Shown piece after piece: positions 1-64,000 of a DNA stretch of 64,000 nucleotides. This DNA comes from Cupriavidus sp. WKF15 (GTDB lineage Bacteria; Pseudomonadota; Gammaproteobacteria; Burkholderiales; Burkholderiaceae): contig NZ_CP119573.1 in the NCBI RefSeq assembly GCF_029278605.1, positions 620,001 through 684,000 on the forward strand, read 5' to 3'. Each line of letters begins with the position of its first letter. Position 1 is the first letter of the stretch. Under the pieces are notes generated by a model, which was given only the letters and a program-made list of their open reading frames with translations, was not told the DNA's origin and searched no databases. The position numbers and the translations under genes were made by a program.

Positions 1-10
1 AAAGCAAAAG

Positions 11-29
11 GATAATCGTTCTCATTTGA
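11..29. promoter_or_regulatory. Candidate Fur box at the left edge
   Basis: The sequence gataatcgttctcatttga matches 12 of 19 positions of the classical Fur consensus GATAATGATAATCATTATC, including the conserved GATAAT and TCATT halves. The next gene to the right starts about 770 bases away and reads leftward, so a regulated gene would most likely lie off the left edge, for example an iron-uptake gene. The call rests on motif similarity alone. Confidence 0.4.
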
Positions 30-126
30 AATCACAACGAGATGACGCCCGCGCCGGTTTACAGCCCGTTACAGCAAGTGACCGTTGTTGAGCGGCCTGA
101 TCCCCGATTTCGCCGGGCGCGTCAGG

Positions 127-798
127 TCAGGAGCCCGTTGCGGGCTCCGGCAGATGGTCGAGGTAGCCGCCGACCACGCGCTCCAGCGCGCCGAGCTTTC
201 CGGTGAAGAAGTGATTGGCGCCCGGCACCACCACGACGGGCAAGTCCTGCGGTCGCGCCCAGTCGAGCACGGCGCCGAGCGTCACGCGCTCGTCGTTCTC
301 GCCATGCACGACCAGCGTCGTCGGCGGCACGGCCGGCGTCTCGTAGCTCCTGTGACCGGGAATGGTCCCCCACGGCATGCCGGCGAGGATCAGGTGCTGG
401 CATGACAAACCCTGGCCGCGCAGCACTTCCACCGTACGCGCCACGACGTAGGCACCGAACGAGAAGCCGGCCAGGACCAGCGGCAGTCCGGGGTACTCCT
501 GGCGCAGGTAGTGGACGACGCCAACCGTGTCCGCCGTCTCGCCATCGCCGGTATCGTGCTCGCCTTCGGTCTCGCCGACACCGCGGAAACTCGGGCGCAC
601 TGTCACATAGCCCCTCGCGGCCAGCGCCTTCGCGAGCACGTGCGGGACCTTGTGGGTGGCCGTGCCGCCTTGCAGCGGATGCGGGTGCGCGACGACGGCG
701 ATACCGCCAGCCACCGTGCGCGGCGCATCGACGATCAGCTCGATCCTGCCCGCCTCGCCCGACACAAAAGTCTTTCCGGTTCCCGCCTGCAATGCCAT
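127..798 (-). CDS. Alpha/beta hydrolase (dienelactone-hydrolase-like fold)
   Basis: This is a 223-residue cytoplasmic alpha/beta hydrolase. A nucleophile elbow GFSFG places Ser113, with a likely acid Asp169 in HGENDE and a base His196 in GANHFF. An N-terminal HPHP motif lies near residues 38-41, where this family forms its oxyanion hole. The arrangement matches the family of short hydrolases often annotated as alpha/beta hydrolase or CocE-like. I chose the ATG at 798 because it is preceded by a purine-rich GGGGAAGGGA stretch; the frame is open for 36 more codons upstream but has no better start. No signal peptide is visible. It is transcribed away from the LysR gene at 1040. The substrate cannot be told from the sequence. 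Confidence 0.85.
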   Translation of the reverse strand: MALQAGTGKTFVSGEAGRIELIVDAPRTVAGGIAVVAHPHPLQGGTATHKVPHVLAKALAARGYVTVRPSFRGVGETEGEHDTGDGETADTVGVVHYLRQEYPGLPLVLAGFSFGAYVVARTVEVLRGQGLSCQHLILAGMPWGTIPGHRSYETPAVPPTTLVVHGENDERVTLGAVLDWARPQDLPVVVVPGANHFFTGKLGALERVVGGYLDHLPEPATGS

Positions 799-1039
799 TC
801 CCTTCCCCACGAATTTCCAGTCTGCCTGTCGCTGCCAACGGGCCATGCGGCCCAGACGCGATGGTACAGGCTGACGCCCGTCCCCGCTTTCGCGCCATGC
901 ACGCAAAAGGCGCCGTGAAGGGGCGTTGCGACAAGGGCCATTTCGCTACAATCGTCGCGACCGCGCGGCCACGCTCCGTGCATCGGCAACGGTCTTCCGG
1001 CCGGCTCCACGGACACGACTTCACAGACGCAGACAGGCG

Positions 1040-1933
1040 ATGGACATCAAGCACCTACAACTGTTATCCGACATCGTCGAAGCCGGCAGTCTGAGCAAGG
1101 TCTGCGCGTTGCGCGGCATCGCGCAGTCCGCGCTCAGCAAGCATATTGCCGCGCTGGAGAGCGAGTTCGGCGCGAAGCTGTTCTATCGCACCGGGCGGGG
1201 CGTGGTGCTGACGGAGTTCGGCCAGTCCATCATGCCGCGCGTGAAGACCCTGCTCGGCGAATTCGACCAGTTGAAGAACGATATCCGCGACCGCGCCGAG
1301 GTCCCGAGCGGGCCCGTCAGGCTGGCCCTTCAGGCGTCGATCACGCAGCATATAGTCGGTCCGCTGTTCCAGCGCGTGCGCGCGGACTTCCCGAAGATCG
1401 AACTGCGGCTGATGGAAGGGTTCGCGGGCAATATCGAAGAGGCGCTGGCCAGCGGCCGCACGGACGTGGGCGTGTTCTCGCGCTACGGCGAGCGCATCCA
1501 CAAGACCGATGAAAAGCTCGCCACCGACGAGCTCTACCTGATCGCGCGGGCGGGAGATCCGAATGTGGCCAGGCCCAGCTGCCGTTTTGCCGATGCCGCG
1601 GCACTGCCGCTCGTGCTGCCCGGCGCGCCGGACGGCTTCCACATGATGCTGCTGGACGAGGCGAAGAAGGCGGGCGTCCACCTGAACACCCAGATCGAGG
1701 TCGATTCGCTGACCGCCATGCGCGAGATCGTCGCGAACGGGGCCGCCTATACGATCCTCACGCGGCAGGCGGTGGAAGTCGAGATGCAGCTCGGGCGCAT
1801 CGCCGTGAGCCGCATCACCGATCCCGTCCTGACGCGCACGCTGGTGCTGGCCACCAGCACGCAGCGGCCGCTGACCTATGCCAGCCGCACGGTCATTGAC
1901 CTGATCCGCAAGCTAACGCAGGCCAAGGGCTGA
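1040..1933 (+). CDS. LysR-family transcriptional regulator
   Basis: This 297-residue protein has an N-terminal winged helix-turn-helix (residues about 1-60, beginning MDIKHLQLLSDIVEAGSLSK and including SALSKHIAALE) followed by a periplasmic-binding-protein-like effector domain. Length and layout are typical of LysR regulators. The ATG at 1040 starts the canonical LysR N-terminus; a longer open frame upstream lacks LysR features. It sits tail-to-tail with the leftward operon that ends at 1960, only 26 bases away, so it is the obvious candidate regulator of that TRAP/hydratase operon. Regulators of this kind usually sense a pathway intermediate. The link to the operon is inferred from position, not from a shared promoter. 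Confidence 0.9.
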   Translation: MDIKHLQLLSDIVEAGSLSKVCALRGIAQSALSKHIAALESEFGAKLFYRTGRGVVLTEFGQSIMPRVKTLLGEFDQLKNDIRDRAEVPSGPVRLALQASITQHIVGPLFQRVRADFPKIELRLMEGFAGNIEEALASGRTDVGVFSRYGERIHKTDEKLATDELYLIARAGDPNVARPSCRFADAAALPLVLPGAPDGFHMMLLDEAKKAGVHLNTQIEVDSLTAMREIVANGAAYTILTRQAVEVEMQLGRIAVSRITDPVLTRTLVLATSTQRPLTYASRTVIDLIRKLTQAKG

Positions 1934-1959
1934 GCCGCAGCGCGGCGGCGTAACGCTGG

Positions 1960-2754
1960 TCAGTCCGATGCAAAGGCCGTGCGGACCACGCCGAGGCCGG
2001 CGATGGTGGTGTCGATGACATCGCCCGGCGCGACCGTGACCATGGGCCCGAGCGCGCCGGTCATGATAACGTCGCCCGCCTGCAGCGGCCGGCCCACTTC
2101 GGCCATCTTGCGGGCAAGCCACAGCGCGGCGTTGAGCGGATGCCCAAGGCAGGCCGCGCCCACGCCGAGCGAAACGACCTCGCCCTGGCGCTCCATGAGC
2201 ATGCCGCACGTACGCAGGTCCACTTCCGACAGCTTGCGCGGCTGCGTTCCCAACGCATACAAACCGGACGACGCGTTGTCCGCCACCGTGTCCAGCAGGC
2301 GGATGTCCCAGTCACGGATGCGGCTGCCCACGATCTCGACGGCCGGCAGCACATAGGCAATGGCCGACATCAGCTGCGACAGCGTCACCTGTTCGTGCTT
2401 CAGGTCGCGCTCCAGCACCACGGCAACTTCGGCTTCAACCTTCGGCTGCAGCACGCGTCCGAGTGCCACCTCGTCATCGGGCGCGAGCTCCATGTCGGCG
2501 AACAGCATGCCGAAATCGGGCGCGTCGACGCCAAGCTGCTGCTGCACCGATTTCGAGGTGAGGCCGATCTTGCGGCCCGTCAGCCGCCGTCCGCTCTCAA
2601 GGTAGTAAGCGGTGTTGATGTCCTGGACCGCATAGGCGCCTTCGACGCCCATGCCGGCCAGTGCCTCGCGCACCGGCGCGATCAGCTGGCGCTGCCGTGC
2701 CGCGTCGCGCAGCGATGTGGCCAGTGTCTGCAGGATGGCGGTATCCATGGTCAT
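1960..2754 (-). CDS. 2-keto-4-pentenoate hydratase-like enzyme (FAH superfamily, MhpD/DmpH type)
   Basis: This 264-residue protein belongs to the fumarylacetoacetate hydrolase superfamily, hydratase/decarboxylase branch (MhpD, DmpH, DmpE type), which act on 2-oxo-4-enoates from meta-cleavage pathways. Family features seen are [12 protein letters not shown] near residue 60, FGMLFADM near 82, the acidic pair in [14 protein letters not shown] near 105-118 that binds the divalent metal, and a C-terminal [14 protein letters not shown]. It is the last gene of the leftward operon, 7 bases after the YCII gene. The start ATG at 2754 follows GAGGCGCAC. The context suggests catabolism of an aromatic or enoate substrate brought in by the TRAP transporter. 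Hydratase and decarboxylase cannot be separated here. Confidence 0.85.
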
Positions 2755-2761
2755 GTGCGCC

Positions 2762-3055
2762 TCACAGTGCAGGGGTCAGGTGGTCGGTGCTCGCGAACAC
2801 GAGCTTCCAGGGCTTCATGACGATGCCCTGGAACAGCGACGCTTTCGCGAACGGGTCGCTGGCCGCGAGCCTTGCGGCCTCGCGTTCATTGGCGGCCTCG
2901 TACACGAACAGGGCGCCGCTGCCGTCGGCGAACGGGCCGGCAATGACCAGCCGGCCGCGTTGCAGCAGGTCCTGCAGATAGGCGCGATGGGCGGGCCGGT
3001 GTTGCGCGATGCGCTCGGGCTCGTTGGCGTACTCGACGAAGGCTGCGAATTTCAT
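2762..3055 (-). CDS. YCII-family protein
   Basis: This 97-residue protein has the YCII/dimeric alpha-beta barrel pattern: an N-terminal strand [10 protein letters not shown], an [16 protein letters not shown] helix, the [14 protein letters not shown] segment, and an ASDPF motif near residue 68, all conserved in YciI-like proteins. Members include small lyases, dehalogenase-like enzymes and muconolactone-isomerase-like folds; the conserved His and Asp are proposed catalytic residues in the family. It lies 6 bases after the TRAP permease and 7 bases before the hydratase, clearly in the same operon. A catalytic step on the imported substrate is likely but unproven. No strong ribosome binding site is visible, so translational coupling is possible. 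Confidence 0.8.
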
Positions 3056-3061
3056 GGGCGA

Positions 3062-4966
3062 TCAGTGATGGAGGAAACCGGTGGAAATCCAGGGCACGGC
3101 CGCGACCACGACGGTGCCGATGAACAGGAAAGTCATGTAGCGCCAGATATGGCGTACGCCCTCGCTCGGCCTGGTGCGGCTGATGGCGCAGGCGGCGTAA
3201 TAGCCGACCCCGAAGGGCGGTGCGAACAGGCCGATGCCCATGGCCAGCACGACCACCATCGAGTAGTGCACGTCGTGGATGCCTAGCTGGCGCGCGATCG
3301 GGAACAGCAGCGGCCCGAACAGGACGATGGCGGGAATGCCCTCGAGCACGCTGCCCAGCAGCACGAAGGCGATGATGGAAACCGCCATGAACGCCGGTGC
3401 CCCGCCCGGCAGTTGCGCCATGGCCGCGGCCAGGTCGCCGGAGAAGCCGGACTGCGTCAGCGACCATGCCATGCCCGTGGCGGTGCCGATGATCAGCAGG
3501 ATCGCACCGGACAGCGCAGCCGTGTCCACCAGCGCCGGCCAGAGCTGCCGCAGGTCCAGCTTGCGGTACACCAGCAGGCCGACGATGAGCGCGTAGACGA
3601 TGCCGATGGTTGAGACCTCGGTGGCTGTCGCCACGCCTTCCACCACGGCGGCACGCACCACGAACGGCAGCGCCAGCGCGGGCAGCGCCACCACCAGGCT
3701 CTTGCCAATCATGGCCCGCGTGGCCCGTGCGCTGCACGCCGCGCCGGTCTTGCGCGCCTGCCACCAGACCACCAGGCCCAGCACCAGGGCCAGGACGATC
3801 CCCGGCATCAGGCCGGCCGTGAACAGGTCGGCAATCGAAATGCCGGTCACGGAGCCGATGGTGATCAGCACCAGGCTTGGCGGCACCGTCTCGGTCTGTG
3901 CGCCGGTGGCCGCGAGCAGCGCCACCATGTCGCCGTCGTCGGCGCCGCGCTGCTTCATCTCGGGGAACAGGGCCGGCGCCACGGCCGCCATGTCCGCCGC
4001 CTTGGAGCCCGAGATGCCCGATACGAGATACATCGCCCCGATCAGCACGTACGACAGGCCGCCGCGGATATGGCCGAGCAGGTTCGCCAGGAACTGCACC
4101 ATGGCGCGCGCCATCGACGTCATCTCGATCAGCACGCCGAGGAACACGAACATCGGCACCGCCAGCAGGATCAGGTGCGACATGCCTTCGTCCATGCGCC
4201 CGATCACGACGATGGTCGGCGTGGACGTGGTCAGCGACAGGTAGCCGAAGGTGGCCAGGCCAAACGAGAACGCGATGGGCACGCCCGTAAACACCAGCAA
4301 GCCCACGATGCCGACAAAGAACACGAGCAGGTTGGCATTGCCGATTCCTTGCAGCACCGGCTGCAGCATGACCAGGCCCCCGACCACCGCGCCGCACGCG
4401 GCCAGCGCCAGCAAGGCGGTGCGCACAGTTGAAGTGGACAGCAGCCGCACCACGCTCATCAGCAGGATCAGGGCGATGCCGACGGGCAGCGCGGCGGCGC
4501 GCCAGGCATTGGAGATATCCAGCGCAGGCATGGTCACGGCGGCTTCCTCGCTCGCGAACTCCCAGGCCGGATGCGCAACCAGTGCGAGCCACGTCAGCGC
4601 GGCCACGGTTGCCACCAGTTCGAACGCGCCGCGCCACTTCGGCGCCGCCGCGTCGACGAGCGCCGTCATGCGCATGTGGCCGCCGCGCCGGAAGGCGACG
4701 GCGGCACCGAGCATGATGAGCCAGATGAACAGCAGCGAAGCCAGCTCGTCGACCCACACCAGCGGCGTGTGCAGGACATAGCGGCTCAGCACGCCGCTGA
4801 ACAGCACGCCGATCTCGGCCACCACGAGCAGTGCCGCCGGCACTTCGGTCATCACCCCCAGCGCCTTGTCAGCAAGCCTCAGTACCCGCGCGGGTGTGCC
4901 GCCCGGCAGCGCCCCGGCATGCGGCTCCCTGCGCGGGGCCTTGATATCGACCATATGCGTGGACAT
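3062..4966 (-). CDS. TRAP transporter fused permease (DctQ-DctM)
   Basis: This 634-residue membrane protein joins the small DctQ-type subunit (about residues 30-190, with four predicted membrane segments) to the large DctM-type permease (about residues 205-630, with many hydrophobic segments and motifs such as GISGSKAADMAAVAPALFPE and LFTAGLMPG). TRAP permeases use a sodium or proton gradient to import organic acids handed over by a DctP binding protein. Fused QM proteins are known in the family. The ATG at 4966 has a GGAGGCGGGAC site upstream. The matching DctP gene lies two genes upstream, with a secreted PPC protein between them. The substrate is unknown, though the neighbouring hydratase points to an organic acid. 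Confidence 0.92.
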   Translation of the reverse strand: MSTHMVDIKAPRREPHAGALPGGTPARVLRLADKALGVMTEVPAALLVVAEIGVLFSGVLSRYVLHTPLVWVDELASLLFIWLIMLGAAVAFRRGGHMRMTALVDAAAPKWRGAFELVATVAALTWLALVAHPAWEFASEEAAVTMPALDISNAWRAAALPVGIALILLMSVVRLLSTSTVRTALLALAACGAVVGGLVMLQPVLQGIGNANLLVFFVGIVGLLVFTGVPIAFSFGLATFGYLSLTTSTPTIVVIGRMDEGMSHLILLAVPMFVFLGVLIEMTSMARAMVQFLANLLGHIRGGLSYVLIGAMYLVSGISGSKAADMAAVAPALFPEMKQRGADDGDMVALLAATGAQTETVPPSLVLITIGSVTGISIADLFTAGLMPGIVLALVLGLVVWWQARKTGAACSARATRAMIGKSLVVALPALALPFVVRAAVVEGVATATEVSTIGIVYALIVGLLVYRKLDLRQLWPALVDTAALSGAILLIIGTATGMAWSLTQSGFSGDLAAAMAQLPGGAPAFMAVSIIAFVLLGSVLEGIPAIVLFGPLLFPIARQLGIHDVHYSMVVVLAMGIGLFAPPFGVGYYAACAISRTRPSEGVRHIWRYMTFLFIGTVVVAAVPWISTGFLHH

Positions 4967-4978
4967 GTCCCGCCTCCG

Positions 4979-5500
4979 TCATTGCTGCGGCAAGCCGAGT
5001 ACGTTGGCCTGGATTTCGGGATCGACGAAGCGCTCCAGCCGTTGCGGGTAGACCGTGACCGTGATCTCGCACGACCCGGTGCCCACGGTCAGTCCGAGCA
5101 GGTGGCCGCCGGCACCCTGGAAAGTGCCGTCCGTCACCGTGCCGTGCGCGTGGATCGAAGGCTTGCCCTCCTTCCAGGCGATGGAGCCGGTCATATTGGC
5201 CATCTCGACATTGCGGTAGGTCTTCGGGTCGAACTGCTTGCGGCCGAAGTCATAGAAGCCGAAGGTCGCCTCCGACATGAAGCCGATGCCGACGAAGCTG
5301 GCGCTCGGGATCTTCTCTTCCCGCGCCAGTTGTTCGAGGTTCTGCAGCACGTTGTCGCCGTGCCGCAGCACCATCAGGTAGCCGGTCGGCGTCTTCATGT
5401 ACTTGCCTTTGGCCTCCTGCGCCGCGGCACTGTGCGCGCCCATGCAGGAAAGGGTGAGGCCCAGCGTGATGAGCGATGCCACGCGCGCGATGAATGCCAT
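4979..5500 (-). CDS. Secreted PPC-domain (DUF296) protein
   Basis: This 173-residue protein has a signal peptide (AFIARVASLITLGLTLSC, cleavage probably after AHSAAAQ near residue 28) followed by a complete PPC/DUF296 domain. Domain landmarks are SFVGIGFMSEATFGFYD, the HAHGTVTDG motif and GGHLLG. PPC domains form trimers; they occur fused to AT-hooks in plants and alone in bacteria, where their role is poorly defined. A PPC protein with an export signal inside a TRAP operon is unusual and suggests a periplasmic role in handling the substrate. The start at 5500 follows CTGGAGACATC; the frame is open further upstream but without a better site. Function is not established. Confidence 0.8.
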   Translation of the reverse strand: MAFIARVASLITLGLTLSCMGAHSAAAQEAKGKYMKTPTGYLMVLRHGDNVLQNLEQLAREEKIPSASFVGIGFMSEATFGFYDFGRKQFDPKTYRNVEMANMTGSIAWKEGKPSIHAHGTVTDGTFQGAGGHLLGLTVGTGSCEITVTVYPQRLERFVDPEIQANVLGLPQQ

Positions 5501-5530
5501 GATGTCTCCAGATTTTTTAGAGTGTGAGCG

Positions 5531-5548
5531 CCGCCACGGCGGTGGCGG
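5531..5548 (-). other. Intercistronic hairpin downstream of dctP
   Basis: A perfect 7-bp inverted repeat CCGCCAC/GTGGCGG with a 4-base loop lies between the DctP stop and the PPC start. There is no U-tract. Such hairpins after binding-protein genes commonly protect the upstream mRNA segment, so the binding protein is made in excess over the permease; that role is inferred. Confidence 0.4.
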
Positions 5549-5592
5549 AAGGCCACCGGCCAGCGGATGCCGATTGAACAAAGGCGTTGCGG

Positions 5593-6630
5593 CTAGACCA
5601 GCTTGCCGGCGTATTTTTCGAGCAGCGCCCAGGTCTCGGCCGGGAATTTCTTCTGCCAGTCGCGGTAGAACCCGGCCTGGCTCAGGTAGTCGCGGAAGGC
5701 CTTCACGTCAGGCTGGTTGAATACCATGCCGCGGCCCTTCAGCTCGTCGCGCAGGCGGGTATTGAGCGCATCCACGGCCTGGCGCTGCCTTAGCGCATAG
5801 GTATCGAAGGTGGTGGCGGCGAGCTGGCGCAAGTCCTCGGGCAGCGCATTCCACGTGCGCAGGTTCGCGACCAGCCAGAAGCCGTCCCATACGTGCGACG
5901 TCAGGGAGCAGTATTTCTGCACCTCATAGAGCCGCTGCGTGCCCAGGATCGTCAGCGGGTTCTCCTGCCCGTCGACGATCTTCGTCTGCAGCGCGGTGTA
6001 GGTTTCCGCCATGTTGATGCCGGCCGGCGCCGCGCCGAATGCCTTGAACATCGATGTGAGCGCCGGGCTCAGCGGCACGCGGATCTTGAAGCCGCTCAGG
6101 TCCTGCGGCGTGTTGATCTGCCGGTTGCTGCTGGTGACCTGGCGGAAGCCATGGTCCCAGATCTTCGGCAGCGGCATCAGGTTGACCTTCGCGAACGCGC
6201 CGCGGATATGCGCGCCGAGTTCGCCGTCCATGGCCTTCCAGACCTGCTCGTAGCCCGGAAATGCAAAGCCGATCCCGCTCACGGAGGCCGCCGGCACCAG
6301 CGTGCCCCAGATCAGCCCGGCGGTGCTGACGAGGTCGATGGCGCCCGAGCGCACCTGCGACACCATGTCGGTATCGCTGCCGAGCTGGCTGCTCGGAAAC
6401 ACGCGGATGTTCAGGCGGCCGCTGGAGGCGCGCGCGATCTCGGCCGCGGCGGCGCTCAGGTTGACGGTGGTCGGGTGGGTCGCGTCCAGCGCGATGCCGA
6501 GCTTGTAGTTGTAGGTCTGCTCCGCCGCACGCGCGGGGCTGTGGATCATCAGGCCAGAGGCGGCAGAGGCCGCCGCCAGGGCAATACCCTGCTTGAGCGC
6601 CAGGCGGCGCCCGCTGTTGATACCGCTCAT
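5593..6630 (-). CDS. TRAP transporter substrate-binding protein (DctP family)
   Basis: This is a 345-residue periplasmic binding protein. The N-terminus MSGINSGRRLALKQGIA has a twin-arginine-like RRLALK motif, then a hydrophobic stretch and a likely cleavage after SPARA near residue 35, so Tat export is plausible. The mature part has DctP features: YKLGIALDATHPTTVNLSAA near the start, FPSSQLGSDTDMVSQVRSGAIDL near residue 80-100, and PLSPALTSMFKAFGAAPAGI near 190. The conserved arginine that pairs with a substrate carboxylate in this family probably lies in GFKIRVPLSP. A CAGGAGACAAACA site precedes the ATG at 6630. It works with the fused DctQM permease at 3062. Confidence 0.92.
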   Translation of the reverse strand: MSGINSGRRLALKQGIALAAASAASGLMIHSPARAAEQTYNYKLGIALDATHPTTVNLSAAAAEIARASSGRLNIRVFPSSQLGSDTDMVSQVRSGAIDLVSTAGLIWGTLVPAASVSGIGFAFPGYEQVWKAMDGELGAHIRGAFAKVNLMPLPKIWDHGFRQVTSSNRQINTPQDLSGFKIRVPLSPALTSMFKAFGAAPAGINMAETYTALQTKIVDGQENPLTILGTQRLYEVQKYCSLTSHVWDGFWLVANLRTWNALPEDLRQLAATTFDTYALRQRQAVDALNTRLRDELKGRGMVFNQPDVKAFRDYLSQAGFYRDWQKKFPAETWALLEKYAGKLV

Positions 6631-6723
6631 TGTTTGTCTCCTGCGGTCTGGTCTTGTAGTGTGCTGCGCTGTCGCGCGGCGGCGGCCGCCGGGGCCGCCC
6701 GTGGCAGGTGGTGCCTGCCTTGC

Positions 6724-7056
6724 CTATGCCGCCTTGAGCTGCCGGCCGCTAAGGTATTTCGAGAAGCTGCGCGCGCCGTCCCAGTCCTGGATCAGCGTCA
6801 GGCGGCGCTTCAGGAACAGCCCGTCGGCCACGCGCTCGGCAAAGGCCTCGAAGGTCTCGGTCGGGTCGTCGATCTCGAACACGAAGTAGACCTTCGCCTC
6901 TTCGTTGGACAGCCACGGACCTGCCAGCAGCTTCAGGTCGCCGGGCAGGTTATGCGGGCGCACGCCGTTGCGCAGGTTTCCGAGGAAGTCCACGACTCCC
7001 TGCATGGTCCTGGGCGACATATCGCGCAGCCACACCTCATTGAAAAACTTCGGCAT
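6724..7056 (-). CDS. Small conserved protein, paralogue A of a tandem pair
   Basis: This 110-residue soluble protein shares a clear pattern with its upstream neighbour: NEVWL-x-D near the start, GNL-x2-G-x2-P-x-NLP-x-DL near residue 30, GPWLS-x-EEAKV near 45-58, FEIDDP near 61-66, AERV near 75 and LTL-x3-WD near 88. The layout suggests a ferredoxin-like dimeric alpha-beta barrel, but I do not recognise a named family. A CAGGAGAACGAAC site precedes the ATG at 7056. It lies between the first gene of the operon and dctP. Being second in a TRAP/hydratase operon suggests a role in the same pathway, which the sequence does not reveal. Confidence 0.7.
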   Translation of the reverse strand: MPKFFNEVWLRDMSPRTMQGVVDFLGNLRNGVRPHNLPGDLKLLAGPWLSNEEAKVYFVFEIDDPTETFEAFAERVADGLFLKRRLTLIQDWDGARSFSKYLSGRQLKAA

Positions 7057-7084
7057 GTTCGTTCTCCTGGTTTCGATGTCGGGG

Positions 7085-7402
7085 TCAGGCGCTTGCCACG
7101 CGGTCGGTATAGGCCTTCATCTGGTCCCAGCCGGACAGCAGCGTCAGCTTGCGCCGCGCGAACAGGCCGCTGACCACGCGCTCGGCGTAGGCATCGAACA
7201 TGGTCGACGGGTCGTCGATCTCGAAGATGAACATCACCTTCGCCTCCTCGGCCGAGAGCCAGGGGCCGGCGATCATGCGCAGGTCGGGCGGAAGGTTGTC
7301 GGGCTTGGTGCCGACGCTCAGGTTGCCGAAGAAGGTCACGGCCTCTTCGATCAGGTCGGGCTTGATGTCGCCAAGCCAGACTTCATTAAGGAACAAAGGC
7401 AT
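7085..7402 (-). CDS. Small conserved protein, paralogue B of a tandem pair; first gene of the TRAP operon
   Basis: This 105-residue protein is the paralogue of the product of 6724-7056, with the same NEVWLGDIKP, GNLSVGTKPDNLPPDL, AGPWLSAEEAKV and FEIDDPSTMF blocks. A strong CAGGAGACATCC site before the ATG at 7402 decides the start, although the frame is open 21 codons further. It appears to be the first gene of the leftward operon. The two copies have diverged substantially outside the shared blocks, which suggests an old duplication or a heterodimer rather than a recent copy. No catalytic motif is recognised. Confidence 0.72.
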   Translation of the reverse strand: MPLFLNEVWLGDIKPDLIEEAVTFFGNLSVGTKPDNLPPDLRMIAGPWLSAEEAKVMFIFEIDDPSTMFDAYAERVVSGLFARRKLTLLSGWDQMKAYTDRVASA

Positions 7403-7471
7403 GGATGTCTCCTGGTCTGCGTTCTCGCTGCGTTTGAGAGGGGTGCAGCGCGATGACCGAAGCATATGAAA

Positions 7472-7485
7472 ACGCGTCGCCGCGT
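7472..7485. promoter_or_regulatory. Inverted repeat upstream of the TRAP operon
   Basis: ACGCG-TCGC-CGCGT is a perfect 5-bp dyad, flanked by outer half-sites GCATA (7462-7466) and TATGC (7488-7492) that also pair. It lies 70-85 bases upstream of the first operon gene, a typical place for a LysR-type or other operator. The assignment to the LysR at 1040 is a guess. Confidence 0.3.
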
Positions 7486-7586
7486 CCTATGCATAAAGCG
7501 AGATATCAGCCTTTCCTGAGCGGGGAGGGTAGGTGGAAGCGTTGAGTGGGACTGCGCCCGGCGGTATGCGCCGGGCGCCACCAGGG

Positions 7587-7772
7587 CTACGCGAAGTCAG
7601 CGTAGCGGTCTGGATCATCGGGCATCGTCCACTTGGTGAACTCCGCCGGGGGCTGGGGTACATCGGTCGCATGTTGCGCGGCGGCCTGCTCGACCTGCGC
7701 GGCGAGCGCGGCACCGGGCACGTCGATGACTTCTTCGCCATCTTCCGACCAGCACCTGAGTTTGACCGACAT
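7587..7772 (-). CDS. Small acidic protein of unknown function
   Basis: This 61-residue frame starts at an ATG (7772) directly behind a strong GGAGGAACC ribosome binding site, which is the main support that it is real. The product, beginning MSVKLRCWSEDGEEVIDVPG, is acidic and soluble with no membrane segment. It has a beta-rich start, a short Ala/Gln-rich helix near residues 21-38, and a Pro/Asp-rich tail ending PDDPDRYADFA. I do not recognise a family. It stands alone between the TRAP operon promoter and the IS element. Confidence 0.6.
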   Translation of the reverse strand: MSVKLRCWSEDGEEVIDVPGAALAAQVEQAAAQHATDVPQPPAEFTKWTMPDDPDRYADFA

Positions 7773-7951
7773 GGTTCCTCCTGCAGGGATTCCAGTGCAC
7801 CTCCGGGGGGCGGAACTGCGTCTGGAGTGCCAGGTTCCAGCGTAGGGCAGTTTTTGAAGACCTGCTGACAGGGATGGTGCTGACGGTACATCGCGGGAAA
7901 AAAAATGTTCTTCGATGGAGGTATGGAGGGGGTTGCCCTGCTTGGCGAGCC

Positions 7952-7977
7952 TGTCAGATTTTTAGTGTGCCGAGGTC
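7952..7977 (+). repeat. IS left terminal inverted repeat
   Basis: This 26-bp end matches the reverse complement of 9283-9308 at 21 positions; mismatches fall at positions 7, 8, 9, 13 and 20. It ends just upstream of the first possible transposase start at 7978. Confidence 0.8.
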
Positions 7978-8001
7978 ATGAGACGATTACGGAAACGTCC
8001 A

Positions 8002-9270
8002 ATGACCGACACGACAGTGAACAAGAAGAGCAAGAACCCGAAGGCACCGAAGCTGTTTCCCGATGAGCTGATCGATCAACTGCTGGCCCAGGTGCAGAGC
8101 AAGGATGCCGAGTCGATCCTGGGCGAATCGGGCTTGGCCGGCCAGCTCAAGAAGCAGTTGGCCGAGCGTATGCTCGCCGCCGAGTTGAGTCACCATCTGG
8201 ATAACGAGGCCGAGCAAGGCAAGACCGGCAACCACCGCAACGGCACCAGCCCCAAGACGGTCCTGACGCCCAACGGTGAGCTGAATCTGGATATTCCGCG
8301 CGATCGGCAGGCGACGTTCGAGCCCCAATTGGTCGGCAAGTATCAACGCCGGCTGCCTGGCTTCGACGACCACGTCATCAGCATGTATGCGCGCGGCATG
8401 AGCGTGCGCGAGATTCAGGGCCATCTGCTGGAGCTGTACGGGCTGCAGGTATCGCCCGATCTGATTTCCACGGTCACCGACGAGGTGCTGGCTGACGTCG
8501 AGCAATGGCAGCAACGCCCGCTCGAGGCCATGTATCCGATCGTGTACTTTGACGCGCTACGACTGAAGATTCGCGACGAAGGCACGGTCAAGAACAAGGC
8601 GGTCTATCTGGCGCTGGGCATCCGCGCCGACGGCCGCAAGGAAGTGCTAGGTCTGTGGATCGAGCAAACCGAAGGCGCCAAGTTCTGGCTGAAGGTCTTC
8701 AACGAACTGAAGAACCGCGGCTTGCACGACGTCCTGATCGCGGTGGTCGACGGCTTGCGCGGCTTCCCCGAGGCGATCGAGGCGGTCTATCCGGCCGCGC
8801 AAATCCAGACCTGCATCGTGCATCTGATCCGCAATTCGCTGAATCTGGCGAGCTGGAAGGACCGTAAGCCGTTGGCTGCCGCGCTCAAGCCGATCTATCA
8901 GGCCGCCACGGCCGAGGCGGCGGCCGCAGCGCTCGACACCTTTGCGGGAAGTGAGTGGGGACGCAAATTCCCTACCGTCGCGGCCATGTGGCAGCGCCAA
9001 TGGGAACAGGTGATTCCCTTCTTCGTCTATCCGCCTGAGGTGCGTCGAATCATCTATACGACAAACGCCATCGAGAGCATGCACATGCAGTTGCGCAAGA
9101 TCGTCAAGAATCGCGGCCACTTCCCCAGCGACGAGGCCGCCAGCAAACTGCTGTATCTGGCCTTGCGCAACATCGAAAAGGATTGGAAGATGCCACCTAT
9201 CACCTGGCGGCAAGCAGTCAATCAGTTCGCCATTCTGTTTGGCGAGCGATTCACCTCCGCCATGAGCTGA
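8002..9270 (+). CDS. IS256-family transposase (Mutator superfamily)
   Basis: This is a 422-residue DDE transposase of the IS256/Mutator type and appears complete. Motifs seen are GKTGNHRNGTSPKTVLT near the N-terminus, IPRDRQATFEPQLV, MYARGMSVREIQGHL, the first catalytic Asp in YFDALRLKIRD, the second Asp in VVDGLRGFPEAI, the C-x2-H pattern in QTCIVHLIRNS, and the catalytic Glu in TTNAIESMHMQLRK. I chose the ATG at 8002 (MTDTTVNKK); an in-frame ATG at 7978 would add 8 residues and abut the left inverted repeat. With no frameshift visible, the element could be active. Confidence 0.95.
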   Translation: MTDTTVNKKSKNPKAPKLFPDELIDQLLAQVQSKDAESILGESGLAGQLKKQLAERMLAAELSHHLDNEAEQGKTGNHRNGTSPKTVLTPNGELNLDIPRDRQATFEPQLVGKYQRRLPGFDDHVISMYARGMSVREIQGHLLELYGLQVSPDLISTVTDEVLADVEQWQQRPLEAMYPIVYFDALRLKIRDEGTVKNKAVYLALGIRADGRKEVLGLWIEQTEGAKFWLKVFNELKNRGLHDVLIAVVDGLRGFPEAIEAVYPAAQIQTCIVHLIRNSLNLASWKDRKPLAAALKPIYQAATAEAAAAALDTFAGSEWGRKFPTVAAMWQRQWEQVIPFFVYPPEVRRIIYTTNAIESMHMQLRKIVKNRGHFPSDEAASKLLYLALRNIEKDWKMPPITWRQAVNQFAILFGERFTSAMS

Positions 9271-9282
9271 GATTTTTTAACC

Positions 9283-9308
9283 GACCTCAGCACACAAAAT
9301 TCCTGACA
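9283..9308 (-). repeat. IS right terminal inverted repeat
   Basis: This 26-bp end begins GACCTCAGCACACA and closes in CTGACA, pairing with 7952-7977. It lies 12 bases after the transposase stop codon. Confidence 0.8.
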
Positions 9309-9314
9309 CCTCCT

Positions 9315-9332
9315 GCTTGGCAGGCGCCAAGC
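9315..9332. other. Perfect hairpin next to the IS right end
   Basis: GCTTGGC-AGGC-GCCAAGC forms a perfect 7-bp stem with a 4-base loop. No U-run follows on either strand. The first 16 bases of the surrounding sequence (9314-9329) recur exactly at 38686-38701, so it may belong to a dispersed palindromic repeat. Confidence 0.5.
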
Positions 9333-9348
9333 ACGACAAACCCAACCC

Positions 9349-9395
9349 TTCCCCCTTCCCCCTTCCCCCTTCCCCCTTCCCCCTTCCCCCTTCCC
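9349..9395. repeat. TTCCCCC heptamer tandem array (GGGGGAA on the minus strand)
   Basis: Six complete TTCCCCC units begin at 9349, 9356, 9363, 9370, 9377 and 9384, followed by a partial TTCCC. The minus strand therefore carries six runs of five G separated by AA, a classical G-quadruplex-forming pattern, and the plus strand could form an i-motif. The array lies between the IS and the MFS gene. Length polymorphism by slippage is likely. Confidence 0.9.
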
Positions 9396-9513
9396 GCAAT
9401 CGCGAAGAACCAAAAAAACCTGACACACCGGGTTTTGTAGAGATCACTGCAGTATTGAAGACACACCGATGGCAGTCCTACCATCGGTCCATGAACGACC
9501 AAGACTTACGCCG

Positions 9514-10737
9514 ATGCGCACCGGGCTCGCCAGCATCATCCTGCCGCCGGGTGCCGATCCGGTAGCCATCACGCTGCTGGCGGGCCGCGCCCTGCGCGGC
9601 ATCTGCGATGGCTTTGTCGCCGTCCTGCTGCCGGCGTACCTGCTGGCGCTCGGCTTCGACCCACTCGCCGTCGGCCTGATCGGCAGCGCCACGCTGGCAG
9701 GGTCCGCGCTCGCGACGATCCTGGTCGGCATGCTCGGGCACCGCTATCCGTTGCGGCGCATGCTGACGCTGGCCGCGGCACTGATGGTGGCGACCGGCAT
9801 CGGCTTTGCCGGGCTCTCGTCGCTGTGGCCCCTGGTCATCGTCGCCTTCGTCGGCACCATCAATCCCGGCTCCGGCGATGTCAGCCTGTTCCTGCCGCTC
9901 GAACATGCGCGCCTGGCGGATGCGGCGGGCCCGCAGGCGCGCACCGCACTGTTTGCGCGCTACAGCCTGAGCGGTTCGCTGGCATCGGCCTTCGGCGCGC
10001 TGGCGGCAGCGCTGCCGGGGTGGGCCACAGCGCGCGGCATGCTGGCGCCACTCGGCGCCATGCGCGCGATGTTCGTGCTATACGCGTTGGCGGGCGGCGC
10101 GTTGTGGTGGCTCTATGCCCGCCTGCCCGCACGCGACCCGCATGCGGATGCCACACGCGTGCCGCTGGGCGCATCGCGCGGCATCGTCATGCGCCTGGCG
10201 CTGTTGTTCAGCGTGGATGCCTTTGCCGGCGGGCTGGTGGTCAATGCCTTGCTGTCGCTCTGGCTGATGCAGCGCTTCGGCCTGTCGCCAGGCGACGCGG
10301 GCCGGTTCTTCTTCTGGGCCGGGCTGTTGTCGGCGGGCTCGCAACTCGTGGCCGTGCCGGTAGCGCGCCGCTTCGGCCTGCTGAACACCATGGTGTTCAC
10401 GCATATCCCGTCGAGCCTGTGCCTGATTGCCGCGGCCATGGCCCCAGCACTTTTGCCTGCGCTGATCCTGTTGCTGGTGCGCAGCGCGCTGTCCCAGATG
10501 GATGTGCCGACCCGCACCGCCTACGTGATGGCCGTGGTGACGCCGCCCGAACGCCCGGCGGCCGCCAGCATCACGGCGGTGCCGAGAAGCCTGGCCGCGG
10601 CGCTCGGCCCCACCCTGGCCGGGGCGATGCTGGCAACGGGCTGGGCCGCAGCCCCGCTGGTGGCCTGCGGCGTGCTCAAGATCGGCTATGACCTGGCCCT
10701 GTTACGCGCGTTCCGGCGCGTCGAGCCCGAGCGATAG
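9514..10737 (+). CDS. Major facilitator superfamily transporter
   Basis: This 407-residue membrane protein has about 12 hydrophobic segments and an MFS layout: first half with LPAYLLALGFDPLAVGLIGSA, a basic loop GHRYPLRRML between helices 2 and 3, a central cytoplasmic loop (residues about 200-215), and a second repeat ending in VACGVLKIGYDLALL. The family exports or imports small molecules with a proton gradient. I cannot assign a substrate. The start is uncertain: the ATG at 9514 begins close to the first hydrophobic region, while an in-frame ATG at 9469 adds 15 residues; neither has a clear ribosome binding site. It converges with chrA, ending 10 bases before it. Confidence 0.85.
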   Translation: MRTGLASIILPPGADPVAITLLAGRALRGICDGFVAVLLPAYLLALGFDPLAVGLIGSATLAGSALATILVGMLGHRYPLRRMLTLAAALMVATGIGFAGLSSLWPLVIVAFVGTINPGSGDVSLFLPLEHARLADAAGPQARTALFARYSLSGSLASAFGALAAALPGWATARGMLAPLGAMRAMFVLYALAGGALWWLYARLPARDPHADATRVPLGASRGIVMRLALLFSVDAFAGGLVVNALLSLWLMQRFGLSPGDAGRFFFWAGLLSAGSQLVAVPVARRFGLLNTMVFTHIPSSLCLIAAAMAPALLPALILLLVRSALSQMDVPTRTAYVMAVVTPPERPAAASITAVPRSLAAALGPTLAGAMLATGWAAAPLVACGVLKIGYDLALLRAFRRVEPER

Positions 10738-10747
10738 CGGGCAGGTG

Positions 10748-12016
10748 CTACAGCCCCGTCGCCCACCCGGCCACCGCGGCCACCGCCACCACCAGCCACG
10801 GCGGCAGCCGCCAGAACACCAGTGCCACCAGCGCGACCACGGCCAGCCCGAAATCTAGCGGCGCATGGACCGCGCTGGTCCAGACCGGCTGGTACAGCGC
10901 GGCCAGCAGCAGGCCGACCACGCCGGCATTCACGCCACCCAGCGCCGCCTGGGCGCGCAGGCTCCCGCGCAGGCTTTCCCAGAACGGCAGTACACCAACC
11001 ACGAGCAACATGCCGGGCAGGAAGATCGCCACGAGGCACAGCAGCCCGCCGGCCCACCCGGACGGCTCGATGTGCATGGCAGCCCCAAGAAAGGCGGCGA
11101 ACGTGAACAGCGGGCCAGGCATGGCCTGCACCACGCCGTAGCCGGCCAGGAAGGCATCGCGTCCGACCCATCCCGTGGGGATTACGGCCGCGTCGAGCAG
11201 GGGCAGCACCACGTGGCCGCCGCCGAACACCAGCGCACCGGCACGGAAGAACGCGTCGAACATCGGCAAGCCGCCCGCGCCGGCATGCCGCGCAAGCAGC
11301 GGCAGGCCGGCCATCAGCACGGCAAAGAGCACCAGGCCGGCAAGCCCCGCGCGGTGGCTCACGGGCATCGGCAACGGATCATGCGCGCGCTCCGCTTGCG
11401 GGCGAATCAGCACGAGGCCGGCGATCGCCGTCACGGCAATGACCGCGACCTGGATCCACGGCCCCGGCACCGCCACGGCCAGGCACGCTGCCACCGCCAT
11501 GATGGTCACGCGCAGCGTGTCCGGGCACAGGCTGCGCGCCATGCCCCAGAACGCCTGCGCCACCACGGCCACGGCCACCAGCTTGAGACCATGCAGCAGC
11601 CCCGCCGGCACGCCGGTCCCCCAGGCCGACAATCCTTGCGCGAACAGGATCATGGCCACCGCGGATGGCAGCGTGAAGCCTGTCCATGCCGCGAGCGCGC
11701 CAGCATAGCCGGCGCGCGACAGCCCGAGCGCCAGCCCAACCTGGCTGCTGGCCGGGCCGGGCAGGAACTGGCACAGGCCAACGAGATCGGCGTAGGCGCG
11801 CTCGCTCATCCAGCGCCGGCGCGTGACGAACTCCTCGCGGAAGTACGCCAGGTGCGCCACCGGCCCGCCAAACGAGGTCAGCCCCAGTCGAAGGAACACC
11901 AGGAAGACCGACAGAGCACCGTGATGGTGCGTACCGCTATCGCCTTCCTTGCTGCCTCCTTCGCTGCTGTCGATCGCATCGGGTTGCGTCATCTGGTTGC
12001 GCGGCGTTGCTGCCAT
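10748..12016 (-). CDS. chrA: Chromate efflux transporter ChrA (CHR family)
   Basis: This 422-residue protein has two CHR domains, as in long-chain ChrA. The N-terminal one contains RLGLTSFGGPVAHLAYFRE and QFLPGPASSQVGLALG (about residues 45-105); the C-terminal one contains the diverged LVFGGGHVVLPLLDA and VQAMPGPLFTFAAFLG (about residues 280-330). CHR proteins expel chromate from the cytoplasm. The ATG at 12016 follows CAAGGAGAAGGC, which decides the start over a longer frame. A short His-rich segment THHHG precedes the first membrane helix. No chrB-type regulator lies next to it, so this may be a basal rather than inducible copy. Confidence 0.9.
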   Translation of the reverse strand: MAATPRNQMTQPDAIDSSEGGSKEGDSGTHHHGALSVFLVFLRLGLTSFGGPVAHLAYFREEFVTRRRWMSERAYADLVGLCQFLPGPASSQVGLALGLSRAGYAGALAAWTGFTLPSAVAMILFAQGLSAWGTGVPAGLLHGLKLVAVAVVAQAFWGMARSLCPDTLRVTIMAVAACLAVAVPGPWIQVAVIAVTAIAGLVLIRPQAERAHDPLPMPVSHRAGLAGLVLFAVLMAGLPLLARHAGAGGLPMFDAFFRAGALVFGGGHVVLPLLDAAVIPTGWVGRDAFLAGYGVVQAMPGPLFTFAAFLGAAMHIEPSGWAGGLLCLVAIFLPGMLLVVGVLPFWESLRGSLRAQAALGGVNAGVVGLLLAALYQPVWTSAVHAPLDFGLAVVALVALVFWRLPPWLVVAVAAVAGWATGL

Positions 12017-12163
12017 GCCTTCTCCTTGCCGGGGCTGTTTGCGCTCCGCACGCGGCGGACCGCCGCAGATTGTAGGCGAAGACCGTGTCCGACTTCGTGA
12101 CGATGCACGCACTTATCCGACAAGCCGAATAGACCTTCCGGGTCCATGGAGGTTTTACCCCAA

Positions 12164-12190
12164 TTAAGTTAGGCACGGGGTCGCCGATAT
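12164..12190 (+). promoter_or_regulatory. Sigma-28 (FliA) promoter of the chemoreceptor gene
   Basis: TTAAGTTA at 12164-12171 and GCCGATAT at 12183-12190 are separated by exactly 11 bases. This matches the flagellar sigma-28 consensus TAAAGTTT-N11-GCCGATAA with three mismatches in 16. It lies about 57 bases upstream of the chemoreceptor start, which fits class 3 flagellar control of a chemotaxis gene. Confidence 0.8.
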
Positions 12191-12246
12191 GGCGGTGACG
12201 GGCGCCAAAAGTCCGACTACACCGAACATATGGAGGAAAGAAGGAA

Positions 12247-13803
12247 ATGCTGCAAAACATGAGTCTGAGGAAGAAGCTCTTGCTGCCATTGGTGCTGAGC
12301 TGGGTGTGCCTGCTCGGCATCACGCTGTGGAATGCTTGGCAGATGCGCGCGCTGCGCATGGAGGAGCGCCGCCTGGACCTGGTCCACGTCACCGAGACTG
12401 CCATCTCGGTGGTCGCCGGCTACGAAGCCCTGGCAAAAGCCGGCAAGATGACTCTGGCCGAAGCCCAGCAGCAGGCGGTGGAACGCGTGCGCGCCATGCG
12501 CTTCGGCGCCGACGGCTACTTCACGCTGATGCGCACCGACACCGAAGTGCTGATGCATCCGTTCAAGCCCGAGATGAACGGCAAGAAGATGGAGGACACG
12601 AAGGACGCCAACGGCACCTATCTCTTCCGCGAGATGGCCGACATCGGCAAGGGTCCGGGCAAGGGCTTCGTCGAATACCTGTGGGCCAAGCCCGGCGCCG
12701 AGGAACCGCAGCCCAAGCTCAGCTACGTGGCCAACTTCCGGCCATGGGAATGGAACTTCGTCGCCGGTCTGTACCTGGACGACATCCGCGCCGAGTTCCG
12801 CCTCTCGCTGTACAAGGCGCTCGGCCTGTTGCTTGGCGTGGGAGCGCTGATGACGCTGGTCATGCTGCGGGTGGCCGGCAGCCTGCAGAAGCAGCTCGGC
12901 GGCGAGCCGGCGCTCACGTCGCAGATCGCCGCGCGCATCGCCGAGGGCAACCTGGCCACCGCGGTCGAGGTGCGTCCGGGTGACGAGCACAGCGTGCTGT
13001 ACGCCATGCAGCAGATGCAGTCGCGCCTGACCGGCGCGATCGGCAGCATCCGCGGCTCGGCTGACTCGATCGCCGGCGCGGCCAAGCAGATTGCCGCCGG
13101 GAATTCCGACCTGTCGCGCCGCAGCGAGGAACAGGCGGCCTCGCTGCAGGAAACCGCGGCCAGCATGGAGCAGCTCACCAGCACCGTGCGCCAGAGCGCC
13201 GACAATGCCCGCCAGGCCAGCCGCCTGGCCGAAGGCGCGTCGGAGATCGCCGTGCGCGGCGGCGGCATCGTCAGCCAGGTAGTGACGACCATGGGCGACA
13301 TCAAGGCAGCGTCCGGCAAGGTGGTCGACATCATTGCCGTGATCGAGGGCATTGCGTTCCAGACCAATATCCTGGCGCTGAACGCCGCGGTGGAAGCGGC
13401 GCGCGCCGGCGAACAGGGCCGCGGCTTCGCCGTGGTGGCCGGCGAGGTGCGCACGCTGGCGCAGCGCAGCGCCACCGCGGCCAAGGAGATCAAGGCGCTG
13501 ATCGGCAACTCGGCGCAGCGCGTGGAAGACGGTGCGGTGCTGGTGGAAGGCGCCGGCAAGGCCATGGACGAGATCGTCGAGGCGGTCAAGCGCGTCACCG
13601 ACCTGATGGGCGAAATGCGGGCCGCCACCGAGGAACAGACCGGAGGCATCGAGCAGGTCAACCAGGCGGTGTCGCAGATGGACCAGATGGCGCAGCAGAA
13701 CGCCGCGCTGGTCGAAGAAGCCGCCGCCGCCGCGGCGTCGCTGGAAGACCAGGCCGCCGCGCTGCACCACGCCGTGGGGCAGTTCAGGCTGGCCGGCGGC
13801 TGA
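12247..13803 (+). CDS. Methyl-accepting chemotaxis protein with a single Cache sensor domain
   Basis: This 518-residue chemoreceptor has a first membrane helix at about residues 12-31, a periplasmic Cache-type sensor (about 35-185, with [21 protein letters not shown] and [17 protein letters not shown], typical of sCache_2), a second helix at about 192-212, a HAMP region and a long cytoplasmic signalling coiled coil. The highly conserved hairpin tip reads [20 protein letters not shown], and [17 protein letters not shown] is a methylation-helix segment. There is no C-terminal NWETF-type CheR tether. A GGAGGAAAGAAGGAA tract precedes the ATG at 12247, and a sigma-28 promoter lies upstream. sCache_2 receptors often bind small carboxylates; the ligand here is unknown. 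Confidence 0.93.
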
Positions 13804-13922
13804 GCGCCCGGCCAGCCGGCGCGGCCATGCCACCTGCCGTGGCCGCGTGTATCATGGATCGCAGCGGACAGCGTCGGCGACCGACCACCCGCCTCGATCC
13901 CTTACACGCGCAGGAGCACATC

Positions 13923-14174
13923 ATGATGGCATTCCTAGGCACCGTGTTCGTTGGCCTTATCGTGGGACTGATCGCGCGGGCCATCAAGCCCGGCGACGAC
14001 AAGATGGGCTGGATCATGACGATCCTGCTGGGCATACTGGGCTCGGTGGCGGCGGGGTTCGTGGGCCGCGGGCTGGGCTGGTACCAGCCGGGCCAACCCG
14101 CCGGCTGGATCGCGTCGGTGCTCGGCGCGATCGTGCTGCTCGTGCTTTACGGCATGGTGCGCCGCAAAGGCTGA
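13923..14174 (+). CDS. GlsB/YeaQ/YmgE-family small membrane protein
   Basis: This 83-residue, almost wholly hydrophobic protein has three membrane segments and the family's glycine pattern: FVGLIVGLIARAIKPGDDKMGW, then TILLGILGSVAAGFVGR, then IASVLGAIVLLVLYGMVRRK. Members are stress-associated inner-membrane proteins of unknown mechanism. An AGGAG site (13912-13916) places the start at the ATG at 13923; a second ATG follows at 13926. The gene converges with the large penicillin-binding-protein gene, and the two coding regions overlap by 28 bases tail-to-tail. Confidence 0.88.
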   Translation: MMAFLGTVFVGLIVGLIARAIKPGDDKMGWIMTILLGILGSVAAGFVGRGLGWYQPGQPAGWIASVLGAIVLLVLYGMVRRKG

Positions 14175-17100
14175 TCCACCTTCATGACGTCCGCCGAGGC
14201 CGTGGCGCCCTCCGGCGGCGGCGCCTGGGCCTCGGTCCGCGGCAGGCGGATCTCCTGCGGCCAGTCACGGCAGCGCAGCAGCGCCTGGTCGCCGCCCGGC
14301 ATGGCCATCGACGCCACCTGCGGCGCGAGGTAGCGCAGCACCCGCACCGCCAGCGCGCTGGTGAAGCTGTAGCGCCCGGCATAAGGCTCGGTCACATTGA
14401 GGGTCACCGTGCCAAAGAAACGCTCGCCGAGCGTGAATACGAACGTGGCCGAGCGGTTCACCGAACGCGACGAGATCAGCCGCCCGCCGGGGCCATAGGT
14501 CTGGAAGCGCTGGTCGCCGGTGCCGGTCTTGCCGGCGATCGGAATCGGCGCGCCGCCCTTGCCCGGCGCCACGAAGGCGCCGGCAATCGACTTGGCCGTG
14601 CCGCGCTCCACCACATCCAGCATCGAGCGCCGCACCAGGTCCGTTATCTCGGTCGGCAACAGCCGTTTGCCCGGCTCCGGCTGCAGCACGAAGCGGCTCG
14701 CATACGGCGTGTTCGCGGCGAAGTCCAGGCTGCGCACGGTCGCGGTCTGCGTTGCCATGCCGCCGCTCAGGATGATGCCCGCCAGTTCAGCGAGCGCGGC
14801 CGGGCGGTCGCCCGACGCACCGATCGCGGTGGCATAGGATGGCGTCAGCGAATCGAACGGGTAGCCAAGCCGCTGCCAGCGCTTGGCGATGCGCTGGAAG
14901 GCCTCCTGTTCCAGCAGCGTGCGGATGCGGTTGTCCTGCCCGTACTTGCTGTGCGAGCGGAACAGCCAGCGGTACACGTACTGGCGCTGATCCTTGCTGT
15001 CGTGCAGGATCTGCGCCAGCGTGGCGTCCGGGTTCGTGCCCATGTATTCGACCATCCATAGTTCGAGCGGATGGACGCGGGACAGGTAGCCGCGGTCATT
15101 GAGGTTGAACTTGTCGTGGCCGTACTTGCTGTACAGCGCCGGCAGGTCCTCGCCGGCGAGTTGTCTGGCCGTCATGTGCGAGCGCATGATGCGCTCGAAG
15201 CTTTCCTCGTCCAGGTCCGGGCGCACGCTGAGCAGCGTCACCGACATGCGCACCGCCGTATAGTGCGGCGTGCTCACGCGCACGCGGCTCAGCAGCGTCG
15301 CCAGGCGCTGGTCGGCGTCCTTGCCGCGGTAGCGCTGGTAGAAGCCGGTCATGTAGGCACTGCCCTCCTGGTCGGCAAAGCGCTCCAGGTAGACGCGCCG
15401 TTCGGGCGAATTGCGGTCTTCGAAGATGTCGCTCATGTCCACGTTGCCGTGGAACAGCTCATAGCGCACGATGTCGCGCATCATGCGGATGAACACCAGG
15501 TTGACCGAGTGCTGGAAGCCCACGCGCACGGTCATGATGCGCTCGCCCTCCCAGCGCTCGAAGTTGGTGAAGCTCTGCAGCCCGCCGCCGGTATAGAAGC
15601 CCTCGCCAGGGCTGCCCGAATACTTGCGTTCCATAGCGGCGTCGAGCATGGCCGCCAGCGTGCGGTCTTGCGGCGTGCGCGCCTTGGACAGGTAATCGAT
15701 CGCCCAGCGGCTCAGGGCGTCCGGCTTGGCCACTTTGATGCCGGCCAGTTGTTCCTTGCTCATGCCGGCATAGCGCGCATGCAGTTCAGTGAGTATCTCC
15801 AGGTACGTGACCAGGGTGCGCAGCTTGGAGGTCGAGCCCAGATTCAGGCGGGCACCGCTGTTGATGTCGAACGGCTGGTTGATGTTGTCGGCCTGCACGC
15901 GCACCACGCTGGCATTGCCGACGCGCTCGAACAGTGTGAAGCTCGCCATCAGCTTGGACGGATCGTCCTGCTCGCGCAGCAGATTGTGGCCGTACAGCCC
16001 CATGGCGTGTGCGACGTTCTTGTCGCTCATGTTCAGGAGCGTATCCGTGACCACGCGCTGGGCCTCGCGGTTGATGGTGCTGTCCGCGGTCAGGTCCAGC
16101 CGATCCATGTCGTACCGGCTGTCCACGCCGGTCAGGCGGCCAATGTCGGCCCGCACACGGTTGACCGCCTTGCGCGTGACGAAGGGCTGCTGTTCCGGCT
16201 TCGCCGGCGGCGCGGCCTTGTCCAGGGGCTGCTGCAGCGCGGCATCACGCAGTTCCGGCGTGATGATGCCGTTGGCGGCCAGCAGGCGCAGGTAGCTGCC
16301 GGTGAGCGCGTCGAGGTTGGTGTCGTCGCGGCGCAGGTGATAGGACGGGCGGCGCTGCGAGATCACCAGCGACAGCGCGCGCTTGAAGGCTTGCGCCTCG
16401 CGCGCGGTCGGGGCGCGCGGGTCCATCTGCTTCATCAGGCGATTGACTTCGCCGAAGTCCTCGCCGTACCAGACCCACAGCGCGTCGCCGATGCCATTGA
16501 CCTCGCCGAACCCGACCCGCGCGGACAGCGGCACCGTATTGAGGTAGTCGACCACGATACGTTCGCGCGCCCGCTGGGTATCAGGCCCGTCCAGGTAGGC
16601 GCGCAGCGATGCCGATGCCATCTGCCGGAATTTCTCGGGAACCGACTGGGTGCGCCCTTCCGGCGAGTGCCGGTACTTCTCGATCTGCGTGGCGAGCGTG
16701 CTGCCGCCCGGCGAATCATGCGAATGGTCGGCCAGCCGGATGGCGCGGTCGATCACCGCGCGCGACAGCCGCTTCCAGTCCAGCGCGGGGTTCATGCTCG
16801 GATACTCGGGATTGAGCAGTCCCTGGTTCTCGACGAACAGCAGCGCGCTGACCAGCACCGGCGGCACCGCGGCAAAGTCGTCGTACTGGCGCTGCGGATA
16901 ACGCTCGAACGCCAGCGTCATGCCATTGCAGTCGCGCAGCACCAGGCCGGCCTGGTTCTTTTCACGATACGGCGGGAAGATGCCCTGATCCATCAGGCGC
17001 ACCATTTCGGGCGACATGCGTGCCTGTTCCGCGGGCACGTAGCCGTGCTTGCCAAGCCGCTGCGCAAACAGCGGGAGGCGGCCATAGCCCATGCGGTCGT

Positions 17101-17350
17101 CGTACGGCCCGGAATGCGGGAAGCGGATGCTGTCGCTGGCGCCAGGCTGCACCTCGTAGGTCAGCTGGCTGGCAAAGCGCCCGAGATAACGCGCCTGCCA
17201 TTGCGAATTGCGCACTTCATTGGAAATGAGGCTGACAACGACATAGCCGCCCCCACAGAGGGCGACCGCCAAGCCAGCGAAGATCCAGCCACGTCGTGCC
17301 ACGTTTTGGCCATCCCGTTCTTCTAGCGGCACTCTCGGCGCGGTCTTCAC
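14147..17350 (-). CDS. Divergent bifunctional penicillin-binding protein (GT51 plus transpeptidase)
   Basis: This 1067-residue protein has a membrane anchor at about residues 21-43, a glycosyltransferase-51 region (about 140-300) and a penicillin-binding transpeptidase domain. The transpeptidase triad is complete: STSK at 506-509, SVN at 615-617 and KTGT at 941-944. In the GT51 part Glu174 is kept, but the usual EDRRF-type motif reads VENQG, motif 2 reads GGSTLATQIEK, and the RKxxE-type motif is altered to EKFRQ. The 300-residue spacing between SVN and KTGT is much longer than in PBP1a or PBP1b, pointing to a large insertion. It presumably acts in peptidoglycan synthesis, but may be a specialised or GT-weakened class A PBP. 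Confidence 0.85.
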   Translation of the reverse strand: MKTAPRVPLEERDGQNVARRGWIFAGLAVALCGGGYVVVSLISNEVRNSQWQARYLGRFASQLTYEVQPGASDSIRFPHSGPYDDRMGYGRLPLFAQRLGKHGYVPAEQARMSPEMVRLMDQGIFPPYREKNQAGLVLRDCNGMTLAFERYPQRQYDDFAAVPPVLVSALLFVENQGLLNPEYPSMNPALDWKRLSRAVIDRAIRLADHSHDSPGGSTLATQIEKYRHSPEGRTQSVPEKFRQMASASLRAYLDGPDTQRARERIVVDYLNTVPLSARVGFGEVNGIGDALWVWYGEDFGEVNRLMKQMDPRAPTAREAQAFKRALSLVISQRRPSYHLRRDDTNLDALTGSYLRLLAANGIITPELRDAALQQPLDKAAPPAKPEQQPFVTRKAVNRVRADIGRLTGVDSRYDMDRLDLTADSTINREAQRVVTDTLLNMSDKNVAHAMGLYGHNLLREQDDPSKLMASFTLFERVGNASVVRVQADNINQPFDINSGARLNLGSTSKLRTLVTYLEILTELHARYAGMSKEQLAGIKVAKPDALSRWAIDYLSKARTPQDRTLAAMLDAAMERKYSGSPGEGFYTGGGLQSFTNFERWEGERIMTVRVGFQHSVNLVFIRMMRDIVRYELFHGNVDMSDIFEDRNSPERRVYLERFADQEGSAYMTGFYQRYRGKDADQRLATLLSRVRVSTPHYTAVRMSVTLLSVRPDLDEESFERIMRSHMTARQLAGEDLPALYSKYGHDKFNLNDRGYLSRVHPLELWMVEYMGTNPDATLAQILHDSKDQRQYVYRWLFRSHSKYGQDNRIRTLLEQEAFQRIAKRWQRLGYPFDSLTPSYATAIGASGDRPAALAELAGIILSGGMATQTATVRSLDFAANTPYASRFVLQPEPGKRLLPTEITDLVRRSMLDVVERGTAKSIAGAFVAPGKGGAPIPIAGKTGTGDQRFQTYGPGGRLISSRSVNRSATFVFTLGERFFGTVTLNVTEPYAGRYSFTSALAVRVLRYLAPQVASMAMPGGDQALLRCRDWPQEIRLPRTEAQAPPPEGATASADVMKVDQPLRRTMP

Positions 17351-17514
17351 GCCGGTCCCGAGTGCAAGGGCGGCGGGCCGCTTGCGCGAACCCGCCTTAA
17401 CTGAATATTAGTAGGAACAGGCGCGCAGCGCTGTAGGAGCGTGGCGCGTTGCGCGACTGTTGCCACAAAGCATCGCCGGCGGCGGGCCACGCATCGTCCA
17501 CTTGCGCGCTGGCG

Positions 17515-18564
17515 TCAGGCGGATGGCGCCTCGGCGACGCGTACCGGCCGGCCGCCGAACGGGTAATTCGGATCGTTGTAGCCATGTGTCGAAGCATGGC
17601 CCGGCGTGACGAGGCTGTCGACCAGGGTCTCTTCCTCCGGCGAGATGGTCACGTTCAGCGCGCCGAAATAATCCTCGAACTGCGCCAGCGTACGCGGCCC
17701 GGCGATCACCGACGAGATGATGGGATTGGCCAGCACCCAGGCCGTGGCGAACTGCCCCGCCGTAAGGCCGCGCGCCTCGGCATGCGTCTTGAGCTGTCGC
17801 GCGATGAGCAGCGACTCCTCGCGGAACTCGGTCTCCATCATGCGGCGGTCGGCGCGGCCCGCGCGCGTGCCGGTGGCGGGCGCCTGGCCCGGCTGGTACT
17901 TGCCGGTGAGCACGCCGCGCGCAACCGGGCTGTACGGCACCACACCGAGGCCGTAGTGTTCGCACGCCGGCAGGATTTCCACTTCCGGCATGCGATTGAG
18001 CAGGTTGTAGTACGGCTGGCAGGTCACGGGGCGCGGCACGCCGAGCTGGTCGCACAGCCGTGCTATCTCGGCAATACGCCAGCCGCGGAAGTTCGACACG
18101 GCCCAGTAGCGGATCTTGCCCGCGCACACGAGATAGCCCATCGCGCGCACCGCTTCTTCGAGGTTCTCGCCGGCGTAGTCCCGATGCAGGTACAGGATGT
18201 CGAGATAATCGGTCGCCAGCCGACGCAGGCTTTCCTCGACTTCGCGCAGGATCCACACGCGCGAATAGTGCGAATGGTTGGGGCCACGCTGCATGGGGTT
18301 GCCCAGTTTGGTGGCAAGGATCCAGTCGTGCCGGTCGGCCAGCAGCAGGCGTCCGACCATCTGCTCGGATGCGCCTTTGCTATAGACGTCCGCGGTATCG
18401 ATGAAGTTGACGCCATGCTCGCGCGCACTGCCGACAATGCGCGCCGCTTCGGCTTCGTCGGTCTGGTCGGCAAACATCATCGTGCCCAGGCACAGCGCCG
18501 AGACCTTGAGGTTGCTGGCGCCAAGGCGGCGGTATGGCATGTCGGGCGTGGCAATTGCAGGCAT
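17515..18564 (-). CDS. Aldo/keto reductase
   Basis: This 349-residue NADPH-dependent TIM-barrel oxidoreductase has AKR landmarks: LGTMMFADQTDEAEA near residue 20, GVNFIDTADVYSKGASE (catalytic Asp and Tyr) near 45-60, the lysine in LATKLGNP, YLDILYLHRDY (catalytic-site His region) near 120, and C-terminal SSVIAGPRTLAQFEDYFGAL. It resembles the YajO/tas group that reduces aldehydes and ketones of broad range. I chose the ATG at 18564, preceded by CCAGGAATCTTTC, because the frame extends far upstream without AKR homology. It is transcribed away from the polysaccharide operon across a 553-base gap and has no obvious functional link to it. Confidence 0.92.
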   Translation of the reverse strand: MPAIATPDMPYRRLGASNLKVSALCLGTMMFADQTDEAEAARIVGSAREHGVNFIDTADVYSKGASEQMVGRLLLADRHDWILATKLGNPMQRGPNHSHYSRVWILREVEESLRRLATDYLDILYLHRDYAGENLEEAVRAMGYLVCAGKIRYWAVSNFRGWRIAEIARLCDQLGVPRPVTCQPYYNLLNRMPEVEILPACEHYGLGVVPYSPVARGVLTGKYQPGQAPATGTRAGRADRRMMETEFREESLLIARQLKTHAEARGLTAGQFATAWVLANPIISSVIAGPRTLAQFEDYFGALNVTISPEEETLVDSLVTPGHASTHGYNDPNYPFGGRPVRVAEAPSA

Positions 18565-19117
18565 GAAAGATTCCTGGTTGGCGGATCGATGTCCGGACTG
18601 ATGGCATTCGCGGCGGTGTGCCAGCCTTGCATTTTGCCGCGATTGCGCGAAACGCGCAGACCGTCGATATGAAATACCCATCGCATCCGCGCAAGCGATG
18701 TTCATCATGAATCGTGCCGGCGATCTGCGCCGCGATAAGTGGTGTGACATGCAGTCCTTACACATTCTTACAGCATCCATGCGGCAACTTGCATAGCCTT
18801 GAAACGCTCCGGGCAACAACGTGGCAATGCAGCATGTCCGGGGATCAATGGCGTTCGCGCCTCGCTCTTCCTGCTCGCACGATTCACTCGCACGATTCAC
18901 TGCGGTGATGACGCGGGCAACTCCAGGGCCGGCTTGCCCGGTCCGATACGCAGGTCAGTCCCGCGCCGATGCGCCGGGACGCGATGCATAAAAAATGTGT
19001 TGGGGGATGACTGCGCTTGCGCGCCAGCCTGTGGGCAACGCGCGGGGAGAGCGCTTGCCCATGCTGCCCGGTGCCTGCCGGGGCGGCGCGGACCACCTTT
19101 ATTTGCCTGAGGAAGCC
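18565..19117. other. 553-base gap between the aldo/keto reductase and the polysaccharide operon
   Basis: No convincing gene is visible here. The gap holds the divergent promoter regions, two CTTACA direct repeats (near 18757-18772), and an exact 13-bp tandem duplication at 18875-18900. No confident sigma-54 or sigma-70 promoter could be assigned. Confidence 0.5.
18875..18900. repeat. 13-bp perfect tandem duplication upstream of the polysaccharide operon
   Basis: TCGCACGATTCAC occurs twice in immediate succession. It lies about 218 bases upstream of the first operon gene. It could be a duplicated regulator site or simple slippage. Confidence 0.7.
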
Positions 19118-20464
19118 ATGGACAAGAAGCCCGAGAAGCCCGACCCGAAGAAAACCATGCTGCCGTCGAAGATGCCGCAGTCGCGCCTGACGCGGCAGGA
19201 AGAAGCGCTGGTGCGCCGACGAAGCCGCGAGATCGGCCTGCGTCCGCTATGGCAGATCGCCCCGCGCCTGGCCAGCTACGGCATGGTCGCCTTCATCATC
19301 TGGGTCATCCTGTCGGTGATGTTTCCCCCGGTGTTCAACCGGTCCTCGGAACGCGCCGTCGTCAACAGCCCCGTGAATCTCGTGACCACGCCCGTCGAAG
19401 GCGTCATCACCCGCCAGGCGGTCGCCGTGGGCGGCTCCTTCGCGGCCGGAGAGCCGCTGATGACGCTGCAGAACTCCAACCTCGACCGCGCGCTGCTGAT
19501 GGAACTGACCGGCAAGCAACTCGACAACCGGACACGCCTGGAGGCTGCCAAGGCCAAGCTGGCTTCGGACCAGGCCCGTCTGGCGTCAACTGGCCAGGAA
19601 ATCCAGCGCTATCAGTCAGCGGCCCAGCGTGAACACGCTGCGCGCGTGAAGGGCATTGAAGCGAAGCTGGCCGTCGCACGCCAGCAGATCGACCAGCAGG
19701 AAGACGTGGTCAACCGCAACCAGGCCATGCAGTGGGCCGGCGCGGTCAGCCAGGCCTATACCGATGCGTCGCGCAACCAGCTGACCGTGCTGTCCGGCCA
19801 GCGCGATGCCATCCAGGCGGAGCTGGACAGCGCGCGCGGCAGCAGCGAGGCCGCGCGCAGCAAGGTCTACATGAGCAGCGCGGACGGCGCCGTCGGCGCG
19901 TTGGTGCAGCGCCAGGACGAACTGCGCGCCAGCATTGCCCAAACGCAGTCCGAGATCACCCAGCTCCAGGAGTACGGCGAGTCCGTCGACAAGATGGTCA
20001 GCACCGAACAGGATCGGCTGGAGCGCGTCTCCAACCTGGAAATCAAGGCATATACGGGCGGTGTGGTGGAAGATGTGCTGGCGCCCCCGGGCACGCGCGT
20101 CGCGGCCGGCGCCACGCTGATGCGCACGACCAACTGCAGCCAGCCCCGGGTGGTCGCGGTGTTCCCGCGCAGCCTGAGCAAGGACCTGCTGCCGGGCGCG
20201 CGCGTCACGGTGAAGGTCGATGGCGTACCCGCGCCGGTCCCGGGCTCGGTGGCCGAAGTCCTGCCGCGCGCGCCGGACGGCGACCAGGCACGCTACTTCG
20301 TACCGTTCCCGCCGATCGAGAAGAACGAGGTGTACCTGATCGCCCGCCTCGACAAGCCGCTGCCAGACCTGCCCGCAACCGGCACGCACCAGACCGACCG
20401 CTGCGCGCTGGGCCACTGGGCCAAGGTCAGCCTGGACCGCTCCTGGCTGCGCAGCCTGATCTGA
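19118..20464 (+). CDS. HlyD-family membrane-fusion protein of a polysaccharide export operon
   Basis: This 448-residue protein has a basic cytoplasmic N-terminus, one membrane helix at about residues 54-72, and a large periplasmic part. A lipoyl-like half (about 85-120, with GVITRQAVAVGGSFAAGEPLM) is followed by a long alpha-helical hairpin (about 125-300, rich in Gln, Ala and Glu) and the second lipoyl half plus beta-barrel (ARVTVKVDGVPAPVPGS). Two cysteines (TTNCSQ and DRCALG) could form a disulfide. The start at 19118 follows CTGAGGAAGCC. It opens a tight four-gene operon. Its place beside a BcsA-like synthase resembles the S. meliloti mixed-linkage glucan pair BgsB-BgsA and, more distantly, Alg44; no PilZ domain is present in this subunit. 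Confidence 0.85.
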   Translation: MDKKPEKPDPKKTMLPSKMPQSRLTRQEEALVRRRSREIGLRPLWQIAPRLASYGMVAFIIWVILSVMFPPVFNRSSERAVVNSPVNLVTTPVEGVITRQAVAVGGSFAAGEPLMTLQNSNLDRALLMELTGKQLDNRTRLEAAKAKLASDQARLASTGQEIQRYQSAAQREHAARVKGIEAKLAVARQQIDQQEDVVNRNQAMQWAGAVSQAYTDASRNQLTVLSGQRDAIQAELDSARGSSEAARSKVYMSSADGAVGALVQRQDELRASIAQTQSEITQLQEYGESVDKMVSTEQDRLERVSNLEIKAYTGGVVEDVLAPPGTRVAAGATLMRTTNCSQPRVVAVFPRSLSKDLLPGARVTVKVDGVPAPVPGSVAEVLPRAPDGDQARYFVPFPPIEKNEVYLIARLDKPLPDLPATGTHQTDRCALGHWAKVSLDRSWLRSLI

Positions 20465-20498
20465 GGCGATCAACCAGGGTAGTACGAGCGCCCGCAGG

Positions 20499-21890
20499 AT
20501 GGAGTTCACCGTGCAGCGTTATCCGATTCCGTGCCTTCCTGCCCGCAGTCCGGCGCGCCACGGCCGGCTGCTGGCAGCCGCGTTGCTCGCCGGCTCCGCG
20601 TTGAGCCTGGCAACCATGGCAGCGCCCCCCCTGCCCCCGCCCCCTTCGGCCCCGGCGGCACGCGAGCAGTTGCTGCGCGACGGCTGCAAGACGCTGGCCG
20701 GGCGGGTAGCGGCCATCCCTGGCAAGGGGCCAGTCATGCTCGGCAGCTACGAACCAGCCCCCGGCGGCGAACCTCTGCCGCCCCCCTTGCAGCAATCGGC
20801 CTTCGTCTATGACAACGCGCTGGCCGGCGTGGCGCTGATCGCGTGCGGCCAGCCGGATGCGGCGCGCCGCATCGCCGACGGCGTGGTAGCGGGCGTCACG
20901 CGTGACCGGCACTACCACGACGGCCGCGTGCGCAACGCGTATCGCGCCGGCGCCGTGCCGGACGGTCCGGTGCCGATGCCCGGATGGTGGGATGCGCCGA
21001 GCAAGCGCTGGTTCGAGGATGCCTACCAGGTCGGCACCGCCACCGGCAATGTCGCGTGGGCGGCGCTGCTGCTGCTGGCCACCTATGAATCCACGCACGA
21101 GCGCCGCTACCTCGAGACCGCCGCAACGCTCATGACATGGGTCGACAAGCAGACCTTCGGCAGCGAAAGCCCGGCCGGCTATATCGGCGGCTTCTTCGGT
21201 CATGAACCGACGCCGCGCCGCCAGGGCTGGAAATCGACCGAACACAATGTCGATGCCTATGCCGCGTTCCGCTGGCTCGCCTTGCGCACCAACGACGCGC
21301 GCTGGGACGGGGCCGCGCAGCGCGCACGCCGCTTCGTCGACGCGATGTGGCAGCCTGGCGAAGGCCGCTTCGTCATCGGCACGCGTGACGACGGGCACTC
21401 GCTCAACAGCGAGCCGTCGGCACTCGATGCCTCGCTGTGGCCGCTGATCGCGGTACCCGAGTCCGCGGCGTCATGGCGGCGCGCGCTGGACTGGGCGCGC
21501 GCGCACCACGCGGTGGGCGGCGGCTACGGCTTCAAGGCGCGCCCCGATGGCGTATGGACCGAAGGCACGGGGCAGGCCGCGCTGGTGCTGCGTGCCAGCG
21601 GCCGCGACGACGAGACGCGTTCCCTGTGGCCGCTGCTGCTGGCGCAGCGTGCGCCATCCGGCATGCTGTTCGCCACGCCGCAAGCGCGCATCAGCACGGG
21701 CTTGTCGATCGGCCCCGATTCGACCACCGAAGATTTCTACTACTTCCACCTGCCACACCTGGGCGCGACCGCCTGGGCCGTGCTGGCGGCCGCCGGCTGG
21801 AACCCGTTCCAGCCCGGCGGCACGTGCCCGGCCTGCCGGACCGGCACCGCACAGGCGCAGGGCCCACCCGACGACATCCGCAGGGAGTGA
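20499..21890 (+). CDS. Exported six-hairpin-glycosidase-like protein
   Basis: This is a 463-residue protein with an N-terminal export signal (RHGRLLAAALLAGSALSLATMAA, about residues 20-42), then a Pro-rich linker and an (alpha/alpha)6-type toroid. Repeated hydrophobic helices carry motifs typical of this fold: FVYDNALAGVAL at 102-113, TATGNVAWAALLLLATYE at 180-197, STEHNVDAYAAFRWLA at 246-261, SALDASLWPL and GVWTEGTGQAAL. Acidic residues in EHNVD and YDN are candidate catalytic residues. A GTG at 20511 behind GGAG is an alternative start. Being between an HlyD adaptor and a PilZ glycosyltransferase, it probably trims or processes the polymer, as BcsZ or AlgL do in other systems. I cannot name a GH family. 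Confidence 0.72.
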   Translation: MEFTVQRYPIPCLPARSPARHGRLLAAALLAGSALSLATMAAPPLPPPPSAPAAREQLLRDGCKTLAGRVAAIPGKGPVMLGSYEPAPGGEPLPPPLQQSAFVYDNALAGVALIACGQPDAARRIADGVVAGVTRDRHYHDGRVRNAYRAGAVPDGPVPMPGWWDAPSKRWFEDAYQVGTATGNVAWAALLLLATYESTHERRYLETAATLMTWVDKQTFGSESPAGYIGGFFGHEPTPRRQGWKSTEHNVDAYAAFRWLALRTNDARWDGAAQRARRFVDAMWQPGEGRFVIGTRDDGHSLNSEPSALDASLWPLIAVPESAASWRRALDWARAHHAVGGGYGFKARPDGVWTEGTGQAALVLRASGRDDETRSLWPLLLAQRAPSGMLFATPQARISTGLSIGPDSTTEDFYYFHLPHLGATAWAVLAAAGWNPFQPGGTCPACRTGTAQAQGPPDDIRRE

Positions 21891-21892
21891 CG

Positions 21893-23872
21893 ATGTTCGC
21901 CTACTTTCTTGAAAACCGCATGCTGGTGGAGATCAACGCCGGCGCCTTCCTGATCGCGGTGCTGTGCCTGCGCGGCGATCGCAACCGCACCGCCGACAGG
22001 TGGATGTTCGGCGCCGCCGCAGCGGTTCTGCTGATTGTCTACTACGTGTGGCGCTTCTCGCAGACCCTGCCCGAATGGCGCATGGATTTCGCCAGCCTGT
22101 GGGCGCATGTGTTCTTTGGGTTCGAGACGATGACGGTCGCCTACACGCTGATCTCGATCATCACGCTGACCCGCACGTCGAACCACAGTGCCGACGCCGA
22201 TGCCAGCGAAGCCGCGCTGCGGCGCAACCGCCGGGCGCCGGCGGTGGATATCTTCATCGCCACCTACAACGAAGGACTGGAAGTCCTCGAGAAGACGATC
22301 GTTTCGGCGCTGGCGATCGACTATCCGAACTTCCGCGTCTGGGTGCTCGACGATACGCGGCGCGACTGGCTGAAGGATTACTGCAAGCGCGTCGGCGCCA
22401 ACTACGTGACGCGGCCCGACAACACCCATGCCAAGGCCGGCAACCTCAACAACGGCCTGCAGCACAGCACGGCGCAGCCGGACAGGGGCGCGCCGTACAT
22501 CATGGTGCTGGACGCGGACTTCGCACCCAACCGAAGTATCCTGCTGCGCACCATTGGCCTGTTCGACGATCCCAGGGTAGGCGTGGTGCAGACGCCGCAG
22601 TTCTACTACAACGCCGACCCGATCCAGTACAACCTGCGCTCGACCGAATGCTGGGTCGACGAGCAGCGCGCCTTCTTCGACATCATGCAGCCGGCCAAGG
22701 ATGCATGGGGTACGGCATTCTGCATCGGCACCTCGTTCGTGGTACGGCGCGAAGCACTGGAGACCATCGGCGGCTTCCCGACCGGCACCGTCACCGAGGA
22801 CATCCACCTGACCTACAAGCTCATGCCGCATGGCTATGTCACGCGCTGGCTGAACGAGCGGCTGAGCGTGGGCCTGTCCGCGGAAGGCCTGCCCGAGTAC
22901 ATCAGCCAGCGCAGCCGCTGGGGCCTGGGGACGATCCAGGTCGCGCTTACCGCCGACGGGCCGCTGCGCGGGCGCGGCTACACGGGCCTGCAGCGCCTGC
23001 ATTATCTGCACGGGCTGCTGCACTGGGTCAGCCGGCCCTTCACGCTGATGCTGCTCGCCGGGCCGCTGCTGTACTGGTACATGAACGTGCCCACGCTGTA
23101 CGGCGATCCGCTGCAGTTCCTTGCCTATGGCGTGCCTGCGTTGCTGCTGTACTGGGCCTACAGCATCTGGGTAACCGGATCGCGCGCCATGCCGGTCTTC
23201 ACGGAGGTGACGCAGATCGTCGCGGCGCTTGCGGTCACGGCGACGCTGGCCAGCGCGGTGTTCAAGCCCTTCGGCCGGCCGTTCAAGGTGACCAACAAGG
23301 GACTCGACCGCTCCAGGCTCGTCGTGCACGGCAAGTTCGCCGTGCTGTATGGCGCGCTGTTCGTGCTGACGGGCATGGGGCTGGCACGCGCCATCGCCGC
23401 CGATGCCGACGCGCAGGGCGTGGCGTTCAACGTCGCGTGGACGATGGTGTCGATGGTGCTGTACCTGGCGTCGCTGCTGGTCTGTTTCGAGCTGCCGCGT
23501 CCACGCAAGGAAGAGCGTTTTCCCTACCGGGCACGCGCGCTGCTTCGGCTTCACGGCAAGGATGGCGCGGCGCGCGAGTTCGCCGGTGTCACGCGGGACC
23601 TCTCGTGCAACGGCGCGGCACTGCTGTGCGCGCACGCGCAATCCATACCGGACGACGCCGAAGGCGCGTTCTGGCTGGCGCCCCTGGGCTGGGTGCCGTG
23701 CCGCGTCGCCCGCACGCGCAAGGGACTCATCGGCGTGGCGCTGCGGCCCGACATGGCGACCCGTCACCGCCTGATCCGGCTGCTGTTCAGCGAGCCCGCC
23801 CACAACATCGCATACGAAGGCCGGCCGCGCGTCGCCATCGCGCAACTTCTGCGCCGCGCCTTTGCCGGTTGA
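21893..23872 (+). CDS. BcsA-like processive glycosyltransferase 2 with C-terminal PilZ domain
   Basis: This is a 659-residue inner-membrane polysaccharide synthase. Membrane helices at about 35-52 and 70-92 precede a GT2 catalytic domain (about 115-350) with all processive-synthase motifs: VLDDT (Asp153-154), DAD at 207-209, TED at 301-303 and QRSRW at 339-343. Further helices follow, and between them FKVTNKG at 464-470 matches the FxVTxK gating loop of BcsA. The C-terminal PilZ domain (about 540-625) has both c-di-GMP signatures: RFPYR at 542-546 and DLSCNG at 569-574. The start is 2 bases after the previous stop, behind CAGGGAGTG. It should make a beta-linked polymer from a nucleotide sugar only when c-di-GMP is bound. 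No bcsB, bcsC or bcsZ homologue is nearby, so it is not a standard cellulose operon. Confidence 0.92.
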   Translation: MFAYFLENRMLVEINAGAFLIAVLCLRGDRNRTADRWMFGAAAAVLLIVYYVWRFSQTLPEWRMDFASLWAHVFFGFETMTVAYTLISIITLTRTSNHSADADASEAALRRNRRAPAVDIFIATYNEGLEVLEKTIVSALAIDYPNFRVWVLDDTRRDWLKDYCKRVGANYVTRPDNTHAKAGNLNNGLQHSTAQPDRGAPYIMVLDADFAPNRSILLRTIGLFDDPRVGVVQTPQFYYNADPIQYNLRSTECWVDEQRAFFDIMQPAKDAWGTAFCIGTSFVVRREALETIGGFPTGTVTEDIHLTYKLMPHGYVTRWLNERLSVGLSAEGLPEYISQRSRWGLGTIQVALTADGPLRGRGYTGLQRLHYLHGLLHWVSRPFTLMLLAGPLLYWYMNVPTLYGDPLQFLAYGVPALLLYWAYSIWVTGSRAMPVFTEVTQIVAALAVTATLASAVFKPFGRPFKVTNKGLDRSRLVVHGKFAVLYGALFVLTGMGLARAIAADADAQGVAFNVAWTMVSMVLYLASLLVCFELPRPRKEERFPYRARALLRLHGKDGAAREFAGVTRDLSCNGAALLCAHAQSIPDDAEGAFWLAPLGWVPCRVARTRKGLIGVALRPDMATRHRLIRLLFSEPAHNIAYEGRPRVAIAQLLRRAFAG

Positions 23873-23878
23873 CCACGG

Positions 23879-25450
23879 ATGAGCCATATGAAAGCAAAAC
23901 AGACGCGAACCTTCCTTCCCCTGCGGCACATTGCAGCGGCGGCCATTCCGATTGCGCTGACGGCCTGCACGCTGGAGCCCGCCTATCAGCGCCCCGACCA
24001 GCCGGTACCCAATGCCTGGCCCACCGGGCCTGCCTACGCGCAGGGCACGGGCAATGCGGGGCAAGGGCGGGCGCCAGCCCAGGCGCAGACCCAGACGCCG
24101 GCGGCCGAACTCGGCTGGGAAGACTTCTTCACCGATCCGCGCCTGCGCCAGCTGATCGAACTGGCGCTGGCCAATAACCGCGACCTGCGCATGGCGACGC
24201 TGGCCATCGACCAGGCGCGTGCGCAGTACCGCATCCAGCGCGCGGCTCAGTTCCCGTCGATCAACGCCAACGCGGGCATGGTCGCCTCGCGCGTGCCCGG
24301 ATCGTTGCGCGCGCCAGGGCAGCCATCGGTCCTTCACGCCTACACGGCGGGGGTTGGCTTCAATGCCTTTGAACTGGATGTATTCGGCCGCGTGCGCAGC
24401 CTCAAGCATGAGGCGCTGGAGCAGTACCTGGCGGTGCAGGAAGTACGGCGCAGCGCGCAGATCAGCCTGGTGGCGGAAGTCGCGAGTGCCTACCTGACGC
24501 TGCAGGCCGACAAGGAGCTGCTGAAGATTTCGCAGGAGACGTTGGACATACAGCAGGCTGCCGTGCAGATGGTCGAGCGCAGCAAGCGCGCCGGCGGCAT
24601 GGCGCAGATCGATATGCACCGCGCGCAGACGCAGCTCGAAACGGCGCGCGTGGGCGTGGAGCAATACACACGCCAGGTCGCGCAGGACGAGAATGCACTG
24701 ACGGTGCTGATTGGCACGCAGTTGCCCGCGGACCTGCCGCCGGCGCAGCCGTTCGAGAACACCTCGTTCGTCGCCGAGCTGCCGGCCGGCCTGCCGTCGG
24801 CGCTGCTCGAGCAAAGGCCCGACATCATGGCCGCCGAACACCAGCTGAAGGCCGCCAACGCCGACATCGGCGCGGCCCGTGCAGCCTTCTTCCCGAGCAT
24901 CTCGCTGACGGCGGCGATCGGCGTGGCCAGCGCGGCCCTGTCGGGGCTGTTTACGAGCGGCATGGCTTGGGCGTTCGCACCGTCGATCACCATGCCGATC
25001 TTCAACGGCGGCGCCAACCAGGCCAGGCTTGATGCGTCCAGGGTGCAAAAGGACATCAACGTCGCCGCTTACGAGAAGACCATTCAGCAGGCATTTCGCG
25101 AAGTCGCGGACGGCCTCGCCGCGCGCGGGACCTATGATCGCGAAGCCGCGGCGCAGGAATCGCTCGCACGCGAGATCAGCGAGACGCGGCGCCTGTCGGA
25201 AATGCGCTTCCGCAATGGCGTGGACGACTACTTCCCGGTCTTCGACGCGCAGCGCCAGCTTTACTCGGCGCAGCAGACGCTGGTCACGATCCGGCTGGCA
25301 CGGCTGACTAGCCGCGTCGATCTCTACAAGGCACTGGGCGGCGGCTGGTCACAGCGCACGGCAACGGCACAAGCATCGCCCGCGCAAGCGGCAACGCCGG
25401 CAGGGCAGACCGCTGGCAGGTCCGCCAGTGCCGGCACGGCTTCCCGCTAG
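23879..25450 (+). CDS. NodT-family outer-membrane factor lipoprotein (TolC-like channel)
   Basis: This 523-residue protein has a lipoprotein signal with lipobox LTAC (Cys about residue 31), then the RND outer-membrane-factor pattern: LEPAYQRPDQP after the lipidated cysteine, WEDFFTDPRLRQLIELALANNRDLRMA, a long coiled-coil repeat, then a second OEP repeat with ALLEQRPDIMAAEHQLKAANADIGAARAAFFP split by short strands. Such proteins form trimeric channels across the outer membrane and work with HlyD-like adaptors. An alternative start is the ATG at 23888. It is 6 bases after the synthase gene. No RND, ABC or MFS pump is in the operon, which supports a channel for the polysaccharide rather than for drugs. 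Confidence 0.88.
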   Translation: MSHMKAKQTRTFLPLRHIAAAAIPIALTACTLEPAYQRPDQPVPNAWPTGPAYAQGTGNAGQGRAPAQAQTQTPAAELGWEDFFTDPRLRQLIELALANNRDLRMATLAIDQARAQYRIQRAAQFPSINANAGMVASRVPGSLRAPGQPSVLHAYTAGVGFNAFELDVFGRVRSLKHEALEQYLAVQEVRRSAQISLVAEVASAYLTLQADKELLKISQETLDIQQAAVQMVERSKRAGGMAQIDMHRAQTQLETARVGVEQYTRQVAQDENALTVLIGTQLPADLPPAQPFENTSFVAELPAGLPSALLEQRPDIMAAEHQLKAANADIGAARAAFFPSISLTAAIGVASAALSGLFTSGMAWAFAPSITMPIFNGGANQARLDASRVQKDINVAAYEKTIQQAFREVADGLAARGTYDREAAAQESLAREISETRRLSEMRFRNGVDDYFPVFDAQRQLYSAQQTLVTIRLARLTSRVDLYKALGGGWSQRTATAQASPAQAATPAGQTAGRSASAGTASR

Positions 25451-25501
25451 ATAGCGTCGGAAAACTCAGATAGCGCGGTCAGGCAATGCCGTGCAAACGG
25501 C

Positions 25502-25528
25502 GGGCACCGGCAAAGATCGCCGGTGTCC
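25502..25528. terminator. Possible bidirectional hairpin between convergent genes
   Basis: GGGCACCGGC and GCCGGTGTCC pair over 10 positions with one G-U, around a 7-base loop. It lies between the convergent outer-membrane-factor and lipoprotein genes. No U-tract follows, so termination is uncertain. Confidence 0.4.
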
Positions 25529-25592
25529 GCCATGACAGATCGACCGTCCCGTCGACTGATCCGTTAAGCCTGTGCCGTTATGTCACGCCATC

Positions 25593-25835
25593 TCAGTAAC
25601 GCGGCGCCGTGGACGACGTGCCGCCTGAGGTGGCGCCACTGGATGTGCCAGCACCCGAGGACGTGGCTGGTGCCATACCGGAGCTGCGCGGACGGCTGGT
25701 ATCCGTGACCGAGCCAGAGCCGGTCACCGTGCCGCCCCCCGCTCCCGAGCCGGACGCCGTGCCGGTCGCGCTGCAGCCCGCCAGCGAGCCAAGGGTGGTC
25801 GCCACCATCATGCAAATCAGTATCGTCTTGCTCAT
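25593..25835 (-). CDS. Small Gly/Ser/Thr-rich lipoprotein
   Basis: This 80-residue protein has a lipoprotein signal (SKTILICMMVATTLGSLAGC, lipobox LAGC with Cys at about residue 20). The mature part consists almost entirely of Gly, Ser, Thr and Ala, with recurring GSG, SSG and TSSG patterns, so it is probably unfolded. A GGAGGACAGC site before the ATG at 25835 decides the start. It converges with the polysaccharide operon. Its function is not recognised; similar low-complexity lipoproteins in beta-proteobacteria are usually annotated as hypothetical. Confidence 0.65.
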   Translation of the reverse strand: MSKTILICMMVATTLGSLAGCSATGTASGSGAGGGTVTGSGSVTDTSRPRSSGMAPATSSGAGTSSGATSGGTSSTAPRY

Positions 25836-26233
25836 GCTGTCCTCCATCGAAGCCGTGGCGGCCGGCCGGCAGGCCAGCCTTCAGCCGGCCTGCCCTCCAC
25901 GCCGGTCCTGCGTGGGCACAGGCAACTGCCATACCACCGCAAGTTCCTGCTCCAGAACCCGCATATGTGCTTTGCCTTGCCTCTTGCAGTACTTGTGACG
26001 CTTCCGCACGCAACGTAAGAACTGCCTTCGATGTAGAAAATTCATCATCTTCGCGGCAGCGGCTTTTCGAGAAGGCGCCGGGAGGAGCAGGCTTGCGGAT
26101 GCAGGGGGCGAGGTACGTCCCTTGCGTCGCAAACGAAGACGGTTCCTCGGCACCACGGCAGTGATGGGACCCGGGCGCCCAATGCACTAGTATCCTCACC
26201 TGGACCGGGCAGCAAGAAACCAGCGAGGCAGCC
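25836..26233. other. 398-base gap, no gene seen
   Basis: This divergent intergenic region separates the small lipoprotein from the SnoaL-like gene. Its centre (about 25980-26060) is AT-richer than the surroundings, as expected for two back-to-back promoters, but no box could be assigned with confidence. Confidence 0.5.
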
Positions 26234-26647
26234 ATGAATTCCGCAGACGACGAACGCGCCATCCGTGAACTGGTGCAAAACTGGTTCTCCGCCAGCCAGC
26301 GCGGCGATACCGACACCGTATTGAGCCTGATGACCGACGATGTCGTCTTCATGGTTCCCGGCCAGGAGCCATTCGGCAAGCGCGCGTTCGCGCAGGCTTC
26401 GGCAGGCATGAAGTCCGTGCCGATGCAGGGCAGCTACGACATCCGGGAATTGCAGGTGATGGGCGACTGGGCCTACCTGCGCAACTTCATCGAACTGACC
26501 GTCACGCCGCCGGGCGGTGAGGCGGTACACCGCTCGGGCTATACGCTCACGCTGTTGCGCCGGGAGGCCGACGGTAAATGGCGGCTCTGCCGCGATGCCA
26601 ACCTGCTCGCGGCCGATGCACCGGCCGCACGGAAGGGCGAAGCGTAA
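26234..26647 (+). CDS. SnoaL-like/SgcJ-EcaC family protein (NTF2 fold)
   Basis: This 137-residue protein has the cone-shaped alpha+beta NTF2-like fold of the SgcJ/EcaC family: an N-terminal helix ERAIRELVQNWFSASQRGDTDTVLSLMTDDVVFMVPG, a central FGKRAFAQ helix and strands ending in LLRREADGKWRLCRDANLL. Members are small enzymes or binding proteins of varied function and are often annotated as oxidoreductases without evidence. The gene converges with the dioxygenase gene, ending 10 bases before it. Signal peptide and metal ligands are absent. Confidence 0.85.
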   Translation: MNSADDERAIRELVQNWFSASQRGDTDTVLSLMTDDVVFMVPGQEPFGKRAFAQASAGMKSVPMQGSYDIRELQVMGDWAYLRNFIELTVTPPGGEAVHRSGYTLTLLRREADGKWRLCRDANLLAADAPAARKGEA

Positions 26648-26657
26648 GTTCCCATCC

Positions 26658-27356
26658 TCATCCTGTACGCGCGACGCGCGCAATCCCTGCCACGAACTCC
26701 CCATCCAGCCAATCCGTCGCGCTGCGCACGCGCACCAGCGGCGGGTTGCTGCCCGCAATCGGATCCTGCGTATTCCCGCGCGTCGGCGCGCCGCGCGTGC
26801 GGTACGCCGGGTGATTGCCCAGCACCTCGCGATTGAGCGCATCGCTGAAGTAGAGCTGGCTGGTCAGCACCTCGGCATTCGCCAGCAGCACCTTGAAGTG
26901 GATGTGCACGGCACGCGGCCGGTACCAGCCCGGATAGATGGTAAGAAAGGTCGCCGCACCGTCGGCGCCGGTCTGCTGCACGCCGCGCAGGAAGCGGGTG
27001 GTGTCGTGCGGGCCGTCTTCACCGCTGTAGCTGCCCTCGGCATCGCAATGCCAGATGCTGACCAGCGCGCCTGGCACCGGTATGCAGCCGCGATCGGCGT
27101 CGACGACCGTCAGCCGCAGGCGCAATGGCTGGCCTGGACGGCCGTCGCGGATATCGCTGCGCAACCGGGCGTCGCCCAGATAGAAAGGGCCTTCCGTGGC
27201 AGCGGGGGTCAGCAGGCAGGCGGCCGCGGCGGTCGCACTGCCAGCCTGGGCCACGCTGGCGGGTGACAGGCTGGCCAGAGCGGCCACGCTGCCAAGCCGG
27301 CCGAGGAATTCGCGGCGCTTGGTCAGTTTGCCATCGTCGGCAGGCAAGGCGGTCAT
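26658..27356 (-). CDS. Exported intradiol ring-cleavage dioxygenase
   Basis: This 232-residue protein belongs to the protocatechuate 3,4-dioxygenase/catechol 1,2-dioxygenase superfamily. The N-terminus has a twin-arginine signal (TKRREFLGRLGSVAALASLS), so it is probably exported folded with its iron. Fe(III) ligands are recognisable: a Tyr in WHCDAEGSYSG, then GWYRPRAVHIHFKV providing Tyr, His and His. ATEGPFYLGD near residue 55 is also conserved in the family. I chose the ATG at 27356, 16 codons inside the frame, since it precedes the Tat signal closely. Periplasmic members of this group are common in soil bacteria and act on unknown catechols. Confidence 0.88.
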   Translation of the reverse strand: MTALPADDGKLTKRREFLGRLGSVAALASLSPASVAQAGSATAAAACLLTPAATEGPFYLGDARLRSDIRDGRPGQPLRLRLTVVDADRGCIPVPGALVSIWHCDAEGSYSGEDGPHDTTRFLRGVQQTGADGAATFLTIYPGWYRPRAVHIHFKVLLANAEVLTSQLYFSDALNREVLGNHPAYRTRGAPTRGNTQDPIAGSNPPLVRVRSATDWLDGEFVAGIARVARTG

Positions 27357-27527
27357 GTGAACTCCCGTGAGGGCGTGCTCACACCAGTCTATGCATCCGA
27401 ACAATCAGAAAGAAGCCCTGTTGGAAGCGGGCGCAAATCCTTACGCTCGTGCCGAAGCGGGGAATTCCGGATCCCGGTTCCTCCCAGTTCCCGCACACGT
27501 GCGGACATCATTGCGCCCCTCATTTAA

Positions 27528-27537
27528 TGTAGCTACA
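27528..27537. promoter_or_regulatory. TGTAGCTACA palindrome, likely brnTA operator
   Basis: This perfect 10-bp palindrome lies 4 bases before the brnT start codon. BrnA antitoxins with their toxin repress their own promoter at TGTA-n2-TACA-like palindromes, so this is the expected autoregulatory site. The role is inferred from position and symmetry. Confidence 0.6.
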
Positions 27538-27541
27538 ATAA

Positions 27542-27775
27542 ATGACACTATATCTGACCTACGATCCCGGCAAGGACGTGGCCAACAAGGTGAAGCATGG
27601 TGTATCGCTGGCGCTGGCCCTTGCCATCGATTGGACCGAGGTCTGGTGTACGCCGGATGCTCGCCGGGACTACGGTGAGCTACGCGAGATCGGCTACGCG
27701 CCAATGGCTGGGCGCCTCTATTGCGTAGGTAATCAGCCTGCGCAAGGCAAACAACCGCGAGATCGAACGCTATGA
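27542..27775 (+). pseudogene. brnT: brnT toxin gene, disrupted by an internal deletion and frameshift
   Basis: The first 60 or so residues (YDPGKDVANKVKHGVSLALAL, then DARRDYGELREIGYAPMAGRLYCV) match the BrnT RNase-toxin family, which normally has about 90 residues. After GRLYCV the frame gives an unrelated tail GNQPAQGKQPRDRTL. In the next frame, beginning at 27732, the true BrnT C-terminus is present: ISLRKANNREIERYE. A short stretch equivalent to about ten residues between CV and ISLRKA is missing, and the loss has shifted the frame. The toxin is therefore very likely inactive. Its start, operator and the overlapping antitoxin gene are intact. Confidence 0.8.
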
Positions 27776-28038
27776 GCAAGCTAATTCGAAATACCCCTGT
27801 GGAAGAGGCAGCGATTGCGCGTGGGATCGCAGCCGACACTGACACGTTCGTCCCCAGCGACGAGCAATTCGCCCAAATGAAGCCACGGCGCGGCCGCCCG
27901 AAGCAGGAGGTGCGCAAGGAGCTCGTCAGCGTGCGCTACGACGTCGAGGTCCTGGAAGCCTTCCGCGCCATGGGCGACGGGTGGCAGACACGCATGAACG
28001 ACGCCCTGCGCGACTGGCTGCGCACGCATCGGCCATAG
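27772..28038 (+). CDS. brnA: BrnA-family antitoxin
   Basis: This is an 88-residue antitoxin with the BrnA pattern: a flexible N-terminus that normally wraps the toxin, a GRPKQEVRKELVSVRYDVEVL ribbon segment, then FRAMGDGWQTRMNDALRDWL, the helix-turn-helix-like ribbon-helix-helix DNA-binding part. The GxGWQ-R-N-L-WL signature is diagnostic. It overlaps the last bases of the original brnT frame, the usual arrangement. With the toxin gene frameshifted, the antitoxin may survive as a stand-alone regulator or as protection against related toxins. Confidence 0.88.
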   Translation: MSKLIRNTPVEEAAIARGIAADTDTFVPSDEQFAQMKPRRGRPKQEVRKELVSVRYDVEVLEAFRAMGDGWQTRMNDALRDWLRTHRP

Positions 28039-28187
28039 CCATCCCGCAGGGGATCGCCTGAGCAGGCCGGAGCCACGCTGAACTGACCGCTTGCCATTCA
28101 CTGCTGCAGGGGGGATTCTGATTGTGGATGTCGCCTCGATGCGGGCGGCGGCAATCCGTCCCAGACTCGTCAAAAGGAGGTGCAGCG

Positions 28188-28502
28188 ATGGCAACTCGAC
28201 GAACGTTTCTCAAAGGTATATCCGGTGTCGCGACCATAGCGCTGGCGGGTGTGCAGATTCCAGTGAGGGCGCAAGCCGGCAAGCTTGACGAGGCCGATCC
28301 CCAGGCCGTCTCGCTAGGGTATAAGCACGACACCACCAAGGTCGACAAGGCCAAGTTCCCAAAGCATGACGCGAGCCAGAAGTGCAGCAACTGCCAGCTG
28401 TTTCAAGGAAAGGCCAATGACGCGTGGGGGCCATGCCCGATATTCGGCGGCAAGCAGGTGGCAGCGAACGGCTGGTGCAGTGCCTATGTGAAGAAGGCCT
28501 GA
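28188..28502 (+). CDS. High-potential iron-sulfur protein (HiPIP)
   Basis: This 104-residue precursor has a twin-arginine signal (TRRTFLKGISGVATIALAGV, cleavage probably after VRAQA near residue 30). The mature part carries the HiPIP cluster ligands Cys66, Cys69, Cys83 and Cys97 in the spacing C-x2-C-x13-C-x13-C, with the family aromatic residue in WCSAY. HiPIPs are periplasmic one-electron carriers between respiratory complexes and terminal acceptors. A very strong AAAGGAGGTG site precedes the ATG at 28188. It stands alone, so its redox partner is not shown here. Confidence 0.93.
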   Translation: MATRRTFLKGISGVATIALAGVQIPVRAQAGKLDEADPQAVSLGYKHDTTKVDKAKFPKHDASQKCSNCQLFQGKANDAWGPCPIFGGKQVAANGWCSAYVKKA

Positions 28503-28612
28503 GGTAAGCCTGGCCTGCCTGCGCGGGACCTCCACGCCCCGCGCGGCGGCGCTCAGGTTGTGGGGCTCGAAGAGCCTGCCCAGCGTCCGCGCCTGCACCT
28601 CGAAGCACCAGC

Positions 28613-29122
28613 CTAACGGGGCGCCTTTTTCGATGCGCGCGTGCGCGCGGCCTTGCGGGCTGCTTCGGAGCGGCCCGCCGCCCCCTTGGTCTTGGCCGCC
28701 TTCTCGGCGGCCGCGGAGCGGTCTGCCGCGGTACGCGTGCCGGCCGCGCGCTTGGCCTGCGCCGACAGCGCCTGGTGCGAGGCCCCGGCCGTGCTCTCGC
28801 GCTTGAGCGCCTTGGTAGCGGCTTCGCGACGCTTGGCCGTGCTTTCCGAACTAGGCCGTCTCGCCACCGTGTCGCCGCCACTCTTGGCGGCAGGCTTGGC
28901 CGTCGCCGCCTTGGTACCCGCCTTGGGTTGCGGGACTTCAACGCCCGCGCGGCGCGCTTCCGACAAACCGATTGCGATGGCCTGCTTGGCCGAACGCACG
29001 CCATGCTTGCCACTGCGCACGGCTTCAATCTCGTCGCGAACAAAATGACTGGCCTGGGTGCTTGGCGACTTGCCCGCCCGCTTGTCCGCCTTGGCCTGCG
29101 CGATGCTGGATGCTCTTGGCAT
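28613..29122 (-). CDS. Basic DUF6496-like protein with a histone-H1-like tail
   Basis: This is a 169-residue, strongly basic protein. The first 70 residues (PRASSIAQAKADKRAGKSPS, then ASHFVRDEIEAVRSGKHGVRS and AIAIGLSEARRAGV) match a small domain common in proteobacterial DNA-associated proteins and usually annotated DUF6496. The rest is a Lys/Ala/Arg-rich, low-complexity tail (RAAGTRTAADRSAAAEKAAKT, ending ARTRASKKAPR) like bacterial histone-H1 proteins. A GGAGACGATC site places the start at the ATG at 29122. DNA binding is likely from composition; no enzymatic motif is seen. Confidence 0.75.
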   Translation of the reverse strand: MPRASSIAQAKADKRAGKSPSTQASHFVRDEIEAVRSGKHGVRSAKQAIAIGLSEARRAGVEVPQPKAGTKAATAKPAAKSGGDTVARRPSSESTAKRREAATKALKRESTAGASHQALSAQAKRAAGTRTAADRSAAAEKAAKTKGAAGRSEAARKAARTRASKKAPR

Positions 29123-29342
29123 GATCGTCTCCATGATGCCCGCATGCATCCACCATGGGCTGGATGCATCTGCGGCGCTGTCAAAGTCCCGCTCCGTGGC
29201 GGGGACTCCAGACCTCTTGCGCAATTGCCGTGCCAGACTTTTCAGTCGTGCAGGCCACCACACATGGAGGATCCCTTGTGCAGCAGCTTGGGAAAGCTAC
29301 GATCCGTGCGTCGAATCTACAAAACGTTTGCCCGTTTACAGG

Positions 29343-29376
29343 CCAAAAAAAACCGGCACCACAGGGTGCCGGTTTT
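29343..29376 (-). terminator. Rho-independent terminator of argG
   Basis: AAAACCGGCACC and GGTGCCGGTTTT form a 12-bp perfect stem (29349-29360 with 29365-29376) around the loop ACAG. Read leftward it ends in a run of U from the A-tract at 29345-29352. It lies about 50 bases past the argG stop. Confidence 0.9.
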
Positions 29377-29423
29377 CGTGTATCGCGCCGCGCCACTGCG
29401 CGGCGCGGTCACTGCGCGTCTGC

Positions 29424-30755
<1,332 letters not shown>

Positions 30756-31019
30756 TCAATCTATGTGAATTTGTCGGCTCCTGGAGCAGCTTTCGGTCGG
30801 GGGCCGCAAGCTCGGGGACTCGGCTGGCCGGGTCACGGGCCGAATCAGGTGCCGGGGAGGTCTAAAAGCGAATTGTGACACGGCGGCGGGCTTGCGCCAA
30901 ACCCGGCGTCCTGGCAAACCAATCCGGACCGTTCAATACTGGCGAACGCGCCTTAAAAACTCTCGACTGGTTCGTCCCCAGGGACGTTCCTCAACCGCGA
31001 GCGGTAAGTCCCCGCGCAG

Positions 31020-31385
31020 TCATGGCGCAGTCGCCGTGGCCGCGCCGCGGGGCGGTGTCGGGGCGGCGCTGCTTTGCGCATTGGCAATGACCTGGAACAG
31101 GCGCGGGTCGGTGAGTTCGTAACTGCAACCCCATTTGTCTGTCGGTGCCCGCCGTGCCAGATTGGAGATGGCCAGGCGGCGCGGCCATGCCATGGCATCG
31201 CATAGGCTGCGACAGGCGTCGCCGGGCCGTGGCAAAGCGATGTGGACGCCGTCCTGGTTCTTTGCTAAGGTATTGTGGACGGCGTACACAAACGCAGTGT
31301 CGCCGCTCGCCACCGGTGCCGCGGGCCCGGTTCCAGACTGATTCCCAAGGCCGTCCGCGGGATGGCCACACCAGGAGATGTCCAT
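31020..31385 (-). CDS. Possible small Cys-containing protein, unknown
   Basis: This open frame of 121 residues has codon third positions dominated by G and C, like real genes here, and no overlap with another gene until its 5' end. The best-looking part is VHIALPRPGDACRSLCDAMAW followed by RRLAISNLARRAPTDKWGC and ELTDPRLFQVIANAQ. The true start may be a GTG further inside. Its 5' end overlaps the start of the VOC gene at 31384 on the other strand by 2 bases. I do not recognise it and consider it only plausible. Confidence 0.4.
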   Translation of the reverse strand: MDISWCGHPADGLGNQSGTGPAAPVASGDTAFVYAVHNTLAKNQDGVHIALPRPGDACRSLCDAMAWPRRLAISNLARRAPTDKWGCSYELTDPRLFQVIANAQSSAAPTPPRGAATATAP

Positions 31386-31821
31386 GCTAGTCCAGCCTTA
31401 TCTGTTCTTCGAAGGCCGTTGCGAGGAAGCTCTCGAGTTCTACAAGAAGACGATCGGCGCCAAGCCCGGCATGCTGATGCGGTTCAAGGACAACCCCGAA
31501 AAGGACAAGGCAGCCGCCAGCGAAGGCTGCGCTCCCACGCCCGACATGGATGAGAAGGTGATGCACGCCGAGTTCACGGTCGGCGACAGCCTGATCATGG
31601 TGTCCGATGGCCGCTGCTCGGGCAAGCCACAGTTCCAGGGTGTCGCGCTGTCGATCTCCTATGACGATGTGTCAGCGCTGGAAAAAGCATTCAACGGCCT
31701 GACCGAAGGCGGCCAGGTGATGATGCCGCTCGCCCAGACCTTCTACGCCGAGAAATTCGGCATGGTGACGGACCGCTTCGGCGTGCTGTGGATGCTGATC
31801 AAGCCCGCGCCGCACCAGTAA
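31384..31821 (+). CDS. VOC-superfamily protein (PhnB-like)
   Basis: This 145-residue protein has the paired beta-alpha-beta-beta-beta modules of the vicinal oxygen chelate fold in the PhnB-like arrangement: QPYLFFEGRCEEALEFYKKTIGA at the start, EKVMHAEFTVGDSLIMVSDG in the middle, GVALSISYDDVSALEKAFNGL and AEKFGMVTDRFGVLWML at the end. These proteins are often annotated as glyoxalase-like; the catalytic metal ligands are not evident. AGGAG at 31373-31377 fits the ATG at 31384 (6-base spacing) better than the ATG at 31378, which touches it. Confidence 0.88.
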   Translation: MLVQPYLFFEGRCEEALEFYKKTIGAKPGMLMRFKDNPEKDKAAASEGCAPTPDMDEKVMHAEFTVGDSLIMVSDGRCSGKPQFQGVALSISYDDVSALEKAFNGLTEGGQVMMPLAQTFYAEKFGMVTDRFGVLWMLIKPAPHQ

Positions 31822-31924
31822 GGCGTTAGCCGGCTGATGGTTCCGGCAGGACCCGAGCGCCGCGCCTCGCTTACAATGCGCGGGCTCGGCGCCCTTGCCG
31901 GAGATGAAGCCGGAGACACACGCC

Positions 31925-32128
31925 ATGGAAGACCGCCTCATAGAACTGGAAATCAAGCTCGCCTTCCAGGAAGACCTGCTCGAAACGCTGAACCTCACCG
32001 TCGCACGCCAGCAGCAACAGCTCGACCTGCTCCAGGAGCAGTTCCGCGCGCTCTACCAGCAGGTGCACAGCGCCCCGTCGACCGCTGCCGAGTCCAACCC
32101 GCAGCACGAAATCCCCCCGCACTACTGA
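31925..32128 (+). CDS. slyX: SlyX family protein
   Basis: This 67-residue protein is the SlyX homologue: a single coiled coil starting EDRLIELEIKLAFQEDLLETLN and continuing QQQQLDLLQEQFRALYQQV, with the conserved C-terminal PPHY ending. SlyX is a short soluble coiled-coil protein of unknown function found across proteobacteria. The ATG at 31925 starts exactly at the conserved MEDRL; an upstream in-frame ATG adds ten unrelated residues. Confidence 0.9.
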   Translation: MEDRLIELEIKLAFQEDLLETLNLTVARQQQQLDLLQEQFRALYQQVHSAPSTAAESNPQHEIPPHY

Positions 32129-32227
32129 AGCCGGATGCTTTATAGGGTGGCTGCGTGTCCCCAGCCGCCGGAACGTTGCTGCGCCGATCCGTGTCTGACA
32201 GGCACCTACGCAGACAACGTTGCGCCA

Positions 32228-32800
32228 ATGCGCACCCCCCGCCACATGCGCCTTCATCGACGCCTCATATTCGCCGCGGCGACCCTTGCCGTGGCCACCG
32301 CCGCCCACGCCGGCTACAACATCTGGACCGGCGAATACACCTTCACGAAGCAGGAACTGCAGCAGGCCGTGGACAAACGCTTCCCGGCCACGCTGCGCTA
32401 CGCGCAGGTGGTCAGCGTGCAGCTCACCCACCCGCGCCTGGTGCTCGACGACGCCAACAACCGCATCACCACGCAGATGGACGCCCAGCTCACCAATGGG
32501 CTAGCGGCAGCGCCGCCGGTCAACGGCACGCTCTCGCTGAACAGCGGGCTGCGCTACGACAAGACGCAGCGCGCCGTGCTGCTGGACAACCCGACGGTGC
32601 AGGACGTGCAAGTGCAGGGCATGGCGCTGTACAGGGAGCAGCTCAACGCGATCGGCGCCGTAGTCGCCCAGCAACTGTTGAAGGATTACCCGATCTACAC
32701 GTTCAAGCCCGACGAACTGCGCTTTGGCGGCAAGGACGTCGAGCCCGGCGCGATCACGGTGGCGCCCGATGGCATCCGCGTCGAAGTGAAGGACCGGTAG
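32228..32800 (+). CDS. DUF1439 (YceB-like) exported protein
   Basis: This 190-residue protein has a signal peptide (RLIFAAATLAVATAAHA, cleavage near residue 24) and a DUF1439 domain: WTGEYTFTKQELQQAVDKRFP, then LTHPRLVLDDANNRITTQMDAQ and DYPIYTFKPDELRFGGK. The E. coli homologue YceB is a lipoprotein; here no lipobox cysteine is present, so the product is probably periplasmic and soluble. The fold is TULIP-like and may bind lipid. The ATG at 32228 is chosen; 32246 is an alternative. Function is not known. Confidence 0.8.
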   Translation: MRTPRHMRLHRRLIFAAATLAVATAAHAGYNIWTGEYTFTKQELQQAVDKRFPATLRYAQVVSVQLTHPRLVLDDANNRITTQMDAQLTNGLAAAPPVNGTLSLNSGLRYDKTQRAVLLDNPTVQDVQVQGMALYREQLNAIGAVVAQQLLKDYPIYTFKPDELRFGGKDVEPGAITVAPDGIRVEVKDR

Positions 32801-32803
32801 CGC

Positions 32804-32920
32804 TCAGCCATCCGGCGGCAACGCTTGTGGCGTGACGGGCCAGCCGGCATGTTCCTCCAGCAGTCCGACCAGCAACTGCGCGGCGCCTGACAGGTTGCGT
32901 CCGCCCGGATACACCCAGCG
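32804..32920 (-). pseudogene. C-terminal remnant of a LysR-type regulator
   Basis: Read leftward, this stretch encodes RWVYPGGRNLSGAAQLLVGLL and then EEHAGWPVTPQALPPDG before a stop. The YPxxRxLS...L pattern is the usual C-terminus of LysR effector domains. A stop codon (TGA at 32921-32923) closes the frame immediately upstream and no HTH region is present. It is what remains of a regulator gene, located directly downstream of the EamA exporter, which such regulators often control. Confidence 0.5.
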
Positions 32921-32972
32921 TCAGCGGCAAGGGCGCCGGTGCCTAGGCCAGGCGGCGGCCTGAGCGCGGGCT

Positions 32973-33872
32973 TCAGTGTTCCGGCCTGCGCCGGAACACG
33001 AGCGCCAGTCCTGCCAGGATGGCTCCCATGCCGGCGATCGCCATCGGCGCCAGCCGGTTGCCCAGCAGCAGGTAGTCGAACACGGCCGTGCCCGCCGGCA
33101 CCAGGTAGAACAGGCTGGTCACGTTGACGAGATTGCCGGCCCGGATCAGCCGGTAGAACAGCAGCGTCGCAGCCACGGAAATCCCCAGCGCCAGCCACAG
33201 CAGCGGCACGAAGAACGCCAGCGTGGCGTCGAACACGAACGGCTGGAACGCCAGGCACAGCAGGCATGCCGCGGTGCTCACGCCGTACTGCAGCGGCAGC
33301 ACCTGCGCGGGCGTGCTGGCGAGGCGCTTCTGCAGGATCGCGCCGACCGTCACGCTCGTCAGCGACGCCAGCGCGAACAGCACGCCGGCCGGCGACAGCC
33401 GCGCCATCAGCAAGCTGTCCGCCACCACCATGACCAGGCCTGCAAGCGCGAGTGCCAGTCCGGCCATCCGCGCCGCGCCAAAGCGCCGTTCGGTCAGCAG
33501 CAGCGTGAGCATCGGTTGCGCGCCAAGGATGGTGGCCAGCACGCCCGGCGTCAGGCCGCGCTCCAGCGCGAGAAAATAGCCGATGGAGTAGCCGGCAATC
33601 ATCAGCAAGCCCGCAAGCGCGGCAAGCCAACGTTCGCCGCGCGGCGGCAACAGGGGCCCGCGTGCGAGCGCGATGGCGACCAGCACGGCCAGCGCCAGCG
33701 CAAAGCGCAGCGTCAGCAGCGCGAACGGCGTGGCATGGTCGAGCGCCCAGCGGGCGAAGATGGCGCCGCTGCTCCACAGCAGCACGAAAAGGGGCGTGGC
33801 GCCCAGCGAGGCCAGCGTGCGCTGGCCGGAAGCGGCACCGGTCTGTGCCGCCAGGTTATTGTCAATGCGCAT
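32973..33872 (-). CDS. EamA-family transporter (drug/metabolite transporter superfamily)
   Basis: This 299-residue protein has ten predicted membrane helices in two EamA repeats. The first begins LFVLLWSSGAIFARWALDHATPF with the family's N-terminal WSSG motif; the second begins ASLTSVTVGAILQKRLA. DMT carriers export amino acids, metabolites or drugs. The ATG at 33872 starts the mature-looking N-terminus MRIDNNLAAQ. Upstream lies a strong nested dyad at 33902-33960, in the position of a 5' leader. The neighbouring LysR remnant suggests that its former regulator has been lost. Confidence 0.88.
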   Translation of the reverse strand: MRIDNNLAAQTGAASGQRTLASLGATPLFVLLWSSGAIFARWALDHATPFALLTLRFALALAVLVAIALARGPLLPPRGERWLAALAGLLMIAGYSIGYFLALERGLTPGVLATILGAQPMLTLLLTERRFGAARMAGLALALAGLVMVVADSLLMARLSPAGVLFALASLTSVTVGAILQKRLASTPAQVLPLQYGVSTAACLLCLAFQPFVFDATLAFFVPLLWLALGISVAATLLFYRLIRAGNLVNVTSLFYLVPAGTAVFDYLLLGNRLAPMAIAGMGAILAGLALVFRRRPEH

Positions 33873-34216
33873 GGTGTTGCACCTGTCGAATGCATGGCAG
33901 GCTCCGGCACGCGTGTGTGCCATCGGCGCTATGGCGCGCCGACGGTGGCAGATACCGGAGACGTCAGGAGGTGCTGCGGGAAGAACCCGTCAGCCAAGCA
34001 ATGCCGGCAGCGCAGGCGCGCCGGCGGTCGCCGGGGGTGGCGATGCGACAGGAGGAGGGGATGCGACCGAGATCGACGCCGCCAGGCCGCGTGCGCGCGC
34101 GCCGGCCGCAAGGGCTGGCAAGGCGTGGCGATGGCGGGCTGCGTGCATGAGATCGGAAGCGTGGGAAACAGAAAAACCAATGCGACGATGCTAGCGGCCG
34201 CAGGCGCGCCGGTCAA
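33873..34216. other. 344-base gap with a structured leader
   Basis: The gap between the EamA and sirtuin genes has no convincing gene. A 95-residue leftward frame at 33929-34216 has a signal-like start but an Arg/Pro/His-rich remainder, typical of a chance frame in GC-rich DNA. The main feature is the dyad at 33902-33960. Confidence 0.5.
33902..33960 (-). promoter_or_regulatory. Nested inverted repeat in the EamA leader
   Basis: Three paired blocks nest around one loop: CTCCGG (33902-33907) with CCGGAG (33955-33960), TGCCA (33918-33922) with TGGCA (33946-33950), and CGGCG (33924-33928) with CGCCG (33937-33941). As RNA from the EamA promoter this would be one long hairpin 30-90 bases before the start codon. 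It could be a leader element or a protein operator; no known riboswitch class is recognised. Confidence 0.5.
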
Positions 34217-35038
34217 TCACCCGGCCGCCGCGAGTTGCGCCGTCAGTTCGGACAGCGCCTGCGCGCATGGCGCTTCGACCTTGAGCGCGAGCATCGGATC
34301 GGCACGCGTCACGCCAAGGTTGACCACGGCCACCGGCTTGCCCATCTGGCCGGCCCAGACGCAGAAGCGATAGCCCGAATACACCGTCAGCGACGAGCCG
34401 ACCACAAGCACGGCGTCAGACTGCGACAATGCCGCGCGCGCGTCGTCCACGCGTTCGCGCGGCACGGACTCGCCGAAGAAGACCACGTCGGGCTTGAGCA
34501 GGCCGTCGCAGCGTTCGCACGACGGCACGCGAAACTGCGCGAACAGCGGCGATTCGAAGTGGGCATCGCCATCGGCGGCGGGCTCGGCCAGCACATCGCG
34601 CAACGCGCCGTTCTGCTCGGCCAGCCAGCGCTGCATGCCGGCGCGGTCATGACGCGTGCCGCACGACAGGCAGATCGCGCTGCCAATGCTGCCGTGCAGC
34701 TCGATCACGTCTTCGCTGCCGGCACGCTGGTGCAGCCCGTCCACGTTCTGCGTCACCAGCCGCGCCACATGCCCCTGCCGCGCCAGCGCCACCAGTGCAT
34801 GATGACCGGCATTGGGCTGCGCGCCCGCGGCCACGGGCCAGCCGATCATGCTGCGCGCCCAGTAGCGCTGGCGCGCGGCATGCGAGCCCAGGAAGGCCTG
34901 CAGCGTGATCGGCTGCGAACGCTGCCACTGGCCGTTCGCATCGCGATAGCCCGGGATGCCGGAGTCGGTGCTGATGCCCGCGCCGGTCAGCACGAACAGG
35001 CGCGGATGCTGCCGCACGAAATCGGCGAGCGCGCTCAA
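34217..35038 (-). CDS. NAD-dependent protein deacylase (sirtuin)
   Basis: This 273-residue Sir2-family enzyme has all core motifs: GAGISTDSGIPGYRD (NAD binding) near residues 19-33, TQNVDGLHQRAGS near 109-121, the catalytic His in ELHGS, and a zinc site formed by CLSCGTRHD and CERCDG. The FFGESVPRER and VVGSSLTVYSGYRF segments follow. Bacterial enzymes of this sort remove acetyl or longer acyl groups from lysines, for example on acetyl-CoA synthetase. It resembles the SIRT4-like class rather than classical CobB. It overlaps the upstream small gene by 4 bases (ATGA), indicating co-translation. Confidence 0.93.
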   Translation of the reverse strand: MSALADFVRQHPRLFVLTGAGISTDSGIPGYRDANGQWQRSQPITLQAFLGSHAARQRYWARSMIGWPVAAGAQPNAGHHALVALARQGHVARLVTQNVDGLHQRAGSEDVIELHGSIGSAICLSCGTRHDRAGMQRWLAEQNGALRDVLAEPAADGDAHFESPLFAQFRVPSCERCDGLLKPDVVFFGESVPRERVDDARAALSQSDAVLVVGSSLTVYSGYRFCVWAGQMGKPVAVVNLGVTRADPMLALKVEAPCAQALSELTAQLAAAG

Positions 35039-35241
35039 GTGGGCGAATCCTCTGTGGACTGGCGGGCCGCCTGGCGCGCCTCCCAGGCCTTCAGCTCGTC
35101 GCGATAGCGCTCCAGTTCCTGGTAGTAGTAATCAAAGATGCAGGGATCGCAGCCGGAGCCGCAACATTCGTCGTCGCCAGGCCGCTCGGGCGGCACGGGA
35201 CGGGGGTCGTCTTGATCAGGATGGGCGGGATGGTCGGACAC
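35035..35241 (-). CDS. Oxidoreductase-like small protein (PF09791 type)
   Basis: This 68-residue protein carries the motif PPERPGDDECCGSGCDPCIFDYYYQELERY, recognised as the oxidoreductase-like N-terminal domain found in mitochondrial and bacterial proteins. Four cysteines in CCGSGCDPC could bind a metal or an iron-sulfur cluster. The rest is a charged helix. The stop overlaps the sirtuin start by 4 bases, so the two are probably made together. Function in bacteria is unknown. Confidence 0.8.
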   Translation of the reverse strand: MSDHPAHPDQDDPRPVPPERPGDDECCGSGCDPCIFDYYYQELERYRDELKAWEARQAARQSTEDSPT

Positions 35242-35341
35242 GGAACAGCTCGAAGTCGCAAAGCCGGCTACGCCGGCATTGGCGACAGTATATGCCCGGC
35301 CCGGGCAGCCGGCCGGCGTGCCGTTGCCGGCACAACGCGGA

Positions 35342-35668
35342 TCAGTGATTCAGCAGCGTGTTCCCGACCGGGATCACCAGCCTGTCGCCGCTCAGGCACG
35401 CGATATCGTCGCCCGCCAGCCAGCGCGACACGACGTCCGTCAGTTTGCCGCCGATGCGCGCGAGCTCGGCCGAGTCAGCGACATAGACTGCGTCGATCAC
35501 ATCCTGGTCGAACTGCAACGCAGCGCCGTGGCGCTGGCGGCCGCCGGACCCTGGCGGCTCCGCCTGCCAGTTCACCTCCACCTCGCTGCCGTTGCCGCGG
35601 CTGTATTGCGCCGACATGGGAAAGAGGCGACAGGTATGCTCGCGGGCCCACTCGACTAGTGCAGTCAT
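35342..35668 (-). CDS. Conserved hypothetical protein (possibly DUF3022)
   Basis: This 108-residue soluble protein starts MTALVEWAREHTCRLFPMSA and ends GDRLVIPVGNTLLNH. The middle part, FDQDVIDAVYVADSAELARIG, looks like a short alpha-beta domain. It resembles a small Burkholderia/Ralstonia family that I recall as DUF3022, but I cannot verify this. The ATG at 35668 has GAGGGAACCGCC upstream. It lies 41 bases after the next small leftward gene. No function can be assigned. Confidence 0.6.
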   Translation of the reverse strand: MTALVEWAREHTCRLFPMSAQYSRGNGSEVEVNWQAEPPGSGGRQRHGAALQFDQDVIDAVYVADSAELARIGGKLTDVVSRWLAGDDIACLSGDRLVIPVGNTLLNH

Positions 35669-35709
35669 GGCGGTTCCCTCCTTCGGGCGCCGGCGTCCCG
35701 GCGGGCCGC

Positions 35710-35946
35710 TCAGCGGCTCAACACATGGTAGAGCCAGTCATGCGCGCGCCTGGGCACGCCCAGGCCCCGGGCATCCAGTGGCTGCCCGCGCACCCGCAAT
35801 TCGCCCTCGTGGAGGGCGTCCACCGCCGCCTGGGCATCCGGATAGCGTCCCACGACGCCGTTGCCCAACATCAGCATCCAGTCTTTTTCCCGAGGAATCA
35901 GGGTCAGTTGCCCCGCGGCGGTCTGGCAGAAGAAATAACCGTGCAT
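35710..35946 (-). CDS. Small conserved hypothetical protein
   Basis: This 78-residue protein starts MHGYFFCQTAAGQLTLIPRE and continues DWMLMLGNGVVGRYPDAQAAVDALHEGEL, then a Pro/Arg-rich tail ending LYHVLSR. The pattern of short strands followed by a helix suggests a small alpha-beta domain. The frame is open 54 codons upstream, but the sequence there is Arg/Thr-rich and unlike a protein, so I start at the ATG at 35946. No family is recognised. Confidence 0.55.
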   Translation of the reverse strand: MHGYFFCQTAAGQLTLIPREKDWMLMLGNGVVGRYPDAQAAVDALHEGELRVRGQPLDARGLGVPRRAHDWLYHVLSR

Positions 35947-36189
35947 TCGGTCCCCAGAACCTTGCCTGTCACGTAGATGGTAGCCGTTCCGTGCGCGCGG
36001 CGCCTGGCAAGTTGTGGTGCGGTGCGGCGATCTGAACGCTTCCGCGGGCCATGATGAATTGTTTCGACGGCGGGTGTCGGGCTGCAGGCTTTGCGCCAAG
36101 ATATCCACAAGCGTGGCCGGCCCGTCACCGACACCCTTGCGCGGCCGGGCGCCCCGAGCCGTACCTCCCGGCGTCCACGGACCTGTCCC

Positions 36190-38487
36190 ATGAACGTTGC
36201 GACCCGATCCCTATGGCTGGCTGCACTGCCTGCTGCCGCGCTCTGGCTGGTGCTGGGCAGCGCGCGCGCGGCCGGGGCCACGGATCAGCCGGCACCGGCG
36301 CCCGGCCCGCTGCCGGCCGTCACGCAGGCGCCGCCCCCCGCGGTGCCTGCGCCCGGCCTGGGCCGTCCGCGCATCTGCCTGGTGCTGTCCGGCGGCGGCG
36401 CGCGGGGCGCGGCGCATATCGGCGTGCTCAAGGTGCTGGAAGAGATGCGCGTGCCGGTGGACTGCATCGCAGGCACCAGCATGGGCTCGCTCGTCGGCGG
36501 CGCCTACGCCAGCGGCATGGCGCCGGCCGATATGGAAACGCTCGTAGCCGGGCTGTCGACCGCGAAGATCTTCAAGGAGCGCCCGCCGCGCCAGGACCTG
36601 ACGGTGCGCCGCAAGCTCGACGACTACACCAACCTGTTCACGCCCGAGATCGGCATCAAGGACGGGGAGATCCAGCTGCCCAAGGGTGCGGTCTCGGGCG
36701 TGCAGCTGGAGACGGTGCTGCGGCAACTGGCCAAGGTGCCGGGCTACCGAGAGTTCGACCAGTTGCCGATTCCCTACCGGGCCGTGGCCACCGACCTGGT
36801 CGCGGGCACCCCGGTCGTCTTCAGCAAGGGGGAACTCGCGCAGGTAATGCGCGCCAGCATGTCGGTGCCTGGCGCCGTAGCGCCGGCCGAATACGAAGGA
36901 CACCTGCTCGTCGACGGCGGCCTGACGGACAACCTCCCGGTCGACGTGGCGCGCAAGATGGGCGCCGATATCGTGATTGCCGTCAACCTGGGCACGCCGC
37001 TGATGCGGCGCGACGAGCTGAACTCGATCCTCGGCGTCACGGGGCAGATGCTCAACATTCTGACCGAGCAGAATGTGCGCAGCTCGCTGGCCTTGCTCAA
37101 GCCCACCGACGTGCTGATCCTGCCGGAGCTGGGAGACTTCTCCGCCAGCGATTTCGACCACCTGACCGACACCATCCCGATCGGCGAGGCCGCCGCGCGC
37201 AAGGTCGCCGACCGCCTTGCGCCGCTGGCGCTGCCGCCGGAGCAATACGCGGCGCTGCGCACGCGCCAGCAAACCCTGGCGCCACCGGACCTGCGCCCCG
37301 TCGACGAAATCCGCTTTGCGCCGCTGGAACGGGTCAATCCCGCCTATGCCGCATCGGTGATGGAGACCAAGCCTGGCCAGCCGATCGACCAGGCGCAGCT
37401 CGACCTCGACATGCGGCACCTGTTCGGCACCGGCGACTTCGAACATGTGAACTACGGCTTCCTGGAGGAGCCAGGCCGGCGCATCATGGCCGTCGATGCC
37501 GTGGAGAAGACCTACGGCCCGAACTACCTGCGCTTCGGGCTGGGACTGAATACGGACTTCCGCGGCGACGCGTACTTCAACCTGGTCGCCAGCCACCGGC
37601 GCACGTGGATCAACTCGCTTGGCGCCGAATGGCGCAATGACCTGCAGGTGGGCCAGACCTCCGCGCTGCACAGCGAGTTCTACCAGCCGCTGAATACTCG
37701 CCAGTACTTCTTCGTGGCGCCGCGCATCGACATCGAGCGCCGGCCCGTCAACATCTACCAGGGCAGCACGCGGATTGCCCAGTACGACGTGCGCAGCTAT
37801 AGCGCATCGCTGGACTTCGGCAGCCAGTTCACCAAATACGGGGAAGCCCGCATCGGCGTGCAGGCCGGTACCGTGGACGCCTCGCTCAGCACAGGCCCCG
37901 CGCAGCTATCACCGGGGAACGGCCATATCCGAACGGGGGCCATTACCGGGCGCATCTTCCTGGACCAGCTCGACAGTACGTCCTTCCCGCGCAGCGGCTA
38001 CGCGGGCTGGCTGAAGATCTACGCCTCGCAGCCAGGACTGGGGGCCAACGACGCCTATGTCAAGGGCACCATCGACGGCACCTATGCGTTCTCGTTCGGC
38101 AACAGCACCTTCAACCTGGGTTTCAAGGCCGGCAGCAAGATCGGCGACAACCCGCTGCCGCGCTATGACCTGTTCCAGTGGGGCGGTTTCCTGCAGCAGT
38201 CCGGCTACACCACGGGCCAGTTGCTGGGCGGCAACCTGCAGTTCGCGCGCATCGTCTACTACAACAAGCTGGTGCGGCAGAGCCTGCTGGAGGGTGTCTA
38301 TGCCGGCATGTCGCTGGAAGCCGGCCGCGTCGGCGATCCGCTGGTGCCGGGGAGTCCCACCGGCCTGCTCAAGTCGGCCTCGGTCTTTCTTGCGCTCGAT
38401 AGCCCGGTCGGTCCGCTTTACCTCGCGTATGGGCGCGCTGCGGCCGGCGTCTACAGTTTCTATCTGTTCCTTGGCAAGCCTTACTGA
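36190..38487 (+). CDS. Patatin-like phospholipase fused to an outer-membrane barrel (PlpD-like, type Vd)
   Basis: This 765-residue protein has a signal peptide (SLWLAALPAAALWLVLGSARA), a Pro-rich linker, a patatin domain (about 60-290), a POTRA-like segment (about 360-450) and a C-terminal beta-barrel of the BamA/Omp85 type. Patatin motifs are complete: the oxyanion hole GGGARG, the nucleophile Ser in GTSMG and the catalytic Asp in VDGGLTDN. The barrel ends in ...SFYLFLGKPY, with the terminal aromatic pattern of outer-membrane proteins. Relatives such as PlpD are secreted through their own barrel and act as phospholipase A1. The start at 36190 begins the signal peptide. It is followed by the sRNA locus. 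Confidence 0.92.
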   Translation: MNVATRSLWLAALPAAALWLVLGSARAAGATDQPAPAPGPLPAVTQAPPPAVPAPGLGRPRICLVLSGGGARGAAHIGVLKVLEEMRVPVDCIAGTSMGSLVGGAYASGMAPADMETLVAGLSTAKIFKERPPRQDLTVRRKLDDYTNLFTPEIGIKDGEIQLPKGAVSGVQLETVLRQLAKVPGYREFDQLPIPYRAVATDLVAGTPVVFSKGELAQVMRASMSVPGAVAPAEYEGHLLVDGGLTDNLPVDVARKMGADIVIAVNLGTPLMRRDELNSILGVTGQMLNILTEQNVRSSLALLKPTDVLILPELGDFSASDFDHLTDTIPIGEAAARKVADRLAPLALPPEQYAALRTRQQTLAPPDLRPVDEIRFAPLERVNPAYAASVMETKPGQPIDQAQLDLDMRHLFGTGDFEHVNYGFLEEPGRRIMAVDAVEKTYGPNYLRFGLGLNTDFRGDAYFNLVASHRRTWINSLGAEWRNDLQVGQTSALHSEFYQPLNTRQYFFVAPRIDIERRPVNIYQGSTRIAQYDVRSYSASLDFGSQFTKYGEARIGVQAGTVDASLSTGPAQLSPGNGHIRTGAITGRIFLDQLDSTSFPRSGYAGWLKIYASQPGLGANDAYVKGTIDGTYAFSFGNSTFNLGFKAGSKIGDNPLPRYDLFQWGGFLQQSGYTTGQLLGGNLQFARIVYYNKLVRQSLLEGVYAGMSLEAGRVGDPLVPGSPTGLLKSASVFLALDSPVGPLYLAYGRAAAGVYSFYLFLGKPY

Positions 38488-38571
38488 GTAAACGGCAATG
38501 CACATTTTCATTGCTGGTTGTCGCTCAGCAAGACCCTACCAAGGTTGTATGTAATGTCTTAATACATAAGC

Positions 38572-38577
38572 TATAAT
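38572..38577 (+). promoter_or_regulatory. TATAAT box of the sRNA candidate
   Basis: A perfect sigma-70 minus-10 box in a locally AT-rich stretch (38545-38580) that stands out from the GC-rich surroundings. A clear minus-35 hexamer at 17 bases is lacking (ATGTAA at 38549-38554). A TGTAT...ATACA inverted repeat (38546-38550 and 38562-38566) overlaps it and may be an operator. Confidence 0.65.
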
Positions 38578-38583
38578 GTCCTT

Positions 38584-38650
38584 GTCGTTGAGACCCCCAT
38601 CTTGATGACGACCCCCTTCCCTATCGCCGCCGCAAGCGGCGATTTTTTTG
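38584..38650 (+). ncRNA. Candidate small RNA with CCCCC loop and terminator
   Basis: Transcription from the TATAAT box should begin near 38584. The 5' part folds as GTCGT/ACGAC plus GAGA/TCTT, displaying the loop CCCCCA (38594-38599). A second CCCCC (38612-38616) is single-stranded. It ends in the hairpin ATCGCCGC/GCGGCGAT (38623-38630 with 38636-38643) and a run of seven T (38643-38649), a good rho-independent terminator. The C-runs are complementary to purine-rich Shine-Dalgarno sequences, as in several bacterial sRNAs. No ORF fits this interval. Expression and targets are unknown. Confidence 0.65.
38623..38649 (+). terminator. Rho-independent terminator of the sRNA candidate
   Basis: An 8-bp stem ATCGCCGC/GCGGCGAT with a 5-base loop CGCAA is followed directly by seven T residues. 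It lies 136 bases past the patatin gene, so it could also serve that transcript. Confidence 0.85.
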
Positions 38651-38728
38651 ATTTGCGGGTGAATGGGTTAATGATGGGGTTGGCGTGCTTGGCAGGCGCC
38701 ACCACAAAGCCCCCACCGGCCCCCCCGC

Positions 38729-39790
38729 TCAACTCACTCGCCGCGCCTGCTCCCAGGCCAAATCGGCCACGCGCGCAAAGCGCTCGCCCATGGCATGCGC
38801 CTCGGCACTGGAGGCGGTCCCGCGTGCGGCACGGCCCTTGACGCCATGCAGGATCGCCGCGAAGCGGAACATATTGAAGGCAATGTAGAAGTCCAGATTG
38901 CCAATACCGTCGCGACCGGTTCGACGGCAATAGGCCTCCACGTACCCCGCCTCGTCAGGCAAGCCGGCCGCCGCCAGATCGCGCCCCGCGATGCCGCCCA
39001 GGATATCGGGCGGCATGCGGAACATCATGGCGTGGTACGCGAAGTCGGCAAGCGGATCGCCCAGGGTCGACAGTTCCCAGTCCAGCACGGCCAGCACGCG
39101 CGGCTCGGCGGGATGGAAAATCAGGTTATCGGCCCGGAAGTCGCCGTGCGTGATGGCAACGTCGTCGGTGGCGGGCAGGTGCCGTGGCAGCCAGTCAACC
39201 AGCCGGTCCATTGCCGGATGCCGCCCGGCCAGCTCGTCGCTCAGGTACTGTTGCGACCAGCGCGCCACCTGGCGGGCGACATAGCCGCCGGCCTTGCCGT
39301 AGTCACCAAGCCCGACGGCGTCGGGATCGATCGCATGCAGCCCGGCCAGCGTCGCGTTCATCGCATCCATGTAGGCAGCGCGCTCGCCGGACGGCACGTC
39401 GGCGAAGCCGGCATCCCAGAAGATCCGGCCTTCGACCAGGTCCATCACGAAGAACCAGCTGCCGATCACCGCATCGTCGGTACAGAGTCCGTGGATGCGC
39501 GGTACCGGAAAGCCCGCCTGCCCCAGCGCCGCCATCACGCGTGCTTCGCGCTCCACCGCATGGGCACCCTTGAGCAGCTGGCCGGGCGGCTTTCGCCGCA
39601 GCACATAGCTGCGCCCCGGCGTGCGCAGGCGGTAAGTGGGGTTCGATTGCCCGCCCTTGAACTGGTCGATCGTCAGCGGCCCGGCATAGCCGTCGACGTG
39701 CTGCGCCATCCAGCGCTCCAGGGCCGCCTGGTCGAAGCGGTGCTGCGCGCGCACCGGCACCGTGCCGGCGAAATCATGGACTTCAGACAT
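38729..39790 (-). CDS. Phosphotransferase family protein (ACAD10/11 kinase-domain-like)
   Basis: This 353-residue protein is related to aminoglycoside phosphotransferases. It carries the ATP-site segment GQSNPTYRLRTPGRSYVLRRKP near 48-68, the catalytic loop HGDFRADNLIFH near 220 and the metal-binding DWELSTLGDPLADFAY near 240. This subgroup is the same as the N-terminal kinase domain of ACAD10/11 and usually occurs next to acyl-CoA dehydrogenases; in those proteins it phosphorylates 4-hydroxyacyl-CoA. It lies 8 bases after the SDR gene, so the two form a unit. A 4-hydroxy-acid degradation role is likely but not proved. No acyl-CoA dehydrogenase is in the window. Confidence 0.9.
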   Translation of the reverse strand: MSEVHDFAGTVPVRAQHRFDQAALERWMAQHVDGYAGPLTIDQFKGGQSNPTYRLRTPGRSYVLRRKPPGQLLKGAHAVEREARVMAALGQAGFPVPRIHGLCTDDAVIGSWFFVMDLVEGRIFWDAGFADVPSGERAAYMDAMNATLAGLHAIDPDAVGLGDYGKAGGYVARQVARWSQQYLSDELAGRHPAMDRLVDWLPRHLPATDDVAITHGDFRADNLIFHPAEPRVLAVLDWELSTLGDPLADFAYHAMMFRMPPDILGGIAGRDLAAAGLPDEAGYVEAYCRRTGRDGIGNLDFYIAFNMFRFAAILHGVKGRAARGTASSAEAHAMGERFARVADLAWEQARRVS

Positions 39791-39798
39791 GGCTTGCC

Positions 39799-40590
39799 TC
39801 AAAGCGAATTGATGGAATGGCCGCCGTCTACCGGCAGCACCGTGCCGGTCATGAAATCGGACGCGTCGGAGGCCAGCAACAGCAGCGCGCCGTCGAGCTG
39901 GCGCGGCTGTCCGAGCCGGCGCTGCGGGATACGCCGGATCAGCGCCTGTCCGCTTTCGGTCTCGAAGAAGCTGCGGTTGATATCGGTCTCGAAATAGCCC
40001 GGCGCAAGCGCATTGACACGGATGCCATGGCGCGCCCACTCCAGCGCCAGCGAGCGCGTGAGATGGATCAGCCCCGCCTTGGCCGCGGTGTACGCCGGCA
40101 CCTGCTGCGCCACGCGCAGGCCAAGGATCGAGGCAATATTGATGATGCTGCCGCCCGTCCCGGCATCGCGCATCATGCGCGCGGCGCGCTGCGCGACGCG
40201 CCAGGCGCCGTTCAGGTTGGTGTCGATCACGCTTTGCCACTGCGCCTCGTCCACCTCCATGGCCGCGCCCGTGGTGGCGATGCCGGCGCTGTTGACGACG
40301 ATCTGTACCGGCCCGAGTTCGCGCCGCGCACCCTCGAATGCCGCATCGACCCAGGTGGGGTCCCTGACATCGAGCGCGACCACGCACCCCTGTCCGCCCT
40401 GCTTGCGCAGTTCGGCCAGCAAGGCCTCGCCCTCGCCCACGCGCCGCCCGGCCAATGCCACCTTGCAGCCGGCGCGCGACAGCGTCTTCGCGAAATGCAG
40501 GCCAAGCCCGCTGAAGGCGCCGGTGACCAGCGCCACCTTGCCCTCCAGATCGGCAAACGGGCCCAGGCCGCGTCCATCGTGCTGCGTCAT
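39799..40590 (-). CDS. Short-chain dehydrogenase/reductase
   Basis: This 263-residue classical SDR has the Rossmann motif TGAFSGLG near residue 24-31, NSAGIA near 100, the catalytic serine region NIASILG near 150, and the catalytic Tyr and Lys in YTAAKAG. The end of the protein (TGTVLPVDGGHSINSL) is typical of 3-oxoacyl or secondary-alcohol dehydrogenases. AGGAG before ACATGGCAATG makes the second ATG, at 40590, the likely start, with 8-base spacing. It is coupled to the phosphotransferase gene downstream and lies 43 bases after pntB. It probably acts on a hydroxyacyl intermediate. Confidence 0.9.
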   Translation of the reverse strand: MTQHDGRGLGPFADLEGKVALVTGAFSGLGLHFAKTLSRAGCKVALAGRRVGEGEALLAELRKQGGQGCVVALDVRDPTWVDAAFEGARRELGPVQIVVNSAGIATTGAAMEVDEAQWQSVIDTNLNGAWRVAQRAARMMRDAGTGGSIINIASILGLRVAQQVPAYTAAKAGLIHLTRSLALEWARHGIRVNALAPGYFETDINRSFFETESGQALIRRIPQRRLGQPRQLDGALLLLASDASDFMTGTVLPVDGGHSINSL

Positions 40591-40633
40591 TGCCATGTCT
40601 CCTGTGTTCTCTGTTGTCTGCGTGAAAGCCTGC

Positions 40634-42103
40634 TTACGCAGCCTTGACCATGTCCTCGACCACCTTCTTGGCATCGCCGAACACCATCATGGTCTTGTCC
40701 ATGTAGAACAGTTCGTTGTCCAGCCCGGCATAGCCGGACGCCATCGAGCGCTTGTTGACGATGACGGTCTTGGCCTTGAAGGCCTCCAGGATCGGCATGC
40801 CGGCGATCGGCGACTTCGGGTCGGTCTTCGCCGCAGGGTTCACGACGTCGTTGGCGCCGAGCACCAGCACCACGTCGGCCTGGCCGAATTCGCTGTTGAT
40901 GTCTTCCATTTCGAAGACCTGGTCGTACGGCACCTCGGCCTCGGCCAGCAGCACGTTCATGTGGCCCGGCATGCGGCCGGCCACCGGGTGGATCGCGTAC
41001 TTCACCGTCACGCCCTTTTCGGTCAGCTTCTCCGTGAGTTCCTTCAGGGCATGCTGCGCGCGCGCCACGGCCAGGCCGTAGCCCGGCACGATGATCACGG
41101 TCTCGGCATTGCCCATCAGGAATGATGCATCATCGGCCGAGCCCGACTTCACATTGCGCTGCACCTGCGAGCCGCCGGCACCGGCTGCTGCGGCATCGCT
41201 GCCGAAGCCGCCCAGGATCACGTTGAAGAACGAGCGGTTCATCGCCTTGCACATGATGTACGAGAGGATGGCACCGGACGAACCCACCAGCGAGCCGGCG
41301 ATGATCAGCATCGGGTTGTTCAGCGAGAAGCCGATGCCGGCGGCCGCCCACCCCGAGTACGAGTTCAGCATCGACACCACCACCGGCATGTCGGCTCCGC
41401 CGATCGGGATGATGATCAGCACGCCAAGCACGAAGGCAATGGCGAGCATCGCCAGGAACGGCAGCCACTCCTGCGTCATGAAGAACGCGATGCCGAAGCC
41501 GACCATCGCGACCGCCAGCGCCAGGTTCAGCATGTGCTGGCCGGCGAACACCACCGGCGCACCCTGGAACAGGCGGAACTTGTAGCGCCCGGCCAGCTTG
41601 CCGAACGCGATCACCGAACCGGAGAACGTGATGGCGCCGACAAAGCAGCCGATGAACAGCTCGACGCGGTTGCCCGTCGGGATCTCGTGCGAGCCCGCCG
41701 GCGCGATGCCGAAGGCCGCAGGCTCCGCCACCGCCGCCACGGCAATGCACACCGCGGCCAGGCCGATCAGCGAGTGCATGGCGGCGACCAGTTCGGGCAT
41801 CTTGGTCATCTCGACCTTCTTGGCCACGTAGGCGCCGATACCACCGCCCACCACCAGCCCGGCAAGAATCAGCGACAGGCCGAAGCCCGTCTCCGTGCCC
41901 GCCGCGCCAGACGCCAGGAACTCGCTCTTGAGCTTGGCGATCAGCGCCACCGTGGTGAGCGCCGCCACCGCCATGCCGATCATGCCGAAGGCATTGCCCT
42001 TGCGGGCAGAAGCCGGATGCGAAAGGCCCTTCAGTGCCTGGATGAAGCAGACCGACGCCCCCAGGTAGAACAGCGTCACCGTATTCATGGACAGGGCATT
42101 CAT
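40634..42103 (-). CDS. pntB: NAD(P) transhydrogenase subunit beta
   Basis: This 489-residue subunit has an N-terminal membrane domain II with about nine hydrophobic segments (TLFYLGASVCFIQALKGLS to AFVLGVLIIIPIGG) and a C-terminal soluble NADP(H)-binding domain III, with VPGYGLAVARAQHALKEL near residue 330 and HPVAGRMPGHMNVLLAEA. The enzyme couples proton entry to NADPH formation from NADH. Its start overlaps pntAB by 4 bases (ATGA). Together with the two alpha parts it forms the three-gene transhydrogenase operon. Confidence 0.96.
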   Translation of the reverse strand: MNALSMNTVTLFYLGASVCFIQALKGLSHPASARKGNAFGMIGMAVAALTTVALIAKLKSEFLASGAAGTETGFGLSLILAGLVVGGGIGAYVAKKVEMTKMPELVAAMHSLIGLAAVCIAVAAVAEPAAFGIAPAGSHEIPTGNRVELFIGCFVGAITFSGSVIAFGKLAGRYKFRLFQGAPVVFAGQHMLNLALAVAMVGFGIAFFMTQEWLPFLAMLAIAFVLGVLIIIPIGGADMPVVVSMLNSYSGWAAAGIGFSLNNPMLIIAGSLVGSSGAILSYIMCKAMNRSFFNVILGGFGSDAAAAGAGGSQVQRNVKSGSADDASFLMGNAETVIIVPGYGLAVARAQHALKELTEKLTEKGVTVKYAIHPVAGRMPGHMNVLLAEAEVPYDQVFEMEDINSEFGQADVVLVLGANDVVNPAAKTDPKSPIAGMPILEAFKAKTVIVNKRSMASGYAGLDNELFYMDKTMMVFGDAKKVVEDMVKAA

Positions 42104-42468
42104 CGCTGCATCTCCACCAGTTCGCCGCCGGCATGGGCCGGCGCCTTTGCTTCGGCCTTCCCTTCGGCCTTCACCTTGGGCGCCTTCTTGCGGAACATTT
42201 CCAGCATGCGCTGCGTGACGAGGAAACCGCCGAACACATTGACGGCGGCCAGCGCCACGGCCAGCGTGCCCATCGCGCGGCCCACGCCGCCTTCAGTCAG
42301 GCCGGCGGCCAGCATGGCGCCGACGATGATGATGGCCGAGATTGCATTGGTCACCGCCATCAGCGGCGTATGCAAGGCGGGCGTGACTGTCCAGACCACG
42401 TGGTAGCCCACGTAGATCGCCAGCACGAAGATGATCAGGTTGATCACCGTGTGGTTCACCATTTCCAT
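42100..42468 (-). CDS. pntAB: NAD(P) transhydrogenase subunit alpha, part 2
   Basis: This 122-residue membrane subunit corresponds to the C-terminal membrane part of E. coli PntA. Three hydrophobic helices are seen (INLIIFVLAIYVGYHVVW, PLMAVTNAISAIIIVGAMLA and GTLAVALAAVNVFGGFLVTQ), with the family motif TPALHTPLMAVTNAIS. Lys/Ala-rich residues follow. It may start at the ATG at 42468 or the one two codons later. It lies 10 bases after pntAA and overlaps pntB by 4 bases. Confidence 0.94.
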   Translation of the reverse strand: MEMVNHTVINLIIFVLAIYVGYHVVWTVTPALHTPLMAVTNAISAIIIVGAMLAAGLTEGGVGRAMGTLAVALAAVNVFGGFLVTQRMLEMFRKKAPKVKAEGKAEAKAPAHAGGELVEMQR

Positions 42469-42478
42469 CGGTCTCTCC

Positions 42479-43597
42479 TTAGCAGGCCAGGGCCGCTTCT
42501 TCGCGCCGCGTCATCAGGCAGGCGGCGACGATGTCGTCTTCGAGGTTGAGCGTGAACTGGCCTTCCTTGTCGATGACCAGCTTGAGGAAGTCCAGCACGT
42601 TGCGGGCATAGAGCGCCGAGGCGTCGGCCGCGACCATGCTGGCCAGGTTGGTGTGCCCGACGAAGGTGACGCCATGGCGCTCGACCACTTCGTCGGCCAC
42701 GGTCAGCGGGCAGTTGCCGCCTTGAGCCGCGGCCAGGTCGACCACGACCGAACCGGGCTTCATCTGCTTGACCGTGTCTTCCTGCAGCAGTACCGGAGCT
42801 TTGCGGCCGGGGATCAGCGCCGTGGTGATGATGATGTCGGCCTGCTTCGCGCGCTCGTGGACCAGCTCGGCCTGGCGGCGCATCCAGTCCGGCGGCATCG
42901 GCCGCGCATAGCCGCCCACTCCTTGCGCGATCTCGCGCTCTTCGTCGGTGATGAACGGCACGTCCAGGAACTTGCCGCCGAGCGATTCGATCTGCTCCTT
43001 CACGGCCGGGCGCACGTCCGAGGCCTCGATCACCGCGCCCAGGCGCTTGGCCGTGGCGATGGCCTGCAGGCCGGCCACGCCGGCGCCGAGAATCAGCACG
43101 CGCGCGGCCTTGACGGTGCCGGCAGCGGTCATCAGCATCGGCATGAAACGCTGGTAGTGATGGGCGGCGACCAGCACGGCCTTGTAGCCGGCGATATTGG
43201 CCTGCGAGGAGAGCACGTCCATGCTCTGCGCGCGCGTGGTGCGCGGCGCGGCTTCGAGCGCGAAGGCCGTGATGCCGGCGGCGGACATGCGCGCCTTGTT
43301 CTCGGCATCGAACGGATTGAGCATGCCCACCAGCACCGCGCCCGGCTTCATGTGCGCCAGCTCGGTGATCTCGGGCGCGCGCACCTTCAGCACCAGTTGC
43401 GCGCCAAGGGCGTCGGCCGCGCTGCCGATGCGTGCGCCCGCGGCCTCATAGGCCGCATCCGGCTGGCTGGCCCGTACGCCGGCACCCGCCTGCACCACGA
43501 CCTTGTGGCCTTGGGCGACGTACTTCTTGACCGTCTCGGGCGTGGCGGCGACGCGCGCCTCCCCCTCCCGGGTCTCAGTCGGGATCCCTATCTGCAT
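42479..43597 (-). CDS. pntAA: NAD(P) transhydrogenase subunit alpha, part 1
   Basis: This 372-residue soluble NAD(H)-binding domain I carries the alanine dehydrogenase/PNT fold. Motifs are IGIPTETREGEARVAATPETV at the N-terminus, the Rossmann glycine signature LGAGVAGLQAIATAKRLGA near residue 175, and the mobile-loop RPAVKEQIESLGG segment. It is the first gene of the pnt operon, with GGAGAGTGAG before the ATG. The split alpha subunit is usual in this bacterial group. Confidence 0.96.
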   Translation of the reverse strand: MQIGIPTETREGEARVAATPETVKKYVAQGHKVVVQAGAGVRASQPDAAYEAAGARIGSAADALGAQLVLKVRAPEITELAHMKPGAVLVGMLNPFDAENKARMSAAGITAFALEAAPRTTRAQSMDVLSSQANIAGYKAVLVAAHHYQRFMPMLMTAAGTVKAARVLILGAGVAGLQAIATAKRLGAVIEASDVRPAVKEQIESLGGKFLDVPFITDEEREIAQGVGGYARPMPPDWMRRQAELVHERAKQADIIITTALIPGRKAPVLLQEDTVKQMKPGSVVVDLAAAQGGNCPLTVADEVVERHGVTFVGHTNLASMVAADASALYARNVLDFLKLVIDKEGQFTLNLEDDIVAACLMTRREEAALAC

Positions 43598-43698
43598 TTC
43601 TCACTCTCCTGTGGACCGCGCCGTCCCGCGCGGGACGCAGTGCGCCGGGCAACGCCACTGGCCAATGGCGGCCAGGGCGGTGCCGGTATGGGTGCCGC

Positions 43699-44493
43699 TC
43701 AGCGGGGCACGTCGCCTTCGAGCGTCACTCGGTTGAGCACGCGCTCGGCATTGCCGTAGTCATGCACGGCGTAGTGCATGGTATTGCGGTTGTCCCACAT
43801 GACCACGTCGCCCTCCTGCCACATGTGGCGATAGACGTTGTCCGGGGTGACCGAGTGCTCGTACAGGAAGTCGAGCAGCGGACGGCTTTCCGCCTCGGTC
43901 ATGCCTTCGATGCACTGCGCCGTGTCCGGATGGCCGACATAGAGTGCCTTGCGCCCGGTCTCCGGGTGCGTGCGCACGATCGGATGCACGGCCGAAGGCA
44001 CCTTGTCCGAGCCCGTCATTTTTGCCAGGCGGGCGCCCGTGAAGCGCGCGCGCAGCCCTTCGATCAGGCGTTGCATCGTGGGCGACAGCCGCTCGTACGA
44101 GGCGTACTGGTTGCACCACATGGTGTCGCCGCCGACCGGGATCGTCACCGCCGACAGGATGGAGATCTTCGGCGGCACCTCGGTGTAGATCGAGTCGGAG
44201 TGCCAGGCCTCGGTGGAGGCCGTCTCCTTCGGTATCTTGGTGACCTGGAACAGTTCCGGGAATTCCGCCAGGCCCTTCAGCAGCGGGTTGCCCTGGACCG
44301 GCGTGCCCCACAGGCGAGCGAACGCCACCTGTGCCGCCGGCTGCAGGAACTGGCCGCGAAAGACCAGCATGCCGTACTCCAGGAAGGCCTGGTGCAGAAC
44401 CTGGAAAGTGGCGTCATTGATCGGGTCGTTCAGGTTGACGCCGGTGACGGCGGCGCCCACGGAGCCGGTCAACGGCTTGATTTCGATGGTCAT
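43699..44493 (-). CDS. TauD/TfdA-family Fe(II)/2-oxoglutarate dioxygenase
   Basis: This 264-residue oxygenase has the facial triad HxD at His98 and Asp100 (AWHSDSIY) and the distal His240 (NTMHYAVHDY), with a probable 2-oxoglutarate-binding Arg251 near the C-terminus. The N-terminus IEIKPLTGSVGAAVTGVNL is typical of the family. TauD acts on taurine and TfdA on 2,4-D; the substrate here is unknown. A GAGGAGACATC site precedes the ATG at 44493. It lies 25 bases after the quinone oxidoreductase gene, suggesting that they share a transcript. Confidence 0.92.
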   Translation of the reverse strand: MTIEIKPLTGSVGAAVTGVNLNDPINDATFQVLHQAFLEYGMLVFRGQFLQPAAQVAFARLWGTPVQGNPLLKGLAEFPELFQVTKIPKETASTEAWHSDSIYTEVPPKISILSAVTIPVGGDTMWCNQYASYERLSPTMQRLIEGLRARFTGARLAKMTGSDKVPSAVHPIVRTHPETGRKALYVGHPDTAQCIEGMTEAESRPLLDFLYEHSVTPDNVYRHMWQEGDVVMWDNRNTMHYAVHDYGNAERVLNRVTLEGDVPR

Positions 44494-44518
44494 GATGTCT
44501 CCTCTTGTGTCGATGGCT

Positions 44519-45490
44519 TCAGTCGACCAGCAGCACGATCTTGCCGACGTGCTGGTCCTGCTTCATGTATTCGTGGGCCGCGCCGATGTCGGTCATGGCA
44601 AAGGTGCGGTCGATCGGCAGCCGCACGCGGCCGGCGCGCAGGAACGGCAGCATGTCGCGCGCGCAGGCCTGGATGCACTCGAGCCGCTCTTGCTCGGTAC
44701 GCGTGCGGAAGGTCACGCCGATCAGCTGCAGGCGCTTGAGCCACAGCATCGACAGGTCGATCTGGGCCGTGGCCGAACCGAGCCGTGCGATGTTCACCAG
44801 GCGACCCTTGACAGCAAGGCTCTTCATGTTGGCCTCGAACACCGGACCACCGACGGTGTCGATGATGATGTCGACACCCTTGTTGCCGGTCGCCGCCATG
44901 ACCGCCTCGACCTGGTCGTCTTTCGACGCATCGATGCCGACATCCACGCCATACTGGCTGAGCTTGTCCAGCTTGGCAGCCGAACGCGACGCGGCGATGA
45001 CGGGCTTCGCGCCCATCAGCGAAGCAATCTGGATCGCGGCCATCGCCACGCCGCCCGAAGCGCCATTGATCAGCACCGACTCGCCGGCCTTGAGCTGCCC
45101 GTTGACCACCAGCGCGTCGTGCGCGGTGATGAAGACATTGGGGAAAGCCGCCGCGTCGATCCACGACATGCCGTCCGGCACGGCGATCAGCGCCAACGGG
45201 TCGGCCACCACATACTCGGCCTGGCAGCCGCGGCCATGACCCATGACGCGGTCGCCCTTGCGCCAGCCGTGCACGCCCTCGCCGACCTCGGCCACCTCCC
45301 CGGCGAACTCGACGCCGGTGGTGATGGTGTTGCCGCTGCGCAGCTCCTTCGCCTGGTTGATTTCCCCCCGGTTCAGGCCCGATGCGCGGACCCTCACCAG
45401 CACCTGGCCCGCCGCCGCGACAGGCACGGGAATATCCTGCACTTCAACCTTGCCGCCCTCCGGGCCTGGTACTACGCGGACTGCCTTCAC
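44519..45490 (-). CDS. Quinone oxidoreductase-type medium-chain dehydrogenase
   Basis: This is a 323-residue NADPH-dependent MDR protein of the zeta-crystallin/QOR type without catalytic zinc. Family landmarks are SGLNRGEINQAKELRSG near 45, TTGVEFAGEVAEVGEGV near 62-78, GASGGVAMAAIQIASLMGAK (NADPH binding) near 145-165, and IIIDTVGGPVFEANM near 220. I start at the GTG at 45490, which has AAGGAG 6 bases upstream; the frame extends 26 more codons but with an unlikely charged sequence. It is the first gene of a short unit with the TauD-type dioxygenase. Confidence 0.9.
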   Translation of the reverse strand: MKAVRVVPGPEGGKVEVQDIPVPVAAAGQVLVRVRASGLNRGEINQAKELRSGNTITTGVEFAGEVAEVGEGVHGWRKGDRVMGHGRGCQAEYVVADPLALIAVPDGMSWIDAAAFPNVFITAHDALVVNGQLKAGESVLINGASGGVAMAAIQIASLMGAKPVIAASRSAAKLDKLSQYGVDVGIDASKDDQVEAVMAATGNKGVDIIIDTVGGPVFEANMKSLAVKGRLVNIARLGSATAQIDLSMLWLKRLQLIGVTFRTRTEQERLECIQACARDMLPFLRAGRVRLPIDRTFAMTDIGAAHEYMKQDQHVGKIVLLVD

Positions 45491-45554
45491 TGTTGGCTCC
45501 TTGTCTGACTCTGTACTTGTCTCTTGATCTGTTTGCGGTTCACGCGCCGCCGGC

Positions 45555-45920
45555 TCACGTGGCGCCAAGCGCCGTCGCCCGGATCAGCGAAAGCAGCGTC
45601 AGCGCGCGTTCGGCCGCGGCTTCGCCGCCGGCGTGATTGCCGCGCACGTACGGCGCGCGGCTGTCCTCGATCGCGGCAAGCGCCGCAAGCGGCTTTTCCG
45701 CCGCCACCGCGAGCCGCCGGATTTCATTGACCGTCAGCAGGTAGCTGTGGAACACGTCCTGCTGCGGCGGCGTGGTGCCGAGCTTGTGCAGCAGCACATT
45801 CAGCCAGTGCGTGCCGGCCAGCATCGCGGCCTCGATCGTCATCTCGTGATCGGTTGGCCCGCACTTATGCATTGATGCCTCGATGCGGCGTGCAATCGCC
45901 ATGTGTCCTTCAATGTCCAC
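45555..45920 (-). CDS. Orphan protein B of a related pair
   Basis: This 121-residue, mostly helical protein starts at a GTG at 45920 with GGAGG about 5 bases upstream; an ATG six codons in is an alternative. Its helix MLAGTHWLNVLLHKLGTT matches MTAGTHAVNAALHQAGIT in the gene just upstream, and both are followed by an acidic or Gln-rich segment and an aromatic (DVFHSYL against DMFPTQPG). It overlaps that gene by 11 bases, so the two are co-translated. I do not recognise a family. Confidence 0.7.
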   Translation of the reverse strand: MDIEGHMAIARRIEASMHKCGPTDHEMTIEAAMLAGTHWLNVLLHKLGTTPPQQDVFHSYLLTVNEIRRLAVAAEKPLAALAAIEDSRAPYVRGNHAGGEAAAERALTLLSLIRATALGAT

Positions 45921-46371
45921 GCGCGCCTCCTTCCATGCGCTGTGCCAGCACGCGCAGGCACCGTTGCAGCGCGGCTTCGCAGTTCTGCGCGATCGCCTGC
46001 GTCGGCACCAGGCCTTCGCGCAGGCACGGGTCGCGGTAGTGCTCGATGCGCTCCATGTCTTCCATCATCGCGGCAATGTCCGCGGGCACCGGCGCCTCCA
46101 CCTTCGGACGGCCGACGTGCAGCACGTCGCCAAGCGGCCGGAACGCCGCCTTCAGGCTGCCGTCCGGCTGCGGCACCAGATAGACCCCGGGCTGCGTCGG
46201 AAACATATCGTCGTCGAGCGTGATCCCGGCCTGGTGCAGTGCTGCATTGACCGCATGGGTTCCCGCCGTCATGCCCGCCCAGAACCACAGCTCGAAATCC
46301 TGGAGCGGATCCAGGCGCCCGCGCAACGCCTGTAGCTTCGCAATTTTTTCCAGGTGTGATGCCACCTTCAT
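45910..46371 (-). CDS. Orphan protein A of a related pair
   Basis: This 153-residue protein starts MKVASHLEKIAKLQALRGRL and is predicted mainly helical, with a central Pro/Val-rich strand region (QPGVYLVPQPDGSLKAAF). It shares the GTHxxNxxLHxxG block with its downstream neighbour. The frame is open 29 codons upstream of the ATG at 46371, without a better start. It diverges from the UxaA operon, so the 207-base gap between them holds both promoters. A role linked to that catabolic operon is possible. No family is recognised. Confidence 0.7.
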   Translation of the reverse strand: MKVASHLEKIAKLQALRGRLDPLQDFELWFWAGMTAGTHAVNAALHQAGITLDDDMFPTQPGVYLVPQPDGSLKAAFRPLGDVLHVGRPKVEAPVPADIAAMMEDMERIEHYRDPCLREGLVPTQAIAQNCEAALQRCLRVLAQRMEGGARGH

Positions 46372-46457
46372 GCCTGTCCTCGGTTGTTGGAATCCGGTGC
46401 CGCACCCCGGCGGCCCCGTTGCTATGACGATAGACACGCGCACTGTCGATGTCAACA

Positions 46458-46485
46458 ACTTCTATATAGGACTTCTACGTAAGAA
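46458..46485. promoter_or_regulatory. Direct repeats and near-palindrome in the divergent control region
   Basis: ACTTCTA occurs at 46458-46464 and again at 46471-46477, 13 bases apart, and the second copy overlaps a near-palindrome TTCTACGTAAGAA (46473-46485). It lies 35-60 bases upstream of the promoter of the UxaA operon and is AT-rich in a GC-rich setting. The GntR regulator encoded at 48036 is the first candidate to bind it. Confidence 0.45.
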
Positions 46486-46518
46486 TAGTGGTTTTCTCGG
46501 GGGTAAGCGTGTTAATCC

Positions 46519-46548
46519 TTGACTAAGCCCGCAGCGATTCTCTACATT
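46519..46548 (+). promoter_or_regulatory. Sigma-70 promoter of the UxaA-type operon
   Basis: TTGACT at 46519-46524 and TACATT at 46543-46548 with an 18-base spacer resemble sigma-70 boxes. The transcript would start near 46555, about 24 bases before the first ATG, which has AGGAG at 46567-46571. Confidence 0.6.
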
Positions 46549-46578
46549 GCATCTCAACACCTATACAGGAGTTTATCA

Positions 46579-46869
46579 ATGCCTCGAGCCATCGTACTCA
46601 ACCCGGCCGACAACGTGGCCACCCTGCTGGACGCCGGCCATGCCGGTGACGCCTGCGCCCTGGAAGGCGAGCGGTCGGGAAAGCTGGTCCTGCTGCAGGA
46701 CGTCCCGTTCGGCCACAAGGTATGCGTGGCCGACACCTCGGCGGGCCAGGAAATCCTCAAGTACGGCCAGGTCATCGGCCGCGCCAGCCACGCGATCCGT
46801 GCCGGCGAACACATGCATGTTCACAACATCGAGTCGGCGCGCGCGCGCGGCGACCTGCACAAGGGCTAA
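46579..46869 (+). CDS. UxaA-family lyase small subunit (SAF domain)
   Basis: This is a 96-residue small subunit with a single SAF domain. It keeps the pattern LQDVPFGHKVCVADTSAGQEI, then KYGQVIGRASHAIRAGEHMHVHN, seen in altronate/galactarate dehydratase small subunits and in SuyA of (R)-sulfolactate sulfo-lyase. The HxHN motif near the C-terminus is highly conserved. It is followed after 5 bases by the large subunit. It opens the operon, with a good ribosome site and promoter. Confidence 0.88.
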   Translation: MPRAIVLNPADNVATLLDAGHAGDACALEGERSGKLVLLQDVPFGHKVCVADTSAGQEILKYGQVIGRASHAIRAGEHMHVHNIESARARGDLHKG

Positions 46870-46874
46870 GACAG

Positions 46875-48029
46875 ATGACAACCACCTTTCTCGGATACCC
46901 GCGCGAGAACGGCGCGGTCGGCGTACGCAACTGGGTCGCCGTGGTCTCGGTCATGGATAACTGCAACCCGGTCACGCGCGCCATCGCGCGCACCGTGGGC
47001 GGCTGCATTCCCGTGACCACGCTGTTCGTGCGCGGACAGTTCGGCGCCGACCTGGATTTCGCCTTCGAATCGCTGGCAGGCCTGGGCCGCAACCCCAATA
47101 TCGCGTCGGTGCTGCTGGTCGGGCTGGAGCCGTCGTCCACCGAAGAAGTCGCGCGCCGCATCCAGGCCGCCGGCAAACCCGTCGAGCGCGTGCACCTGCA
47201 GCCCAACGGCACGGTCGATTGCATTGCCGAAGGCACGCGCAAGGCCGCGCAGCTTTCGCTCCGGGCGTCGCGCGCGCGCCGCGTGCCCTGCCCCGTGTCG
47301 TCGCTGGTGATCGGCGTGGAATGCGGCGGATCGGATACCACCTCGGGCCTGAGCTGCAACCCGGTGATCGGGCGCATGGCTGACCTCGTGATCGCCGAGG
47401 GCGGCACGGTGATCATCTCCGAGACCTCCGAATTCATCGGCGCCGATCACCTGTTTGCGGAGCGGGCCGCCAACGCACGCGTGCGCGAGGATTTCGTCAC
47501 CGCCGTGCGCAACATGGAAAACCTGGCCATTTCACGCGGCGTCGACATGCGCGAGGACCAGCCCTCGCCTGACAACAAGCGCGGCGGCCTGACCACGGTC
47601 GAGGAGAAGGCGCTCGGCGCCATGGCCAAGGCCGGCAACAGCCCGCTCGTCGGCGTGCTGCGCTACGGCGAGGCGCCGCAGAAGAAGGGTCTGCACTTCA
47701 TGGACGCCCCGGCCGCGGCAGTGGAAAATCTGACTGCGCTTGCTGCCGGCGGGTGCCAGCTCACCTTCTTCGGCACCGGAGTGGGCAATCCGATCGGCAG
47801 CATGGTGGCACCGACCGTCAAGGTGTGCGGCAACGTCAATACGCTGCACACCATGGCCGACAACATTGACTTCGACGTCAGCGGGATCCTGCAGCACGGC
47901 GAGAAGATTTCGGACCTCGGCGATCAGCTCTATGCCTATGCGATGGACGTCGCATCGGGCACGCGGCTGACCAGCGAGGTGCTCGATATCCGGGAGACCG
48001 CGATCAGTCGATTCGCACTGAGCCTCTGA
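46875..48029 (+). CDS. UxaA-family lyase large subunit
   Basis: This is a 384-residue UxaA/SuyB-type large subunit. Seen are FLGYPRENGAVGVRNWVAV at the N-terminus, VLLVGLEPSS near 80, VIGVECGGSDTTSGLSCNP near 140-160 and FFGTGVGNPIGSMVAPTVKVCGN near 300-320. Conserved cysteines in CGGSD and VKVCGN fit the metal or iron-sulfur site described for the family. Altronate, galactarate and (R)-sulfolactate are known substrates of relatives. The nearby Ldh2-type dehydrogenase is compatible with either a sugar-acid or a sulfolactate-like pathway. The start at 46875 has only a weak site. Confidence 0.88.
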   Translation: MTTTFLGYPRENGAVGVRNWVAVVSVMDNCNPVTRAIARTVGGCIPVTTLFVRGQFGADLDFAFESLAGLGRNPNIASVLLVGLEPSSTEEVARRIQAAGKPVERVHLQPNGTVDCIAEGTRKAAQLSLRASRARRVPCPVSSLVIGVECGGSDTTSGLSCNPVIGRMADLVIAEGGTVIISETSEFIGADHLFAERAANARVREDFVTAVRNMENLAISRGVDMREDQPSPDNKRGGLTTVEEKALGAMAKAGNSPLVGVLRYGEAPQKKGLHFMDAPAAAVENLTALAAGGCQLTFFGTGVGNPIGSMVAPTVKVCGNVNTLHTMADNIDFDVSGILQHGEKISDLGDQLYAYAMDVASGTRLTSEVLDIRETAISRFALSL

Positions 48030-48035
48030 GCAACC

Positions 48036-48740
48036 ATGACCAAACTCAACAGCGTCTCCGACGCGATCATCCGCTCCATCGAATCCGGCGCCCTGCGCGA
48101 AGGCGACCGCCTGCCGTCCGAAGGCGAGCTCGCCGCGATCCATGGCGTGAGCGTCGGGACCATTCAGAAGGCGCTGATCCGTTTGACGCACTCGGGACTG
48201 ATCACGCGCGAGCAGGGGCGCGGCACCTTCGTGTCCGGCACGCGCGTGGCGCCCGCCGATGTCCGCTACCTGCGCTTTCGGGATGAAGACGGCAACGAAC
48301 TGCCGTCCTACGTCCACGCGCGTTCGGTCAAGCGCATCAAGCGCAAGGGCCCGTGGTCGGAGTTCCTCGAAGGCGACGGCTACGTGCGCATCGAGCGCGT
48401 GATCAATGTCGGCGGCCGCTTCGACCTGTACAGCGAATTCTGGCTGCGCGAGGAGGACTTCGCGCAACTGGGCGGCCTGGACCGCGAGGCGCTGGAGAAG
48501 AACCTGCGCGAGCTGATCGGCCAGCGGCTGTCGCTGCCGACGCTGCGCGTGGACCAGTGGATCCGCTTCGGTCCGGCACCGGCAATCGCCGCGCGCGAGC
48601 TGGGGCTCGACGCCGAGGCGCCTGCCTTCATCATGGAAATGCGCGGCTACACGCTGCGCGACCAGCCGCTCTATTACCAGTCGGTCTACGCCGCGCCGTT
48701 CACCGAGCGCCTGATGATCGTACGGGAGAAATCTTCATGA
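48036..48740 (+). CDS. GntR-family regulator, HutC type (UTRA domain)
   Basis: This 234-residue regulator has a winged helix at residues 1-70 (SDAIIRSIESGALREGDRLPS, then VGTIQKALIRLTHSGLITREQGRGTFVSG) and a UTRA effector domain (about 95-225). HutC-type GntR proteins repress catabolic operons until a small metabolite binds. It lies inside the operon it most likely regulates, 6 bases after the lyase gene, and its stop overlaps the next start by 4 bases. Candidate operators are the repeats at 46458-46485. Confidence 0.93.
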   Translation: MTKLNSVSDAIIRSIESGALREGDRLPSEGELAAIHGVSVGTIQKALIRLTHSGLITREQGRGTFVSGTRVAPADVRYLRFRDEDGNELPSYVHARSVKRIKRKGPWSEFLEGDGYVRIERVINVGGRFDLYSEFWLREEDFAQLGGLDREALEKNLRELIGQRLSLPTLRVDQWIRFGPAPAIAARELGLDAEAPAFIMEMRGYTLRDQPLYYQSVYAAPFTERLMIVREKSS

Positions 48741-49771
48741 CCACGCGATGGAGCGCCCAAAGCCTGGAGCGCTGGACTTCTGCTGTATTCGAATCGTGCG
48801 GCGTGGCGCCTGCGCATGCCGTCGAGGCCGCCACCGCGCTGGTGCGCAGCGAACTGCGCGGCTACAAGACGCATGGCATGACGCGCGTGCCGTCCTATGT
48901 CGAGCGCCTGCGCGCCGGTGACTTCAACCCGCGCGCCGCCATGTCGCACCGGACTTTCCCCGGCGGCATCGTGCTGGATGCCGATGGGGCCATGGGCCAG
49001 GTCGCCGGGCCGCATGCCGTGCGGCTGGGCCTCGCAGCGCTGGAATCGAGTGCCAGCGTACTGGTTGCCGTGCAGTCGTGCGGCCACCTGGGCGCACTGG
49101 GCATCCACGCACTGCTCGCGGCCGAAGCTGGCGCGTTCTGCATCGTCGGACAGCGCACGCCGCCCGTGCTAGGCATGGAGGGCTTTGCCCGCCCCGCCAT
49201 CGGGCACAACCCGATCGCCTTCGGCTGCCCGTTGCCGGGCCAGGCCCCGATCGTGTTCGACGTGGCCTGCAGCGTCGCCGCGCGCGGCCATATCCTGCTC
49301 GCCGCGCGTGAAGGCAAACCCATTCCCCAAGGCTGGGCCCTGGACGCCGACGGCCAGCCGACCACCGATGCGCAGCGCGCGCTGGCCGGCTCGCTGCTGC
49401 CGACCGGCGGCCACAAGGGCATCGGCATCGCCATGATGGTCGAATGCCTGGCCGGTGCGCTGGCCGCTACCGCAGGTTCGCTTGACCCCGCGCGCAACAG
49501 CGTCGGCAACGGCGGCGCGGTCGGTCGCCAGGGCGGCTTTGTCTGGCTGGTCCGTCCCGAGGCGTTTGCCGGCCAGGCGCTGTTCGCCGACTACATGGCG
49601 CAATGGACCGGCAACTACCTCGCTGCCGGCGGCAGCGAGGCAAGACTTCCCGGCCACCGGGGCGACCAGCTCGAACGTGAAGGCCGCGCGCACGGCATCG
49701 CCCTGCCCGAAGCCATCACACGCGAACTGGCCGGCCTTGGCCGGACCTTGAGCATCCCGTTCCCGGCCTAG
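48737..49771 (+). CDS. Ldh2/malate-lactate-type dehydrogenase
   Basis: This 344-residue NAD(P)-dependent enzyme belongs to the LDH2/MDH2 oxidoreductase family (malate, L-lactate, ureidoglycolate, sulfolactate ComC types). Features are SELRGYKTHGMTRVPSYVERL near 37-57, the catalytic His region SCGHLGALGIHALLA near 115-129, GHNPIAFGCPLPG near 155-167, and GGHKGIGIAMMVECLAGALA near 222-241. It overlaps the regulator gene by 4 bases. It probably interconverts a 2-hydroxy acid and a 2-oxo acid related to the substrate of the lyase. The exact substrate cannot be deduced. Confidence 0.92.
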   Translation: MTTRWSAQSLERWTSAVFESCGVAPAHAVEAATALVRSELRGYKTHGMTRVPSYVERLRAGDFNPRAAMSHRTFPGGIVLDADGAMGQVAGPHAVRLGLAALESSASVLVAVQSCGHLGALGIHALLAAEAGAFCIVGQRTPPVLGMEGFARPAIGHNPIAFGCPLPGQAPIVFDVACSVAARGHILLAAREGKPIPQGWALDADGQPTTDAQRALAGSLLPTGGHKGIGIAMMVECLAGALAATAGSLDPARNSVGNGGAVGRQGGFVWLVRPEAFAGQALFADYMAQWTGNYLAAGGSEARLPGHRGDQLEREGRAHGIALPEAITRELAGLGRTLSIPFPA

Positions 49772-49859
49772 CCGGATCCGCGACGACATCAACGATATCC
49801 GGGTCACCGGCAGACGCTGGCCGCCCCTACCCCACCCACACACAGGCGAAATCCGTCCC

Positions 49860-52800
49860 ATGAACGCTCCAATCCTCCCCGACGCCGCCCGGAAAGCCAT
49901 GGAGGCCGTGTCGATCGACGACAAGTACGCACTGGAATCCGGCCGCGCCTACATGAGCGGCGTGCAGGCCCTGGTGCGCCTGCCGCTGATGCAGCGCCGG
50001 CGCGACGCGCTGGCCGGCCACAACACCGCGGCGTTCATCTCCGGCTACCGCGGATCGCCGCTCGGCAACTATGACCAGGCCATGTGGCAAGCCAAGAAGA
50101 TCCTGGCCGACAACCATGTCGTGTTCAAGCCCGGCGTCAACGAGGAACTCGGCGTTACCGCCGTATGGGGCTCGCAGCAACTCGACTTCGACGCGGCCAG
50201 CAAGAAGTACGACGGCGTGTTCGGGATCTGGTATGGCAAGGGTCCCGGCGTCGACCGCAGCGGCGATGCGCTCAAGCATGCCAACCTGGCCGGCACTTCG
50301 CGCCTGGGCGGCGTGATCGCGCTGGCCGGCGACGACCACGTATCCAAGAGCAGCACGCTGGCGCACCAGAGCGACCACACCCTCATCGCGTGCGGCCTGC
50401 CGGTGTTCTTCCCGTCGAATGTGCAGGACATCCTGGACCTGGGCGTGCACGCGTTCGCGATGAGCCGCTTCAGCGGCCTCTGGGCCGGCATGAAGACCGT
50501 GCAGGAGGTGGTGGAGTCGGGCGCCTCGGTGATTGCGGACCCGGACCGCGTGCGCATTCTCCTGCCGGAAGACTTCGCCATGCCCGAGGGCGGCCTGCAC
50601 ATCCGCTGGCCCGACGATCCGCTCGCGGCCGAGGCGCGCATGATGGAGTTCAAGTGGCCGGCGGCGCTCGCCTATGTGCGAGCCAACCGCCTGAACCGCA
50701 ACGTGGTCGAAGGCCCCGATGACCGCCTCGGCATCATCGCCAGCGGCAAGGCCTACAGCGACACGCGCCAGGCCCTGCTCGACCTCGGCCTCGATGATGC
50801 AACCTGCCGCGCGCTCGGCATCCGCGTCCACAAGGTCAGCGTGGTGTGGCCGCTCGAGCCCGACAGCGTGCGCGCTTTCGCGCACGGGCTGCGCGAAGTG
50901 CTGGTGGTCGAGGAGAAGCGCCCGCTCATCGAACAGCAACTGAAGGACGAGCTTTACCACTATCGCGCCGATGCGCGCCCGGCCGTGTTCGGCAAATACC
51001 ACCACACCGACGGTGCGGGCGGCGAATGGAGCCACCGCAAGCCGGCCGGGGACTGGCTGCTGCGCGCCAAGGCCGACCTGTCGCCGGCACTGGTCGCCAA
51101 GGCCATTGCGCAGCGACTCAAGGCACTGGGCGTGCCCGCCGACGTGGCCGCACGCATGGATGTTCGCCTGCAGGAAATCGAGGCCAAGGAACGCGCCACC
51201 GCGCAGGGCGATTCGCGCGCCGCCGACCGCCTGCCGTGGTTCTGCCCGGGCTGCCCGCACAACACCAGTACCAAGGTGCCGGAAGGCTCGGTCGCCACGG
51301 CCGGCATCGGCTGCCACGGCATGGTGGTGTGGATGGACCGCTCGACCACCTCGTGGTCGCAGATGGGTGGCGAAGGCGTGCACTGGATGGGCCAGGCGCC
51401 ATTCAGCAAGCGCAACCACATGTTCGCCAACCTCGGCGACGGCACCTACAACCACTCGGGCCTGCTGGCGGTGCGCCAGTCCATCCATGCCGGCGTGAAC
51501 ATGACCTACAAGGTGCTGTTCAATAGCGCGGTCGCCATGACCGGCGGACAGCCGGTGGATGGACAGCTTGATGTACCAGCCATGTCGCGCGAACTGGCCG
51601 CCGAGGGCGCGCGGCAGATCGTGGTGGTCACGGACGAGCCGGAAAAGTACAAGGGTGTCAGCAACCTGGCGGCCGGCGTCACGGTGCGCCATCGCGACGA
51701 GCTGGACGCGGTGCAGCGCGAGCTGCGCGAAGTGGCGGGCGTGACCGTGATCATCTACGACCAGACCTGCGCGACCAAGAAGCGCCGCGAGCGCAAGCGC
51801 GGCACCATGGCGGACCCCGCCAAACGCGTCGTGATCAACGAGCTGGTGTGCGAGGGCTGCGGCGACTGCTCCGTGGAAAGCAACTGCCTGGCCGTGCAGC
51901 CGGTGGAGACCGAGTTCGGCCGCAAGCGCAAGATCAACCAGGACACCTGCAACAAGGACTTCTCCTGCACCAAGGGCTTCTGCCCGAGCTTCGTCACCGT
52001 CGAAGGCGGCCAGCTCAGGAAGCCGTCGGCAGGCGGCAAGAACCAGCCCGTCCCGACCGATATCCCCATGCCCACGCTGCCCGATGCCGCCACGCCCCGG
52101 CGCATCGTCGTGGCCGGCATCGGCGGCACCGGCATCGTGACGATCGGCGGCGTGCTGGGCATGGCCGCGCACCTCGAAGGCAAGGGCGTGATCACGCAGG
52201 ACGCCACCGGCATGGCGCAGATGGGCGGCTCGACCTGGAGCCACATCCAGATCGCCGCGAGCCCCGACGCCCTGCACGCCAGCCGCGTCGATATCGCGAT
52301 GGCCGACCTGGTGATCGCCTGCGACACGGTGGTGGCCGCCAGCAAGGCATCGCTCGCGACCATGTCGCCGCAGCGGACCTACGTGGTGCTCAACAGCCAT
52401 GTCACGCCGACCGCCGCGTTCGTGCGCAATCCGGACTGGGATCCGCAGACCGAGGATGCCGTCGGCCGCATTGCACAGGCCGTCGGCAGCGGCCAGGTCG
52501 GCAGCTTCGATGCCGAACAGGTCTCGAAGCAGGTCATGGGCCAGTCCATCTACGCCAACCTGATGATGCTGGGCTACGCCTGGCAGAAGGGCCGCGTGCC
52601 GCTGTCGCATGCCGCGCTGATGCGCGCCATCGAACTCAACGGCGTGCAGGTGGACAGCAACAAGGCCGCGTTCGAATGGGGCCGGATGTGCGCGCACGAC
52701 ATATCGCGCGTCCCGGTGCGCGCCGCCAACGCGCAAGTGATCCAGTTCGTGCGCAAGCCGACGCTGGACGACCTGCTGGCCCGGCACGTCGAGTTCCTCA

Positions 52801-53426
52801 CCGCCTACCAGCACCGCGCCTATGCCGCGCAGTACGAGGCCCTGGTCGACCGCGTCAGGATCGCCGAGTCCGTCACGGGTGGCACCCGCCTCTCCGAGGC
52901 CGTGGCGCGCTCGCTGTTCAAGCTGATGGCCTACAAGGACGAGTACGAAGTGGCGCGCCTGCACACCGACGCCGCGTTCCGCAAGCAGGTCGAGTCGATG
53001 TTCGAAGGCGACTTCCGCCTGGTGCACCACCTGGCGCCGCCGCTGTTCGCCAGGAAGAACCAGGATGGCGAGCCGCTCAAGGCTGCCTATGGTCCCTGGG
53101 TGCGCAAGGCGTTCGCGGTGCTGGCCCGCTTCAAGGGCCTGCGCGGCACCGCGCTTGACCCGTTCGGCTACACCGCCGAGCGCCGCGAAGAGCGCGCGCT
53201 GATCGCGGCATACCGCGACTGCGTCGAGGCGCTGCTGCCGAAGCTCTGCGCGCAGAACCTGGAGCTGGCGCTGGAAATCGCACGACTGCCGATGGACATC
53301 CGTGGCTATGGCCATGTCAAGGCGCGCAACCTCGCTGCCACCCGCGTGCGCTGGGAACGACTGATGACGCAGTGGGAAAGCGGCGACGTCCGCAACGAAA
53401 ACACCCGACCGACCGTGGCGGCCTGA
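49860..53426 (+). CDS. Indolepyruvate ferredoxin oxidoreductase family protein (fused subunits)
   Basis: This 1188-residue fused enzyme resembles single-chain IorA/IorB-like oxidoreductases that decarboxylate aryl-pyruvates or 2-oxo acids to acyl-CoA. Order seen: a pyruvate:ferredoxin-like pyrimidine-binding domain (about 30-220, with FISGYRGSPLGNYD), the thiamin-diphosphate domain containing WFCPGCPHNTST near 460 and ATAGIGCHGMV, an iron-sulfur region with CEGCGDCSVESNC and CNKDFSCTKGFC (about 663-710), and a gamma-type domain (about 745-930, with GIGGTGIVTIGGVLGMAAH). The start ATG at 49860 is 88 bases after the previous stop. It may oxidise a 2-oxo acid produced by the upstream dehydrogenase, though this is an inference. 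Confidence 0.92.
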   Translation: MNAPILPDAARKAMEAVSIDDKYALESGRAYMSGVQALVRLPLMQRRRDALAGHNTAAFISGYRGSPLGNYDQAMWQAKKILADNHVVFKPGVNEELGVTAVWGSQQLDFDAASKKYDGVFGIWYGKGPGVDRSGDALKHANLAGTSRLGGVIALAGDDHVSKSSTLAHQSDHTLIACGLPVFFPSNVQDILDLGVHAFAMSRFSGLWAGMKTVQEVVESGASVIADPDRVRILLPEDFAMPEGGLHIRWPDDPLAAEARMMEFKWPAALAYVRANRLNRNVVEGPDDRLGIIASGKAYSDTRQALLDLGLDDATCRALGIRVHKVSVVWPLEPDSVRAFAHGLREVLVVEEKRPLIEQQLKDELYHYRADARPAVFGKYHHTDGAGGEWSHRKPAGDWLLRAKADLSPALVAKAIAQRLKALGVPADVAARMDVRLQEIEAKERATAQGDSRAADRLPWFCPGCPHNTSTKVPEGSVATAGIGCHGMVVWMDRSTTSWSQMGGEGVHWMGQAPFSKRNHMFANLGDGTYNHSGLLAVRQSIHAGVNMTYKVLFNSAVAMTGGQPVDGQLDVPAMSRELAAEGARQIVVVTDEPEKYKGVSNLAAGVTVRHRDELDAVQRELREVAGVTVIIYDQTCATKKRRERKRGTMADPAKRVVINELVCEGCGDCSVESNCLAVQPVETEFGRKRKINQDTCNKDFSCTKGFCPSFVTVEGGQLRKPSAGGKNQPVPTDIPMPTLPDAATPRRIVVAGIGGTGIVTIGGVLGMAAHLEGKGVITQDATGMAQMGGSTWSHIQIAASPDALHASRVDIAMADLVIACDTVVAASKASLATMSPQRTYVVLNSHVTPTAAFVRNPDWDPQTEDAVGRIAQAVGSGQVGSFDAEQVSKQVMGQSIYANLMMLGYAWQKGRVPLSHAALMRAIELNGVQVDSNKAAFEWGRMCAHDISRVPVRAANAQVIQFVRKPTLDDLLARHVEFLTAYQHRAYAAQYEALVDRVRIAESVTGGTRLSEAVARSLFKLMAYKDEYEVARLHTDAAFRKQVESMFEGDFRLVHHLAPPLFARKNQDGEPLKAAYGPWVRKAFAVLARFKGLRGTALDPFGYTAERREERALIAAYRDCVEALLPKLCAQNLELALEIARLPMDIRGYGHVKARNLAATRVRWERLMTQWESGDVRNENTRPTVAA

Positions 53427-53500
53427 ACCGGACTGGTGTAAGCAAGGCCCCCGCTGCAAGGCGGCGCGGGGACCGCACAACGACAACGAGGAGACAAGTC

Positions 53501-54481
53501 ATGACATCCGTACTGCACCGCGTCGGCCGTTCCCTGGGCGCCATTGCGCTCGCCGCCTGTGCCGCCAGCGCCCTGGCCCAGGGCGGCTACCCGAACCGGC
53601 CGGTCCGCATCATCGTGCCGTGGCCGGCCGGTGGTGGCGTCGACACCGTCACCCGCACGGTGGCCGAGAAGCTGAGCGCGAGCCTGGGCCAGCAGTTCGT
53701 GATCGACAACCGTCCCGGCGCGACCGGCAATATCGGCGCCGGCGCGGCAGCCAAGGCCCCGCCCGACGGCTACACGCTGCTGGTCGCCAGCGCGCCGATG
53801 GCCATCAACGCGAGCCTGCAGAAGAACCTGCCGTTCGACCTGGGCAAGGACTTCGCGCCGCTCGGGCTGATGGCGAGCTCGCCCTACATGCTGGTGGTCA
53901 GTCCCGCAATCGCGGGCTCGGTCAAGGAACTCGTCGCCCGTGCGAAGGCGGAGCCCGGCAAGCTCAGCTACGCGTCGGTGGGCCCCGGCACGCAGCAGAA
54001 CGTGGTCGGAGAAGTCTTCAAGGAGATGGCCCAGGTCAATATCGTGCATGCGCCCTACAAGGGCGGCCCGCAGGCGCTCACCGACATGGTCGGCGGCCAT
54101 ATCCAGATGATGTTCCACGGTGTGCCGGCGGTGATGCCGTTCGTGAAGGGCGGCCAGCTCAAGGGCATTGCGGTAGCAAGCAAGCAGCGCCTGCCGCTGT
54201 TCCCCGAGATTCCGACCATGGCGGAGGCCGGCTTCCCCGGCATCGAGGCGAGCGAATGGTACGGGCTGGTGGCCCCGGCCGGCACGCCGAAGGACATCGT
54301 CGCGCTGCTGGGCAAGGAGATCGAGAAGGCGCTCAACGCGCCTGGCGTGCGCCAGCAACTGGCCAGCAAGGGCTACGAGCCGGCCAGCAGCAGTTCGCCC
54401 GGCGAGTTCGCGACCTTCATGGCGGCCGAGCAGAAGAAATGGGCGCTGGCCATCAAGCAGACGGGATTCCGGCTGGAATAA
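53501..54481 (+). CDS. Bug-family tripartite tricarboxylate transporter binding protein 1
   Basis: This 326-residue periplasmic binding protein has a signal peptide (SLGAIALAACAASALAQ) and the Bug signature: YPNRPVRIIVPWPAGGGVDTV at the mature N-terminus, FVIDNRPGATGNIGAGAAAKA near 70-90, and HAPYKGGPQALTDMVGGHIQ near 180-200. Bug proteins of beta-proteobacteria bind organic acids or aromatic carboxylates and often work with TctAB, sometimes alone. No tctA or tctB is next to it. A GAGGAGACAAGTC site precedes the ATG at 53501. It is followed by a paralogue. Confidence 0.94.
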   Translation: MTSVLHRVGRSLGAIALAACAASALAQGGYPNRPVRIIVPWPAGGGVDTVTRTVAEKLSASLGQQFVIDNRPGATGNIGAGAAAKAPPDGYTLLVASAPMAINASLQKNLPFDLGKDFAPLGLMASSPYMLVVSPAIAGSVKELVARAKAEPGKLSYASVGPGTQQNVVGEVFKEMAQVNIVHAPYKGGPQALTDMVGGHIQMMFHGVPAVMPFVKGGQLKGIAVASKQRLPLFPEIPTMAEAGFPGIEASEWYGLVAPAGTPKDIVALLGKEIEKALNAPGVRQQLASKGYEPASSSSPGEFATFMAAEQKKWALAIKQTGFRLE

Positions 54482-54535
54482 GCAGCGGCGCTCCGCCATG
54501 GCGGCGGAGCACGGACAAGAAGCAAGGAGACTGTC

Positions 54536-55516
54536 ATGAAATTCCAGACGCGATGCAGGCGGCAAGCGCTTGGCGCGATCGGGCTCACGGCCATGATGGT
54601 GACGGGGGCATGGGCGCAGGGCACCTATCCGAACCACCCCGTCCGCGTCATCGTGCCATGGCCCGCCGGCGGCAGCGTCGACATGGCCACGCGTGTGGTG
54701 GCCGAGCGGCTTTCCGGCGGCCTCGGCCAGCCGGTGGTGGTGGAGAACCGGCCCGGCGCGACCGGCAACATCGGCGCGGCCGCTGCCGCCAAGTCCGCTC
54801 CGGACGGCTACACCCTGCTGGTCGCGACCACGCCGATGATCATCAACCGTAGCCTGTCCGGCAACGCCACGGTGGACCTGTCGCGCGAGTTCGCGCCGAT
54901 CGGCCAGCTGGTCAGCCTGAACTACGTCATGGTGGTCAATCCCGCGATGGCCGGCTCGGTACAGGAGCTGGTGGCGAAAGCCAAGTCACGCCCGGGGCAT
55001 TACAGCTATGCCTCCTCGGGGCCCGGCACGCAGCTTCACCTGATCGGCGAATCCTTCAAGCGCGCGGCCGGCGTAGATCTCGTGCACGCGCCGTACAAGG
55101 GCGCGCCACCGGCGCTGGCCGACCTGGTCGGCGGGCATGTCCAGCTGATGTTCCCGGGTCTCCCCGTGGTGGAGCCCCTGCTGCGCGCCGGACAGCTCAA
55201 GGCGCTCGCGGTCGTGAGCACGCACCGGCTGCCGCAGCTGCCCGAGGTGCCGACGCTCGCGGAGGCCGGCGTCGCCGGCATCGACAGCAGCGAATGGTAT
55301 GGCCTGGTGGCGCCCGCCGGCACGCCGCCGCAGGTGGTGGCCAGGTTGAGCGAGGAGCTGGGCAAGGCCATGCGCAACCCGGCCGTGCGGCAGCGCCTGA
55401 CCAGCCAGGGTTTCGAACCGGCAGGCAGCACCCCGCAGGCATTCGCCGCCCTGATTGAAGCGGAACAGAAGAAATGGCCACTCGTTGTCCGGCGCGCCGG
55501 ACTCCAGTCCGAATAG
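54536..55516 (+). CDS. Bug-family tripartite tricarboxylate transporter binding protein 2
   Basis: This is a 326-residue paralogue of the preceding protein, with the same blocks: signal LGAIGLTAMMVTGAWAQ, YPNHPVRVIVPWPAGGSVDMA, VVENRPGATGNIGAAAAAKSA and HAPYKGAPPALADLVGGHVQ. Equal length and tandem position indicate duplication, but many substitutions suggest a different ligand. AAGGAGACTGTC precedes the ATG. A small stem (near 54490-54510, CTCCGCC/GGCGGAG) lies between the two genes. It precedes the MHS-type permease gene. Confidence 0.94.
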   Translation: MKFQTRCRRQALGAIGLTAMMVTGAWAQGTYPNHPVRVIVPWPAGGSVDMATRVVAERLSGGLGQPVVVENRPGATGNIGAAAAAKSAPDGYTLLVATTPMIINRSLSGNATVDLSREFAPIGQLVSLNYVMVVNPAMAGSVQELVAKAKSRPGHYSYASSGPGTQLHLIGESFKRAAGVDLVHAPYKGAPPALADLVGGHVQLMFPGLPVVEPLLRAGQLKALAVVSTHRLPQLPEVPTLAEAGVAGIDSSEWYGLVAPAGTPPQVVARLSEELGKAMRNPAVRQRLTSQGFEPAGSTPQAFAALIEAEQKKWPLVVRRAGLQSE

Positions 55517-55628
55517 CGGGACTGGAACGAGATCAAGCGCAAGGGACCGCCCGAGGCCCCTCATCGGACTAGGATTCAGACAACGCGGCAGCCTGACACG
55601 TCAGGCTGGCCGCGGCAGGAGACTTGCA

Positions 55629-56957
55629 ATGCCCCTCGATCCCACCACCATGGCCGCACCGGCGCATCCGCCGGTTTCAAGCCAGGACGCGGACCAGAAG
55701 ACACCCATGTCGAAGGCGTCGGCCATTACGGCCATCACCATCGGCGGCGCGCTGGAGCTGTATGACTCCGGCGTCTACAACTTCTTCGCCACGCTGATCA
55801 TTCCGCTCTACTTCCCCGTGGGCAACCCGTTCGGCCAGCTGCTGCTGTCGTTCGGCACGTTCGGCGCGGGCTACCTGATGCGCCCGCTCGGCGGCCTGGT
55901 GATCGGTGCCTATGCCGACCGCTTCGGCCGCAAGCCGGCGGTGCTGCTGTCGATGTGGCTGATGGCGTTCAGCGCGCTGATCCTGGTGGTGACGCCACCG
56001 TACGCGGCCTTCGGCATCATGGCGCCGATCCTGATGATCGTGGCGCGGCTGGTGCAGGGCTTCGCGATCGGCGGCGAGATGGGCTCGGCCACCGCCATGC
56101 TGATGGAGTACGCGGACGAGCGTTCGCGCGGCTTCTACACGAGCTGGCAGACGGCCAGCCAGGGCATTGCCGCGGTCTTCGCCGCGCTGGTGGCACTCGG
56201 GCTCAGCCATACACTGAGCGCCAGCGCCCTCGAGCACTGGGGCTGGCGCGTCGCGTTCCTGATCGGCATCCTGGTGATTCCCGTCGGCCAGGTGATCCGG
56301 CGCCGGCTGGAAGAAACGCTGGAGCCGCCTGCCCGCAAGAAGGCCGCCGCCGGCGGCTGGCAACTGATGCGCCTGCACTGGCGCGAGCTGGTGGCGAGCG
56401 TGCTGCTGATGACCGGCCTGGCCGCCGCGGTGCACCTGATCGCCTACTACCTGCCTAACTACGCCAGCTTCCAGCTGAACATCCCGCGCGGCGAAGCGGT
56501 CTGGGCCGGCTTTGTCGCCGCGGGCATGATGGTCATCTTCGGCCCGATCGCCGGATGGCTGAGCGACCGGGTCGGACGCCGCACCATGGTGTGGTGGTCG
56601 CGCGTGGCCTTGCTGGTGATGGCCTATCCGGCCTTCGTCCTGATCAATGCCTTCCCCTCGCTGACCTGCCTGCTGCTGGTGGTCGGGTGCCTGGCGATCC
56701 CGATGGCGATGACCTCGCCTGCCACGCTGGTGCTGGTCAGCGAGGTGCTGCCCCAGCGCTTGCGCGCCACCGGCATGGCGGTGACCTACTACGTCGCCAT
56801 CGCGGTATTCGGCGGCTTCGCCCAGTTGTTCTCGACCGTGCTGATCCACATGACCGGCAGTCCCAATGCGCCGGCGTTCTACCTGATCGGCTGCGGCCTG
56901 GTCTCGCTGCTCGGGCTGGCGATGGTGCCGGAAACGCTGGGGCGGAAGCTTTCATGA
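55629..56957 (+). CDS. MFS transporter of the metabolite:H+ symporter (MHS) type
   Basis: This 442-residue permease has 12 predicted helices and the MHS-family pattern: GGALELYDSGVYNFFATLI in helix 1, RPLGGLVIGAYADRFGRKPAV in the loop 2-3 region (MFS signature DRxGRK), ARLVQGFAIGGEMGSATAMLMEYA near 130-155, and SDRVGRRTMVWW in the second half. MHS members import citrate, 2-oxoglutarate, shikimate, proline betaine and aromatic acids by proton symport. The ATG at 55629 follows AGGAGACTTGCA. It closes the catabolic block and is the likely uptake route for its substrate. Confidence 0.92.
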   Translation: MPLDPTTMAAPAHPPVSSQDADQKTPMSKASAITAITIGGALELYDSGVYNFFATLIIPLYFPVGNPFGQLLLSFGTFGAGYLMRPLGGLVIGAYADRFGRKPAVLLSMWLMAFSALILVVTPPYAAFGIMAPILMIVARLVQGFAIGGEMGSATAMLMEYADERSRGFYTSWQTASQGIAAVFAALVALGLSHTLSASALEHWGWRVAFLIGILVIPVGQVIRRRLEETLEPPARKKAAAGGWQLMRLHWRELVASVLLMTGLAAAVHLIAYYLPNYASFQLNIPRGEAVWAGFVAAGMMVIFGPIAGWLSDRVGRRTMVWWSRVALLVMAYPAFVLINAFPSLTCLLLVVGCLAIPMAMTSPATLVLVSEVLPQRLRATGMAVTYYVAIAVFGGFAQLFSTVLIHMTGSPNAPAFYLIGCGLVSLLGLAMVPETLGRKLS

Positions 56958-57025
56958 AGCGCGCGCTGCGCGCGGATTACCCGCGCATCAGGCTGCCCTG
57001 ATGCGCGGCTGCTCGTCGACCCTGT

Positions 57026-57361
57026 TCAAAGGTCCCCCTCCAGCAATACCCCTGCATCGCGGATCACTTGCAGGTAAGCGACCGTATCGCCGACGGCGGC
57101 GGCAGCCTGCTGCGCAAGTGTCCACACGCGCGTAGATCTTTCGGAGCTCGCCATCATCGATTCGAGCGCATCCGCATCAGCGAATCCGTGAGCCGCCGCC
57201 ACGCCGAGAACGGCATCCAGGACGCGTCGGGCGGCGGCTCGGGCATCGACCGGCGCCAGCGGGGCCCGGTATGCGAGAAACCCTGCCATCAGCAGAAATT
57301 CGGCCGGACTGAGATGCCGGCCATTGCCCACGGGCACACCGGCTGTTCCGTCGTGATTCAT
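57026..57361 (-). CDS. Hypothetical helical protein
   Basis: This 111-residue protein starts MNHDGTAGVPVGNGRHLSPAE and is predicted to be helical: FLLMAGFLAYRAPLAP, ARAAARRVLDAVLGVAAAHGF, RVWTLAQQAAAAVGDTVAYLQ. It has no signal peptide or catalytic motif. An ATG two codons upstream (57367) is an alternative start. It points toward the MFS gene and away from hpnJ. No family is recognised. Confidence 0.55.
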   Translation of the reverse strand: MNHDGTAGVPVGNGRHLSPAEFLLMAGFLAYRAPLAPVDARAAARRVLDAVLGVAAAHGFADADALESMMASSERSTRVWTLAQQAAAAVGDTVAYLQVIRDAGVLLEGDL

Positions 57362-57598
57362 GGCCACACATCACCTCCCGACTTGGAGCACCGAACGTTC
57401 TGAACGCGCGAAATCGTGTTGCCACCGCCGCTGGCCGCCGGGAGCGCTGTCGTGCGCCGCGCTGAGCGAGGAAAACATCGCAACGGATCCACCAAAATAT
57501 AGTATCTTGAGCCGCATCCCGCTCCCTTGAATGCCGCTGCGTGCGTGCAGGCGGGTCGCTGATCGCAGTCATGCCGACTACTTTCTTCGAGGACATTT

Positions 57599-59020
57599 AT
57601 GAAAACGCTGTTTCTGCAGGCACCTTCATATGACGGCTTCGATGGGGGAGCGGGCTCGCGCTTCCAGACGAAGCGCGAGATCCGGTCGTTCTGGTATCCG
57701 ACATGGCTCGCCCAGCCCGCTGCGCTGGTCGAGGGCAGCCGCCTCGTGGATGCTCCGGCGGACGGCCTGTCGCTCGAAACGACGCTTGGCATTGCCGAGC
57801 AATACGAGCTGGTCATCATTCATACGAGTTCTCCGTCGTTCCCAAGCGACATTCAGTTCGCGGAACACCTGAAGCGGCGCAAGCCTGCGGTCCTCATCGG
57901 AATGGTCGGCGCTAAAGTGGCTGTCGATCCTCACGGCTCGCTTACCGCCAGTGATGCACTCGACTTCGTGTGCCGCGAAGAATTCGACTTCACCTGCCGC
58001 GACATCGCGCAGGGCCTCCCGTTCGCGTCCATTCTCGGGCTCAGCTATCGTCTGCCCGACGGCGCCATCATGCACAACGAAGGCCGGCCCATTCTCGAAG
58101 ACATGGACCAGCTTCCGTTCGTCGCGCCCGTCTATAAGCGCGACCTGACGACCAGGAATTACTTCAGTGGCTATCTCAAGCATCCCTATGTGTCGCTCTA
58201 CACGGGACGGGGCTGCAAATCCCGATGCACGTTCTGCCTGTGGCCGCACACGGTCGGGGGGCATCGCTATCGCACGCGTTCGGTCGAGAATGTTCTCGAA
58301 GAGGTGAAGTGGATCCGGGACAACATGCCCGAGATCAAGGAGATCATGTTTGACGACGATACCTTCACCGACCTCAGGCCGAGAGCGGAAGAGATCGCCC
58401 GCGGCCTTGGCAAGCTGGGCGTGACGTGGTCGTGCAATGCCAAGGCGAACGTGCCTTACTCAACCCTCAAGGTAATGAAGGAGAACGGCTTGCGGCTCCT
58501 CCTCGTCGGCTACGAATCCGGCGACGACAAGATTCTCGTCAACGTCAAAAAGGGCCTGCGCACCGATATGGCGCGCCAGTTCAGCGACGATTGCCGCAAA
58601 CTCGGCATCAAGATCCACGGCACGTTCATTCTCGGGCTTCCCGGCGAGACGCACGAAACGATCAAGAAGACGATCGAGTACGCGAAAGAGATCAACCCCC
58701 ACACCATCCAGGTGTCGCTCGCGGCGCCCTATCCGGGTACGGTCCTTCACAAGCAGGCGGTCGAGAACGGATGGCTGAATGACAGCAAGGTCATCACCCT
58801 CCTCAATGACTCCGGCACCCAGGCTTCGACCATCGGCTATCCGCACCTGTCGCGCGAAGAGATCTATCTTGGCGTGGAGGAATTCTACAAGCGGTTTTAT
58901 TTCAGGCCATCGAAGATCTGGGAAATCGTGCGCGAGATGCTGATGAGCTGGGACATGATGAAGCGGCGCTTGCAGGAAGGCGTGGAGTTCTTCAAGTTTC
59001 TGCGCGCCCGCAAGGCATGA
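57599..59020 (+). CDS. hpnJ: Radical SAM enzyme HpnJ (hopanoid cyclitol-ether synthesis)
   Basis: This is a 473-residue B12-binding-like/radical SAM enzyme. A cobalamin-like N-terminal domain (about 1-165) precedes the radical SAM domain with the cluster motif CKSRCTFC (Cys206, Cys210, Cys213). The overall sequence, from MKTLFLQAPSYDGFDGGAGS through LGIKIHGTFILGLPGET to MLMSWDMMKRRLQEGVEF, is that of HpnJ. HpnJ rearranges the glucosamine headgroup of bacteriohopanetetrol into the cyclitol ether. The partner genes hpnI and hpnK and the hopanoid core genes are absent from this window. The gene begins behind GAGGACATTT. Its codon use appears less GC-biased than that of neighbours. Confidence 0.93.
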   Translation: MKTLFLQAPSYDGFDGGAGSRFQTKREIRSFWYPTWLAQPAALVEGSRLVDAPADGLSLETTLGIAEQYELVIIHTSSPSFPSDIQFAEHLKRRKPAVLIGMVGAKVAVDPHGSLTASDALDFVCREEFDFTCRDIAQGLPFASILGLSYRLPDGAIMHNEGRPILEDMDQLPFVAPVYKRDLTTRNYFSGYLKHPYVSLYTGRGCKSRCTFCLWPHTVGGHRYRTRSVENVLEEVKWIRDNMPEIKEIMFDDDTFTDLRPRAEEIARGLGKLGVTWSCNAKANVPYSTLKVMKENGLRLLLVGYESGDDKILVNVKKGLRTDMARQFSDDCRKLGIKIHGTFILGLPGETHETIKKTIEYAKEINPHTIQVSLAAPYPGTVLHKQAVENGWLNDSKVITLLNDSGTQASTIGYPHLSREEIYLGVEEFYKRFYFRPSKIWEIVREMLMSWDMMKRRLQEGVEFFKFLRARKA

Positions 59021-59151
59021 GGCAGCCGTGGCCGGGCGGCACAAGTTGCGGGCCGCCCGGCTGACGCGGGCACCGCGCCGGTCGTCGTGTCGCCGGTAGA
59101 ATCGGGGCTTTGACCGCCGGGCGGCGCGCCCGGCACGCGCCGGAACCGTAC

Positions 59152-59619
59152 GTGCCCTTCATCCTGCTCGGCCTCGCCCTCATTGGTGCCCTGATCTACG
59201 GCTATGTCCGTCTCTACCATGCCGTCGCCGCCGCGTTCGGCGCCCTTGCCGGAGCCGGCGCCGTCGCGCTCGGCGTAGCGCTGCTGGCCGCACTGGTCGC
59301 CGACGGCGTGCGGCGCTGGCGTGCCGTCCATGGCGTGCGCATCGGCGGCGAGCGCATCCTGTCGCTCGATGGCGCCTGGGGCAGCCTGCGCGTCGATGCG
59401 GAGCGCAAGCTCGGCACGGTGGCAGTGGGCGAGGCCCAATCGCGCTTCATCTTCGCGGACATCGCCGGCGCCGAGCCGGTCGCGGATGCGGGCGCCTGGG
59501 CGTTGGCCCTGCGGCTCGAGCACAATGCCCGGCCGCTTTGGCAAATCCCCATGCCCACGCGCACCCGCGCGCGGCGCTGGGCCAAGATCCTCGCGCTCGC
59601 GGCGCAGCAGAAGCTCTGA
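59152..59619 (+). CDS. Hypothetical membrane protein
   Basis: This 155-residue protein begins with two adjacent hydrophobic helices (FILLGLALIGALIYGYVRLY and GALAGAGAVALGVALLAALVA), followed by a soluble part with short beta strands (VRIGGERILSLDGAWGSLRVD, then LRLEHNARPLWQIPM). I start at the GTG at 59152; a longer frame from 59110 has a less likely Arg-rich N-terminus. Its neighbours (hpnJ and an IclR regulator) give no clear link. No family is recognised. Confidence 0.65.
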   Translation: MPFILLGLALIGALIYGYVRLYHAVAAAFGALAGAGAVALGVALLAALVADGVRRWRAVHGVRIGGERILSLDGAWGSLRVDAERKLGTVAVGEAQSRFIFADIAGAEPVADAGAWALALRLEHNARPLWQIPMPTRTRARRWAKILALAAQQKL

Positions 59620-59735
59620 CGAAAGCGGGCCCGGCTGGCCCATGGCGGCGCCCCGCGCCCCATTCCCGCAAAACCGCTGGCCTGCGGCGCCGACTCCGTT
59701 TAAGATTGCGCGATTATCGAACAAAGCAAGACACA

Positions 59736-60584
59736 ATGGAGACTACCCGCCCCCTCGGCATCGGCCAGGCCCAGGCCGATACGGTCCGCGTTGCCCGCCC
59801 CCAGTCCGACCTGCTCGGCAGTTTCTCCGGCGACCCGAACTTCATGCTGTCGCTCGCGCGCGGCCTGACCGTGCTGGAAGCGTTTTCCGAGCGCAAGCGC
59901 CCGCTGACGATCTCGCAGGTGGCGCAGCGCACGCAGCTGTCGCGCGCGTCGGTGCGCCGCTGCCTGTACACGCTCGAGCAGCTCGGCTACGTGAGCCAGC
60001 AGGACGGGCAGTTCGCGCTGCGCCCGCGCGTGCTGCACCTGGGGCATGCGTATTTCTCGTCGACGTCGATGGTGTCGCTGTCGCAGCCGATCCTCGACAA
60101 CCTGAGCGCGCGCATCCACGAAACCTGCACGCTGGCCATCCTGGACGGCACCGACATCCTGTACCTGGTGCGCTCGGAAGTGCAGCGCGTGGTCAACTAT
60201 TCGCTCGGCATGGGCAGCCGGCTGCCGGCCTATTGCACGTCCAACGGGCGCCTGCTGCTCGCGCACCAGCCGGCGTCGGTGCTCGACGGCTTCTTCGAGC
60301 ATGCGGAACTGCGGCCGCGCACGCTGCAGACCAAGGTGTCGCGCCAGGAACTGGAGAGCTGCTTCGAGCGCGCCCGGGAACTGGACTACGTGATCGTCGA
60401 TGAAGAGCTGGAACCGGGCCTGCGCGCAATCGCGGTGCCGGTGCGGTCGGCCGCCGGCATCGTGCTGGCAGGCATCAGCGTAAGCGTGCGCGCCGCCAAG
60501 GTGACGGAGGCCGAGATGGTGACGCGCCTGCTGCCGCCGATGCGCGAAGCCGCCGCGGCCATCGGGCGGCTCATTACGTCGTGA
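59736..60584 (+). CDS. IclR-family regulator (PcaR/PobR-like)
   Basis: This is a 282-residue regulator with an IclR winged helix at about 35-95 (FMLSLARGLTVLEAFSERKRP, then LTISQVAQRTQLSRASVRRCL) and a C-terminal GAF-like effector domain (about 100-275). LGYVSQQDGQFALRPRVLHLG and PAYCTSNGRLLLA are typical of the PcaR/PcaU/PobR subgroup, which controls beta-ketoadipate or 4-hydroxybenzoate genes. No pca or pob structural gene is next to it in the window. The start at 59736 has GCAAGACACA as a poor site. Confidence 0.9.
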   Translation: METTRPLGIGQAQADTVRVARPQSDLLGSFSGDPNFMLSLARGLTVLEAFSERKRPLTISQVAQRTQLSRASVRRCLYTLEQLGYVSQQDGQFALRPRVLHLGHAYFSSTSMVSLSQPILDNLSARIHETCTLAILDGTDILYLVRSEVQRVVNYSLGMGSRLPAYCTSNGRLLLAHQPASVLDGFFEHAELRPRTLQTKVSRQELESCFERARELDYVIVDEELEPGLRAIAVPVRSAAGIVLAGISVSVRAAKVTEAEMVTRLLPPMREAAAAIGRLITS

Positions 60585-60595
60585 TTACGTCCTGA

Positions 60596-60697
60596 TCACG
60601 GCGTGAACAGCCGGGCCGGGCTCGGCATGGCCTCGGTCAGGCCGAAATCCGCGATGCGCTGCGGCAGCGGCCGGCCCTGCGCGCAAACCGTGGCGCC
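60596..60697 (-). pseudogene. In-frame coding-like remnant downstream of ycgR
   Basis: Directly after the ycgR stop, the same frame continues as GATVCAQGRPLPQRIADFGL then TEAMPSPARLFTP before the next stop. The codon use and amino-acid pattern look like a genuine protein C-terminus, but there is no start. It may be the last part of a lost gene or, less likely, a readthrough extension of YcgR. No family is assigned. Confidence 0.35.
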
Positions 60698-61480
60698 TCA
60701 GCCGCGGTGCGCAAGCTCCAGCGAGAACACCAGCCGCTGCAGGAAGTTCTCCATGCGGCCGTCCGGGTTCACGAAGGCGCAGCCGTAATGATGGATGGCG
60801 CTGTCGTCGTTGCCGACCAGCCAGTGCCCGACGACCTGGAGGTCGATGTCGACCTTGCCCAGCTCGCGGAAGTCCAGCCGGCAGCGGCTCACCATGGTGC
60901 CGACCGGCAGCCGGTCCTCGCCCACGGTCTTGGAGCGCAGGCCCACGCCAGAGAGCGACAGGTCGGCGACATCAAGGGCCAGCACGCTGTTGTCCGGGTT
61001 GCGGATTTCGCAGCGGTAGCCTTTGGTCACCAGCGTGCGGGCGCGGAAATGGCGGCGGCGCTGGAAATGGTAGAGCTTCTCGGGAAACTCCACGACGAAG
61101 GCAGGGCCCTCCTCGTAGCGTGTGGCCGCCGGGCGGCCGACCATGAAGTTGACCGGCACGCCGCGCAACAGGCCCGAGAACGCGTTCTCGTCCGAGGTCA
61201 TCAGCGCCTGGCGCTCGGCATCGGCATTGCACCAGTCGAAGATGAAGGTGCGGCTGACCGGATCGATGTGCAGGACCGAGGTCACGAACTGATGGCCGGT
61301 GCGCGTGCGCACCGTGATCAGGCACTTCTGCCAGGACAGGTCGCGCAGCACCGTGCCAATCTGCGAGGTGTGGGTCAGGCGGTAGCGCTCGTCGGGCTGC
61401 GCCGCGCCCGCCTGCGCATCGATTTCGTCTTGCGCGCCGGAACCGGCTTGGGTGGACTCGGAAGAATCTTGGAGGCTCAT
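60698..61480 (-). CDS. ycgR: Flagellar brake protein YcgR
   Basis: This is a 260-residue c-di-GMP effector. The N-terminal YcgR domain (about 35-140, with LRDLSWQKCLITVRTRTG and AFSGLLRGVPVNFMVGRP) precedes a PilZ domain (about 140-255) with both binding motifs: RRRHFRAR near 142 and DLSLSGVGL near 170. YcgR slows flagella by contacting the motor when c-di-GMP is high. I chose the ATG at 61480; another is five codons upstream. With the PilZ-bearing synthase at 21893, this gives the window two c-di-GMP outputs with opposite sense: less swimming and more polymer. Confidence 0.93.
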   Translation of the reverse strand: MSLQDSSESTQAGSGAQDEIDAQAGAAQPDERYRLTHTSQIGTVLRDLSWQKCLITVRTRTGHQFVTSVLHIDPVSRTFIFDWCNADAERQALMTSDENAFSGLLRGVPVNFMVGRPAATRYEEGPAFVVEFPEKLYHFQRRRHFRARTLVTKGYRCEIRNPDNSVLALDVADLSLSGVGLRSKTVGEDRLPVGTMVSRCRLDFRELGKVDIDLQVVGHWLVGNDDSAIHHYGCAFVNPDGRMENFLQRLVFSLELAHRG

Positions 61481-61693
61481 GAAATCACGCAACATCAGAA
61501 TGGCAGCGCCGCACGTGGCAAGGCAGGCGTCGCGGCAAGATCGGCTTGCGCCCGAGCGCCGCATATTAAGGGGACGCTGCATTCGACGGCAAGACTCATG
61601 GCATGGGCTTCGGCATTCTGTGGCAAAACTTGAGCACAGACTTTTGAGGGGTAGCGTTCGCGCCGCTTTCGCGCTGCGGCGGGCGGATTCCGC

Positions 61694-62275
61694 TCACGCA
61701 GAAACGGGTACGCCAGGCACGATATAAGCGTCATCGGGGGCCGTGAGCGGCCACGCGCCTATCGCCGCATGCGTGGCACCGTGCCGGTCAAGGCGGCTCT
61801 CGAACAGGACGAAGCGCCGCGCCTGCCAGGACGGTACGGCAAGCTCGCGGTGCGCGGCGACCCAGTCGCGCAGCATGGCATCAGGGACCGTGGGGCGGCA
61901 CCGCGCGAGTGTCAGGTGTGCCCGGAACTGCCGCCGTTCGGGCGCGATGCCCGCGGTCTGCAGGGCATCGGTCATGGCCGCATAGAGCGCGTCAAGCGCG
62001 GGACAGGGCGCAAGGCCGGCCCACAGCACGCTGCCCTGCTGACCGCGGAAGCGCCCGGCACCGGCTACGCGCATCGAGAAATCCGCTGCGTGCACCGTGC
62101 CGAGCGCGGCGGTAATGCGCTCGGTCTGCCCAGCCTCGCATTCGCCCAGGAAGCGCAAGGTCAGGTGCACCTGCGCCACGGGCGTGGGGCGGATACCGCT
62201 TGCCGCCGGGACGAGCCCGACCAGATGCGCCGCCACCGGCGGCGGCGTTTCCACGGCGATGAACAGGCGGGCCAC
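61694..62275 (-). CDS. thpR: RNA 2',3'-cyclic phosphodiesterase (2H family)
   Basis: This 193-residue 2H-phosphoesterase has two HxTx motifs: HLTLRFL near residue 37 and HLTLARC near 122, spaced as in ThpR (LigT). The enzyme opens 2',3'-cyclic phosphates at RNA ends. It starts MARLFIAVETPPPVAAHLVG, typical of the family. It lies 18 bases after ogt. The length is normal. Confidence 0.92.
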   Translation of the reverse strand: MARLFIAVETPPPVAAHLVGLVPAASGIRPTPVAQVHLTLRFLGECEAGQTERITAALGTVHAADFSMRVAGAGRFRGQQGSVLWAGLAPCPALDALYAAMTDALQTAGIAPERRQFRAHLTLARCRPTVPDAMLRDWVAAHRELAVPSWQARRFVLFESRLDRHGATHAAIGAWPLTAPDDAYIVPGVPVSA

Positions 62276-62293
62276 GCCGGCTGCGCTGCCGCG

Positions 62294-62827
62294 CTAGGCG
62301 AGGGCGAGCGCCGACTGCTGCATGATCGGCAGGCGAGCCGCCGCAGCGTGGCTTTCGAGCCGCAGCAAGGCGCGCTTGCGGTCGGTACCGCCGGCATACC
62401 CGGTCAGGTCGCCGTCCGCGCCCAGCACGCGGTGGCATGGCACGATCACCGACAGCGGATTGCGCCCCACCGCGCCGCCGACTGCCCGCACGTGGCCATG
62501 CGGCAGTTCGAGCTGCCGCGTCAGCTGGCCGTAGGACACCGTCGCGCCGAACGGAATGGTGCGCAGCGCCTCCCACACACGTAGCTGGAAGGCGGTGCCA
62601 GCCGGGCGCATCGGCACCGAGAACGCTTCGAGCTTGCCGTCGAAGTAGGCCGCGATCTGCGCGGCCGTCTCGTCGAACACGCGCCCGGCGCTTGCGGGCG
62701 TTGCCCCGGGCTGCGCGTCGCGCGGATAGTACTTCTGCCCTTCGAAATAGACGCCCGTCAGGAAGCTGCCATCCGCGCGCAGCAGCATGGCCCCGAGCGG
62801 GCTGTCGATCAGGCGGTAGCTGGTCAT
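62294..62827 (-). CDS. ogt: Methylated-DNA--protein-cysteine methyltransferase
   Basis: This is a 177-residue O6-methylguanine-DNA methyltransferase. The active-site motif VIVPCHRVLG holds the acceptor Cys, and the DNA-binding helix region FGATVSYGQLTRQLELP and GRNPLSVIVP are present. The N-terminal domain is short, as in Ogt. It removes alkyl groups from DNA in one suicidal step. It overlaps the upstream Ada/AlkA-type gene by 4 bases (ATGA), so the two alkylation-repair proteins are co-translated. Confidence 0.94.
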   Translation of the reverse strand: MTSYRLIDSPLGAMLLRADGSFLTGVYFEGQKYYPRDAQPGATPASAGRVFDETAAQIAAYFDGKLEAFSVPMRPAGTAFQLRVWEALRTIPFGATVSYGQLTRQLELPHGHVRAVGGAVGRNPLSVIVPCHRVLGADGDLTGYAGGTDRKRALLRLESHAAAARLPIMQQSALALA

Positions 62828-64000
62828 GTCGTCACCTCGGTATCGGAATTGGCAGGAGTCATGTCCGCCAAAGGTATCACCGCGCCATCGCCCTGCGCTT
62901 TCATCGCTTCATAGCGATGCCACAGGTGGACGGCCGCGTACGCGCGCCATGGCGCCCATTGCGCGGTGCGTGCCTGCATGGCGCGTACGGTATTCACGCC
63001 GAGCACCTTGCGCAGCGCGTAGTCGGTACCCGGGAACGCGTCGGGCCACCCTAGCGCGCGCATGGCGACGTACTGCGCGGTCCAGTCGCCGATCCCGTCG
63101 ATCTCGCGCAGCACGGCCACGGTCTGTTCGGGCGCCGCGTGCGGCTCCAGCGGCAAGGCACCACTGGCGACCCGCTGCGCGAGCGCGCGCAGCGTGCGCG
63201 CCTTGCCCGGCGACACGCCTGCGCCGGCCAGGGCTGCATCGGACAGCGCGGCCAGCGCTGCGGCCGACGGAAAGCCATGCTGCAACGGCACGCACCCGCC
63301 GATGGGCATGGCCGGCGCCGGCAAGGCCTCTCCCGCCACCTGCGCCAGCCGTGCCAGGATGCGCCGTGCCTGCACCACAGGAATCACCTGGCCGATCACG
63401 GCGCGTACCGCGATCTCGAAGCCGTCGACACTGCCCGGCAGGCGCATGCCCGGCACGTCGCCAGCCAGCTCGCCAAGATGGCGGTCGACGATGTCGGGCC
63501 GGCAGCCCAGGTCGCACAGGCGCCGCACCTTGCCCAGGGTCTGCGGAATCACGCGCGCGAGCGAGGCCGACACGGTGACGCGCAGCACCATCCGCCCGGG
63601 CACATGGTCCAGCCGCAGCCAGCCGCGGTGCGCGACGCCGCCGCTTTCCACCGCGAGCGTGCGGGCATAGGCGCCATCGCGCACTTGTTCGATGCCATCC
63701 ACCGCGCGCACGGCCAGGAAACCCAGCAGCGCCTCCCACGCCAGCGGCGGCCGGTAGCCCAGCTCGAATACCAGCCGGTCGGCCACGCCTTCGGACGTGC
63801 GCTTGCGCAAGGCCATCGGCGTCAGGCCGTAGCGGGTGCGCAGCACGTCGTTGAAGCGCCGCACGCTGCCGAAACCCGCTGCCAGCGCCACTTCGGTCAC
63901 GGGCAGCACGGTGTCCGTCAACAGCCGCTTGGCCAGCAACAGGCGCTGCGTCTGCACGTACTCCAGCACCGACACGCCGAACTGCGCGGTGAACAGGCGG
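62824..64000 (-). CDS. Ada/AlkA-type protein (AraC HTH plus 3-methyladenine glycosylase), partial
   Basis: The gene runs off the right edge, so its 5' end is missing. The visible part begins RLFTAQFGVSVLEYVQTQRL and carries the second AraC-type helix-turn-helix (TVLPVTEVALAAGFGSVRRF), then an AlkA N-terminal domain, then a helix-hairpin-helix glycosylase domain. It includes LREIDGIGDWTAQYVAMRALG and the catalytic Asp in FPGTDYALRKVLG. This layout matches Ada-AlkA fusions, whose N-terminal zinc-binding methyl acceptor would lie outside the window. It overlaps ogt, forming an alkylation-damage operon with thpR downstream. Confidence 0.9.
   Translation of the reverse strand, partial: RLFTAQFGVSVLEYVQTQRLLLAKRLLTDTVLPVTEVALAAGFGSVRRFNDVLRTRYGLTPMALRKRTSEGVADRLVFELGYRPPLAWEALLGFLAVRAVDGIEQVRDGAYARTLAVESGGVAHRGWLRLDHVPGRMVLRVTVSASLARVIPQTLGKVRRLCDLGCRPDIVDRHLGELAGDVPGMRLPGSVDGFEIAVRAVIGQVIPVVQARRILARLAQVAGEALPAPAMPIGGCVPLQHGFPSAAALAALSDAALAGAGVSPGKARTLRALAQRVASGALPLEPHAAPEQTVAVLREIDGIGDWTAQYVAMRALGWPDAFPGTDYALRKVLGVNTVRAMQARTAQWAPWRAYAAVHLWHRYEAMKAQGDGAVIPLADMTPANSDTEVTT

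Follow-up and report, generated by a model that had tools for sequence, protein, structure and literature searches.

We identified in Cupriavidus sp. WKF15 a four-gene operon that is likely to encode a machine for synthase-dependent exopolysaccharide secretion, with a processive GT2 polymerase standing in for the pump of a tripartite efflux system. The operon lies on the forward strand of the window (the whole 64,000-nucleotide stretch of DNA that was analyzed) and codes, in order, for an HlyD/EmrA-type periplasmic adaptor (448 aa; 19118..20464), an exported protein with a predicted (α/α)6-barrel fold, for which we use the working name GHx (463 aa; 20499..21890), a BgsA/BcsA-like processive GT2 synthase with a C-terminal PilZ domain (659 aa; 21893..23872), and a NodT/OprM-type outer-membrane factor (OMF) lipoprotein (523 aa; 23879..25450). 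Verification of the ORFs and starts of all four genes confirmed the tight packing reported in a first-pass annotation of this DNA, with intergenic gaps of 34, 2, and 6 bases. The operon is preceded by an aldo/keto reductase gene and followed by two ORFs (25609-25998 and 26234-26647) and a dioxygenase-like gene (26658-27404). The first-pass annotation had also noted the absence of an RND, ABC, or MFS pump gene from the operon, and ORF and Pfam checks agree; among the aldo/keto reductase and dioxygenase-like genes flanking it, there is likewise none. MFS-type genes are present elsewhere in the window, at 9469-10737 (8 kb upstream) and 55455-56957 (30 kb downstream). Scanning the operon region for promoters, terminators, and Rfam families gave no signal above chance.

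The adaptor matches the Pfam HlyD_3 and HlyD_D23 profiles, and the closest PDB matches of its AlphaFold2 model are EmrA of the EmrAB-TolC system, in keeping with its earlier description as HlyD-like. It has a predicted inner-membrane anchor (residues 48-68) and a long helical hairpin (residues 125-305), at the tip of which the alignment column and the model place an RLS-type, OMF-docking motif (R200-x3-M204-x6-S211; 19715..19750), with a helix turn at residues 206-212. Of 84 aligned adaptors, 74 have the strict pattern at this position of the alignment; among 4,200 randomly drawn 26-residue segments from these proteins, 221 have it. We dropped the motif as a mark distinguishing OMF-containing from OMF-less loci, since it is kept by most OMF-less rhizobial adaptors; those loci may thus use an OMF encoded elsewhere. 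The OMF of the operon shows a match to the OEP domain and scores 412.1 bits against the NodT profile TIGR01845 (cut-off, 210.05), and a lipobox (LTA-C, with the cysteine at position 30; 23957..23968) is present, so that its assignment to the NodT-family outer-membrane lipoproteins stands. In adaptor fold, tip motif, and an OMF of the OprM/AdeK group, the system resembles EmrAB-TolC and MexAB-OprM, but no MFS, RND, or ABC pump is encoded with the adaptor and OMF, and the inner-membrane component is instead a polymerase.

The second protein had been described as being of the (α/α)6 type, and its AlphaFold2 model is indeed an (α/α)6 barrel (pLDDT 88.8). Pfam, NCBIfam, and PADLOC searches with the window protein retrieved no family match, GH8 included, and at most 5 of 41 relatives gave weak Pfam matches (GH127 in four and the C terminus of a C5-epimerase in one). 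The acidic residues invariant in the 41 sequences include D105, D174, E248, D252, D310, E355, and D412. Comparison of the predicted fold indicates that it is common to glycosidases and epimerases, and we accordingly regard GHx as a putative glycosidase or epimerase that might act on the growing polymer; a trimming role is suggested by its fold and gene position.

Each of the motifs listed for the synthase in the first-pass annotation was found in its sequence, namely, D207-A-D209, T301-E-D303, Q339-RSRW, the FxVTxK gating loop (FKVTNKG, residues 464-470; 23282..23302), and DLSCNG of the PilZ domain (residues 569-574; 23597-23614). The catalytic and gating motifs are conserved among relatives, with F.VT.KG kept in 55 of 56 that belong to OMF operons and in all 19 OMF-less ones. 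The PilZ domain (PF07238, residues 538-632; 23504..23788), which Pfam detects along with the GT2 domain, had been called intact on the basis of RFPYR and DLSCNG. Only the latter was correct: alignment with Escherichia coli BcsA shows that RFPYR begins at the second arginine of the real RxxxR motif, R538-KEE-R542 (23504-23518), and because of this four-residue offset, we discarded a count based on the RFPYR columns (33 of 56 OMF loci and none of 19 others). The window protein thus has both signatures of a PilZ c-di-GMP receptor, RxxxR and (D/N)x(S/A)xxG, making c-di-GMP gating of the GT2 plausible in this genome. Family-wide conservation of the PilZ motifs fails outside the Burkholderiaceae-type branch: RxxxR is kept in 35 of 36 relatives of that branch and is absent from the 20 other OMF operons and the 19 OMF-less loci (0/39), and gating by c-di-GMP is therefore no property of the whole system.

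Sequence comparisons place the synthase closer to BgsA (39% identity over 518 residues) than to E. coli BcsA (27%). In a tree that combines the window protein with 38 of 95 relative loci and 11 loci for comparison, it falls with BgsA-type pairs and apart from BcsA. The OMF operons in this tree (28) form one group (95/97), and the BgsA-type pairs are the nearest other members; the GHx-containing clade is separate from them (100/100), with a long-branch warning at this point.

The four-gene order was found in 53 of 80 relatives (the best 80 of 281), including members of Cupriavidus, Burkholderia, Pandoraea, Pseudomonas, and Rhodanobacter, a repetition that argues against a chance arrangement. 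In 9 of these 53 loci, the GT2 and the OMF are a single ORF. Among the same best 80 of 281, 19 alphaproteobacterial loci have the adaptor, GHx, and GT2 with no adjoining OMF gene, implying that a dedicated OMF is not obligatory; in 5 others, GHx stands by itself, once at a contig edge. This census, being restricted to the best 80 of 281 and calling partners by score thresholds against the window proteins, favors close relatives, and more divergent partners may have escaped it. No widely conserved fifth partner or pump was found around 38 representative loci; an ABC-type ATPase is present in the flanks of six of them, two of which are complete Rhodanobacter operons.

In the trees of the OMF, GT2, adaptor, and GHx, betaproteobacterial Variovorax joins gammaproteobacterial Pseudomonas and Rhodanobacter, apart from the Burkholderiaceae. 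This shared class-crossing grouping suggests that the unit travels as a whole and that the operon OMF seems to be inherited jointly with the synthase. Besides the window protein, the OMF tree drew on 31 operon loci and 48 others, comprising 18 of 20 non-operon matches from the same genome and, of 58 match rows from four further genomes, the 30 that came with loci; four duplicates and one entry with no usable match were taken out. The expectation of one well-supported clade of operon OMFs held only in part, with support of 55/97 for the whole and two strong clades (99/98 and 100/100). The window OMF is 52% identical to the OMF of an RND pump of its own genome and 48-53% identical to non-operon Pseudomonas OMFs but only 44% identical to those of the Pseudomonas operons. 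Together with the 55/97 support, this makes it possible that an OMF was recruited into the operon twice.

Several characterized systems share parts of this architecture. Cellulose synthesis by the Bcs system likewise combines a GT2-PilZ synthase that has a gating loop with a periplasmic (α/α)6 protein, the GH8 hydrolase BcsZ; here, an adaptor and an OMF take the place of BcsB and BcsC, and GHx has no GH8 Pfam match. The alginate system (Alg8-Alg44-AlgK-AlgE) is also synthase dependent and controlled by c-di-GMP, with an HlyD-like periplasmic part in Alg44 and a lyase, AlgL, but its PilZ domain is on Alg44 and its polymer leaves through the AlgE β-barrel. The BgsBA system of Sinorhizobium meliloti and Rhizobium etli, whose product is a mixed-linkage (1,3;1,4)-β-glucan, has an HlyD-like protein next to a c-di-GMP-activated GT2; the window adaptor is 23% identical to the adaptor beside BgsA over 319 residues (E = 9e-14), and that protein has R-x3-L-x6-T at the hairpin-tip column. 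BgsA differs in lacking a PilZ domain, both by Pfam and in the available text of its description (PMC5567048), and the window GT2 has PF07238 in place of a non-PilZ c-di-GMP-binding C terminus. Neither a GHx nor an OMF gene was found beside BgsBA at the loci examined. For the rhizobial glucan, an HlyD-type channel has been suggested, with no proof offered in the accessible sections of PMC9495663.

On the basis of these observations, we propose that the GT2 would polymerize a linear, probably β-linked, glycan and extrude it across the inner membrane, with c-di-GMP bound to the PilZ domain relieving an autoinhibitory E331-R538 contact equivalent to E371-R580 of Rhodobacter BcsA. A periplasmic tube might be formed by the EmrA-like adaptor, its hairpin tip docked on an OprM-like OMF trimer through which the polymer would cross the outer membrane, while GHx might trim or edit the chain in the periplasm. 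We infer the polymer, its control, its exit route, and the activity of GHx from these comparisons. The proposal bears on the way in which linear glycans that have no barrel of the BcsC, AlgE, or PelB type at their disposal reach the cell exterior. Export through an HlyD-TolC conduit is already known as a proposal in cyanobacteria (Maeda et al. 2018), described as unvalidated in the part of a review available to us (PMC12430437), in which XcsA is a GT2-PilZ protein, XcsB is HlyD-like, XcsC is an endoglucanase, and TolC lies outside their operon. The first-pass annotation had overlooked this precedent in stating that no system with exactly this set was described; neither the exact four-gene set nor a GT2-OMF fusion was encountered in a literature survey comprising titles and abstract openings and few subscription papers.

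One may ask whether the operon is simply a proteobacterial form of the XcsAB-TolC cellulose route, with the operon-borne OMF and the fusion as its only novelties, which we consider possible though somewhat doubtful. The likeness, drawn from component descriptions, is a GT2-PilZ synthase, an HlyD-like adaptor, and a hydrolase (a role suggested for GHx) in one operon, as in Synechococcus and Nostoc, with TolC encoded elsewhere and no synthase-OMF fusion mentioned in the accessible text of the review (PMC12430437). Against it, the GT2 has more in common with BgsA than with BcsA. No cyanobacterial comparators are among the 60 of 643 plasmid rows listed. That the operon is an ordinary cellulose synthase locus with BcsB and BcsC replaced is unlikely. 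The GT2 does match the CelA profile TIGR03030 (residues 17-583), besides its 27% identity to E. coli BcsA and 28-32% identity, among the matches listed, to plasmid records annotated bcsA, but the CelA score is 378.2 bits against a cut-off of 699.1, the tree sets it apart from BcsA, and its family has FC[I/V]GTS where BcsA has FFCGS. Further, a genome profile search revealed a canonical bcsA-bcsB-bcsC locus, with the sole BcsC and BcsB matches of the genome (C1:1501446 and C1:1507135) away from our operon, which is therefore no damaged bcs operon.

We think it quite improbable that the polymer is kept or digested in the periplasm, with GHx cutting it and the OMF releasing only oligosaccharides as a signaling or osmoprotective glycan rather than matrix. 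The occurrence of GHx in OMF-less three-gene loci and its fold would fit such a role, but BgsBA-type pairs with no adjoining GHx yield a purifiable mixed-linkage glucan in R. etli and S. meliloti, according to the available part of PMC9495663, so that oligosaccharides are not the necessary product of the core pair by itself; other secreted polymers also come with hydrolases, among them AlgL and BcsZ, according to the accessible portion of PMC4594306. There is very little to commend the idea that the adaptor and OMF serve drug or metal efflux with a distant pump and that the synthase is a chance neighbor. Certainly, the window OMF branches within a set of OMFs some of which are pump channels, the two OMFs of the genome most closely related to it adjoin AcrB-type pumps, and EmrA, which the adaptor resembles, partners an MFS pump; the MFS genes in the window and the ABC-type ATPases in some flanks mean that the neighborhood alone leaves room for a partner pump. 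However, the gene order is kept across beta- and gammaproteobacteria, the four trees share the same unusual grouping, no pump is conserved nearby, and the GT2 is fused to the OMF in 20 genomes.

These fusions come from a Variovorax-like genus, in which one uninterrupted GT2-OMF ORF is found in 20 of the 21 matching genomes (61 searched), at 68-98% identity. Pfam detects the GT2, PilZ, and OEP domains in the fused 1,135-aa protein, and its OMF part starts with a signal peptide-like stretch and a cysteine usable by lipoprotein signal peptidase, which suggests that it is probably a polyprotein. The strict hairpin-tip motif is missing in eight Variovorax-type adaptors, i.e., in the fused lineage itself. 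The fusion suggests that the polymer exits through the OMF tube, and together with the joint inheritance of the OMF, the EmrA-like adaptor with its tip motif, and the lack of a conserved pump, it supports the earlier proposal that a synthase-made polymer may leave by an efflux-type adaptor and channel. We lean slightly toward a distinct class of secretion machine, a tripartite efflux conduit with the pump exchanged for a polymerase and a channel captured from RND pumps, in which the Variovorax-like forms make synthase and channel as one polyprotein, presumably cut at the internal lipoprotein signal. If so, a long polymer could travel through an efflux-type channel, and the operon would offer a genetically compact study system; with the channel gene in the operon and fused to the synthase in some genomes, the HlyD-TolC export idea becomes directly testable. 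The polyprotein would further imply one polymerase per channel protomer and hence three polymerases per channel.

The four tightly spaced genes that the first-pass annotation had joined into one operon were recovered as claimed by an ORF check, all on the + strand and separated by 34, 2 and 6 bases, and the operon is real and conserved. Pfam and NCBIfam identify the first product as an HlyD-type adaptor (19118-20464), the third as a GT2 synthase with a PilZ domain (21893-23872), which is CelA-like with a score far under the CelA cut-off, and the fourth as a NodT/OEP-type outer-membrane factor (OMF; 23879-25450). The second (GHx; 20499-21890), an exported protein with a predicted (alpha/alpha)6 barrel, belongs to no family in either database. 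The genome (7.38 Mb) comprises three contigs, the second of which holds the window. Two genes upstream of the operon lies a large transglycosylase of about 1067 aa (14147-17350, - strand), with a transpeptidase match under Pfam's cut-off. The window also codes for a Mutator-family transposase (7978-9270, + strand) and a protein that combines a patatin-like phospholipase with an Omp85-type barrel (36091-38487, + strand).

The adaptor-GHx-GT2-OMF order recurs across genomes. Among the best 80 of 281 relatives from a scan of named genomes, it is found as separate genes in 44 (7 on short loci) and with the GT2 and OMF in one ORF in 9 (2 on short loci). A further 3, cut by a contig edge, have GHx-GT2-OMF. 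The OMF is missing from 16 adaptor-GHx-GT2 and 3 adaptor-GT2-GHx loci, and 5 have GHx alone. Judged by record title, OMF-bearing loci come from Burkholderiales and Gammaproteobacteria, and the 19 OMF-less three-gene loci from Alphaproteobacteria. With its own genome included in each count, the GT2 was detected in 44 of 60 genomes of the genus (E <= 1e-150) and GHx in 23 of 36; the GHx search gave one more match, outside these genomes in another family, that is weak, fragmentary and broken by stops. A GHx profile matched 3/399 genomes of the order and 10/398 of the phylum, again including its own, in sets that partly share genomes; scoring was limited to four candidates in each genome. No synthase, adaptor or OMF was detected near the GHx of Azospirillum/Nitrospirillum (L153, 8863-10161; L132, L133 and L142). 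Single plasmid matches to GHx also occur in Streptomyces and Kitasatospora.

ORFs of at least 100 aa around 38 representative loci were compared all against all (E <= 1e-12), counting clusters that span three or more genera and setting aside those that overlap the four genes in other frames. This revealed only two additional conserved ORFs, a dehydrogenase-like one at three loci and, within the flanks of six (L099, L101, L102, L115, L120 and L136), an ABC-type ATPase similar to the ATPases of polysaccharide exporters. The operon is complete in two of these six, both from Rhodanobacter.

In the OMF tree (75 rows), the operon OMFs form a Burkholderiaceae clade (15 rows, support 99/98) and a Pseudomonas, Variovorax and Rhodanobacter clade (17 rows, 100/100), which together make up one side of a weakly supported branch (55/97). 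They nest within a larger group (100/99) with ten other OMFs, and the two of these that we examined (L155 and L156) adjoin AcrB-type pumps. The trees of the adaptor and of GHx, with 35 rows apiece, recover Burkholderiaceae, Pseudomonas plus Variovorax plus Rhodanobacter, and Alphaproteobacteria as one group each. Variovorax is a betaproteobacterium, yet all four trees place it with gammaproteobacteria, so the four-gene unit, OMF included, seems to have been transferred jointly.

The GT2 tree (50 rows, with a warning of long branches among comparison rows) unites the synthases of GHx-bearing loci in a clade of 41 rows (100/100), wherein all 28 from OMF operons group together (95/97) and those of OMF-less GHx loci separate into two sets. 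Closest to this clade among the comparison rows are HlyD+GT2 pairs, one of them from Sinorhizobium meliloti pSymB that, its record being unannotated, we take from position and similarity to be BgsBA, the rhizobial mixed-linkage beta-glucan pair. The window GT2 is 39% identical to BgsA over 518 residues but only 27% to Escherichia coli BcsA over 611 (pairwise). BcsA lies across the midpoint root together with the genome's three other PilZ-bearing BcsA-like synthases (L062, 8634-10793; L063, 10250-12463; L064, 11500-13944), of which that of L063 is near the genome's BcsB and BcsC, and those of L062 and L064 pair in the tree. Two-gene HlyD+GT2 pairs were also seen on alphaproteobacterial plasmids (L149, L150, L151 and L152).

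The AlphaFold2 model of the adaptor (pLDDT 82.9, pTM 0.52) has a membrane helix (48-68), beta domains and a hairpin built of helices 125-206 and 212-247/254-305. Foldseek retrieved EmrA first (E 1.9e-17) and MacA, MexA, AcrA and HlyD lower, with low TM-scores by query length (0.25-0.34). The RLS motif has a docking role, and the tip in our model carries R200-x3-M204-x6-S211. The motif is located on the adaptor hairpin and has been compared across adaptor groups (PMC8277102). Its strict pattern occurs at the tip column in 74/84 adaptors versus 221/4200 (5.3%) random windows from the same proteins; the ten exceptions are two rhizobial adaptors and eight of Variovorax type, seven of which are scored as OMF loci by threshold (L138 is truncated). 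C340 (20135-20137) and C429 (20402-20404), invariant in 30 aligned adaptors, possibly form a disulfide and a family mark.

At ten loci, the GT2-PilZ and OMF matches come from a single ORF (L117, L122, L125, L131, L134, L137, L138, cut by a contig end, L140, L141 and L050). In the 1135-aa protein of Variovorax beijingensis (L122), Pfam recognises a GT2, two OEP stretches and, weakly though above its cut-off, a PilZ. A hydrophobic stretch with a terminal cysteine separates PilZ from OMF in all ten; a loose lipobox pattern fits eight, and the other two read TTGC. Most simply, the fusion would be a polyprotein that carries a lipoprotein signal internally. Both Pseudomonas fusions (L117 and L140) have unfused sisters (L109 and L143) and could therefore have arisen independently or reflect sequence errors of single genomes. 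The Variovorax fusion is robust. Among 61 genomes searched of the Variovorax-like genus of G383, 21 matched, 20 of them with an uninterrupted ORF that covers almost the full query (up to residue 1084/1135 in G828) at 68-98% identity. G849 has it broken into two overlapping pieces, and G874 has two copies.

An efflux-type conduit into which a polymerase is plugged accounts well for the operon. In some cyanobacteria, the PilZ synthase XcsA, HlyD-like XcsB and endoglucanase XcsC are described as encoded in one operon, with TolC, encoded elsewhere, as a proposed and unvalidated exit (PMC12430437). Since the adaptor-TolC idea already exists, we regard the operon as a variant of synthase-dependent secretion rather than a wholly new kind; what is new and testable is that the pump-derived channel is encoded within the operon and that synthase and channel can be fused. 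A literature search of incomplete coverage found no description of the four-gene set or the fusion.

The synthase had also been proposed to be gated by c-di-GMP. The PilZ motifs RxxxR and (D/N)x(S/A)xxG have been described, as has autoinhibition through E371-R580 in Rhodobacter BcsA, which R580A renders constitutively active (PMC5567048). The window GT2 has R538-KEE-R542 and D569-LSCN-G574, and by our mapping its E331 and R538 would correspond to E371 and R580. Both motifs are present in 35/36 Burkholderiaceae-type relatives (L065-L098, L100 and L104; the sole miss, L067, has broken frames) and in 0/20 other OMF operons and 0/19 OMF-less loci. Hence, gating is likely in the window operon but does not extend to the family, and given the effect of R580A, the synthases of Pseudomonas and Variovorax may work without it. 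Among the plasmid HlyD+GT2 pairs (L149-L152), those of Bradyrhizobium and Azospirillum differ from BgsA in having PilZ-like RxxxR and DxSxxG motifs. A second c-di-GMP receptor, a YcgR-type flagellar brake (PilZN + PilZ), is encoded at 60698-61582 (- strand), about 35 kb from the operon.
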